From: Oscillospiraceae bacterium
GTDB lineage: Bacteria > Bacillota_A > Clostridia > Oscillospirales > Oscillospiraceae
Direction: 5' to 3'
DNA length: 36,758 nucleotides
Assembly (NCBI GenBank): GCA_015068055.1
Contig: SVLG01000012.1
Coordinates: forward strand, 1-36,758
Part shown: positions 1-36,758 of the stretch, piece after piece
How the letters are laid out: every line of letters starts with the position of its first letter
How positions within the stretch are numbered: the stretch's first letter is position 1
The notes under the pieces: model-generated
What the model saw: the letters and a program-made list of their open reading frames with translations, nothing else
Told to the model about the DNA's origin: nothing
Databases searched by the model: none
Program-made: the position numbers and the translations under genes

Positions 1-1
1 C

Positions 2-478
2 CACCAGTCCCTCTCCGCCCAGCTGGCCGACAGAAGCCTCTCCCGGGTCTATGAGGCTGTGGTCCACGGCAGCTTCCGGGAGCAGAGCGGAACGGTGGAT
101 GCCCCCATCGGCCGCCACCCCACCGACCGCAAGCGCATGGCCGTTACGGAGAAAAACTCCAAGCCCGCCGTGACCCATTGGACCGTGCTGGAACGCTACC
201 ACGGCTTTACCCATGTCCGCTGCAAACTTCAGACCGGCCGCACCCACCAGATTCGGGTACACATGGCCCGACTGGGCCATCCGCTGCTGGGCGACGGCGT
301 ATACGGCGGGAAAAGCGGCGAGAAGGGGCTGGAAGGGCAATGTCTCCACGCCCGGGAATTGAGTTTCGTTCATCCCGAAAGCGGCAAAACCATTCACCTC
401 ACAACGGAACTCCCGGTATATTTTACCGAAGTTTTGGCCAGGCTTGGACCGGGTGAATTTTCCAAAAGCCAAACTTAA
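2..478 (+). CDS. RluA-family pseudouridine synthase, C-terminal part (5' end outside window)
   Basis: The reading frame is open from the window edge to TAA at 476-478, so only the last ~158 residues are present. The motif TGRTHQIRVHMARLGHPLLGD-like (residues from about base 233; TGRTHQIRVH then GHPLLGD) is the conserved C-terminal core of RluA/RluD-type synthases, which isomerise uridine to pseudouridine in 23S rRNA or tRNA. The R-x-Y-E-A-V segment near the start and the PIGRHP-x-DRKRM stretch also fit the family. The catalytic Asp (HRLD motif) would lie upstream and is not in the window, so the subfamily cannot be decided. No downstream partner is evident; an A/T-rich gap of 188 bases follows before the next gene. 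Confidence 0.9.
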   Translation, partial: HQSLSAQLADRSLSRVYEAVVHGSFREQSGTVDAPIGRHPTDRKRMAVTEKNSKPAVTHWTVLERYHGFTHVRCKLQTGRTHQIRVHMARLGHPLLGDGVYGGKSGEKGLEGQCLHARELSFVHPESGKTIHLTTELPVYFTEVLARLGPGEFSKSQT

Positions 479-666
479 AGTACTAATTTTGGAAAAAGAA
501 TACATTTTTTAAACTCTAAAGTCTTGAATACAGTAAAAAACGCAAAAAAGAACTGTAATCTGTTTCCATATTCATTTTTTTGTTTTAGTATAACTGAGGT
601 AGTTTTTTTACATGATTTAACTCATGATGTTAACAGGAAACCGACTATTATGCAGAGGTATCGAGT

Positions 667-1002
667 ATGAGTGACATTGCAAAAACTGTTGGCAAGCGGC
701 TGCGCAGCTATCGCACCGGTCAATCTCTCAGTCAGGAAAAGCTGGCCGAGCGCGCCGGGCTTCACCCTACCTATATCGGGCAGGTAGAGCGCGGTGAGAA
801 GAATCTGACCATCGAAAGCCTTGAGAAGATCACCAGCGCCCTGGATGTATCCATGGCCAGTGTCTTTGAAAAGATCGAGGAGCGTGGCGAGTCGGATAAC
901 TATTGCCTGCAGGCTTATGAGCTTTTGAGCCGTAAGAACAATGTCGACAGAGAGCGCCTCTTCCGCATTCTCAGCGAAATCGATCAGTACGCTGAAAAAT
1001 AA
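667..1002 (+). CDS. XRE-family helix-turn-helix regulator
   Basis: A 111-residue protein with an N-terminal lambda-repressor-like HTH (about residues 8-65: GKRLRSYRTGQSLSQEKLAE, then LHPTYIGQVERGEKNLTIES). This is the SinR/XRE pattern in which the second helix carries Q-E-K-L-A and the recognition helix T-Y-I-G-Q-V-E-R-G. The C-terminal ~45 residues are charged and helical, perhaps for dimerisation. ATG is preceded by AGAGG at suitable spacing. Upstream, bases 611-632 hold two near-copies of ATGAT-TTAAC (ATGATTTAAC, then ATGATGTTAAC), which could be an operator for self-control; this is inference. The target genes are unknown. The gene stands alone and is closed by a strong hairpin terminator. 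Confidence 0.85.
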   Translation: MSDIAKTVGKRLRSYRTGQSLSQEKLAERAGLHPTYIGQVERGEKNLTIESLEKITSALDVSMASVFEKIEERGESDNYCLQAYELLSRKNNVDRERLFRILSEIDQYAEK

Positions 1003-1058
1003 ATGTGTTCATAAACCCGCATCCAAGTGAAGCGGCTGTATAAGTTTTCCAAGTCATA

Positions 1059-1100
1059 AGGCAACAGCATGACACCGGCGTGTCATGCTGTTGCCTTTTT
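1059..1100. terminator. Bidirectional intrinsic terminator
   Basis: A 17-bp perfect stem (1059-1075 with 1080-1096) with a 4-base loop is followed by a T run on the plus strand. It lies between the XRE gene and the convergent DUF4129-like gene, so it probably serves the former and may also stop the latter. Confidence 0.85.
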
Positions 1101-1146
1101 GTGCCTGCTATTTTTTACCACTTCATTTTTAAACCATAGGAGTTTT

Positions 1147-2418
1147 TTAATTTTCAGTTTGTGCGGTAAATATCGCCCGCCGCATGCGGGCTATCTCTGC
1201 ACTGCTGAGACTGTCACCAGCTCCGAAGCAATGGGCATCCATAGCATCGGCGAGGCGCATAAGCTCGCTTTGGGCGTGAGGATAAACTTCAAGGGCACGG
1301 AGGATAAACTCCCGGCAGCTTTCGCTTTTCGCCCTGCCGTGAAGCTGAAGGCGGCTGCGCTTTTCAAGCTGCATAAACAGCCCCGGTGCCGTGCCGCGCA
1401 TCCGAAGGCAAAGGAGCTTGAAACGAAGCTTATCCCGAAAGCGGGCAATGGCGCGGCTGAGCATACTGAAAAGGCCAAGCCTGCTGCGGCGAAGCTGCTT
1501 TTCCCCGCCAAGGCGCACATTGCCAAATCTTCCACCGCCTTTCACGATGCCGACGATAACGGCCACCAAAGCCACCAGAAGTCCGGTACCTATTATTATG
1601 CCCAACACAAGCTGGGGGTCAAGGCTCATATAGCTTAGGTCCACATCCCCGCCAAGATTTGAATATGGATCCAGTTCAGGGCTCACCGGCTCATAGTCCT
1701 TCGGCGGAAAAAGACTGAAAAGAAAATTCATTACCGCAGCGATGCATTTTAACACAAAGCCTATGACAGCAAGCAGCGCAGCACGCAGCGCAAGTATCAG
1801 CTTTGTTATGCCGCCGGAGGCAAAGGCCACTGTTGCCGCCGCTAGGAGGCCAAAAAACAGTGCGGCCACCGCGCCAATCAAGAGACTGCGCCCGCGGCCT
1901 CCCTCGCCGCCGCGGATAAGCTGAAGGGCAAAGAGTGCCGCCGCACAGCTGAATCCCAGCGGCAGAACCAGGGTCAATTCCACCTGCTTGACCGAGCAGA
2001 TAAACAGCATAACGATAAGGGCAAGGCAGCTCAGGTCAAACACCTTGGTGAGCTTATCTGCGCTAAGGCCCCGAGCATTCAGCTCATAGCAGCAGTAGTA
2101 GCTGTAAAGCCACATGCACAGAGAGGAAAGCACCCCTACGGGGCTTGCAAAAAAGCCGTAAATCATGAAAACCGCCAGAGCCTGCAGGGCAAAAAAGCAG
2201 GCACAGAAAATGATTACCGCGCGAAGACTGCGTTCCCTTTCAAGGAAAAGGCTCAGGCCAAGGTGGCAGAGGGCAAGACAGGGCAGCCAGATGGCAAGAC
2301 CCGGATTTATAAGTTCCATTTCCTCCGCGATCGCAAGAATCGTATAGGCCGAGGACATGGCTGTACAGATGCACATAAGCATTGCAAGGGAACAGAAAAA
2401 CTTTATATCTTTTCTCAT
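1147..2418 (-). CDS. DUF4129-like multi-pass membrane protein of a MoxR/DUF58 operon
   Basis: A 423-residue protein with many hydrophobic segments in its first ~230 residues, a further membrane span near residues 270-300 (LVLGIIIGTGLLVALVAVIV), and a basic cytoplasmic tail of ~120 residues. The tail has the look of a DUF4129 domain: a helical region with REFILRALEVYPHAQSELMR and a trailing G-x-x-LSSAEIARMRRA. Proteins of this kind usually sit behind MoxR and DUF58 genes, as here, and may act with them in envelope or stress functions; the exact role is unknown. The ATG overlaps the DUF58 stop as ATGA (2415-2418), so the two are translationally coupled. Assignment rests on context plus the tail; the sequence match to DUF4129 is moderate. 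Confidence 0.7.
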   Translation of the reverse strand: MRKDIKFFCSLAMLMCICTAMSSAYTILAIAEEMELINPGLAIWLPCLALCHLGLSLFLERERSLRAVIIFCACFFALQALAVFMIYGFFASPVGVLSSLCMWLYSYYCCYELNARGLSADKLTKVFDLSCLALIVMLFICSVKQVELTLVLPLGFSCAAALFALQLIRGGEGGRGRSLLIGAVAALFFGLLAAATVAFASGGITKLILALRAALLAVIGFVLKCIAAVMNFLFSLFPPKDYEPVSPELDPYSNLGGDVDLSYMSLDPQLVLGIIIGTGLLVALVAVIVGIVKGGGRFGNVRLGGEKQLRRSRLGLFSMLSRAIARFRDKLRFKLLCLRMRGTAPGLFMQLEKRSRLQLHGRAKSESCREFILRALEVYPHAQSELMRLADAMDAHCFGAGDSLSSAEIARMRRAIFTAQTEN

Positions 2419-3692
2419 GATTCCCCTCCCTTTCTCAAAGCGCTTATGTGCTGTACACTCAGTTCCTTATCCGGATGCCCGAGAGGGGCCGAGGAAAAAA
2501 TCATCAGGCGGCTACGCTCCAGCTTTTCAAGCAGTCGGGGCGAAAGCTCCGCCGGAGAATTGGTGAAAAGCGCAGCTGTACCGCTTTCCGCGGCAGCTCT
2601 GCCAAGACCGGAAAGTTCAAAGGCAGAGGGTTTATACTCCCCTGTCCCCCGGCCATCCATGTCCTTTATCTCATCCTTAAGGCAGTCGTAGGCTGCCAGA
2701 TAATACAAAAGCTCGGATGCGGAAAGCTGTTGGTCTGATGAAACGTTCACAGCAGCAAGGTCTCTGGATTTCGGCAGACAAAGGCCGCAGTTTACGCCAC
2801 GGGAAAGCAGGCTTTCTATAAGCGAGGAGATTATTTCCAGCACCGCTTCCAGGGCAGCTGCATCGCGGCAGTAGCTCTCGCCGTCCAGAATGAAGAGGGC
2901 GCTTGCAGGCTGCACGGTTTCAAAGAAGTTCACCTGAAGCGCAGAGGGCTGCCTTGCCGCCATGCGCCAGTTTATGCGTTTCCATGAGTCGGAATGGCTG
3001 TAGGGTCTCAGCCCCCGCAGCACAGACATATCCTCCTTGAAGCCCAGAGAACCGTAGGACTTGTCCCAGTCCTGCCGGAGAAAAAGCTCCGCATCCACAG
3101 GCACACGCCGTGGATAAACCACAAGCTCGGGTAAAAGCTCCGCCGGGTATAGCTTTTCCACCTGACTGAGCCCGAAACCGTCACCGGAGCGCAGCAGCAG
3201 CCGATTGGGGCGGTATATGCCCCGGTGTTTGGCCTGCCAGTGCGAGGAAAGCACCATGCTCTCATAGCCCATCATGAGAGAAAAGCCCCGTTTATAGGCC
3301 CTCAGCTCCTGTATTTTCTCGCCGTCATCGTCAAAATAGCTGTAGGCTTCGAAGCTGTCGTCGGGGACAACAATGTCTTTTTCCGCGGCATTCTGGCTCA
3401 GCTCCAGCCAGACCAGCGGCAGCAGCTTGTCGTTTTTGACCCTGTAGTCAAAAACCGTCTCCATGCCCGGAAATATCCTGCAATTATCGCAGCTTATTTC
3501 AAGGCTCACGCCGTCCATGGCCCGTTCAGACCAGTAGCGCACAAAGGCGAAGAACAGCAGAAAAAACATAAACAGCCCCGCCAGCACCGTATAGCCCGCC
3601 ACTGCGGAAAGCAGCGCAAAGCCAAGCCAGAAACAGAGCGCCGGCAGCGATACCAGTACGCTGGAATTTTCCGAAATCTTATTCTTTCCCAT
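2415..3692 (-). CDS. DUF58 domain protein
   Basis: A 425-residue protein. Two adjacent hydrophobic stretches near the N-terminus (about residues 15-55) anchor it in the membrane. The centre carries the DUF58 signature (RPYSHSDSWKRINWRMAAR, then LQVNFFE), followed by a von Willebrand A-like segment (ALFILDGES). DUF58 proteins partner with MoxR ATPases and are thought to be chaperoned or activated by them. The start chosen is ATG at 3692, with AGGG 10 bases upstream. A longer frame opening with TTG at 3734 has no ribosome-binding site and would overlap moxR more deeply. Even so, the first 14 bases overlap the end of the moxR gene. The stop overlaps the next gene's start by four bases. Confidence 0.85.
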   Translation of the reverse strand: MGKNKISENSSVLVSLPALCFWLGFALLSAVAGYTVLAGLFMFFLLFFAFVRYWSERAMDGVSLEISCDNCRIFPGMETVFDYRVKNDKLLPLVWLELSQNAAEKDIVVPDDSFEAYSYFDDDGEKIQELRAYKRGFSLMMGYESMVLSSHWQAKHRGIYRPNRLLLRSGDGFGLSQVEKLYPAELLPELVVYPRRVPVDAELFLRQDWDKSYGSLGFKEDMSVLRGLRPYSHSDSWKRINWRMAARQPSALQVNFFETVQPASALFILDGESYCRDAAALEAVLEIISSLIESLLSRGVNCGLCLPKSRDLAAVNVSSDQQLSASELLYYLAAYDCLKDEIKDMDGRGTGEYKPSAFELSGLGRAAAESGTAALFTNSPAELSPRLLEKLERSRLMIFSSAPLGHPDKELSVQHISALRKGGES

Positions 3693-4641
3693 CGAATATG
3701 CGGCCCTTTTCAGGCGGAACGGGGGTCTTTTCAAGAATACCGGCGATAATGTTTTCGGCTTTCATGCCGGAGAGTCTGGCCTCGCCGCTTAAAAGCAGCC
3801 TGTGGCTCAGAACACAGGGGGCAAGATACTTCACATCGTCGGGCGTGACAAAGCTTCTGCCCTTCATGGCAGCCCATGCCTTTGAAGCGCGGTAGAGTGC
3901 GCGGGAGGCCCGGGGACTTGCGCCCATGGCAAGACCGGGGCAGCTTCTGGTGGCGCCGACAATGGCAACTATGTAATCGGCAACCGAGTCACACAGTTCC
4001 GTCTCCATCGCTTTTTTGCGAAGAGCCACAATAGTCTCGGGATCCGAGACGGTATTGACCGTATCAAAGGGCATAGCATCGCCCAAGGTATAAAGCATGC
4101 GCTTTTCTTCCTCGGCATCGGGGTAGCCCATGGAAAGCTTGATGAGAAAGCGGTCCATCTGGGCGGCAGGCAGGCGGAAGGTACTCTCAGACTCCACCGG
4201 ATTCTGAGTGGCCATGACCATAAAGGGCTTTTCAAGCTTCATGCTCACGCCGTCAATGGTGACGCGCTTTTCCTCCATGGCTTCAAGCAGAGCGGCCTGC
4301 GTGCGGGGCACGGCGCGGTTTATCTCGTCTGCCAGCAGCATATTTGTAAAAACCGGGCCGGGCAGCAGCCTGAAATCTCCGCTGCGCTGGTCAAAGATAT
4401 TCATGCCCGTAATGTCTGAGGGCAGAAGGTCAGGCACGAACTGCACACGCTTTGAGCTGCAGCCGGAGGCCATTGCCAGCACCTTTACCAGCGTGGTCTT
4501 GCCAACGCCGGGCATATCCTCGATGAGTATATGCCCATCGGCCAGAAGCGCCATGATTATAAGCTCTATCTTATCCCGCTTGCCGATGATTATCTTCTCG
4601 GCCTCGGCGGTCATTTTTTCCGCAAATTCTCTTATCTCCAC
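3679..4641 (-). CDS. MoxR-family AAA+ ATPase
   Basis: A 320-residue AAA+ ATPase. Walker A is GVGKTT (about residues 44-51), Walker B is LLADEINRA, and sensor 1 is the MATQNP segment. The C-terminal lid holds the usual SPRASRALYRASKAWA helix and DVKYLAPCVLSHR. MoxR ATPases act as chaperones that mature or insert partners encoded next to them, commonly DUF58/VWA proteins, which is the arrangement here. The start is GTG at 4641 with AGGA eight bases upstream; no ATG gives a complete N-terminus. It is the first gene of a three-gene minus-strand operon. Confidence 0.93.
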   Translation of the reverse strand: MEIREFAEKMTAEAEKIIIGKRDKIELIIMALLADGHILIEDMPGVGKTTLVKVLAMASGCSSKRVQFVPDLLPSDITGMNIFDQRSGDFRLLPGPVFTNMLLADEINRAVPRTQAALLEAMEEKRVTIDGVSMKLEKPFMVMATQNPVESESTFRLPAAQMDRFLIKLSMGYPDAEEEKRMLYTLGDAMPFDTVNTVSDPETIVALRKKAMETELCDSVADYIVAIVGATRSCPGLAMGASPRASRALYRASKAWAAMKGRSFVTPDDVKYLAPCVLSHRLLLSGEARLSGMKAENIIAGILEKTPVPPEKGRIFDGKE

Positions 4642-4668
4642 TGCTCTGCTCCTTTTCTGTTTTTTGTA

Positions 4669-4696
4669 ATTTTACCACAGCCGCATAAAATGTCTA
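4669..4696 (-). promoter_or_regulatory. Candidate promoter of the moxR operon
   Basis: On the minus strand TAGACA (complement of 4691-4696) is followed by a 16-base gap and TAAAAT (complement of 4669-4674), about 28 bases ahead of the GTG start. It is the best sigma-A-like match in the gap. Confidence 0.5.
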
Positions 4697-4731
4697 TAAA
4701 AAACTGTGCCAAAAAGGATGCGGGGTTTTTC

Positions 4732-4759
4732 TTGACTTTTTTCGCACCGGGAATACAAT
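4732..4759 (+). promoter_or_regulatory. Sigma-A-like promoter for the flavoprotein operon
   Basis: TTGACT (4732-4737), 16-base spacer, TACAAT (4754-4759), placing a start site near 4766, about 23 bases before the ATG at 4789. Confidence 0.75.
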
Positions 4760-4788
4760 ATAGAGAAACCAGAGAAGCGAGGCTGCCT

Positions 4789-6228
4789 ATGAGATATGAC
4801 GTTGTCATCATCGGTGCAGGGGTCTGCGGCTGCGCCGCAGCCATGGCGCTGAGCCGTTACGAACTGAATATCGCGGTGCTGGAAAAGGGAGAGGACCTCT
4901 GCACAGGGGCCTCCAAGGCCAATTCCGCTATTGTTCACGCGGGTTTTGATGCCAGACCCGGCACTAAAAAGGCTGCTTTCAATGCAGCCGGCAGCCGTAT
5001 GATGCCTGCCCTCTGCGAAGAACTCCATGTGCCTTATCGCCGCTGCGGCTCGCTGGTGCTGGGCTTCGGAGAGCATGACCGGGCCGCGCTGGAAGATCTG
5101 AAACAGCGGGGTGAGAGAAACGGCGTGGAGGAGCTGCGCCTTGTGGAGCGCGAGGAGCTTCATGCCATGGAGCCCAATCTGGCCAAGGATGCCGGACCCG
5201 CCCTTTATGCACCTTCCGGCGGCATCGTCTGTCCCTTTGAACTCACCGCCGCCATGGCGGAAAACGCCGCCATAAACGGAGCTGCATTTTACTTTGACTC
5301 TGCCGTCAACCGGATTGAACGCATTCAGAACGGCTGGCGTATCCTCTGCGGCGACCGTTTCCTGGAGACGGCCTGCATCGTCAACGCCGCCGGACTCGGC
5401 GCGGCGGAGATACACAACATGGTCTCCGACGATAAATGCCGCATCGTCCCCCGCCGGGGCGAATACACACTGCTGGACAAGAAATGCGGCGCTCTTGTGA
5501 GCCGCACCGTCTTCCAGCTCCCCACCGCCATGGGCAAGGGCGTATTGGTAACCCCCACCGTCCACGGCAACATTCTTGTGGGTCCCACTGCCGAGGACAT
5601 CGGCGATCCTGCCGACACCGCCACCACCGCCGAGGGTCTTGCCAAACTCCGCTCCGCGGCTGTTCGCAGCGTACCGGATCTCCCCCTCAAAAGCTCCATC
5701 ACGGCTTTTTCCGGGCTCCGGGCCCATTTGGACGGGGAGGATGACTTTATCCTGGGCTTTGCCGCCCCCGGCTTTCTGGACCTGCTGGGCATTGAGTCCC
5801 CGGGGCTGAGCGCCTCCCCTGCCATTGGGCAGTGGGCCGCAGAGCAGTGCGCGGCACATCTGGGCGCAGCAACGCGAAAAGACTACAAGCCGGGACGTCC
5901 CACCCCCATACGCATCCACGAACTCAGCTTTGAAGAACGCGCCGCCCTCATTGAAAAGGATGGCGCCTACGGCCAGATTGTCTGCCGCTGCGAAGGCGTT
6001 ACCGAGGGTGAGATACGCGACGCCATTCGCCGCACGCCCGGGGCCAAAAGTCTGGACGGTGTCAAGCGCCGCACCCGCGCAGGCATGGGCCGCTGTCAGG
6101 GCGGTTTCTGCGCCGCCCGGGTCATGGAGATTTTGGCGGATGAATTGGGCACGGATCCTCTCAGCCTGACCAAGAGCGGCGGAGAGAGTCTGCTGCTCCG
6201 CGGCACACTCCGGGAGGAAGACGCATGA
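4789..6228 (+). CDS. GlpA-like FAD oxidoreductase with C-terminal [2Fe-2S] BFD-like domain
   Basis: A 479-residue protein. The N-terminus has the FAD-binding Rossmann motif VVIIGAGVCGCAAAMALSR and ends its first strand-helix-strand with the acidic residue in VLEKG. The middle is a DAO-type domain (NSAIVHAGFDARPGT, and PRRGEYTLLDK). The last ~90 residues hold a BFD-like domain with CRCEG and CQGGFC, four Cys that would bind a [2Fe-2S] cluster. This architecture is that of anaerobic glycerol-3-phosphate dehydrogenase subunit A and relatives in Clostridia. Glycerol 3-phosphate is therefore the likeliest substrate, but no glpK or glpF lies nearby and another hydroxy acid is possible. The ATG at 4789 sits behind a strong promoter; the longer open frame to its left crosses that promoter and is not real. 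The stop overlaps the next start (ATGA). Confidence 0.88.
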   Translation: MRYDVVIIGAGVCGCAAAMALSRYELNIAVLEKGEDLCTGASKANSAIVHAGFDARPGTKKAAFNAAGSRMMPALCEELHVPYRRCGSLVLGFGEHDRAALEDLKQRGERNGVEELRLVEREELHAMEPNLAKDAGPALYAPSGGIVCPFELTAAMAENAAINGAAFYFDSAVNRIERIQNGWRILCGDRFLETACIVNAAGLGAAEIHNMVSDDKCRIVPRRGEYTLLDKKCGALVSRTVFQLPTAMGKGVLVTPTVHGNILVGPTAEDIGDPADTATTAEGLAKLRSAAVRSVPDLPLKSSITAFSGLRAHLDGEDDFILGFAAPGFLDLLGIESPGLSASPAIGQWAAEQCAAHLGAATRKDYKPGRPTPIRIHELSFEERAALIEKDGAYGQIVCRCEGVTEGEIRDAIRRTPGAKSLDGVKRRTRAGMGRCQGGFCAARVMEILADELGTDPLSLTKSGGESLLLRGTLREEDA

Positions 6229-7472
6229 TCTACCACGACATAATCGTCATCGGCGCAGGCCCGGCGGGCCTGGCCGCCGCCATCGCTGCCCGGGAGGCCG
6301 GAGTGGAGAACATCCTCGTGCTGGAGCGCGACAGTGTCCCCGGCGGCATCCTGAATCAGTGCATTCACAACGGTTTCGGGCTTCATACCTTTCAGGAAGA
6401 ACTCACCGGCCCGGAGTACGCCCAGCGCTATATTGACAGGGCCACAGCTCTCGGCATAGCGATCCGGCTGAACACTATGGTGCTGAGCGTGTCGGAAGAT
6501 CGCGAAGTCCTCTGCAGCAGCCGCGAGCATGGGCTGGAGCGTATGCAGGCCGGTGCGCTGATCCTCTGCATGGGCTGCCGGGAACGGCCCCGGGGTGCTC
6601 TGGGCATCCCCGGCACCCGTCCCGCCGGTATCTACTCAGCGGGCGCAGCCCAGCGGCTGGTAAATGTGGAGGGCTACCTCCCCGGTAAAGAGGTGGTCAT
6701 CCTCGGCAGCGGGGACATCGGGTTGATCATGGCCCGGCGTATGACTCTGGAAGGGGCCCGGGTTAAATGCGTCTGCGAACTGATGCCTTATTCCGGCGGC
6801 CTGAAGCGCAACATTGTCCAGTGTCTCCATGACTATGGTATTCCCCTGCGTCTGAGCCACACGGTGGTGGAAATCCATGGCAGGGAGCGGCTGGAGGCCG
6901 TGACCATTGCCGCCGTGGATGAACAGCGCCGCCCCATAGCGGGCACGGAGGAATACATTCCCTGCGACACCCTGCTCCTCTCCGTGGGCCTGCTGCCGGA
7001 AAACGAACTCAGCGAAGGGGCCGGCCTCCGGATGGATTCCGTCACCGGCGGCGCCGTGGTGGCGGAGGACCTCCAGAGCAGTGTGCCGGGGATCTTTGCC
7101 TGCGGCAACGTCCTCCACGTTCACGATCTGGTGGACTTTGTCTCCGAAGAAGCCGCCCGGGCCGGGCGCAGCGCCGCAGCCTTTCTGAAGCACCGGGGCG
7201 GAGACAGCCGTCTCATCCCTCTCCGGGCCGGTCCCGGCGTCCGCTATACGGTGCCCCAGTATATCCGCGCCGACGCCGCCGGGGAGGTCACCGTGCGCTT
7301 TCGGGTGGCGGAGCCCCGGTATAACAGCCGCCTTGTCTGCCGCGCGGACGGCGAGACGGTAATCCGAAAGAAAAGGCCGGTGGTAACCCCCGGCGAGATG
7401 GAGGAGCTGACGCTGAAGCCGGAGCAGTTTGCCGCCGCCCGGGAGATCGTTATTGCACTGGAGGAATTATGA
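6225..7472 (+). CDS. NAD(P)/FAD-dependent oxidoreductase, GlpA-operon partner
   Basis: A 415-residue pyridine-nucleotide-disulphide-type flavoprotein. The first dinucleotide fold is IIVIGAGPAGLAAAIAAREAG and the second is EVVILGSGDIGLIMARRM (about residues 152-170). The ATG-type FAD motif near the end is GIFACGNVLHVHDLVDFVSEEA. An LCMGCRERPRG stretch precedes the second fold, as is typical of the second flavoprotein in the glpA-like / DUF1667 clusters of Firmicutes. It probably passes electrons between NAD(P)H and the partner dehydrogenase's iron-sulphur centre. It overlaps the previous and next genes by four bases each, so all are translated together. The last ~85 residues form a beta-rich tail (VPQYIRADAAGEVTVRFRV). 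Confidence 0.88.
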   Translation: MIYHDIIVIGAGPAGLAAAIAAREAGVENILVLERDSVPGGILNQCIHNGFGLHTFQEELTGPEYAQRYIDRATALGIAIRLNTMVLSVSEDREVLCSSREHGLERMQAGALILCMGCRERPRGALGIPGTRPAGIYSAGAAQRLVNVEGYLPGKEVVILGSGDIGLIMARRMTLEGARVKCVCELMPYSGGLKRNIVQCLHDYGIPLRLSHTVVEIHGRERLEAVTIAAVDEQRRPIAGTEEYIPCDTLLLSVGLLPENELSEGAGLRMDSVTGGAVVAEDLQSSVPGIFACGNVLHVHDLVDFVSEEAARAGRSAAAFLKHRGGDSRLIPLRAGPGVRYTVPQYIRADAAGEVTVRFRVAEPRYNSRLVCRADGETVIRKKRPVVTPGEMEELTLKPEQFAAAREIVIALEEL

Positions 7473-7627
7473 ACGAAGTCACCATACTGGATTTTCACTG
7501 CACCTGCTGCACTCTGAACTGCCTTCTGCACGTGGAGGCAAAGGGGCTGGAAATCCTCGAAATCAGGGGACACGGCTGCCACATGGGCGAGGAATTTGCC
7601 GGAAAGGAGCTGCTGCTGCAGGACTGA
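7469..7627 (+). CDS. Small Cys-rich protein, stand-alone copy of the DUF1667 N-terminal Cys motif
   Basis: A 52-residue open frame, too short for many gene finders, whose ATG overlaps the previous stop as ATGA (7469-7472) and which ends TGA at 7625-7627, five bases before the DUF1667 gene. Its cysteines are C11-x2-C14-x3-C18-x18-C37. The following DUF1667 protein has C8-x2-C11-x3-C15-x18-C34, the same spacing exactly, and both follow the last Cys with x-x-G and an acidic-aromatic-Ala segment (GEEFA, GADYA). Four Cys in this pattern suggest an iron-sulphur or zinc site. I infer a duplicated, stand-alone copy of the N-terminal half of DUF1667, probably an electron-transfer or assembly partner of the flavoproteins. 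I do not know a named family for it. Confidence 0.75.
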   Translation: MNEVTILDFHCTCCTLNCLLHVEAKGLEILEIRGHGCHMGEEFAGKELLLQD

Positions 7628-7632
7628 CGGAT

Positions 7633-7992
7633 ATGGAAACACGTGAATTTATCTGCATCCGCTGCCCCATGGGCTGCGCCCTCCGGGCGGAGATCGCCGA
7701 CGGTGCTGTCCGCGCTGTCAGCGGCAACGGCTGCCGCCGGGGAGCGGACTATGCCGCCCAGGAGGCCGTAGCCCCGAAGCGCACCGTCACAAGCTCCGTG
7801 CGGGTGATCGGGGCGAAGCGGAAAATCGTGGCGGTAAAAACCGTGCCCGATGTGCCGAAAGAAAGCATCTTTGCCGTGATGGCCGCCATACGTGCCCTGC
7901 GGCCCAAGTCTCCGGTGCGGGCGGGAGACATACTTCTCACCAACATCGCCGGTACCGGAAGCAATCTGATAGCCACTGCCCATGCGGAGTGA
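7633..7992 (+). CDS. DUF1667 domain protein
   Basis: A 119-residue protein opening METREFICIRCPMGCALRAE, the DUF1667 hallmark, with four Cys (residues 8, 11, 15, 34) and a C-terminal conserved segment RPKSPVRAGDILLTNIAGTG. DUF1667 proteins occur with glpA-like and second flavoprotein genes in anaerobic Firmicutes and are presumed to carry an iron-sulphur centre in the same complex; the biochemical role is not settled. The ATG at 7633 is the start that gives the family's normal N-terminus; the longer open frame upstream runs through the neighbouring genes. It is the last gene of the operon and is followed at once by a terminator. Confidence 0.87.
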   Translation: METREFICIRCPMGCALRAEIADGAVRAVSGNGCRRGADYAAQEAVAPKRTVTSSVRVIGAKRKIVAVKTVPDVPKESIFAVMAAIRALRPKSPVRAGDILLTNIAGTGSNLIATAHAE

Positions 7993-8022
7993 AAAGAGGA
8001 AGGCCAAAAGGCCTTCCTCTTT
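7993..8022. terminator. Bidirectional terminator between convergent genes
   Basis: A 13-bp stem (7993-8005 with 8010-8022) and AAAA loop. The stem has A-rich and T-rich ends, so it gives a T run on both strands, serving the DUF1667 gene on the left and the LysR gene on the right. Confidence 0.85.
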
Positions 8023-8030
8023 CCTTATAT

Positions 8031-8903
8031 TTATATTTGATTTCCTACCCAGTCTACAGCAAACTCCGCAAAGCGCCTCGCTGCCGGTCCGGTACGCTCC
8101 CCGGCCGGCAGAGCCAGCGCCAGAATGCGGCTGGAGGGAGGATCCAGCGGCCGCACAGCCACCCCGCTCTGGCCCCGGAGCAGCAGTTCCGGCATGATGC
8201 TCACACCCAGTCCCTGCCGCACCATGGCCAAAATGGCGTAGTCATCCTTGGTGCTGAACTTCACATTGGGCCGCAGCCCTGCCTTATCCAGCGCCCGGCG
8301 GGCATCATGGTCCGAAGTCTCCAGCAAAGAGATGAAGGGTTCCCCCGCCACATCCGCCACAGCACAGACCTCCTGCCCGGCCAGAGGATGCCCCTCGGGC
8401 AGCACGGCCATGAGCTTGTCCTCTCCCAGCACAATGCACTCGCAGTCCTGCTCCATGGGGAGCGCCGTAAAGGCCAGGTCCACGCTGCCCTGGCGCAGCC
8501 ACAGATTCACATCGTGATAGTCCCCATTGAAAAGCCGGAACTCCACCTGAGGGTGGAGCTGCTGAAATTCTTTCATCATTCCGGGCAGCCAGTGGGTAGC
8601 CACGCTGGTAAAGGTGCCGATGCGGACCACGCCGGCGGCAAGGCCCCGGAGACCTTCCGCCGCCCGGTGCAGAAGCTCTTCCTGCCGAAGCAGTTCTTTT
8701 ATATAAGGAAGGAGCCGCTCCCCCTCCGGCGTCAGCCGCGCGCCGGTACGGGAACGCTTCAGCAGAGTAAGCTGCAGCTCATCTTCCACTGCCGCAATGA
8801 TGTGGCTCACGGCGCTCTGTGTAAGCCCCAGAGCCTGTGCTGCCGCTGTCAGAGAAGATAATTCTACAGTCTTTGCAAAAACTTCGTACTTTTTCGTGTC
8901 CAT
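8031..8903 (-). CDS. LysR-family transcriptional regulator
   Basis: A 290-residue protein with the LysR winged HTH at residues 5-65 (SSLTAAAQALGLTQSAVSHI, then LLKRSRTGARLTPEGERLL) and a periplasmic-binding-protein-like effector domain from about residue 90 (GVVRIGTFTSVATHWLPGMM). The ATG at 8903 has AGGGG upstream. LysR genes often control the divergent neighbour, here the symporter at 9029, so a substrate-responsive switch for that transporter is the simplest guess. The effector is unknown. It converges with the redox operon on the other side. Confidence 0.93.
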   Translation of the reverse strand: MDTKKYEVFAKTVELSSLTAAAQALGLTQSAVSHIIAAVEDELQLTLLKRSRTGARLTPEGERLLPYIKELLRQEELLHRAAEGLRGLAAGVVRIGTFTSVATHWLPGMMKEFQQLHPQVEFRLFNGDYHDVNLWLRQGSVDLAFTALPMEQDCECIVLGEDKLMAVLPEGHPLAGQEVCAVADVAGEPFISLLETSDHDARRALDKAGLRPNVKFSTKDDYAILAMVRQGLGVSIMPELLLRGQSGVAVRPLDPPSSRILALALPAGERTGPAARRFAEFAVDWVGNQI

Positions 8904-8961
8904 TTATACAAATTTCCCCTTGCTTTTTTCATAAACATGCGGTATTATACGACCATCACAT

Positions 8962-8989
8962 TTGAGTTTTTAATGTTTTCCATTATAAA
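8962..8989 (+). promoter_or_regulatory. Promoter of the symporter gene
   Basis: TTGAGT (8962-8967), 16-base spacer, TATAAA (8984-8989), in the 125-base gap shared with the divergent LysR gene. LysR control of this promoter is an inference from position. Confidence 0.6.
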
Positions 8990-9028
8990 TTTTCATGTGT
9001 CAAATGTCAAGAGGGGAGAATAAGAAAA

Positions 9029-10552
9029 ATGACCAACTCCATTCAGCATCTTCTGGCCATGTGCCTCTATATGGCCGCCGTTGTCGGCATCGGTATTTAC
9101 TACACCCGCCGCGCCAACAAGGACGCCGAGTCCTACTTCCTGGGTGGCCGCTCTCTGGGCCCCTGGGTCACCGCCTTCAGCGCGGAGGCTTCTGATATGT
9201 CCGGCTGGCTCCTGATGGGTCTGCCCGGCCTCGCCTACTGGACCGGCCTTGCCGACGCGGGCTGGACGGTCATCGGTCTGGGCATCGGTACCTATGTGAA
9301 CTTCCTGGTGGTTTCCCGTCGGCTGCGCCGCTACAGCGTGAAGCTGGGTGCCATCACCATTCCCGACTTTTTCTCCAAGCGCTTCCACGAGAAGAAAAAT
9401 ATCCTGATGACCGTGTCCTCCCTGATCATCCTGATCTTCTTCTCCGTCTACGCCGCCCAGTGCCTCAGCGCCTGCGGTAAGCTCTTTGCCAATCTCTTTG
9501 ACCTGCCCTACACCTCCATGATGATTGCCGCGGCCATCTTCGTGCTGCTCTACACCTTCCTGGGCGGCTATCTGGCGGAGAGTGCCTCCGACTTCATGCA
9601 GGCCTGCGTGATGGTGGGCGTGCTGGTGCTCATCCTCGTCATCGGCGTGGGCAGCGCCGGCGGCTGGGCCACTGTGATCGCCAACGCCAAGAGCTACGAC
9701 GGTTATTTCTCCCTCCTTAACAGCGCCACTCCTTCCGGTGACACCGTCAATGTCTTCGGTGCCGCCAAGCCCTACGGTGCCCTCTCCATCGCCTCCTGCA
9801 TGGCCTGGGGTCTCGGTTACTTTGGTATGCCGCAGGTTCTGCTGCGCTTCATGAGCATTCGCAGCGAGGGCGAGCTGAAGCTCTCCCGCCGCGTGGCCAT
9901 CATCTGGTTCATCATCTCCTGCTCCGCCGCCGTCCTCATCGGCGTGGTGGCCCGCAGCGTCGTGGGTCTGGACTACACCAGCAACGGAGCCGCCGAAAAC
10001 GTCTTTATCGACGCCGCCACCATGTTCCTGCCCCCCATTCTGGCCGGCTTCGCCTGCGCAGGCGTTCTGGCGGCTGCCATCAGCTCCTCCGACTCCTATC
10101 TGCTGATCTCTGCCAGCGCCGTCAGCCAGAATATCTACCGCGGCATCCTCAAGAAGGACGCCACGGAGAAGCAGGTTCTCAACTGCTCCCGCATCACCCT
10201 TCTCACCATCACCCTCATCGCCATGTGCATTGCCTGGAACTCCAACTCTACCATCTTCGGCATCACCTCCTTTGCCTGGGCCGGTTTTGGTGCAGCCTTT
10301 GGCCCCCTGGTGCTGTTCTCCCTCTTCTGGAAGCGCACCACCTATCCCGCCGCCATTGCCGGTATGATCGCCGGCGGCGCCATGGTCTTCTTCTGGAAGG
10401 GTCTCATCAAGCCCCTCGGCGGCGCCTTCGGCATCTATGAGCTGCTGCCCGCCTTCCTCTTCAGCTCCCTGGTGATCGTCATCGTCTCCCTCTGCACCAA
10501 GGAGAACGAGGAACTCAGCCGCGAATTTGAGGAAGTCAAGGCGGCTCAGTAA
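9029..10552 (+). CDS. putP: PutP-like sodium/solute symporter (SSS family)
   Basis: A 507-residue membrane protein with about 13 hydrophobic spans, the usual size for sodium/proline symporters. Family marks include YFLGGRSLGPWVTAFSAEAS followed by DMSGWLLMGLPG in the first helices, GGYLAESASDFMQ, and AGVLAAAISSSDSYLLISAS, the sodium-site helix with paired Ser residues. The best-known members carry out Na+/proline uptake; proline is the likeliest substrate but is not proven by sequence alone. GAGGGGAG lies 14-21 bases upstream of the ATG. The gene stands alone, divergent from a LysR regulator, and ends at a strong terminator. It uses strongly biased GC-rich codons, which suggests good expression. 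Confidence 0.9.
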   Translation: MTNSIQHLLAMCLYMAAVVGIGIYYTRRANKDAESYFLGGRSLGPWVTAFSAEASDMSGWLLMGLPGLAYWTGLADAGWTVIGLGIGTYVNFLVVSRRLRRYSVKLGAITIPDFFSKRFHEKKNILMTVSSLIILIFFSVYAAQCLSACGKLFANLFDLPYTSMMIAAAIFVLLYTFLGGYLAESASDFMQACVMVGVLVLILVIGVGSAGGWATVIANAKSYDGYFSLLNSATPSGDTVNVFGAAKPYGALSIASCMAWGLGYFGMPQVLLRFMSIRSEGELKLSRRVAIIWFIISCSAAVLIGVVARSVVGLDYTSNGAAENVFIDAATMFLPPILAGFACAGVLAAAISSSDSYLLISASAVSQNIYRGILKKDATEKQVLNCSRITLLTITLIAMCIAWNSNSTIFGITSFAWAGFGAAFGPLVLFSLFWKRTTYPAAIAGMIAGGAMVFFWKGLIKPLGGAFGIYELLPAFLFSSLVIVIVSLCTKENEELSREFEEVKAAQ

Positions 10553-10571
10553 GAAAAACTTTTAAAAATTT

Positions 10572-10606
10572 CAAGGCGGCACCTGAGGTGCCGTCTTGTT
10601 TTTTTC
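10572..10606 (+). terminator. Intrinsic terminator after the symporter
   Basis: Stem 10572-10583 with 10587-10598 (AAGGCGGCACC with GGTGCCGTCTT) followed by a run of T. Confidence 0.85.
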
Positions 10607-10671
10607 TGCAGTTCTATGGTATTATACTTAGATACAATGCGCGGAGAATGCAAAGAGATGGGGAGAAGGCT

Positions 10672-12666
10672 GTGAACAAAAAGATTTCCAATTTATATCA
10701 ACCCAGCATCCGGCTGTACTTGCTGATTCTGGCCCTCTTTGCCGCCGTGTCATACTTTTTTGATGAGCGGCTCGCGCTGGCCGAGGCCGTGGCAGTGGTG
10801 CTTCTGGCCCTGTTTACTCTGATCGGCAAGCGCAAGCGGCAGAAAAAGCTGCAGGCCTTCATTGAGACGGTGACCTACAATGCCGAATCCGCCACCAACA
10901 ACACCCTGCTGAACTTTCCCCTGCCCATGGCGGTCTTTCGTCTCGGCGACAACGGCATCGTCTGGGGAAACCAGCCCTTCTGGGAAATCTGCGGTTACAG
11001 CAAACCCACACTGGAGGGAAGCCTGACGCAGCTGGTACCCAGCTTCAATGGCAAGTGGCTTATGGAAGGCAAGAACCAGATGCCGGATCTGTTGGAGATC
11101 AGCGGGCGCAAATACCGGGTTCACGGCAACATGGTCCACGCGGACAAGAGAAAAACCGAAAACCACGACTTTCTTGGCATCACCTACTGGGTGGATGTCA
11201 CCGAGTACGATAACATTCGTCTGGAGTATCAGGACTCCCGTCCCGTGGAGATGGTGATCGTACTGGACAACTATGAGGAACTCCTCAAGCCGCTTACCGA
11301 CCGGCAGCGCATCGAACTGCGCGGCCGTCTGGACGCAGCCATCGAAAAGTGGTGCGAGGGCCGCTTTGGTCTGCTGCGCCGCGTGGATCGCGATCGCTAT
11401 ATATTTATTTTTGAAAAGCGCTGGCTGGAGGCAATCATCCGCAACAAGTTCTCTCTGGTGGAGGAAATTCGTGCCGTCACCTCCCAGAACGGTCTTCATG
11501 CCACGGTGTCTCTGGGCATAGGCATGGACGGCAGCAGTTTCGAGGAGAACCACTCCTATGCCACGCTGGCCGCAGAAATGGCCCTGAGCCGCGGCGGTGA
11601 TCAGGCGGTGATCAAGAACAAGTTCAACTTTGAATTTTTCGGCGGTCGTGCTGCCGAGGTGGAAACCCGCACCAAGGTCAAGTCCCGGGTCATGGCCAAC
11701 TCTCTGGCCCGGCTCATCGAGGACGCATCCCGGGTCTATGTCATGGGCCACCGCTTCGCGGATCTGGACACAGTGGGCGCCGCAGCGGGCATCTGCTGCA
11801 TCTCCCGGAAACTGGGTAAAACCTGCCACATCGTTTTGGGCGACGGCCCCAACGCCTCGGGTGCGCTGCTTGCCGCCCTGAAGGAGATGCCGGAGTATGC
11901 CGATGCCTTCCGCACGCCTCAGGAGGCCATTTTGCAGGCTGACCGGGACACCCTGCTGGTAGTAGTGGATACCCACCGTCCCGAGCAGGTAGAGGACCAG
12001 CCGCTGCTGGAAAGCTGCAACCGCCTGGCCGTGATCGATCACCATCGCCGGGCCGCCACCTATATCCGCAACGCCACCATGACCCTCTACGAACCCTATG
12101 CCTCCTCCGCCTGTGAGCTGGTAACGGAAATCATGGAGGAACTGCTGGAACCGCAGGATGTGCTGCCGGGTGAGGCCGACGCGGTGATGAGCGGCATTGT
12201 GCTGGATACCAAGAGCTTTACCCTGCGCACCGGTGAGCGCACCTTCGATGCCGCCGCCTATCTGCGCCGCAGCGGCGCCGACACCACCCGGGTGAAGATG
12301 CTGCTGCAAAACGGCATGGAGGAGACGCTGCAGCGCTACGAGATCATGCGCACAGCCCGGCTCTATCAGGGTGTGGCCGTGGCCGCTTCGCCGGACAGTC
12401 AGAACCGCGTAGTAGCTGCCCAGGCCGCCGACGAGCTTCTGAATATCCACGGCGTCACCGCCTCGGTGGTCCTCTATCCCACGGCCGCCGGCGGGGTGGA
12501 CGTCTCCGCCCGAAGCATCGGGGATATCAATGTACAGGTGCTGCTGGAGACCCTTGGCGGCGGCGGCAACAAGTCCGCAGCCGGGGCCCAGATGCCGGAT
12601 ATTTCTCTCCGGGATGCGGTAAACCGGCTCTTTGCCGCCATCGACAATTACATGGCCACTGAATAA
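10672..12666 (+). CDS. gdpP: GdpP-type cyclic-di-AMP phosphodiesterase (PAS, degenerate GGDEF, DHH/DHHA1)
   Basis: A 664-residue protein. Two transmembrane helices (about residues 12-50), a PAS domain, a degenerate GGDEF domain (about 175-310), then a DHH phosphoesterase domain with MGHRFADLDT (~358) and VIDHH (~453), and a DHHA1 domain ending GGGGN-KSAAGAQ (~628). GdpP cleaves c-di-AMP to pApA and thereby sets osmotic and cell-wall balance in Firmicutes. The start is GTG at 10672, with GGGAG six bases upstream; in-frame ATG at 10648 has only a poorly spaced site, and the open frame beyond runs into the upstream terminator. The usual His after GGGG in DHHA1 reads Asn here. It is followed by rplI and dnaB, as in many Firmicutes. 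Confidence 0.92.
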   Translation: MNKKISNLYQPSIRLYLLILALFAAVSYFFDERLALAEAVAVVLLALFTLIGKRKRQKKLQAFIETVTYNAESATNNTLLNFPLPMAVFRLGDNGIVWGNQPFWEICGYSKPTLEGSLTQLVPSFNGKWLMEGKNQMPDLLEISGRKYRVHGNMVHADKRKTENHDFLGITYWVDVTEYDNIRLEYQDSRPVEMVIVLDNYEELLKPLTDRQRIELRGRLDAAIEKWCEGRFGLLRRVDRDRYIFIFEKRWLEAIIRNKFSLVEEIRAVTSQNGLHATVSLGIGMDGSSFEENHSYATLAAEMALSRGGDQAVIKNKFNFEFFGGRAAEVETRTKVKSRVMANSLARLIEDASRVYVMGHRFADLDTVGAAAGICCISRKLGKTCHIVLGDGPNASGALLAALKEMPEYADAFRTPQEAILQADRDTLLVVVDTHRPEQVEDQPLLESCNRLAVIDHHRRAATYIRNATMTLYEPYASSACELVTEIMEELLEPQDVLPGEADAVMSGIVLDTKSFTLRTGERTFDAAAYLRRSGADTTRVKMLLQNGMEETLQRYEIMRTARLYQGVAVAASPDSQNRVVAAQAADELLNIHGVTASVVLYPTAAGGVDVSARSIGDINVQVLLETLGGGGNKSAAGAQMPDISLRDAVNRLFAAIDNYMATE

Positions 12667-12699
12667 AACGTATCGAAACCGAAAAAGGAGTATATAACT

Positions 12700-13146
12700 A
12701 TGAAAGTCATTTTTCAGCAGGATGTCCGCGGTCAGGGCAAGAAGGGTGAGATGAAGGAAGTTTCCGACGGCTACGCCCGCAATTACCTCCTCCCCCGCAA
12801 TCTCGCCGTGGAAGCCAACAAGGATAATCTCAACGCGCTGGCTCTGAAGGAAAAGGCCAAAAAGGCTCAGGAGGCCAAGGAAAAGGCCGCCGCCATGGAA
12901 AACGCCCAGCGTCTCAAGGACATCGTTACCACCATCCGCGCCAAGGCCGGTGCCAACGGCAAGCTTTTTGGTGCCGTCACCAGTCAGGAGATCGCCGAGG
13001 CTCTCAAAGAGCAGCACGGCATCGAAGTGGAAAAGAACAAGCTGGTGCAGAGCGACCCCATCAAGTCCTTCGGCAGCTACGAAGTCAAGTGCAAGTTTGG
13101 CTACGGCATTGACGGCATCGTTCACCTGCTGGTAGTGGAGAAGTAA
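12700..13146 (+). CDS. rplI: 50S ribosomal protein L9
   Basis: A 148-residue protein of normal L9 length. It begins [20 protein letters not shown] and continues [19 protein letters not shown], the conserved N-terminal 23S rRNA-binding domain. A long helix rich in Lys/Ala/Glu follows, then a C-terminal domain with [17 protein letters not shown]9 binds the L1-stalk base of the large subunit and helps keep reading frame. The ribosome-binding site AAAGGAG is strong. It lies 33 bases after gdpP and 30 before dnaB. Confidence 0.98.
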
Positions 13147-13176
13147 ACGACTTTTTTCTCCGGGAGGAGATTCGCT

Positions 13177-14523
13177 ATGGATGAATTGATCGGACGCAAG
13201 GTTCCCTGGTCTCCGGAAGCAGAGCAGGCAGTCCTGGGCTCCTGCCTCATCGACGCTCGCTGCATCTCCGACGTGATCAGCGTTTTGAAGGAGCAGGACT
13301 TCTATCTGGAAGCCAACCGGGACATCTATGCCACCATCGTCAATATGACCACTTACGGCCGGGTCGTTGACCCGGTTACGGTCCTTGATCAGATGAAGCA
13401 GCGGGGCGTTTTCCGGGAGGAAAGCTCACCCCGCTATGTCCGCGAGCTCATGGAGGCCACGCCCACGGCGGCCAACGTCATGAAATACGCCCACATCGTC
13501 CGGGATCAGGCGCTGCTGCGCAACGTGATCACCGCCTGCGAGGAGACCATCGCGGCGGCTTCCGGCGGTGAGGGCGAGGCAAATCAGGTGCTGGATCTGG
13601 TGGAAAAGAAGATCTACGGTCTGCGTCAGGGGCGCATCCTCGGTGGGCTGGTGCCAGCCAGTCAGGTGGTGCAGACCGTCTATCAGGATCTAACCGTCCG
13701 GGCCAAAGAGGGTAAGGTCGTCCCCGGCATCACCACAGGTCTCCGGGATCTGGACCGGCGTATTCTGGGTCTGAAGGACTCCGACTTTATTCTCATCGCC
13801 TCCCGCCCCGGCATGGGCAAAACCAGTATTGCCCTCAACATGGCCGTGGCCGCCGCCAAGGAGAGCAAAAAGACCGTGGCCATCTTCTCTCTGGAAATGA
13901 GCCGGGAGCAGCTGGTAACCCGTCTTCTCTCCGCCGAAGGGCTTGTCAACATGGGCCATCTGCTCACCGGCCAGCTGAACGCCGACGAATGGCGGCGTGC
14001 AGCGCAGGCCGCCAGCGTCATTTCCTCGCTGGATATCCGCATCAACGACAACCCCTCCCTTACCGTGGCGGACATGAACGCCCAGTGCCGTCGGCTCAAC
14101 AACCTCGGCCTTGTGGTCATCGACTATCTGCAGTTGATGCAGTCCGCCGGCAGCGGCCACAACTGGAGCAACGAAAGCCGCACGCAGGCCGTGTCGGACA
14201 TGAGCCGTATGCTCAAGATCATGGCCAAGGAACTGAATGTGCCTGTGATCTGTCTGAGCCAGCTGAGCCGTGCCAACGAGAAACGCGAAAACAAGCGTCC
14301 CATGCTCTCGGACCTGCGTGAATCCGGTTCCATCGAGCAGGACGCCGACGTTGTCCTCGCCCTCTATCGAGAGGGCTACTATAATCAGGAAAGCGAGAAC
14401 CCCAATCTGGCCGAATGCATTGTCCTGAAGAACCGCCACGGCGAAACCGGCACCGATAACCTCGTCTGGCTGGGCGAGTACACCGTTTACCGGGACGCCG
14501 AACTCCGGCGCAATGAGGGTTGA
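13177..14523 (+). CDS. dnaB: Replicative DNA helicase DnaB
   Basis: A 448-residue helicase, called DnaC in Bacillus. The N-terminal DnaB domain starts VPWSPEAEQAVLGSCLID, and the RecA-like ATPase has Walker A SRPGMGKTS (about residue 209), a Walker B strand LVVIDYLQLM, and SLEMSREQLVTRLLS, ending with the DRES-like LSDLRESGSIEQDADVV. It forms the hexamer that unwinds DNA at the replication fork. A GGGAGGAG site precedes the ATG. The last 11 bases overlap the start of tilS. Confidence 0.97.
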   Translation: MDELIGRKVPWSPEAEQAVLGSCLIDARCISDVISVLKEQDFYLEANRDIYATIVNMTTYGRVVDPVTVLDQMKQRGVFREESSPRYVRELMEATPTAANVMKYAHIVRDQALLRNVITACEETIAAASGGEGEANQVLDLVEKKIYGLRQGRILGGLVPASQVVQTVYQDLTVRAKEGKVVPGITTGLRDLDRRILGLKDSDFILIASRPGMGKTSIALNMAVAAAKESKKTVAIFSLEMSREQLVTRLLSAEGLVNMGHLLTGQLNADEWRRAAQAASVISSLDIRINDNPSLTVADMNAQCRRLNNLGLVVIDYLQLMQSAGSGHNWSNESRTQAVSDMSRMLKIMAKELNVPVICLSQLSRANEKRENKRPMLSDLRESGSIEQDADVVLALYREGYYNQESENPNLAECIVLKNRHGETGTDNLVWLGEYTVYRDAELRRNEG

Positions 14524-15811
14524 GGCCATCCCGGCGCAAAGCGCCGTGCTCTGCGCCGTATCCGGCGGGGCCGACAGCGTCTGTCTCCTCCACCGGCTGA
14601 GAGAACGCGGCGATCTGCGGCTCTTCTGCGCCCACTTCGATCACCGGCTCCGGGGGGAAGAAGCCCGGCGGGACGCGGACTTTGTCCGCTGCCTCTGCGA
14701 AAGCTGGGGCATCCCGTATTTTGAAGGCAGCCACGACGTGGCCGCCTATGCCAAAGAAACCGGTCTCTCCACGGAAACTGCTGCGAGAGAGCTGCGCTAT
14801 GCCTTTCTGGAAAAGACTGCCGCAGACTGCAGCGCGGACTTCATCGCCACGGCCCACACCGCCTCGGACAACGCCGAGACCATGCTGCTCCACCTTTGCC
14901 GGGGCAGCGGCACCCGCGGGCTTGGCGGCATCCCGCCCCAGCGGGGATCCATCATCCGCCCCATTCTGGACATGACCCGGAGTGAGGTGGAAGCCTATCT
15001 TGAAAAACACGCCCTTTCCCATGTGGAGGACAGCAGCAACGCCCTTGACGAGGCGGCACGAAACCGTCTGCGCCACCACGCCGTTCCGGCCATGAAAAGC
15101 GTAAACGCGGCCTTTGAACGCTCAGCGCTCCGCACGGCACGGCTGCTGCGGGCAGACGAGGCGTATATGCATACCGAAGCGGAGAAAGCGTTGGAGCGCA
15201 TCCGGGAGGGGGACCGGCTCTCCATCCCGGCGCTGCTGGCTCTGCCGGAGGCGCTGCGGCTGCGTACCCTGCTTTTGATGGCGGGGGCAGGAACGGAGCT
15301 GGTGCATCTGGACGCCCTGCTCTCCCTTTGTGAGAGCGCCAACCCCTCCGCCGAGCTGACGCTCCCCGGCGGCAGCGTTGTGCGTCGGGAGTACGACCGG
15401 CTTTTATTTCACGCCGAAACCCCCCGGAGCCTTGGCGAGTATGAACTCATCCCCGGCTCGGTGCTTGAGCTTCCGGAGGCCGGACTCCGCGTTCGCACGG
15501 AGCTTTTGGAGCCGGGGACAGAAATTCAAAGTTCGTTCAACACTTTTTCCTTTTCTTATGGCAATATATGTGGTAGACTGACTCTCACCTCTCGCCGGGA
15601 TGGCGACAGGATACGGTTTCGCGGCCGGGAGGGCAGCCATAGTCTCAAGCGTCTGATGAGTGATGCCCACATCCCCCGGCCCCGCCGGGGCCTTGTCCCG
15701 GTGCTTCGGGATGAAGCGGGCATCCTTGCGGTCTACGGCTTTGGCCAGAGCGACCGCTGCCGCGCTGAAAACGGCGATAAGCAACTTCGCATCACTATTG
15801 AAAAAATATAA
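14513..15811 (+). CDS. tilS: tRNA(Ile)-lysidine synthase
   Basis: A 432-residue protein with the N-type PP-loop SGGADS at about residue 17, followed by HFDHRLRGEEARRDADFV and TAHTASDNAETMLLHL, all TilS marks, plus the RGSGTRGLGGI segment. A helical domain and a C-terminal TilS domain (RDGDRIRFRGREGSHSLKRL) complete it. TilS attaches lysine to C34 of the tRNA(Ile) CAU anticodon using ATP, so that the tRNA reads AUA; it is essential. The ATG at 14513 overlaps dnaB by 11 bases and lacks a strong ribosome-binding site, which points to translational coupling. It is followed by hpt and ftsH, the usual neighbours. Confidence 0.95.
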   Translation: MRVEAIPAQSAVLCAVSGGADSVCLLHRLRERGDLRLFCAHFDHRLRGEEARRDADFVRCLCESWGIPYFEGSHDVAAYAKETGLSTETAARELRYAFLEKTAADCSADFIATAHTASDNAETMLLHLCRGSGTRGLGGIPPQRGSIIRPILDMTRSEVEAYLEKHALSHVEDSSNALDEAARNRLRHHAVPAMKSVNAAFERSALRTARLLRADEAYMHTEAEKALERIREGDRLSIPALLALPEALRLRTLLLMAGAGTELVHLDALLSLCESANPSAELTLPGGSVVRREYDRLLFHAETPRSLGEYELIPGSVLELPEAGLRVRTELLEPGTEIQSSFNTFSFSYGNICGRLTLTSRRDGDRIRFRGREGSHSLKRLMSDAHIPRPRRGLVPVLRDEAGILAVYGFGQSDRCRAENGDKQLRITIEKI

Positions 15812-15825
15812 CGTGAAGGAGAAGC

Positions 15826-16365
15826 ATGATGCGTCAGGACATGGAGACCATACTCTTTACGGAGGAAGAACTCCAGCAGAGAGTTCGTGAGCTGGGCGAG
15901 GCCATCACCCGGGACTACGAAGGCAAGAACCCCATTTTTGTCGGCGTTTTGAAAGGCAGCTTTGTCTTCATGGCGGATCTGGTCCGCTGCGTAGACACCC
16001 CCTGCACCCTGGACTTTATGGTGGTATCCTCCTACGGCAGCGGCACCAAGACCACCGGTGCCGTGAAGATCAACAAGGACCTCTCCGAGGACATCGAGGG
16101 CCGTCATGTGATCATCGTGGAGGACATTCTGGACTCCGGTGTTACCCTGAACTATCTCAGTAAGTATCTGATGAACCGGGGCCCTGCTTCTTTGCGGATC
16201 GTTACCCTGCTGGATAAGCCCTCCCGCCGCAAGGCCGAGGTCTATCCCGCCTATAAGGGCTTTGAGGTGGAGGACAACTTCGTGGTCGGCTACGGTCTGG
16301 ACTACGCCGAGAAGTACCGTAACCTCCCCTACATCGGCATTCTCAAACCCGAGGTTTATTCTTAA
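15826..16365 (+). CDS. hpt: Hypoxanthine phosphoribosyltransferase
   Basis: A 179-residue enzyme of normal size. The PRPP-binding loop is IIVEDILDSGVTL (about residue 95), and the FVGVLKGSFVFMADL and DFMVVSSYGS segments are typical of bacterial Hpt. It makes IMP and GMP from hypoxanthine or guanine and PRPP in purine salvage. AAGGAG lies four bases before the first ATG (15826) and seven before a second in-frame ATG at 15829, so the true start may be the second; only one residue changes. It lies between tilS and ftsH. Confidence 0.96.
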   Translation: MMRQDMETILFTEEELQQRVRELGEAITRDYEGKNPIFVGVLKGSFVFMADLVRCVDTPCTLDFMVVSSYGSGTKTTGAVKINKDLSEDIEGRHVIIVEDILDSGVTLNYLSKYLMNRGPASLRIVTLLDKPSRRKAEVYPAYKGFEVEDNFVVGYGLDYAEKYRNLPYIGILKPEVYS

Positions 16366-16386
16366 GCGACAGGAAGTGACAGGCAT

Positions 16387-18315
16387 TTGAAAACACCCAA
16401 CAACCGGCCCAGACAGATTGGCTTTTACATTCTGATCCTGACCATTCTGCTGGCCACAGTCTACACCATGCTCTCCCCCGCCGATAAGGGCGGCGAGCTG
16501 GAGTATTCCGAGATCATCACACTCTTCCGTGAAGGAAAGGTAGAGTCCTTTGCGCTGAACACCGACGGCAACCTGCATCTGGAGCTCCGGGAGGAGTATA
16601 AGGAACACGATGTCTATGATGTGATCGTGGTGGACTTCAGCGTTTTCTACTCCGATCTGGGTGAAGAGGTGCAAAAGCAGCTGGAAGACGGCACCATCAC
16701 CGAATATGATTACGAAAAGGCCTGGACAGCCCCTCTGTGGCTGAGCTTCCTGCCCTATCTCTTCATGATGGTGATCTTCGGCTTCTTCTGGTACACCATG
16801 ATGAGCCGCTCTCAGGGCGGTGGCGGCGGCATCGGCAAGTTCTCCAAGGCCCGCACCAAGCTGGGCAGCGAGGAGAAGAACAAAAAGACCTTTGCCGACG
16901 TAGCCGGCGCCGACGAGGAGAAGGCCGAGCTGGAGGAGATCGTCAGCTTCCTGAAGTCTCCTCAGGCCTACACCGACATGGGTGCGCGCATCCCCAAGGG
17001 CGTTTTGCTGGTGGGCCCCCCGGGCACCGGCAAGACCCTCCTTGCCAAGGCCGTGGCCGGTGAGGCGGGCGTGGAGTTCCTCTCCATCTCCGGCTCCGAC
17101 TTTGTGGAGCTCTATGTGGGCGTGGGCGCGGGCCGTGTCCGCGACGTCTTTGATCAGGCCAAAAAGGTCGCCCCCGCCATTATCTTCATTGATGAGATTG
17201 ATGCCGTTGGCCGTCAGCGCGGCAGCGGTCTGGGCGGCGGTCACGACGAGCGCGAACAGACCCTGAACCAGCTGCTGGTGGAGATGGACGGCTTCAGCAA
17301 CAACGAAGGCGTCATCGTCATGGCAGCCACCAACCGCGCCGACATTCTGGACAACGCCCTGCTGCGTCCCGGCCGCTTCGACCGGCAGATCTACGTGGGC
17401 CGTCCGGACATCAAAGGCCGTGAAGAAATTCTGAAGGTCCATGCCAGGGGCAAGCCTCTGGGCGACGATGTGGATCTCAAGGACATCGCCAAGGGTACCC
17501 CCGGCTTCACCGGCGCCGATCTGGAAAACGTCCTCAACGAGGCCGCCCTCATTGCTGTACGCCGGGAACGCAAGTTCATCATGCAGCCGGACATTGACGA
17601 GGCCATCCTCAAGGTGCAGATGGGCCCGGAGAAGAAGAGCCGCGTTATCAGCGACAAGGAACGCCGTCTCACCGCCTATCATGAGGCCGGCCACGCCGTG
17701 GTGGCCCACTTCCTGGGCAAGACGGACCCCGTCCACTATATCACCATCATCCCCCGCGGCCATGCGGGCGGCTTTACCCTCTTCCGTCCCCAGGAGGACA
17801 AGAGCTTCAAGGCGAAGAGCGAGATGATGGCCGACATCGTGGTGAGTCTTGGCGGCCGTGTGGCGGAGAAGGTCTTTCTGGACGATATCTCCACCGGCGC
17901 CTCCGGTGACATCCAGCAGGCCACCAGCGTGGCCCGCAACATGGTCACCGTCTACGGCATGAGCGAGAAGCTGGGCCCCATCAGCTACGACAGCGCCGGA
18001 CAGAGCATCTTCATTGGCCGCGACTTCGGCCAAACCAAGAGCTACAGCGAAGAAACCGCTGCCCTCATCGACTCCGAGGTCAAGCGCATCTTTGACGAGG
18101 CCATGGAGAAGGCTGAGTCCATTCTCCGTGAGCACGCCGACGTACTGGTGGCCGTGGCCGAGTACCTGCTGGTCAACGAGACCATGGACGGCAGTGACTT
18201 CGCCTACTTCTGCGAACACAAGTGTCTGCCCCCGCTCCCTGAAAAGAGCGAGGAAGTACAGAAGATTGAGGCGGAGATTATCCGCGAAAGCGAAGCGGAA
18301 CCTACAGACGAATAA
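16387..18315 (+). CDS. ftsH: ATP-dependent zinc metalloprotease FtsH
   Basis: A 642-residue membrane protease. Two transmembrane helices (about residues 11-30 and 116-135) bracket a short extracytoplasmic domain. The AAA+ module follows, with Walker A GPPGTGKT (~209), Walker [16 protein letters not shown], and the second-region-of-homology arginines in RPGRFDRQI. The zinc site is HEAGH (~431). FtsH degrades misassembled membrane proteins and some regulators. Translation appears to start at TTG 16387, with AGGAAG about ten bases upstream; no in-frame ATG lies before the first helix. It closes the tilS-hpt-ftsH group and has a terminator. Confidence 0.97.
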
Positions 18316-18320
18316 AGACA

Positions 18321-18355
18321 AAAGCCGGAGGGTTTACACCCTCCGGCTTTATTTT
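18321..18355 (+). terminator. Intrinsic terminator after ftsH
   Basis: A 13-bp stem (18321-18333 with 18338-18350, AAAGCCGGAGGGT) with a four-base loop, then ATTTT. Confidence 0.9.
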
Positions 18356-18422
18356 AAAAATAAACCAAGCGATACACAAAACTTGAGCGCAGTCTGTCAT
18401 ATTAAGACTGCCGTTTTTGTCA

Positions 18423-18451
18423 TTGTTACGTTTAACGGTATGTGTTACAAT
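18423..18451 (+). promoter_or_regulatory. Sigma-A-like promoter of the unknown gene's leader
   Basis: TTGTTA (18423-18428), 17-base spacer, TACAAT (18446-18451). It would start an RNA near 18458 with a ~280-base leader before the ATG at 18741. The gap 18356-18740 otherwise holds the possible small frame at 18537 and nothing else I recognise. Confidence 0.65.
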
Positions 18452-18536
18452 ACATTCTGTGGTATTATGTTTTCAGTCAGCCAGCCGGTTCGCGGAAGGG
18501 CAGCCTATATAGTGGCCTCCAAAGGGAGGAATTCGA

Positions 18537-18689
18537 ATGTTTCTTTACACAAGCATAGCATCGCAGACATTCTTATTGCCGTATGCACGAAAACAGCTGT
18601 CTTGCGGTCTTGGCCTGGTTTTTTCTGAGCTTTGCCATGCAGTTCGCCGGTGTTCTCGGCACGGATCCGTAAAGTTCCATTTCTCTTAG
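18537..18689 (+). CDS. Possible 50-residue leader peptide or small protein
   Basis: ATG at 18537 stands seven bases after GGGAGG (18524-18529) and opens a 50-codon frame ending TAG at 18687-18689. The ribosome-binding site is itself paired: CCTCC at 18516-18520 faces GGAGG at 18525-18529 across a four-base loop, so access could be regulated. The peptide (MFLYTSIASQTFLLPYARKQ at the start) has a mildly hydrophobic N-terminus, three Cys in the middle to end, and a basic tail. I recognise no family. It could be a regulatory upstream frame for the gene at 18741, a small toxin-like peptide, or chance. Confidence 0.25.
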   Translation: MFLYTSIASQTFLLPYARKQLSCGLGLVFSELCHAVRRCSRHGSVKFHFS

Positions 18690-18740
18690 CTTCTACCGAA
18701 AGTCAAAAACGATACTGCACATTTAAAGAGGAGAGGCTGT

Positions 18741-19721
18741 ATGGATAAAAAACACATGCCTGAAACATTCCGGCAATTACAATCTGTTGGTGCTGTAAAA
18801 CCGTCTGATGTTTTGAAAACGCCGGACGGGTTCTGGCTGATCTACAAATCCTTGTCAAATATCCTTGCAGAAAGCAATATTTTTGATTTTCCCGATTCGG
18901 CGGGCAAAAGGCATGCGTGCAGCAGGTTTTACGACGACTGGTTTTTGTATGCCGTTCCCGCTGGGGCCGATCATACATACAGTCTGTTAAAGCTCAGAGA
19001 ACAGGAATACGATGCCGAAGACGGTTCTCCCGCTGACGGCGATACTCCCGGGGTGACAATTTCCTTTATCTCTTTTGCCTGTGAAATATTGCTTGCATGC
19101 CTCACAAATCCTTCCGACGGAAACAGAAGGCGGCTGGATGGTGAAATAAACCGGGTGGTTGCGCGCAGAGGGCAAACCCATCACGAGAACTTGAAACAGT
19201 ACTTCCTGGATTCCAAGTCTCTTGGAGCCTATCTCGTGGCCGAGCTTTACCCCACACACATCGCCGCCTTCGCCAAAGACGGCTATCTGAATCTCCCGGA
19301 GCATTATAAGAGCATTGTAAAGCAATATCACGCGCACAGGAACTCCAAAAAGCTGGCAAGATTACCGGTTTTTATCGAAGAACTAAACCGGAAAGCCGGA
19401 TATTTCCTTTGCGACCAAGACAGACTGTATATCAAAAATCCGGAAAAGCCCACGCCGTACGAAGCGGCCGCAATTCTTGCCACCCATACCGGAAACACAT
19501 CCGCGCATTCTTTTGCCGCCGAGGTAGAATATCATGCCAGATTTTTAACACCTTTGGCAAAAATAAAAATTCCGTTTTGGGGAAGATCCGTATACGCCTC
19601 CGCAATCCGGGCGGATATGAGCATAGGGGATGCAGAGTTTCAAGGGCCGGCCCCGTTTTATCGGGCTGAATCCAAACTTGTGAAACGGCAATGTGCGCTG
19701 CATCCGGACAAACAGATCTAA
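18741..19721 (+). CDS. Hypothetical protein, unrecognised
   Basis: A 326-residue soluble protein with no signal peptide or membrane segment. ATG follows GAGGAGAGG at good spacing, and a sigma-A-like promoter lies ~290 bases upstream. It is rich in aromatic and charged residues, and I see no nucleotide-binding or metal-binding signature. Features that may help recognition are FYDDWFLYAVPAGADHTYSL near residue 65, a helical middle with HHENLKQYFLDSKSLGAYLV, and a late FWGRSVYASAIRADMSIGD. Base composition is lower in GC than in the housekeeping genes beside it, hinting at acquisition. It lies between ftsH and the B12 operon and need not belong to either. No function is proposed. Confidence 0.7.
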   Translation: MDKKHMPETFRQLQSVGAVKPSDVLKTPDGFWLIYKSLSNILAESNIFDFPDSAGKRHACSRFYDDWFLYAVPAGADHTYSLLKLREQEYDAEDGSPADGDTPGVTISFISFACEILLACLTNPSDGNRRRLDGEINRVVARRGQTHHENLKQYFLDSKSLGAYLVAELYPTHIAAFAKDGYLNLPEHYKSIVKQYHAHRNSKKLARLPVFIEELNRKAGYFLCDQDRLYIKNPEKPTPYEAAAILATHTGNTSAHSFAAEVEYHARFLTPLAKIKIPFWGRSVYASAIRADMSIGDAEFQGPAPFYRAESKLVKRQCALHPDKQI

Positions 19722-19761
19722 GCCGCTCTCCCGCCGGGGAAATTTGTAGACAGGCCAAAAA

Positions 19762-20031
19762 ATGCAACGGATTCTGCGAAAAGGAAAGAGCTATGTGGAT
19801 CTGGCAATCCGCATACGTGGTGTGAAGGCAAGCACCGGTTTATCTGTATATGTTCCGTTTCCTGTTTCCCGTGACGAAATAGAAGATGTGGTATCGAACG
19901 CTGAAGGCCAGTTTTCATATCTCTCTGAAATCGTTCGCAAGTCCATAAACCCGGACGGATCAAGGTTCTCTAAATTTTCAATTTCCGTATATCTCCCTAT
20001 AACTCCACGTTACCCCACGCCAGAATGGTAA
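19762..20031 (+). CDS. Doubtful 89-residue open frame or gene remnant
   Basis: This frame fills most of the stretch 19722-20066 but has no ribosome-binding site before its ATG. Its middle reads like real protein (GLSVYVPFPVSRDEIEDVVS), while its end (SVYLPITPRYPTPEW) does not. It may be a decayed gene or a downstream remnant of the 18741 gene. Nothing else is evident in this gap apart from the ATATCTCC-N6-CTCCA element at 19989. Confidence 0.25.
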   Translation: MQRILRKGKSYVDLAIRIRGVKASTGLSVYVPFPVSRDEIEDVVSNAEGQFSYLSEIVRKSINPDGSRFSKFSISVYLPITPRYPTPEW

Positions 20032-20066
20032 ACGAATACAGTCGCCCTCTTCTTTTTCTTTTCTGT

Positions 20067-20095
20067 TTGACATTCCATCAGCCATCGTGTATACT
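20067..20095 (+). promoter_or_regulatory. Near-consensus promoter of the B12 operon
   Basis: TTGACA (20067-20072), exactly 17 bases, TATACT (20090-20095); expected start near 20102, a dozen bases before the first aptamer. The strength suggests that control is exercised mainly by the riboswitches that follow. Confidence 0.88.
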
Positions 20096-20113
20096 GGCTG
20101 CAAAGTTAATATT

Positions 20114-20300
20114 CCGTTTGAGTGCCTGTGGAAGCGGTAACAGCTCCACGGGATTATAGAAAACCGGGTGCAAATCCCGGACGGTACCGCCACTGTAAGC
20201 GTTGAGGTTTTGTGCGAGGCGAAAGCCGGTCATTGGAGGAAACTCTGAGAAGGCTGCACGAAACTTATGATGCGCAAGTCAGGAGAACTGCTCAAATGTG
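20114..20300 (+). promoter_or_regulatory. Cobalamin riboswitch 1 (large aptamer with peripheral arms)
   Basis: The conserved B12-aptamer core is visible: an ACCGGGTGCAAATCCCGG stem, then ACGGTACC followed by GCCACTG (20189-20195), and AAGTCAGGAGA near 20276-20286. A closing stem P1 pairs TTTGAG (20117-20122) with CTCAAA (20291-20296). The long insertion between the GCCACTG box and the AAGTCAGGAGA box gives the peripheral arms of class-I (adenosylcobalamin) riboswitches. B12 binding is expected to favour the terminator at 20355. Ligand preference between adenosyl- and methyl/hydroxocobalamin cannot be fixed by eye. Confidence 0.92.
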
Positions 20301-20354
20301 TGAGGCGCACGGGTCTGCAAGTACGGATCCGGGGGCCATGTTGCGGGAAAACGG

Positions 20355-20387
20355 CTGCAGCAACCTTTCGGGTTGCTGCAGTTTTTT
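20355..20387 (+). terminator. Terminator of riboswitch 1
   Basis: CTGCAGCAACC (20355-20365) pairs perfectly with GGTTGCTGCAG (20371-20381) and is followed by TTTTTT. An upstream GTTGC near 20339-20343 could compete with the stem as part of an antiterminator. Confidence 0.9.
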
Positions 20388-20415
20388 GTGTCCCGCAGAC
20401 AACTGAATATTGCTT

Positions 20416-20508
20416 ATCGATGCGGTTGGTGAGCCGGTGAGAGTCCGGAACAACCGTCCATTGCTGTGTTTGGCCAGGGCCATCAGTCAGAGAGCCTGCC
20501 GCGTCGAT
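20416..20508 (+). promoter_or_regulatory. Cobalamin riboswitch-like aptamer 2 (compact)
   Basis: A second, much shorter aptamer. Closing stem: ATCGATGCGG (20416-20425) with CCGCGTCGAT (20499-20508), ten pairs with one G-U. Inside are the B12 core elements GCCGGTGAGAGTCCGG then AACAACCG, a TTGCTGTG box (20461-20468) standing for the usual CCACTGTG, and CAGTCAGAGAGCCTGCC for the usual AGTCAGGAGACCTGCC. The small spacing (~90 bases) and lack of large peripheral arms resemble compact B12 aptamers. The core departs from consensus at several places, so it could be a variant with altered ligand specificity. It has its own terminator, so the two aptamers form a tandem. Confidence 0.75.
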
Positions 20509-20530
20509 CGGGTTTTTCACGCTTTGACAG

Positions 20531-20585
20531 GAGAGTGTAACCTTGTTTGTCCGTACTTGGGGGCAGACAGGTTGCACTCTTTTTG
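20531..20585 (+). terminator. Terminator of aptamer 2
   Basis: A long hairpin: 20532-20552 pairs with 20560-20580 (outer arm AGAGTGTAACCT with AGGTTGCACTCT) and is followed by TTTT. It ends 35 bases before the first structural gene, as expected for transcription-terminating riboswitch control. Confidence 0.82.
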
Positions 20586-20619
20586 CTTGCGGGGAAACCA
20601 CATGAAGGGAGAAGGGGGG

Positions 20620-20820
20620 ATGCAAGTGACACCGGAAGAAAAGAAGACCTGGGCGGAGGAGCTTCTGCGCAGCAAGTGCGTACAACTGGGGAGACTCCCC
20701 ACCAAAAAGGATTTCGACCCTGTTGCCTGCGCCCAAATCAAGGCATATCTGGGCCCCTGGCCCCGTGCTCTGGAAGCGGCCGGACTGAAGCCGCCCAGAG
20801 GAAAGAAAACAAGCGTATAA
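20620..20820 (+). CDS. Small protein with a homing-endonuclease-associated (HNH) repeat
   Basis: A 66-residue protein (72 if the ATG at 20602 is used; GGAG eight bases upstream favours 20620). Most of it is a single repeat: LLRSKCVQLGRLPTKKDF, then IKAYLGPWPRALEAAGL. The G-x-x-P-T-K-x-D-F start and the G-x-W-x-x-A-L-x-A-A-G end match the short helical repeats found beside HNH homing endonucleases, usually thought to bind nucleic acid. No nuclease domain is attached. It is the first gene after the tandem riboswitch and ends 19 bases before the secreted protein, so it shares the B12 control. Why a DNA- or RNA-binding-like peptide sits in a B12 operon is unclear; regulation is a possibility. Confidence 0.65.
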   Translation: MQVTPEEKKTWAEELLRSKCVQLGRLPTKKDFDPVACAQIKAYLGPWPRALEAAGLKPPRGKKTSV

Positions 20821-20839
20821 GAGAAAGGACGAAACGCTT

Positions 20840-23653
20840 ATGCGAACGAGCAAAAAAGTTTTCAGCCTGCTCCTTGCCATGATAATGGTTGTGGGGCTGC
20901 TGCCTGTGAGTGCCCTTGCTACGGGCACGAACAATGTCTACCTCTCCGTCAGCTATGACGGAAAATACCTGAACGGCCAAGACGGCGCCCCCATCGCTTA
21001 TGTCCCTGTGTCTTTTGAAGAACTGGCATCCATTGACCTGGATACATATGGTTTAAGCGAATACAAGTACGATGAGAATGGCGATGGCAGTTATGACATC
21101 ACCGCTCTGCACATGGTTATCTATGCCCATGAAAACATCTACGGCGGCAGTTGGAGCGATGTAACCTTTACCGGCAGCCCCGGCAGCTCTTACTTCGAGG
21201 GCGGTATCTTTGGCTTTGACGAAAACCTGAATTACTACCTCAATGGTGAATACCCCATGGATGAGAAGCTTACGGAAACGAACGGCTACGGAACCGGAGC
21301 CACCTCCGACCGGATTGTTCTGGAAGCCGGTGACTTTCTGGACATCGCCAGCTTCTCCAGCTGGGATTTCTACGCGGATTCCAATTACGGTTTCCATTTC
21401 TTTGCTGACGAAAGCGGCGCCTTTACCCACAACTATACGGCAGAAGCCGGTACAGCTGTCGATGTGAAGCTGGTTCGCTCCTTCTCCAGTATGGGTACCG
21501 GAGCAACGATCTATGACGCAGCCGACTACAGCATCTCCTATGGCGCTTCCTATGGCAATGCAAGCGGAACGGTCAGCACCAACGGGGACGGCTGCGCCGC
21601 CGTCACCTTCCCCTCTGCCGGCAAGTGGGTTCTGTGGGCAGATGGCGGTTACGGTCTGGAGTACCCGGATGACATCGTTTCCGCTCCTGCCTACGCAGAA
21701 GTAACGGTAACGACCAAAGAAGAAGACCCCGCCCCTGAAGAACCCACAACGGCGCAGGATGTATCCGCCGTGCTGAATGCGACCATGGCGCAGCTTGCCG
21801 CCACTGTGACCGAGCCTGTCTTCGGCACGACCGCCGGCGAATGGACCGTGCTGAGTCTGGCCCGCGGCGGCTACTACGCCATGGATAATGCCTATTTCAC
21901 CGATTACTACAACCGCATTGTAGAGACCGTCAATGAAACGGCGGCCTCTGTCAACATGAGCGGTGCGCTGCACAAGAACAAATCCACCGAAAACTCCCGC
22001 CTGATTGTTGCTCTGTCCGCCCTCGGCAAGGATGCCACTTCCGTGGGCGACTGGGATCTGGTGGAGGCATACAGCGCCAATGGCTTTGACTGGATTAAAA
22101 AGCAGGGTCTCAACGGTACCATCTGGGCTCTGATCGCTCTGGATTCCAATAACTATGCAACCACCGATACCACCATCCGCCAGCAGTGTGTGGATGCGAT
22201 TCTGGCAGCCCAGCACGATGACGGCGGCTGGTCTTTGATGGCAAACAAAACTTACGCCTCCGACCCCGATATTACCGGCATGGCTCTGACGGCTCTGTAT
22301 CCTTACCGGGATCAGGCTGCGGTGGCCGAAGCCTGCGCCGAAGCTATCGCCTGTCTCTCTGCCATGCAGAACGATGACGGCACCTATACCTCCGGAGGTG
22401 CCAAGTGCGCAGAAAGCTGCTCCTGGGTTATCGTAGCTGCTACTACCTGGGGCATCAATCCCGACACCGACAGCCGCTTCATTAAGAACGGAAATTCCGT
22501 TGTGGATGGCTTGCTGGCCCACTACCTGTCCGACTCCGCCACCTTCCAGCACATCATCGGCGCAGGCTCCAACGCCATGGCTACCGACCAGTCCTGCTAT
22601 GCGTTGGTGGCCTATGACCGCTTTGTAAACGGCAAGAGCGCTCTCTTTAACTACAGCGACGTGACCTTTGAGGCGGCCCCTGCATCCGATGAAATGACCG
22701 CCACGCTGGGTCTTCCCGCCCAGATCAACCCCGGCGAAGCTTTCAACGGCGTAATCAGCATCAACAAGTGGGATAACGAGGCCAAGTACAAGCTCATCGA
22801 CTTCATCGTCACCGTCCCCGAAGGTGTCAGCGTAAGCAGCGTGACCGCAAGCGAGCGTCTCGGCGGCGGCAGCGTCAGCTACAATCTGGAAGAAGACAGC
22901 GGCAAGCTCCGTGTGGTCTATTTCGATGCCAATGAAAACAGCGACCTGACCGTCAGCGGCGAGAGTTTCCCCGCCGAGCTCTTTACCATCGGTTTCAAGG
23001 CGGAAAGCGTGGCCGGCGGTTCCAGGCTGGATATTGCCATCAGCGGTATGTCCGTCAAGCTGACTTCCGATTCCGTGGACGAAAACGCCATGATCGTGGT
23101 GAACACGGATTCCGCCAAGGGCAGCGTCAATGTTGTGGTGGGCATTTCCTTCAGTGCCGTTTGCCTCTACGAGGGCGATGGCGTGGACCTGATCCCCACC
23201 ACGAAAAAAGCGGTTGCCGTTGGCATCACCGGCATTGCCGGCGGTACCAAGCTGACCTATAACGACGGCAGCAACACCACAGAGTTTAAATACAGCGCGG
23301 AAATCACCGCAAAATCCGGCATCCCCACCTATGTGGCGCTGGTGGATGCCACCATCGACACGGCAAACTTCATCAACCGCAGTTACTTTACCATGCCCGG
23401 CGGAAATGCCGCTGCCATCACCTTTGGTGATTCCAACAGCGACAGCGTGATCAATGCCCAGGATGCTCTGGCGGCCGTGGATGCCTGGCTCCGCAAGGGT
23501 GAGGCCCTCACCGATGACGGAATCCTGATCCTGAACGTCAACGGCGACAGCCGCATCAATACCTTCGATGCACTGGGCATCGTGGAAGCCTTTGTAAACG
23601 GCAGCACCTACGCTGTTGTTACCAAGGCTGCGACCATCGCAACCCAGCAGTAA
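20840..23653 (+). CDS. Secreted transcobalamin/intrinsic-factor-like protein with dockerin
   Basis: A 937-residue exported protein. Signal peptide residues 1-27 (KKVFSLLLAMIMVVGLLPVS, cut near SALA). About 30-200 looks like DUF4430, the family related to the beta domain of transcobalamin (LNYYLNGEYP, then DRIVLEAGDFLDIASFS). About 310-610 is an alpha/alpha-barrel region with prenyltransferase-type repeats (AAQHDDGGWSL, MQNDDGTYTSGG, ATDQSCYALVAYDRF), the fold of the B12-binding alpha domain of intrinsic factor. About 615-770 is a beta-rich, cohesin-like stretch. About 772-862 is a module shared with the next protein, and 863-921 is a type I dockerin-like pair (GDSNSDSVINAQDAL, NVNGDSRINTFDAL). 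Placed behind B12 riboswitches and ahead of an ECF transporter, it most likely binds corrinoid outside the cell and docks through its dockerin. Family calls are by pattern, not alignment. Confidence 0.8.
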   Translation: MRTSKKVFSLLLAMIMVVGLLPVSALATGTNNVYLSVSYDGKYLNGQDGAPIAYVPVSFEELASIDLDTYGLSEYKYDENGDGSYDITALHMVIYAHENIYGGSWSDVTFTGSPGSSYFEGGIFGFDENLNYYLNGEYPMDEKLTETNGYGTGATSDRIVLEAGDFLDIASFSSWDFYADSNYGFHFFADESGAFTHNYTAEAGTAVDVKLVRSFSSMGTGATIYDAADYSISYGASYGNASGTVSTNGDGCAAVTFPSAGKWVLWADGGYGLEYPDDIVSAPAYAEVTVTTKEEDPAPEEPTTAQDVSAVLNATMAQLAATVTEPVFGTTAGEWTVLSLARGGYYAMDNAYFTDYYNRIVETVNETAASVNMSGALHKNKSTENSRLIVALSALGKDATSVGDWDLVEAYSANGFDWIKKQGLNGTIWALIALDSNNYATTDTTIRQQCVDAILAAQHDDGGWSLMANKTYASDPDITGMALTALYPYRDQAAVAEACAEAIACLSAMQNDDGTYTSGGAKCAESCSWVIVAATTWGINPDTDSRFIKNGNSVVDGLLAHYLSDSATFQHIIGAGSNAMATDQSCYALVAYDRFVNGKSALFNYSDVTFEAAPASDEMTATLGLPAQINPGEAFNGVISINKWDNEAKYKLIDFIVTVPEGVSVSSVTASERLGGGSVSYNLEEDSGKLRVVYFDANENSDLTVSGESFPAELFTIGFKAESVAGGSRLDIAISGMSVKLTSDSVDENAMIVVNTDSAKGSVNVVVGISFSAVCLYEGDGVDLIPTTKKAVAVGITGIAGGTKLTYNDGSNTTEFKYSAEITAKSGIPTYVALVDATIDTANFINRSYFTMPGGNAAAITFGDSNSDSVINAQDALAAVDAWLRKGEALTDDGILILNVNGDSRINTFDALGIVEAFVNGSTYAVVTKAATIATQQ

Positions 23654-23662
23654 ACAGTTTTC

Positions 23663-23693
23663 CGGTGGGGAGGCCCATCTCCCCACCGTTTTT
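23663..23693 (+). terminator. Intra-operon terminator or attenuator
   Basis: CGGTGGGGA (23663-23671) pairs with TCCCCACCG (23680-23688), then TTTTT. It lies between the large binder and the CHAP gene, so it should reduce expression of all downstream genes relative to the binder. Confidence 0.8.
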
Positions 23694-23707
23694 CAGGGGG
23701 AAAGCGG

Positions 23708-25750
23708 ATGAAAAGAAAAATGCACAGTTTCAAACGGGGCGTTTCGCTGCTTCTGCTGCTGAGTCTCTTTGTATGGGAGAGCGCCGCAGCGGTTTATGCC
23801 ACGGACGGCACAGCACCCGAAGAAACCGGGCCGGAGCCTCTCTCCCTCGTCCTCCATACGGAGGAGTTGCCGGGAATCGTTGGCGAAGTTATGGACACTT
23901 TTCTGGAGATCCGGGGCGGGACGCCCCCCTACACTGCCCTTTTCACGGTGGCGGAGGGAGAAACGCTTTACCATCAGGAGGACATCACCTATGAGGCAGA
24001 CGGTGTTTACACTCTTGGCTTTCTGCCGCCGATGCCCGCTGCCTATAAAGTCTGCGTTGAACTGACGGACAGCATGGGTGCCGTTGTATTGGAAGAGGGC
24101 AGCATATCGGCGGCCGAGCCGGAACCCACACCGGAACCTACACCGGAGCCTACACCGGAACCGACTCCGGAACCCGCACCCGAGCCCACACCGGAACCCA
24201 CGCCGGAACCTACTCCCGAACCCACGCCCGAGCCTACGCCGGAACCCACGCCGGAACCCACGCCGGAACCTACTCCCGAACCCACGCCCGAGCCCACGCC
24301 CGAGCCCACGCCGGAACCCACGCCGGAACCTACTCCCGAGCCGACTCCGGAACCCACGCCGGAACCTACTCCCGAACCCACGCTCGAACCTACGCCTGAA
24401 CCTACACCGGAACCTACGTCCGAAGCCCTCGCTATCTGCTTTGCTGCACCGGCCGCCTATGCGGTCGTCGGGGAAGGGGCCATGGACTTTACACTGGAAA
24501 TCAACGGAGGGACTGCGCCCTACACCGTTCTCTTCACCGTGACGGTGGGGGAAAACCCGCCTTATCAGGAAAGCGTTACCTATGAAGAAAGCGGCAGCCA
24601 CAGCCTAAGTTTTACGCCGACGGCTCCCGGCACCCATCTGGCCTCGGTGGAAATAAGCGACAGTCTTGCAAATCGGCTGCAGGAAGAATGCAGCATCCCG
24701 GTGGCGGACCGCAGCGCAGAAGATGCCGAAGTCTGGGCAGAGAGCGTCAGCGGCGCGGCGCTGTCCGGAAACTGGGCAGAGGACGTTGTGGCCGTTGCCC
24801 GCTCCCAACTGGGTTACTGCGCCAGCAGCAGCAACTTTATCATCGATGAAGACGGCATAACCCGCCGCTATACCCGCTACGGCCATCTGTACGGCTGTCC
24901 TTATGCCGACTGGTGTGCCATGTTCGTTTCCTTCTGTCTGAAATATGCCGGCATCCCCGAAACGGCTCTGCCGCAGGAAGCCGGCTGCCAGCATTGGATA
25001 AACACACTCAGCGGCATGGGCGTTTTTAGAAGCGAGGACCATACGCCCTCGGCCGGTGATCTTGTTTTCTTCGGCGAAAACGGCCAAAGCAGCCATGTGG
25101 GCATCGTCTCCGGCGCAGTGGACGGCATGCTCTGCGCCATTGAGGGAAATCACATGGACTGTGTCAGCGAGTTTTCCTACAGCATGGAGGACGAGCGCAT
25201 TCTCGGCTATGCCTCCATGGACGCCGTATCCCGCCGTTATAACACTTTCCGCGCCGTGGAGCTCTACGAAGGGGATGGCACCGATCTGATCCCCGCCGGA
25301 AAGAAGGCCGTGGCGGTCAGTATCGGCAGCATCCCCGGCGGCAGCCGCCTTATCTACAACGACGGCAGCTATGAAACGGAGTTTCTTTTCAATGCGGCCA
25401 TCTCCGAAAAAAGCGGCCTCCCCTCCTATGTAGCGCTGGTGGATGCCGCCACGGAAACCGGGCGCTTTGCAAACCGGGATTCCTACACTGTCGGCGACGG
25501 CCCGGCCGTGGCCCTTGTCTTTGGCGACTCCAACGGCGACGGCATCGCCAATGCCCAGGAGGCGTTGGCAGCCATCCATGCGTGGCTGCGAAATGGTGAA
25601 ACGCTCAGCGATGCGGGCATTCTGGCCCTGAATGTCAACGGCGACGGCTGCATCAATGCCTTCGATGCGCTGGGCATTGTGGAGGCCTTTGTGAACGGCA
25701 GCCCCTACGGCGTTGTCACAAGGGCCGTGGCCGAAACCGGCTTTTCGTAA
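23708..25750 (+). CDS. Secreted CHAP-domain hydrolase with TPEP linker and dockerin
   Basis: A 680-residue protein. Signal peptide (about 1-32), a first beta-sandwich domain (~45-135, [12 protein letters not shown]), a Thr-Pro-Glu-Pro linker (~137-238), a second copy of the same sandwich (~240-335, [12 protein letters not shown]), and a CHAP/NlpC-like domain (~355-510). The catalytic Cys is C403 in [11 protein letters not shown], the His is H463 in SSHVGIV, and the polar residue is in IEGNH (479-482). The ~515-605 module and the dockerin (606-665, [15 protein letters not shown] and [15 protein letters not shown]) closely match those of the preceding protein. CHAP enzymes cut peptidoglycan peptide or amide bonds. 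Here it could open the wall locally so large B12 binders reach the membrane, or act as a remodelling partner; that role is inference. The ATG has AGGGGG upstream. Confidence 0.85.
24116..24423 (+). repeat. Tandem 12-base repeat coding for a Glu-Pro-Thr-Pro linker
   Basis: About 25 imperfect copies of a GAACCCACGCCG-like unit, each coding EPTP, with a few Ala, Leu and Ser variants. Third positions vary (ACA, ACG, ACT; CCC, CCG, CCT), so the peptide is conserved more strictly than the DNA. Copy number is probably unstable by slippage. Confidence 0.95.
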
Positions 25751-25761
25751 AGGGGGATCCT

Positions 25762-26361
25762 ATGAAAGACAAACTAACACGCAAACGTCTGTTCCTTGCA
25801 GCAGGTCTTTTGCTTCTGCTGCTCCTCTCGCTGCTGCTAATCCGCTGCGGCAACGGAGGAAAGAACATACCCACTCTCCGTGTGGAAACGCCGCAGAAGC
25901 TCTCCCGCTCCCAAACAGAGGCCTTTATACTGGATGTAAGCATTTCCCATCTGGGGGAGGCCCTCTATCCCGCCATGAGCACAAGCATCCGCTTCGATCC
26001 CGCCTGTCTGGAATTTCTCGGCGTGGAAGAGGGCAATGTCTTTGTAACGGACGCTGAGACGGGGAAAACTCTGCCCCAGTGGAGCTGCAACCCCGAACAG
26101 TGCAACAAAACAGGACTCATCAACGTGATGTATCTGGACCTCACCGGCGGCAGGGCCGCTTTCAGCCAAAACCTTCTGGCGGAGGAGGACAACGTGGTGA
26201 TGCGCCTTTCCTTCCGGCTGCGGGGAAGCGCCCGCAGCGGCGACGTGTACGATCTTCTGGTGGAGGATGCGGTGTTTGCCGCCTCGGAGGAGAGCCAAAG
26301 CCTTGCCATGACCAAAGACACGCTGAAATGTAAAAACGGTAAAATTGTGGTGGGAGACTGA
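25762..26361 (+). CDS. Membrane-anchored cohesin-domain protein
   Basis: A 199-residue protein with a basic start, one long hydrophobic segment (about residues 10-27) and then one beta-rich domain of ~155 residues. The domain has the order of strands of a cohesin: LRVETPQKLSRSQTEAFILD, then AMSTSIRFDPACLEFLGVE, then GLINVMYLDLTGG and NVVMRLSFRLRGSARSGDVY, ending NGKIVV. Cohesins hold dockerins, and the two preceding secreted proteins end in dockerins, so this is probably their anchor at the cell surface. Cys29 follows LLIR, a poor lipobox, so a transmembrane anchor is more likely than a lipid. Strong AAGGGGG ribosome-binding site; 11 bases after the CHAP gene and two bases before the lipoprotein gene. 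Confidence 0.75.
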   Translation: MKDKLTRKRLFLAAGLLLLLLLSLLLIRCGNGGKNIPTLRVETPQKLSRSQTEAFILDVSISHLGEALYPAMSTSIRFDPACLEFLGVEEGNVFVTDAETGKTLPQWSCNPEQCNKTGLINVMYLDLTGGRAAFSQNLLAEEDNVVMRLSFRLRGSARSGDVYDLLVEDAVFAASEESQSLAMTKDTLKCKNGKIVVGD

Positions 26362-26363
26362 GT

Positions 26364-27476
26364 ATGAAAAGATTTGTTTTGCTGACCCTCTGCTGCCTGC
26401 TCCTGTTGACCTTCTGCGGCTGCGGCAGCGCTTACGGAGAGATCGACCTTCAGGAACCGGTAGCCATTCCGGAAGACGGCATCATCCGGGAAAGCATCCT
26501 CCGTCAGCTCCGGGAGGAAAATGCCATCGGCACCTTTCAAGGGAGTTCCAACGGTTTTTCCTATGAGTGGACGATTTTCGGCAGCGACATCACGGAGACC
26601 CGTGAAATCAACCTGAAAACGGAAATCTCCGTGCTGGAGGACGGCGTTGAGCTGCGCTTTTCTCAGGAGGAGCCCTTCGCTTTCCCAGCGCTCCTCTCCG
26701 TGGAATTGCAGGAGGTCTGGGATGCCCAGAGCGCAACGGCTTGGCAGGAAAATAAGGCGGTGTATTCCGTGGCGCTCACCGGCTCCCGGAATACCATTGC
26801 CAACCTTTCCGTGGGGGATACGCTGGGAAGTCTCCGGATTGTTCCGGATGCGATGCCGGTGGAAAGCACTCCCGCCCCCACAGCGGAACCGACAAAGCTT
26901 GAAAGCTCTTCCGTCAGCGACGGATACCTCTCCGCCGTAACGGACAGCAGTACGCGGGTCTACTCCGACGGGAGGGGCAGCGGGCAGGATCAGTATCTCA
27001 CCGATCCGGTGCCGGCGGGCAAGCCCATGCCGGTGGAGCCGGAAAACCAGCAGGTCAACACCGCCTCCAGCTATACCTGCACCTTCTCCATCGAGTGCTC
27101 CACCATACTCAACAATCTCAGCCAACTGGACCCCGCCAAGCTGGAGATGGTGCCCTCCGGCGGCACCATTCTCGTCCCCACCACCGTCACCTTCTACGAG
27201 GGCGAGTCCGTATTCGATGTGCTGCAGCGGCTCTGTCAGGAAAAGGGCATCCACATGGAGGCCTCCTGGACACCCATTTACAACAGCGCCTACATTGAGG
27301 GCATACATAATCTCTACGAATTCGACTGCGGCAGTCTTTCCGGCTGGATGTACCGGGTCAATGGCTGGTATCCCAATTACGGCTGTTCCCGTTATCAGTT
27401 GGCTGACGGCGATGTGGTGGAATGGCGTTATACCTGCGATCTGGGCAACGACGTCGGTGGGAGGAATCTTTTCTGA
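26364..27476 (+). CDS. DUF4430 (transcobalamin beta-domain-like) lipoprotein
   Basis: A 370-residue lipoprotein with a signal sequence ending in FCGCGS; C20 with Gly at -1 is the likely lipid-bearing residue. Residues ~40-160 are a beta-rich domain I do not recognise, ~165-240 a low-complexity Ser/Thr/Pro linker, and ~273-365 a clear DUF4430 domain: FYEGESVFDVLQRL, YIEGIHNLYEFDCGSLSGWM, YRVNGWYPNYGCS, and DGDVVEWRYTCDLGND. DUF4430 is the prokaryotic relative of the C-terminal domain of transcobalamin and intrinsic factor. As a membrane lipoprotein encoded just before the ECF transporter, it may receive cobalamin from the secreted binder and hand it to the S component; that role is inferred. 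GGGAG lies upstream of its ATG. Confidence 0.85.
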   Translation: MKRFVLLTLCCLLLLTFCGCGSAYGEIDLQEPVAIPEDGIIRESILRQLREENAIGTFQGSSNGFSYEWTIFGSDITETREINLKTEISVLEDGVELRFSQEEPFAFPALLSVELQEVWDAQSATAWQENKAVYSVALTGSRNTIANLSVGDTLGSLRIVPDAMPVESTPAPTAEPTKLESSSVSDGYLSAVTDSSTRVYSDGRGSGQDQYLTDPVPAGKPMPVEPENQQVNTASSYTCTFSIECSTILNNLSQLDPAKLEMVPSGGTILVPTTVTFYEGESVFDVLQRLCQEKGIHMEASWTPIYNSAYIEGIHNLYEFDCGSLSGWMYRVNGWYPNYGCSRYQLADGDVVEWRYTCDLGNDVGGRNLF

Positions 27477-27478
27477 CT

Positions 27479-28369
27479 ATGGCTGACAGATTTTCCGCCT
27501 ACCACCCGCTGGTGAACTTTCTGTATTTCGCTCTTGTGATCGGCTTTTCCATGGCGCTGAGCCACCCACTGGCACAGCTCATCTCCCTTGGCTGCGCCTG
27601 TCTCTATGCCGTGCAGATTGATGGGAAAAAGGCCGTTTTGTTCACGCTCCGCTGGTGTCTGCCCATGATGCTGCTGACTGCCTTTCTGAATCCCGCCTTC
27701 AGCCACGAGGGTGTGACCATCCTGCTGTATTTCCCCACGGGAAATCCCCTGACGCTGGAGAGCATCCTCTACGGTCTCTCCGCCGGCGTGATGCTGGCCA
27801 CGGTGATGCTGTGGTTTCTGAATTTCAACCGGGTTATCACCTCCGATAAGTTCATCTATCTCTTTGGCCGCATTATACCCGCCATGTCGCTGGTGCTGAG
27901 CATGACACTGCGCTTCATTCCCAAATTCAAAGCGCAGATGGCCAGCGTGACGGATGCCCAGCGGTGCATCGGCCGGGATGTGTCGAAGGGCTCCCTCTGG
28001 CATCGGACGAAAATCGCCGTCACGGTACTCTCCATCATGATCACCTGGTCGCTGGAGAATGCCATCGAGACGGCAGACAGCATGAAAAGCCGGGGCTACG
28101 GTCTCAAGGGGCGCAGCGCCTTTTCCATCTACCGTTTTGAAGAGCGGGACAGGGCGGCTCTCCTTTTTCTGGGTTTCTGCGCTTTTTATCTCCTGTCCGG
28201 TGTGCTAATATCGGCCTTTGGTTTTCGCTACTTTCCCAGCCTTCGCTGCGCGCCCATAAACGCCTTCACCCTTTCTTTTCAGCTTGTATACTGGATGCTG
28301 TGTATCATGCCCGTGGTGCTGAACGCAGCGGAGGAGCGAACATGGAAAGCTATTCATTCAAACATGTAA
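27479..28369 (+). CDS. ecfT: ECF transporter transmembrane subunit EcfT
   Basis: A 296-residue membrane protein with about six hydrophobic segments. The coupling helices carry the Ala/Ser-Arg-Gly signature twice-related to EcfT: ETADSMKSRGYGLKGRS near residue 195 and the earlier LRFIPKFKAQMASVTDAQR. EcfT joins the ATPases to the substrate-binding S component. GGAGG lies 14 bases before the ATG, rather far, so coupling to the preceding gene (stop two bases upstream) may help. The last 28 bases overlap the start of the next gene. The B12 context makes cobalamin or a precursor the likely cargo. Confidence 0.85.
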   Translation: MADRFSAYHPLVNFLYFALVIGFSMALSHPLAQLISLGCACLYAVQIDGKKAVLFTLRWCLPMMLLTAFLNPAFSHEGVTILLYFPTGNPLTLESILYGLSAGVMLATVMLWFLNFNRVITSDKFIYLFGRIIPAMSLVLSMTLRFIPKFKAQMASVTDAQRCIGRDVSKGSLWHRTKIAVTVLSIMITWSLENAIETADSMKSRGYGLKGRSAFSIYRFEERDRAALLFLGFCAFYLLSGVLISAFGFRYFPSLRCAPINAFTLSFQLVYWMLCIMPVVLNAAEERTWKAIHSNM

Positions 28370-30984
28370 ACTTTACATACCCGGAGGGGGAACGGAAAGC
28401 ACTGTGCGACATCTCTTTCCGTGTCCGTCAGGGGGAGTTTCTGATCCTCTGCGGCCCCTCCGGCTGCGGCAAGTCCACGCTGCTGCGGCATCTCAAATCC
28501 TGCCTGACGCCTCACGGCCATTTTTCCGGAGAGATCCGTTACCGGGGCACGCCGCTTGCAGAGCTCCCCCACCGGCAGCAGGCGCAGGAGATCGGCTTTG
28601 TTCTGCAATCCCCGGAAAATCAGGTGGTGACCGACAAGGTGTGGCACGAGCTTGCCTTCGGGCTGGAAAGTCTTGGTTACGACACACCCACCATTCGCCG
28701 CCGGGTGGCCGAGATTGCGGCCTTCTTCGGCATCGAAAACTGGTTCTATAAGGACGTGACGGAGCTTTCCGGCGGGCAGAAGCAGCTATTGAGTCTGGCC
28801 TCCGTCATGGCCATGCAGCCCGGCGTGCTGGTGCTGGACGAGCCAACCGCCCAGCTGGACCCCATCGCCGCGGCGGACTTTCTCGCCCTGCTGGGAAAAA
28901 TCAACCGGGAGCTGGGCACCACCGTCATCCTCACGGAGCACCGGCTGGAAGAGGCCTTCCCCTTTGCAAGCCGGGTCATCGTGATGAACGAGGGAGCGAT
29001 CCTCTGCGATGACAAACCCGAAAATGTCGGGCTTCAGCTGAAAAACCGGGGCAGCGGCATGTTTCTGGCCATGCCCACGGCCATGCGCGTCTGGGCCGCA
29101 GTGGAGACCCCCCTCGCCTGTCCCATGACCGTGCGGGATGGAAGCCATTTTCTGAGTCTGCTTGCCGGGGAACGGCCGTTGCTCCCTCTTACGGAAAAAG
29201 CTCCCCGCACCTACCCGGACGGGGAAACACTCCGCTGTGAAAATCTCTGGTTCCGATATGAAAAAGACAGCGGCGATGTGGTAAAGGGCTTCACCCTCTC
29301 CCTCCGAAAGGGTGAGTTTTACGCCCTTTTGGGCGGCAACGGTGCCGGGAAGTCCACCACGCTGAAGGTGATTTCCGGCCTTCGTTCTGCCTATCGAGGG
29401 GAAGTACATATTCAGGGGAAGCTGGGCCACCTGCCGCAGAATCCCCAGACTCTCTTTGTAAAACGAACCGTCCGTGAGGATCTGTACGAGGTGTTCCGGG
29501 GCGGGAGCATCCCCAAAGAAAAGCAGGACGCGGAGGTGGCGCGCATCACGGAGCTTTGCGGTCTGCGGGATTTTCTGGATCGCCACCCCTATGACATTTC
29601 CGGCGGGGAACAGCAGCGCAGCGCTCTGGCCAAGGTGCTGCTGACTGCCCCGGAGGTTTTACTGCTGGACGAGCCCACTAAGGGTTTTGATGCCGAGTTC
29701 AAGGCGACCTTTGCGCTGATTCTCCGCCGCCTTCTGGCGCAGGGCGTAAGCATCCTGATGGTGAGCCACGATGTGCCCTTCTGCGCCGAATATGCCCATC
29801 GCTGCGGCCTCTTCTTTGACGGCAGCATCGTGGCAGAGGGTACACCCCGGGAATTTTTCTCCGGGAACAGTTTTTATACCACCCCCGCCAACCGTATGGC
29901 ACGGCATCTGCTGCCTCAGGCGGTAACGGTGGCGGATATCATCGGCTGCTGCGGCGGTGAGCTGCCACCGGAGCCGGAAATTCCGGCAGAACGCCCACTC
30001 CCTCCGCCAAAGGAAAGCGCCGTCAACTTTAAGCCCAAGCCTCTGCCCTTGTGGAGAAAAGCCCTTGCCGCAGCGTCCTTGGCGCTGGCGCTGCTGGTAT
30101 TCTTCTATGCCACCGGCATCACGGACCTTTCTGCCCTCATCGATGCAAACGGCATCAGCGCCGCAGGGGAGCTGCAGCTTCGTTTGTACCTTGTGCTGAT
30201 GGCAGCGCTGGCCGTGTTCATTGCGGCCATCGGCCGCCGAAGCGCAGCACCGACCCTGCAGCAGACACCCCGCAGACAGCGAAAACTCCATAAGCGCACC
30301 GTAACAGCGGCGGTGCTGATCGTGCTGTGCATCCCGCTGACCATTTTTGCCGGGGTCATGTATCTGGGCAATCAGCATTACAGCATCACGGCCATACTGG
30401 TGCTGCTCGAATGTATGCTTCCCTTCTTTCTGGTGTTTGAAGGCCGCAGGCCCAGGGCAAGGGAGCTGGTGACCATTGCGGTGCTCTGTGCCATCGGCGT
30501 GGCCGGTCGCTCGGCCTTTTTTATGCTGCCGCAGTTCAAGCCCGTGCTGGCGCTGGTCATCATCGCCGGGGTCTCGCTGGGCGGTGAGACCGGCTTTCTC
30601 GTGGGTGCGGTCACCATGCTCGCCTCCAATGTTCTCTTTTCGCAGGGGCCATGGACACCCTGGCAGATGTTCGCCATGGGCATCATCGGTTTTCTGGCCG
30701 GCATTTTGTTCCGCAAAGGCCTCCTTCGCCGCAGCCGGGGCAGCCTCGCAGCCTTCGGCGCCTTTGCCGCGGTGGTCATCTACGGCGGCATTATGAATCC
30801 CGCCTCCGCCCTGATGTACAGCGCACAAAGTCTGAATGCGGAAATACTTCTTGCCTATTATGTAAGCGGCCTTCCCATGGACCTGATCCATGCAGCGGCC
30901 ACCGTGATCTTCCTCCTCCTTGCGGCCGAGCCCATGCTGGAAAAACTGGACCGGATCAAGGTGAAATACGGTTTGGTGGAATGA
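28342..30984 (+). CDS. EcfA-EcfA'-S fusion: two ABC ATPases joined to an ECF S component
   Basis: An 880-residue protein. First ABC ATPase: Walker A GPSGCGKST (~residue 38), signature ELSGGQKQLLSLAS, Walker B VLVLDEPTAQLDP. Second ABC ATPase: Walker A GGNGAGKST (~331), signature DISGGEQQRSALAK, Walker B VLLLDEPTKGFD. From about residue 570 a Pro-rich link leads to hydrophobic helices ending ~865. The last six resemble an ECF S component (FLVGAVTMLASNVLFSQGPW, then TPWQMFAMGIIGFLAGI). The -QGPWTPWQMFA- stretch is reminiscent of S components associated with cobalamin. Start: ATG at 28342 after GAGGAG. Together with EcfT it supplies a full four-component ECF importer in two genes. S-component assignment is firm as a class, cobalamin is inferred from the operon. 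Confidence 0.88.
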   Translation: MESYSFKHVNFTYPEGERKALCDISFRVRQGEFLILCGPSGCGKSTLLRHLKSCLTPHGHFSGEIRYRGTPLAELPHRQQAQEIGFVLQSPENQVVTDKVWHELAFGLESLGYDTPTIRRRVAEIAAFFGIENWFYKDVTELSGGQKQLLSLASVMAMQPGVLVLDEPTAQLDPIAAADFLALLGKINRELGTTVILTEHRLEEAFPFASRVIVMNEGAILCDDKPENVGLQLKNRGSGMFLAMPTAMRVWAAVETPLACPMTVRDGSHFLSLLAGERPLLPLTEKAPRTYPDGETLRCENLWFRYEKDSGDVVKGFTLSLRKGEFYALLGGNGAGKSTTLKVISGLRSAYRGEVHIQGKLGHLPQNPQTLFVKRTVREDLYEVFRGGSIPKEKQDAEVARITELCGLRDFLDRHPYDISGGEQQRSALAKVLLTAPEVLLLDEPTKGFDAEFKATFALILRRLLAQGVSILMVSHDVPFCAEYAHRCGLFFDGSIVAEGTPREFFSGNSFYTTPANRMARHLLPQAVTVADIIGCCGGELPPEPEIPAERPLPPPKESAVNFKPKPLPLWRKALAAASLALALLVFFYATGITDLSALIDANGISAAGELQLRLYLVLMAALAVFIAAIGRRSAAPTLQQTPRRQRKLHKRTVTAAVLIVLCIPLTIFAGVMYLGNQHYSITAILVLLECMLPFFLVFEGRRPRARELVTIAVLCAIGVAGRSAFFMLPQFKPVLALVIIAGVSLGGETGFLVGAVTMLASNVLFSQGPWTPWQMFAMGIIGFLAGILFRKGLLRRSRGSLAAFGAFAAVVIYGGIMNPASALMYSAQSLNAEILLAYYVSGLPMDLIHAAATVIFLLLAAEPMLEKLDRIKVKYGLVE

Positions 30985-31003
30985 GCCTCGCTGCTGTTGG
31001 GAC

Positions 31004-31032
31004 TTGAAAAGCACCACTCTTTGCGCTACAAT
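31004..31032 (+). promoter_or_regulatory. Strong sigma-A-like promoter with no intact gene behind it
   Basis: TTGAAA (31004-31009), 17-base spacer, TACAAT (31027-31032), followed by AGAGAGG and an ATG at 31076 that opens only 18 codons. Confidence 0.7.
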
Positions 31033-31075
31033 ATATTTAATATGCACTTGTGAATTCAAAGAGAGGTAATGATAT

Positions 31076-31132
31076 ATGAAACTTGGTATCGGCGCACCTG
31101 AGCCGGTTTCATATCTCCACGAGGCTCCATAA
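31076..31132 (+). pseudogene. Truncated 5' end of a gene (18 codons)
   Basis: MKLGIGAPEPVSYLHEAP then TAA, behind a consensus promoter and an AGAGAGG ribosome-binding site. This looks like a gene start cut by an insertion: the sequence changes character at about 31111, where an ATATCTCCACGAGGCTCCAT element begins, and a near-copy of that element lies at 31182-31201. I cannot name the lost gene. It might instead be a short leader peptide. Confidence 0.35.
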
Positions 31133-31133
31133 A

Positions 31134-31260
31134 TGCCCACAAAACCACCCGGGGCAAGGAATCCCGGTGCTTCCCGGAGCATATATCTCCATGCTTCTCC
31201 ATGCAGTTCCCCGCCAAATTGGTGTAAAATTGGTGTAGACACCAAAAGAGACCACGCAAC
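31134..31260 (-). pseudogene. Possible remnant of a tyrosine-recombinase C-terminus
   Basis: On the minus strand the frame around 31160-31235 reads LHQFYTNLAGNCMEKHGDIC, the sort of Tyr/Asn/His-rich tail seen at the ends of mobile-element tyrosine recombinases in Clostridia. No catalytic residues remain. The call rests on resemblance only. It would mark an old attachment site left by an element that integrated here. The gap 30985-31517 holds otherwise only the promoter, truncated frame, terminators and repeats listed here. Confidence 0.3.
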
Positions 31261-31266
31261 AACGAC

Positions 31267-31309
31267 AAACTCCCCCCGATGCCGCAACGGCACTCGGAGG
31301 GAGTTTTTT
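31267..31309 (+). terminator. Terminator-like hairpin linked to direct repeat A
   Basis: AAACTCC...GATGCCG faces CGGCACTCGGAGGGAGTTT (centre near 31286), ending in TTTTTT and running straight into repeat A. Confidence 0.65.
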
Positions 31310-31310
31310 C

Positions 31311-31329
31311 TGTCAGTCACAGGATAAAC
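31311..31329 (+). repeat. Direct repeat A flanking the defence-like module
   Basis: TGTCAGTCACAGGATAAAC; matches 33800-33818 at 18 of 19 bases. Each copy directly follows a terminator-like hairpin. Confidence 0.8.
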
Positions 31330-31460
31330 ACCTTTCAAGAGGAGAGCTTTTTTGATAGCTATCCTGTCAGGCTTAAAAATGGTAATTGAGCACAAGTTTA
31401 ATAAGTTCACAAATCTTGTTAAACTCATTTTTCAAAACATCACTTTAAGCCGCATGTTAA

Positions 31461-31505
31461 AAAATGAGTTGAACTTTTGGGGCCCTTAAAGTTCAACTCA
31501 TTTTT
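31461..31505. terminator. Bidirectional terminator after the ATPase/TOPRIM pair
   Basis: A 17-18-bp stem (31461-31477 with 31488-31505, AAAATGAGTTGAACTTT with its complement), with A and T runs at either end, just past the stop of the minus-strand TOPRIM-like gene. Confidence 0.85.
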
Positions 31506-31517
31506 ATTTGTCCGATT

Positions 31518-32180
31518 TCAAGAAAAGCAAATCTCTTCAAGCTCATCAAATGGCAACCGAGACTTCCCAATTATTACGTCGAAATCCAACGCCCTTATCA
31601 ATGGATCAGCTCTAACTCCCTCATGATACGCAATTCCTTGCCCTTTAAGGCGAAATAGCTTTTTCATTTTCCTCTTACCCTTACTACCCGAGGGAATCGG
31701 ACACGGTTCCATTTCCAAAAACTTAAACACACTGTCACTATCAAGAAGCATCGTGTCTTCGATGTCGGCATTAGCCGCCATATCCAGTATTCGGGTAGTT
31801 TTCTTCTTGCTTAGAGTTTTTCTAAGTATTTCCCAGTCTCCCTCATGGAATTTCGAAAAGTCTTCTTTGTAATCGTCTGTGTCATAACAAAGAATCACGT
31901 TCCAATTCAGCTTTTTATTTTTTGCGTAACACTTAGACGTAAACCATGCGCCAGAATTTGTAAGCTGAGATATTGTTCCTACTACATTCATCTTTATCAA
32001 CACGCGTGAAGATTGACTTTCAAGCACAAAGTATATCTCGCCGCTTTCTATATCCACCTGTTTGGCAAGTATATATCCCTCATGCTTCTGGCACAAGTGT
32101 TCTAGAAGATTGATGTAGAAAGCCTTTTCTGTGTCCCCCTCAAAAATGAATGCCACACCTTTAGAATAAGCACTTTCCAT
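31518..32180 (-). CDS. TOPRIM-like / RloB-like partner of an AAA ATPase (putative phage defence)
   Basis: A 220-residue protein. The N-terminus has VAFIFEGDTEKAFYINLLEH, the E-G-x-T-E-x-x-F-Y start of RloB/DUF4276/TOPRIM-type proteins, and the middle has VILCYDTDDYKEDF, giving the paired Asp acids of a TOPRIM metal site. A later ILDMAANADIEDTMLLD segment also fits. These proteins are usually nucleases, or toxins of abortive-infection pairs, and are encoded beside an ABC-type AAA ATPase, as here. Its ATG starts two bases after the ATPase stop, so they are coupled. The TATCTT/TTGACA promoter ahead of the ATPase would drive both. The family assignment is by motif; the exact defence class is not decided. 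Confidence 0.65.
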   Translation of the reverse strand: MESAYSKGVAFIFEGDTEKAFYINLLEHLCQKHEGYILAKQVDIESGEIYFVLESQSSRVLIKMNVVGTISQLTNSGAWFTSKCYAKNKKLNWNVILCYDTDDYKEDFSKFHEGDWEILRKTLSKKKTTRILDMAANADIEDTMLLDSDSVFKFLEMEPCPIPSGSKGKRKMKKLFRLKGQGIAYHEGVRADPLIRALDFDVIIGKSRLPFDELEEICFS

Positions 32181-32182
32181 AC

Positions 32183-33517
32183 TTATGCCTCCAGATAGAA
32201 GGACAGGGTTTCAGCTGCATCCGAGTCACCGGACATGAGTTCAAATAGATATTCGCCTACAGACATTGCAAGATCGCGCGCGTTGTTAACAAGCATTTTC
32301 ACCTTGCCCGTCTTTACCTTTTTAAACACTGCTGTACCATCATCTGTTGGCATGCCGACATAGATATTATCAGACTTAAAATACTGCACTAAATACGGAG
32401 AGTGACTCGAAATTATTATACTTGTTTCTTCTAGCGCTTCTCCAAGAATCTCAAGCAGATTTTTCAACAACCGAGGATGAATGCTTGTTTCAAGTTCCTC
32501 TACCCCCACAAGAGAAATATTACCAGAACTTGCAATAAAGATGTTAGCAAGTAGCCAGAAAATGCGCTTCGTTCCAGTAGACATCATGGACATGTCAATG
32601 GACTGGTTCAAATCTTTATGGGTGATAAGCACTCTGTACAGTTCATCTCTTATTTTGAATGGGATTGAATCTTTCTCAGCGTCTATGTCTTCAGAAAACG
32701 CTTCATTAGGCGCTGCCGAAAAAATTTTTATACTGTGGGAGTCCTTCCTCAGCTCATATGGCAAAACAGAAACCTCATCAAACTCCGGAAACAAAGTATA
32801 GACCGCTTCAAGAAACAGGTCATATTTTTCCGGAAACTTCATTTTTAACTTATACAACGCACGAGGTACATCTCTGTCATCAAATGAAATTTCGCTATCT
32901 CCTTTGCCTCCCACATACTCAATTGGTTCTGGAAGAAATCTGTCCTTCAAATCCAAAGATGAACAGACATGATAATCTATCGCTTTTATTGCTCGTATAA
33001 CCGAATGGATATCAATATCGTCAATAGCAAGCAATACATCGATAGCAAGCTGACTGCTATCAAGGTTAATTTTTCTATAAGAGGGTGTCGACTTGTCTTT
33101 GCGATATTTTCCCTCCTTGCGTTTCAAATAAGAAGTATAACGAACACTTTCGGACGCTCTTGCCTCTATCCATTCATCTGTTATTTTTTGGCCAGAACCG
33201 TCATCTTTATACCACTGGAATTTGTATCCGTATTTAACATATCGGTATTCATTTAAACTATCATCTTCAAACTCTATCTCAAACACAAACTCAGTATTTG
33301 CAATGGCCTTGTTAATAGGAATACCGCGAACATAGCGCATCATAGAATTTCGCTGTTTAACACTACAAGATAAAAAATCTGTTCCGAAATTAATGGCCTC
33401 CAAAAGATTTGACTTGCCATAGTTATTGGGAGAAACAATGGCTGTAATTCCATTTAGAGACAACTTGGTTTCTGTAAGATTCTTAAAGCCTCCAACGGTA
33501 ACACTTTTGATTTTCAA
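32183..33517 (-). CDS. AAA family ATPase (OLD/RloA/AbiL-like) of a two-gene defence-like module
   Basis: A 444-residue SMC/ABC-type ATPase. The N-terminal TVGGFKNLTETKLSLNGI is the F-K-x-[FL] start of such proteins; Walker A is SPNNYGKSNLLEAI; a signature-like MSTGTKRIFWLLAN precedes Walker B-like LVGVEELETSIHPRLL; and the switch His is in IISSHSPYLVQYF. There is no coiled-coil of SMC length. ATPases like this occur in RloAB, AbiL, PARIS-like and Gabija-like two-component phage defences, with the partner gene just downstream. The start codon is TTG at 33517, eight bases after a perfect AGGAGG; no ATG would keep the FKN motif. Base composition is markedly lower in GC than the chromosome genes, so it was probably acquired. 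Confidence 0.82.
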   Translation of the reverse strand: MKIKSVTVGGFKNLTETKLSLNGITAIVSPNNYGKSNLLEAINFGTDFLSCSVKQRNSMMRYVRGIPINKAIANTEFVFEIEFEDDSLNEYRYVKYGYKFQWYKDDGSGQKITDEWIEARASESVRYTSYLKRKEGKYRKDKSTPSYRKINLDSSQLAIDVLLAIDDIDIHSVIRAIKAIDYHVCSSLDLKDRFLPEPIEYVGGKGDSEISFDDRDVPRALYKLKMKFPEKYDLFLEAVYTLFPEFDEVSVLPYELRKDSHSIKIFSAAPNEAFSEDIDAEKDSIPFKIRDELYRVLITHKDLNQSIDMSMMSTGTKRIFWLLANIFIASSGNISLVGVEELETSIHPRLLKNLLEILGEALEETSIIISSHSPYLVQYFKSDNIYVGMPTDDGTAVFKKVKTGKVKMLVNNARDLAMSVGEYLFELMSGDSDAAETLSFYLEA

Positions 33518-33554
33518 AGCACATACCTCCTATCACGACTTCCTATATGATTTT

Positions 33555-33583
33555 AAGATAAACTAAAATCATTATCTTGTCAA
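33555..33583 (-). promoter_or_regulatory. Promoter of the ATPase/TOPRIM module
   Basis: On the minus strand TTGACA (complement of 33578-33583), 17 bases, TATCTT (complement of 33555-33560), about 38 bases before the TTG start. Confidence 0.75.
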
Positions 33584-33754
33584 TAAAATCGGCTCGATTA
33601 TTGTTGTTTTCAGAAATGAGTTTAACTATTTTATTATATTTCTATTCAGTAGATAACTTTCGGTTTAGCTAGTATCCCCTTGAAAATTCAATACAAACTT
33701 TGCACGGATCTTATCGTTTCTGATCTAAGCAGTAGACAATTTGAATAGACACAG

Positions 33755-33797
33755 AAATCCCCGAGACCCTTCCCTTAACGGAGGGCCCGGGGATTTT
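33755..33797 (+). terminator. Terminator-like hairpin linked to direct repeat B
   Basis: AAATCCCC...CCCTT faces GAGGGCCCGGGGATTT, then TTGC and repeat B. The stretch 33584-33922 otherwise holds no gene that I can support. Confidence 0.65.
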
Positions 33798-33799
33798 GC

Positions 33800-33818
33800 T
33801 GTCAGTCACAAGATAAAC
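33800..33818 (+). repeat. Direct repeat B flanking the defence-like module
   Basis: TGTCAGTCACAAGATAAAC; one mismatch to repeat A 2489 bases away. Confidence 0.8.
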
Positions 33819-33922
33819 GACCCTTAGAAAAGCAAGAAAATAACGGGTGCTATCTTGGTTTTAAGTGCCCCCCTCGGTGCTACTTTGCTTGTTTCCCTAT
33901 AGAGGCCGCAAAACGTCACCGC

Positions 33923-34117
33923 TTACTTTTCGTTGTCCCGCTCCATGGTTTCCGCAATGGCACGGCCAATGAAGCCATTAACGCTCTCGCCCATCTTTTC
34001 GGCGTGGGCTTTTATGGTGTCCTTGCTTCCCTTCGGAAGTGCCACGGACAGTCGGTCGAGGTTAGCGGCATCCCATCTTCGGTTTCCCTCTTTGCGGGCT
34101 TCGGTATATTTCTGCAT
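33923..34117 (-). CDS. Ribbon-helix-helix (Arc-like) DNA-binding protein
   Basis: A 64-residue protein starting MQKYTEARKEGNRRWDAAN. The rest is a ribbon-helix-helix fold: a strand LDRLSVALPKGS, helix DTIKAHAEKMGES, and helix VNGFIGRAIAETMERD. Such proteins of mobile elements and antitoxins usually repress their own gene. ATG at 34117 with GGGAGG eight bases upstream is preferred to the longer frame to 34153, which overlaps the promoter -10 region. It faces the small gene at 34306 across a gap with three palindromic CACTT-AAGTG sites, so it is the likely repressor of both directions. Confidence 0.8.
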   Translation of the reverse strand: MQKYTEARKEGNRRWDAANLDRLSVALPKGSKDTIKAHAEKMGESVNGFIGRAIAETMERDNEK

Positions 34118-34137
34118 GGTCGTTCCCTCCCTATAAT

Positions 34138-34166
34138 AATATAAGCGTATCATACCACCGAGTCAA
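34138..34166 (-). promoter_or_regulatory. Promoter of the RHH gene
   Basis: On the minus strand TTGACT (complement of 34161-34166), 17 bases, TATATT (complement of 34138-34143). Operator 1 (34168-34180) abuts its -35 box. Confidence 0.75.
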
Positions 34167-34167
34167 A

Positions 34168-34247
34168 CACTTAACAAGTGAACATTTTGCACAAATCTTC
34201 ACTTAATAATTCGTACATTCTCCCGAGTTGACTTCACTTAATAAGTG
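34168..34247. promoter_or_regulatory. Three operator-like palindromes between divergent promoters
   Basis: CACTTAACAAGTG (34168-34180), CACTTAATAATTC (34200-34212, half intact) and CACTTAATAAGTG (34235-34247). The third fills the spacer between the plus-strand -35 and -10 boxes. Starts are 32 and 35 bases apart, about three helical turns, fitting cooperative binding by RHH dimers; the repressor is inferred to be the adjacent 64-residue protein. Confidence 0.72.
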
Positions 34248-34256
34248 CATTATACT
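34228..34256 (+). promoter_or_regulatory. Operator-containing promoter of the plus-strand accessory genes
   Basis: TTGACT (34228-34233), 17 bases filled by the CACTTAATAAGTG palindrome, TATACT (34251-34256). Confidence 0.82.
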
Positions 34257-34305
34257 ATACCCACAGAACACGGGGATCACCCCGAACAACTAAGGAGGAA
34301 CACAC

Positions 34306-34581
34306 ATGAGCACCAATGAACTGAGCAGCAAGATCGAGGCCCTGAGAGAGTGGGAGAACGTCATCGCAGAGGCACAGGCCGAGGCCGAAGCCATCCGTGA
34401 CTCGCTGAAGGCCGAAATGACGCAGCGTGACGTGGAGGAGTTGGAGGCAGGGCAGTATATCATCCGTTGGACTTCCGTCCTCTCTCAGCGCTTTGATACC
34501 ACCGCCTTTAAGAAGGTCATGCCCGAGGTCTATAAGGCCTACACCAAGCAGGTTACTTCCCGCCGCTTTTCCATCGCATAA
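34306..34581 (+). CDS. Small mobile-element protein, unknown function
   Basis: A 91-residue, acidic, helical protein. An N-terminal coiled-coil-like half (LSSKIEALREWENVIAEAQA, then EAEAIRDSLKAEMTQ) is followed by a compact tail (QYIIRWTSVLSQRFDTTAFK, and FSIA at the end). Proteins like this occur in phages and integrative elements of Clostridia, some with recombination- or nuclease-associated neighbours, but I cannot give a function. The ATG follows AAGGAGG. It is the first gene after the operator-controlled promoter, with the SprT-like and DUF6809-like genes after it. Confidence 0.8.
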   Translation: MSTNELSSKIEALREWENVIAEAQAEAEAIRDSLKAEMTQRDVEELEAGQYIIRWTSVLSQRFDTTAFKKVMPEVYKAYTKQVTSRRFSIA

Positions 34582-34703
34582 GAAAAGCCCCTTGCGTGAA
34601 CACCGACCAAAGCACACACGCAAGAGACTTCCACCCCAATCCCACAGGAGGGGGCAAGACCATTATACCTTGTCCTTTCCCCAATTACAAGAGAGGAGAA
34701 CCC

Positions 34704-35351
34704 ATGAAAGAACTCACAAGCTATAACCGTGTGGCCGGTTACCTCAACAAGCTCTTTGATTTGCTGAACGAGGAATTTTTTGAATCTGAACTTTCAAGAC
34801 CCACCATCACCATCCAGTCAACGCCCCGTGCCTATGGCCATTTCTCCCTGCGGGACGATGCCTGGGTATCCAAGCTCGGCGGCACTCACGAAATCAACAT
34901 TGGTGCGGGGACTCTTGCCCGTCCCATCGAAGACGTGGCCGCAACGCTGCTGCATGAGATGGTGCACTACTACAACTACGTCAGCGGCATCAAGGACACC
35001 TCCCGTGGCTACACCTATCACAACCGCCGATTTAAGGAAGCTGCCGAGGCCAGAGGCTTATTAGTCAGCCACAGCGATACCTACGGCTGGTCACATACCG
35101 AGCCGGGAGAGGCGCTTCTGGACTTCGTACTGGCCAATGGGCTGACGGATATCCTTATCAACCGCAACGAAGCTATGGGCTTTCGGATCACCGGCACGGG
35201 AACGCATAGCGGCAGCGGAGGCAGCTACACACCCAAGACCTCCAGTACCCGCAAATATCTCTGTCCCTGCTGCGGTATGAGCGTGAGAGCCACCAAGGTG
35301 GTACGGGTGCAGTGCATGGACTGTGACGAGCCCCTTGTGCTGGCTTGCTGA
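34704..35351 (+). CDS. SprT-like zinc metalloprotease
   Basis: A 215-residue protein with the SprT-like domain in the first ~140 residues (YLNKLFDLLNEEFFESELSR, a strand ITIQSTPRAYGHF, then the zinc motif LLHEMVHYYN with third ligand His in YTYHNRRFKE). A four-Cys zinc ribbon follows at the end (CPCCGMSVRATKV, CMDCDEP). The family includes proteases that cut DNA-protein crosslinks in eukaryotes (Spartan); bacterial and mobile-element versions are little studied. The start is ATG 34704 after GAGAGGAG; the longer frame upstream of it lacks a site. It shares the accessory operon with the 91-residue gene. Confidence 0.87.
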   Translation: MKELTSYNRVAGYLNKLFDLLNEEFFESELSRPTITIQSTPRAYGHFSLRDDAWVSKLGGTHEINIGAGTLARPIEDVAATLLHEMVHYYNYVSGIKDTSRGYTYHNRRFKEAAEARGLLVSHSDTYGWSHTEPGEALLDFVLANGLTDILINRNEAMGFRITGTGTHSGSGGSYTPKTSSTRKYLCPCCGMSVRATKVVRVQCMDCDEPLVLAC

Positions 35352-35365
35352 GAGGAGGGGAGAGC

Positions 35366-35659
35366 ATGTACATACTGAATGACCTATGGTACGGGAATGT
35401 ACCCTTTTCGGAACGGGGGCTGCGTTGTGGCAGCCCCGGCCATAAAGCCCTCCATGAAGCCACCGAGGCCGAGAGCAATTTGCTGAAGCTCCTGAACGAG
35501 GAGCAGAAGGAGCTTTTGAAAGTCTACGACGATGCCTATTCCAAGATGCTGGGCGTCTGCGAGTGCGAGAGCTTTTCCATTGGCTTTCGTGTGGGGGTGC
35601 GGCTCATGCTGGATGCCCTCAACGACAAAGACCCCGAACTTGTCCCGCTCCGCTACTGA
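35366..35659 (+). CDS. DUF6809-like small protein
   Basis: A 97-residue protein beginning MYILNDLWYGNVPFSERGLR and ending with ECESFSIGFRVGVRLMLDAL, the two blocks by which I recognise DUF6809-type proteins of Firmicute mobile elements. It is mainly helical, and no function is known. GAGGGGAG lies upstream of the ATG; the slightly longer frame from 35345 overlaps the preceding stop and is less likely. It follows the SprT-like gene by 14 bases and is probably in the same transcript. Confidence 0.75.
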   Translation: MYILNDLWYGNVPFSERGLRCGSPGHKALHEATEAESNLLKLLNEEQKELLKVYDDAYSKMLGVCECESFSIGFRVGVRLMLDALNDKDPELVPLRY

Positions 35660-35712
35660 GTTCGTTTAATCTACCTAATACGAACAGAAAAACACTGAGA
35701 ACACAATGAAAA

Positions 35713-35753
35713 CGGGCGGCAAGCTCTGAGATACGAACTTGACCGCCCCTTTT
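35713..35753 (+). terminator. Terminator before the recombinase gene
   Basis: GGGCGGCAAG (35714-35723) pairs with CTTGACCGCCC (35738-35748, one bulged A) and is followed by CTTTT. Confidence 0.7.
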
Positions 35754-35770
35754 AACGAACCGGAGGCCAT

Positions 35771-36334
35771 ATGAACAAGAAAACCAAGGCGCTCACCACG
35801 GAGCAGTATAAAGAGATAATCCAGACCATGCGGGATGGATTTTGCGGATGCCGACCCAATGAGCGTATAGCAACGGCCCTTGTGTTGGAGGGGAATCTGG
35901 GCTTGCGCATCAGCGACATTGTGAAGCTGCGGCCCTGTGACATCGTGAGGGACGGGGAGAGGTATCGGCTTGAAATCACCGAGCAGAAAACCGGCAAGAG
36001 CCGTGTGTTTACTGTCCCGCTCGTTATCCAGCAGTATATTGAGAACTACTGTCTGCGCCACGGCATCCAGAGGACAGAGCGCATCTTCCCGCTCACCGAG
36101 AGAGCCATACAGAAGCAGCTGGCCATCGTCTGCGACTACCTTGGCTATGAGGGCATTAGCACCCATAGTTTTCGCAAGTGGTACGCTACCGAGATTTACA
36201 AGAGCAGCGGCTACGACATAGCCCTTGTCCAGAGACTTTTGCAGCACAGCAGCGCAGCAACGACCCAGCGCTATATCGGCATGGAACCGGAACGGATCGA
36301 GAGGGCGATTGAGGGCCATGCGAGGTTGATGTGA
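35771..36334 (+). CDS. Short tyrosine recombinase/integrase
   Basis: A 187-residue protein that is nearly only the catalytic domain of the phage-integrase family. The catalytic Arg is in NLGLRISDIVKL, a Lys in TEQKTGKSR, the His-x-x-Arg in THSFRKWYATEIYK, the second His in VQRLLQHSSAATT, and the nucleophile Tyr in QRYIGME. Full integrases are about 350-400 residues with an N-terminal arm and SAM-like domain, which are missing. ATG follows CCGGAGG. Such minimal recombinases often sit in mobile elements and may act with partner proteins or resolve dimers. It lies at the right edge of the accessory region. Confidence 0.88.
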   Translation: MNKKTKALTTEQYKEIIQTMRDGFCGCRPNERIATALVLEGNLGLRISDIVKLRPCDIVRDGERYRLEITEQKTGKSRVFTVPLVIQQYIENYCLRHGIQRTERIFPLTERAIQKQLAIVCDYLGYEGISTHSFRKWYATEIYKSSGYDIALVQRLLQHSSAATTQRYIGMEPERIERAIEGHARLM

Positions 36335-36453
36335 GTTGAAGTGTAGCTTTCAATCGAAGGAACCCTCCATCGTGGCATATTTCGTTTGTTATCTATATTT
36401 TCGTATTTTATTTCATAAAGAAAGGTATCGCTTTCATTAAGAAAGTTGCGCTG

Positions 36454-36482
36454 TTGACAAGCTATTTTTATATTGCTAAAAT
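36454..36482 (+). promoter_or_regulatory. Consensus promoter of the Lrp-like gene
   Basis: TTGACA (36454-36459), 17 bases, TAAAAT (36477-36482). A CTTTC-ATTAA-GAAAG palindrome at 36431-36445 just upstream could be a regulator site, perhaps of the Lrp-like protein itself. Confidence 0.75.
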
Positions 36483-36535
36483 TTAGTTATAAGCCGGGGC
36501 AAGCATGCGGCCCCGGCAGAAAGAAGAGGTGCGAA

Positions 36536-36758
36536 ATGAAGCTCAACGGTCTGGACGAAACAGACAACAAGATCGTCAGCCTCCTGATGAAGAACGCCCG
36601 AATGTCCTACTCGGATATAGGCGAAGAAGTAGGTTTGACCCGTGTCGCCGTAAAAAATCGGGTTCGTTCATTGGAGGAAAAAGGCGTAATTAAGGGCTAT
36701 CACGCCCAGATTGACCCCCTCGTCCTGCCGGAAATGCAGACTTTCGTTGTCTTCGTAC
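36536..36758 (+). CDS. Lrp/AsnC-family transcriptional regulator, N-terminal part (runs off window)
   Basis: ATG at 36536 after AGAGG opens a frame that reaches the window end. The first 60 residues form the AsnC-type HTH (LDETDNKIVSLLMKNARMSY, SDIGEEVGLTRVAVKNRVRS, LEEKGVIKGYHAQID). These regulators sense amino acids or other small molecules through a C-terminal RAM domain, which would begin about where the sequence stops (QTFVVFV). The effector is unknown. A consensus promoter and a palindrome stand upstream. Confidence 0.9.
   Translation, partial: MKLNGLDETDNKIVSLLMKNARMSYSDIGEEVGLTRVAVKNRVRSLEEKGVIKGYHAQIDPLVLPEMQTFVVFV

Follow-up and report, generated by a model that had tools for sequence, protein, structure and literature searches.

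Docking of dockerin-bearing proteins onto cohesins is best known from complexes that degrade plant fiber. Surface-exposed capture of vitamin B12 ahead of a transporter is performed by BtuG and BtuH of Bacteroides at the Gram-negative outer membrane, with folds unrelated to those of the proteins treated here. For low-GC Gram-positive bacteria, operons combining SLBB (DUF4430) and toroid proteins with CbiO/CbiQ have been predicted to encode B12 scavengers (Burroughs et al., 2007, PMC1796856), and the transporter ECF-CbrT has been shown to carry both cobalamin and cobinamide (PMC5997447).

The stretch of DNA analyzed here (the window, 36,758 nt) stems, as judged by its relatives, probably from an Oscillospiraceae-type animal-gut bacterium. 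The region at 20067-30984 contains six protein ORFs (P0001-P0006), all on the + strand, encoding in this order a toroid protein, a CHAP protein, a cohesin, a DUF4430 lipoprotein, an ECF T component and an ECF A-A′-S fusion. We consider it likely that they form a corrinoid (B12) capture-and-import operon that is controlled by two serial cobalamin riboswitches and uses a cohesin-dockerin pair in place of the usual surface anchor. Since SLBB-type operons were already predicted to be B12 scavengers in 2007 (PMC1796856), the scavenging part of this reading is not new. What is new is that the toroid and the CHAP protein both have the same X-dockerin at their end and that the P0003 cohesin looks like its socket.

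Protein components of the operon

The following protein features were assigned:

20840..23653, +, P0001, toroid protein, secreted, composed of signal, beta domain, Ig-like domain, toroid, cohesin fold, X module and dockerin
20924..21427, +, P0001 N-terminal beta domain (AF2 pLDDT 87-97 in blocks of ten)
21755..22678, +, P0001 alpha/alpha toroid
22691..23143, +, cohesin module inside P0001 (residues 618-768)
23144..23650, +, X module of P0001 with the type I dockerin (the latter at 23426-23575)
23708..25750, +, P0002, secreted CHAP protein (CHAP 24902-25150, X-dockerin 25268-25747)
25762..26361, +, P0003, one cohesin, anchored by a transmembrane segment at the N-terminus
26364..27476, +, P0004, DUF4430 lipoprotein (DUF4430 at 27201-27434, PF14478)
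27422..28369, +, P0005, ECF T component, CbiQ-like (PF02361, 25.7 bits, cut-off 25)
28300..30984, +, P0006, ECF A-A′-S fusion (TIGR04520, 319.5 bits, cut-off 315)
about 30340-30981, +, P0006 S domain

The initial annotation had already read this region as a B12 capture and import system, which proved largely right, whereas the X-dockerins of P0001 and P0002 and the cohesin fold of P0001 had gone unnoticed; a small HNH_repeat ORF in the leader was likewise overlooked. The genes are indeed co-oriented, and the overlaps noted at that time would be smaller if P0005 and P0006 start at the internal ATGs at 27479 and 28342, respectively, both of which are possible starts.

For the 937-aa protein P0001, the alpha/alpha toroid described earlier stands, while its DUF4430-like domain is likely but short of proof. 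The N-terminal beta domain of the window copy has no Pfam match, and an hhalign comparison with DUF4430 (P 5.7e-4, probability 29.5%) suggests that it is probably a divergent DUF4430/SLBB domain. The dockerin of P0001 scores 21.6 bits against Pfam Dockerin_1 (cut-off 22.9), with relatives exceeding the cut-off, and contains two calcium loops, D-x-N-x-D...N-x-x-D and N-x-N-x-D...N-x-x-D, of the EF-hand-like type that is the calcium-loop motif of dockerins. The dockerin of P0002 reaches 21.8 bits against the cut-off of 22.9, and its first calcium loop ends in E. Over 160 aligned residues, the X-dockerins of the two proteins are 61.9% identical. The CHAP domain reported for P0002 is present (Pfam, 35.7 bits, cut-off 26), and its combination with an X-dockerin is rare, with one protein labelled CHAP among the 120 matches listed of 247.

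P0003 was correctly recognized as a cohesin: the Pfam cohesin model matches six out of six family members scanned (best 8.6e-9), with the window copy just below the cut-off (21.8 against 24.1 bits) and relatives above it. At its N-terminus, the sequence looks like a transmembrane anchor and not like a lipobox. The DUF4430 domain of the lipoprotein P0004 scores above the cut-off (PF14478, 65.7 bits, cut-off 23.8). The proposed kinship of DUF4430 to the beta domain of transcobalamin is borne out by the family profile, for which transcobalamin-1 was the top match in the PDB (E 1e-4); P0004 alone and a narrower DUF4430 profile gave no transcobalamin match. P0005 and P0006 together provide the complete ECF importer that had been noted, and the S domain of P0006 has ECF-CbrT (6fnp_A, E 1.7e-10) as its sole significant PDB match.

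The tandem-aptamer leader

Upstream of P0001, the following features were found:

20067..20095, +, sigma-70-like promoter TTGACA-17-TATACT (11/12 consensus positions)
20103..20309, +, aptamer 1, cobalamin riboswitch (Rfam Cobalamin RF00174, 83.8 bits, curated cut-off 31.5)
20353..20387, +, terminator 1, intrinsic, with a stem of 14 pairs and a T tract
20401..20543, +, aptamer 2, divergent, cobalamin clan (AdoCbl RF01482, 23.2 bits, below the curated cut-off of 50)
20533..20584, +, second terminator (terminator 2), a long hairpin with a T tract (covariation helices 4 and 5, all cells paired)
20626..20820, +, small HNH_repeat ORF, first gene of the operon (PF18780, 9.8e-10; 64 aa from GTG)

Both the near-consensus promoter and the two B12-aptamer-like RNAs had been seen before and are retained. 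RF00174, the family of aptamer 1, was also detected at 16 of 20 related loci scanned, the other four (L010, L013, L014, L016) having fewer than 720 bases 5′ of the match. At L051 and L052, the most divergent loci bearing the pair, no cobalamin riboswitch exceeded the cut-off, with little upstream sequence available for L052. Aptamer 2 was found in eight of 15 aligned leaders and is missing from seven; RF01482 scored 26.0-28.8 bits in four of five relatives scanned, and no match was listed for the fifth (L001). Despite these low scores, the element covaries: its 34 pairs are formed in 99.6% of cells, nine pairs changed on both sides, and the covariation score was reached in none of 500 shuffles. 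Judged by this covariation, aptamer 2 may work like the RF01482 AdoCbl aptamer. Terminator 2 was missed by a simple terminator scan of the leader. Of 13 other leaders examined, 12 contain an ORF related to the HNH_repeat ORF; in the window, an alternative ATG start is possible at 20620.

Distribution of the cohesin-dockerin pair

Among 400 genomes of the family, the toroid occurs in 138 and the P0003-type cohesin in six, and the full X-dockerin was found in the same six, a figure that is a tally of related genomes and not of independent events. Four of these six were not previously known, and in all four the genes for the toroid-dockerin protein, the cohesin and the DUF4430 protein are adjacent. 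The ECF T gene comes next in three of these loci, and the contig of the fourth stops within the DUF4430 gene. In a set of 16 genomes, the P0003-type cohesin is found in seven and a close X-dockerin in eight, each as one copy per genome where present.

Other toroid relatives end in [N/S]PxTG, LPxTA or SLH tails, and the toroid of locus L013, 82% identical, is followed by a transmembrane tail and lacks a P0003-type cohesin. Thirty short loci contain 31 toroid ORFs, 22 with SLH and four with a dockerin, and within this set the P0003-type cohesin was seen only at the four dockerin loci. No P0003-type cohesin gene was seen near toroids with SLH, sortase or transmembrane tails. From these sequences, the cohesin-dockerin pair appears to be an exchangeable substitute for the SLH, sortase and transmembrane anchors of one capture protein.

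With regard to B12 synthesis by the hosts, CbiC, which catalyzes a corrin-synthesis step, was detected in three of 20 relatives' genomes (G016, G019, G020) and in none of G001-G015, and B12-binding-domain proteins were not found in four of the 20; the MAGs among these genomes are incomplete. G016 is a gut MAG that carries both CbiC and the toroid.

Proposed complex and comparison with known systems

We infer a dedicated cohesin-dockerin corrinoid-capture complex that supplies an ECF-CbrT importer, with docking and B12 binding both at the level of prediction. P0001 and P0002 would be secreted, and their calcium-binding dockerins would dock onto the P0003 cohesin, which would keep both proteins at the membrane next to the importer. 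The P0001 toroid and the beta domain of the same protein, perhaps joined in trans by the beta domain of P0004, would clamp a corrinoid and pass it on to the CbrT-like S component, and import would be driven by ATP. At high cytoplasmic cobalamin, either aptamer could stop transcription upstream of the first gene. A more elaborate "corrinosome" is conceivable but doubtful. In it, P0003 would be the membrane socket and P0001, having both cohesin and dockerin, an adaptor scaffold whose internal cohesin holds chains of P0001/P0002 B12 traps reaching out through the wall; the CHAP hydrolase would open the peptidoglycan, and the corrinoid would be clamped between two separate halves, the toroid of P0001 and the beta domain of P0004, before it is passed to the CbrT-like S component.

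The locus might instead be an ordinary SLBB B12 operon of the 2007 type, with dockerins that have a different role, such as attachment to a cellulosome scaffold or to another cell, and a neighboring cohesin that is not their socket. The toroid is far commoner without this cohesin, as the genome counts above indicate, and other potential partners exist in some relatives: the MAGs G004-G006 contain 24-28 Pfam dockerins and three to four cohesins, and G013, G015 and G016 have Pfam cohesins, none of P0003 type. Yet the cohesin and X-dockerin genes are adjacent and identically distributed across genomes, the cohesin is unseen at loci with an otherwise anchored toroid, and at E 0.001 Pfam detects no further protein with a cohesin or dockerin in the draft genomes G002 and G003, all of which makes this reading unlikely. 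Somewhat less likely still is import of several corrinoids, or of incomplete ones such as cobinamide and other precursors, in place of B12 itself, which would leave the mechanism unchanged. The substrate range described for CbrT, cobalamin and cobinamide (PMC5997447), would allow it, while the aptamers are of cobalamin classes, which is not decisive either way.

The toroid itself has squalene-hopene and drimenyl diphosphate synthases as best matches by sequence and VIA-align, followed by sugar epimerases and other toroid enzymes, and transcobalamin and intrinsic factor are absent among the matches listed in the sequence and structure comparisons. A secreted toroid enzyme, either terpene-cyclase-like or of another kind, would fit these matches but is highly improbable. 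Class II terpene cyclases have the motif DxDD, whereas this position reads D-x-D-[I/V/M/T/L], with the last D in none of 27 toroids (alignment A12) and none of 94 ungapped rows (A5); moreover, P0001 is secreted, a B12 riboswitch lies upstream and the operon includes an importer.

The capture complex favored here would suggest a route by which gut Firmicutes dependent on B12, lacking an outer membrane, could compete with Bacteroides for corrinoids. The uses of the docking hardware would be widened, as cohesin and dockerin appear to be coupled to vitamin uptake in a one-to-one manner. A single orthogonal pair could also serve engineering. The 2007 prediction of transcobalamin-like B12 scavenging in bacteria becomes directly testable on a compact operon.

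Like transcobalamin, haptocorrin and intrinsic factor, the system combines an alpha/alpha toroid with a DUF4430-type beta domain. It differs in that the P0001 toroid is followed by a cohesin fold, X and dockerin and not by a beta domain, a probable beta domain preceding the toroid and a certain one residing on the separate lipoprotein P0004, and also in the bacterial surface anchoring and a toroid closest to terpene cyclases among the matches listed. With the operons described by Burroughs et al. (2007, PMC1796856) it shares secreted DUF4430 and toroid proteins, here with an extracellular DUF4430 protein and an alpha/alpha toroid, a second paralogous DUF4430 protein and CbiO/CbiQ-like ECF genes in one operon. 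Their operon descriptions name a Gram-positive anchor motif or sugar-binding domains for anchoring and mention no dockerins or cohesins, whereas the present operon has two riboswitches in tandem, an additional cohesin inside P0001 and a dedicated pair of cohesin and dockerin. The importer corresponds to ECF-CbrT as described for Lactobacillus delbrueckii (PMC5997447, PDB 6FNP) in its CbrT-like S, EcfA, EcfA′ and EcfT, but has A, A′ and S in one chain and is accompanied by extracellular capture proteins. Secreted type I dockerin proteins and a cell-bound cohesin are also features of cellulosomes and of single-cohesin anchoring of the R. albus type as outlined in PMC6118326; P0001 and P0002, in contrast, contain no polysaccharide-degrading Pfam domain, a B12 riboswitch lies upstream, and, as P0003 and P0001 contain a single cohesin each, there is one cohesin per anchor and no multi-cohesin scaffoldin. 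Cohesins and dockerins outside fiber degradation are likewise described for syntrophic sulfate reducers and ANME (PMC10553843), where they are proposed as adhesins between partner cells, while here they are linked to a vitamin importer.

Putative docking modules in related loci and genomes

The modules of the window were used to read the genomic context of 25 of the 40 loci yielded by the genome scan (L001–L025); several of these are near-identical, so that not all are independent. The X-dockerin, an X module plus type I dockerin that ends both the toroid protein P0001 and the CHAP protein P0002, was present on the toroid protein in 12 of these loci. In all nine of them whose contig continues, the next gene encodes a cohesin of the type found in the membrane protein P0003, while the contigs of L006, L008, and L011 end before the next gene and were excluded from this count. 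L012, whose toroid is truncated by the contig end, and L016 and L017, in which no toroid is seen, were likewise counted neither way. None of the ten toroid loci lacking the X-dockerin (L013, L014, L015, L018, L019, L021–L025) contained a P0003-type cohesin. Their toroid proteins carry a transmembrane tail (L013, with a toroid 82% identical to that of the window), [N/S]PxTG sortase-like tails (L014, L018, L019), SLH domains (L021, L022), LPxTA (L024, L025) or no recognised anchor (L015, L023), whereby all tails except SLH and the anchor of L024 were identified by eye.

The 16 genomes behind the first loci contained one close X-dockerin copy in eight cases and one cohesin copy in seven; in G008, the eighth X-dockerin genome, the contig breaks off behind the toroid gene. 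G006 has three more weak matches, to the dockerin alone, which were not counted as X-dockerin. Pfam scans, which miss the internal cohesin of P0001 homologs because of its divergence, revealed one dockerin and one cohesin in G002, and in G003 one cohesin plus a single ORF with two dockerin matches that overlap. All of these belong to the operon itself, and no other gene matched at E 0.001 in either genome. G004–G006 encode 24–28 dockerins and three to four cohesins; nonetheless, each has just one close X-dockerin and one cohesin of the P0003 type.

In a set of 400 genomes belonging to the same family as G002, the P0003-type cohesin, searched with its profile by itself, occurred in six, and the X-dockerin reached at least 50 bits in the same six; five additional weak matches covered the dockerin part only and were left out of the count. 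The toroid was present in 138 of the 400 genomes, including those six; as the genomes compared are related, such counts do not represent independent events. In the four genomes new among the six (G121, G168, G172, and G227), the toroid-dockerin, cohesin, and DUF4430 genes adjoin, and the gene for the ECF T component follows in all three loci with a continuing contig, that of G168 ending inside the DUF4430 gene. Two of the four, G172 and G227, have diverged strongly (about 50 bits for the X-dockerin and 49–63 bits for the cohesin), and neither the N-terminal beta domain nor the internal cohesin was recognised in them. A cobalamin riboswitch scored over the cut-off in two of the four new loci (L053, L054), and none did so in the divergent loci L051 and L052.

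For 30 loci drawn from the 138 toroid genomes, anchors were typed by SLH comparison, the dockerin profile, and simple patterns. The 31 toroid ORFs comprised 22 with SLH domains, four with a dockerin, one with a possible transmembrane tail, and four with no recognised anchor. Within flanks of about 1.5 kb on each side of the toroid, the P0003-type cohesin was found only in the four dockerin loci, which belong to genomes already among the six cohesin genomes. As a separate observation, some genomes encode several toroid proteins; G387 has six toroid matches in long ORFs of 1122–2234 aa.

A second type of locus in G012 and G013 (L041 and L042) has the order corrinoid adenosyltransferase, cobalamin riboswitch (40.6 and 39.2 bits, respectively), small HNH_repeat-like ORF, and a fusion of the P0001-type N-terminal beta domain with a dockerin. 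The adenosyltransferase is of the BtuR type (PF02572, 188.5 bits in L041; recognised from sequence in L042), and the fused dockerin differs from the X-dockerin (60.4 bits in L041, 45.7 bits in G013). Next comes, in G013, the start of a cohesin (23.4 bits, just below the cut-off) and, in G012, a long Ig-like protein, which has no Pfam cohesin match. This layout links the beta domain to corrinoids independently of the toroid, and dockerins to corrinoids independently of the X-dockerin.

An alignment of the P0003 cohesin, which lies at 25921-26304, with the internal cohesin of P0001 by hhalign gave a probability of 1.1% and hence no sequence evidence for a kinship of the two, and sequence searches with profiles of either against the PDB matched no cohesin. 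A cellulosome was rejected as the main reading, since there is no scaffoldin and the dockerin proteins are without a carbohydrate domain. The combination of CHAP and X-dockerin is rare, with one match (93% identical) labelled CHAP among 120 listed of 247, and the 25 context-read loci showed no gene of the P0002 type. P0002 is therefore an accessory instead of a core part.

Probable corrinoid specificity of the importer and the putative binding domains

The S domain of the ECF A-A'-S fusion P0006 had a single significant PDB match, ECF-CbrT (6fnp_A, E 1.7e-10), a transporter shown to carry cobalamin and cobinamide (PMC5997447). Cobalt instead of a corrinoid as cargo was rejected as the main reading on the basis of this match. 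A profile of 19 DUF4430 sequences had transcobalamin-1 (4kki) as its top PDB match (E 1e-4, across the beta domain), followed by a putative metal-binding protein (E 0.02) and transcobalamin-2 (E 0.071), which upholds the kinship of DUF4430 to the transcobalamin beta domain claimed in the initial annotation. The DUF4430 lipoprotein P0004 alone or a narrower profile yielded no match of the transcobalamin kind in the PDB. No relatives of P0004 were found in viral contigs, and plasmid searches with P0001 gave partial toroid matches only (three records).

Toroid profiles matched terpene cyclases (4.3e-18 and 2.2e-17), and neither transcobalamin nor intrinsic factor was among their listed matches; a search with a Bacillus-type relative did not retrieve transcobalamin either. 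Terpene cyclase as the main reading was rejected, as the last Asp of DxDD is present in 0 of 27 toroids. A first AlphaFold2 model of full-length P0001, for which 15 sequences were used, was of low quality (mean pLDDT 60.1, with most of the toroid below 60), therefore a fragment was folded with 97 sequences. Among the best 50 of 1129 Foldseek matches to this fragment, a polysaccharide lyase and chains of complement and of alpha-2-macroglobulin came out on top; given their TM-scores (about 0.2–0.3) and rmsd (above 18), these matches carry little information. Neither transcobalamin nor intrinsic factor was among the listed fold-search matches for P0001.

The N-terminal domain of P0001 is probably a divergent DUF4430. 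Its AlphaFold2 model has the order strand-strand-helix-hairpin-strand, as read from secondary structure, and it has the pattern Y-x-x-N-G-x-x-P ... G-D in common with DUF4430. The hhalign probability for the two was 2.65% with small alignments and 29.5% (P 5.7e-4) with larger ones, and five other operon domains used as controls all performed worse (P 0.0054 to 0.45). In the relative L054, a weak Pfam DUF4430 match precedes the toroid (22.0 bits vs. a cut-off of 23.8), and no linking sequence was found via this locus. Pfam and an iterated HMM miss the DUF4430-like domain initially assigned to P0001. Beta domains of the P0001 type also occur in L015–L017, on surface proteins that are very long or repeated, with the toroid not in the same ORF; those of L015 and L017 are preceded by cobalamin riboswitches of low score (42.9 and 32.1 bits, respectively).

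CbiC, which catalyses a corrin-ring step, was found in three of 20 genomes (G016, G019, and G020) and in none of the 15 genomes G001–G015. One of these three, G016, is a MAG from the gut whose toroid is anchored by SLH domains; a B12 producer may thus also possess a system of this kind. Of the 20 genomes, 16 contained B12-binding domains and all contained cobalamin riboswitches. With the reservation that MAGs are incomplete, this gene content mostly fits corrinoid scavengers.

The operon leader and the remaining window

The operon features proposed initially exist on the plus strand, with the following elements in the leader.

Regulatory elements of the operon leader
20067-20095, plus strand, near-consensus promoter (sequence scan)
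20103-20309, plus strand, cobalamin riboswitch aptamer 1 (83.8 bits)
20353-20387, plus strand, terminator 1
20401-20543, plus strand, second aptamer-like stretch (RF01482, 23.2 bits only)
20533-20584, plus strand, terminator 2, a long hairpin

Of the two B12 aptamers, the first is clear from its score, and the second is backed by covariation despite its low score against RF01482 (four of the five relatives that were scanned reach 26.0–28.8 bits). It was found in eight of 15 aligned leaders (the window's own and 14 others, from the 16 riboswitch-bearing loci without L015 and L017) and is missing in seven (L003–L007, L009, L021). Its helices comprise 34 pairs with 99.6% of cells paired and nine pairs changed on both sides. 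None of 500 shuffles scored as high, and slid versions were 36–46% paired, although the structure was drawn by the analyst on the window's own sequence, which biases the slide control in its favour. Judged from these alignments, we regard the second stretch as a genuine aptamer of the cobalamin clan, albeit a divergent one. The tandem arrangement of riboswitches is in itself already known.

The first gene after the riboswitches is a 64-aa ORF (20626-20820) with an HNH_repeat, a homing-endonuclease-associated repeat; of 13 further leaders inspected, 12 have a related ORF, among them those of the separate B12 loci L041 and L042. It is perhaps a small regulator.

Upstream of the operon lies a conserved-looking run (10588-18315) including ribosomal protein L9, DnaB, TilS, hypoxanthine phosphoribosyltransferase, FtsH, and a signalling protein which we take to be GdpP-like and which scores below its family's cut-off. 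A MoxR-type AAA ATPase with two neighbours lacking matches is located at 1147-4641 (minus strand). Downstream, an AAA_15/OLD-like ATPase (32183-33517, minus strand) resembles the candidate anti-phage protein HEC-01A (103 bits) and AbiL-type proteins (87 bits); its neighbour (31518-32180) had no match. Also downstream are a phage-integrase-type recombinase (35771-36334) and a SprT-like protein (34596-35351). A mobile element may adjoin the window.

Proposed mechanism and relation to known systems

The cobalamin aptamers, secretion signals, common X-dockerin, adjoining cohesin, CbrT-like importer, and transcobalamin-type beta domain are documented by sequence or structure evidence. In the mechanism we propose, P0001 and P0002 would dock on P0003, the CHAP protein would open the wall locally, and a corrinoid would be clamped by the toroid together with the beta domain(s) and passed on to the S component. 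High cobalamin would shut the operon off.

The domains are like those of animal B12 carriers. Since the DUF4430 profile retrieves transcobalamin and the toroid profiles do not, homology to the animal proteins is demonstrated here for the beta domain alone. The core of the system corresponds to the operons of DUF4430/toroid proteins with CbiO/CbiQ which Burroughs et al. (2007) predicted to be B12 scavengers, often with two such proteins possibly forming surface complexes (PMC1796856). The main idea of the initial annotation, an operon scavenging B12 in the manner of intrinsic factor, hence belongs to a known predicted kind. A search of the openly accessible literature yielded no published account of a cohesin-dockerin assembly in B12 uptake; in other settings, cohesins and dockerins beyond fibre degradation are known (PMC10553843). 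We therefore rate the B12-scavenging core as already predicted and see the novelty in the proposed cohesin-dockerin assembly.
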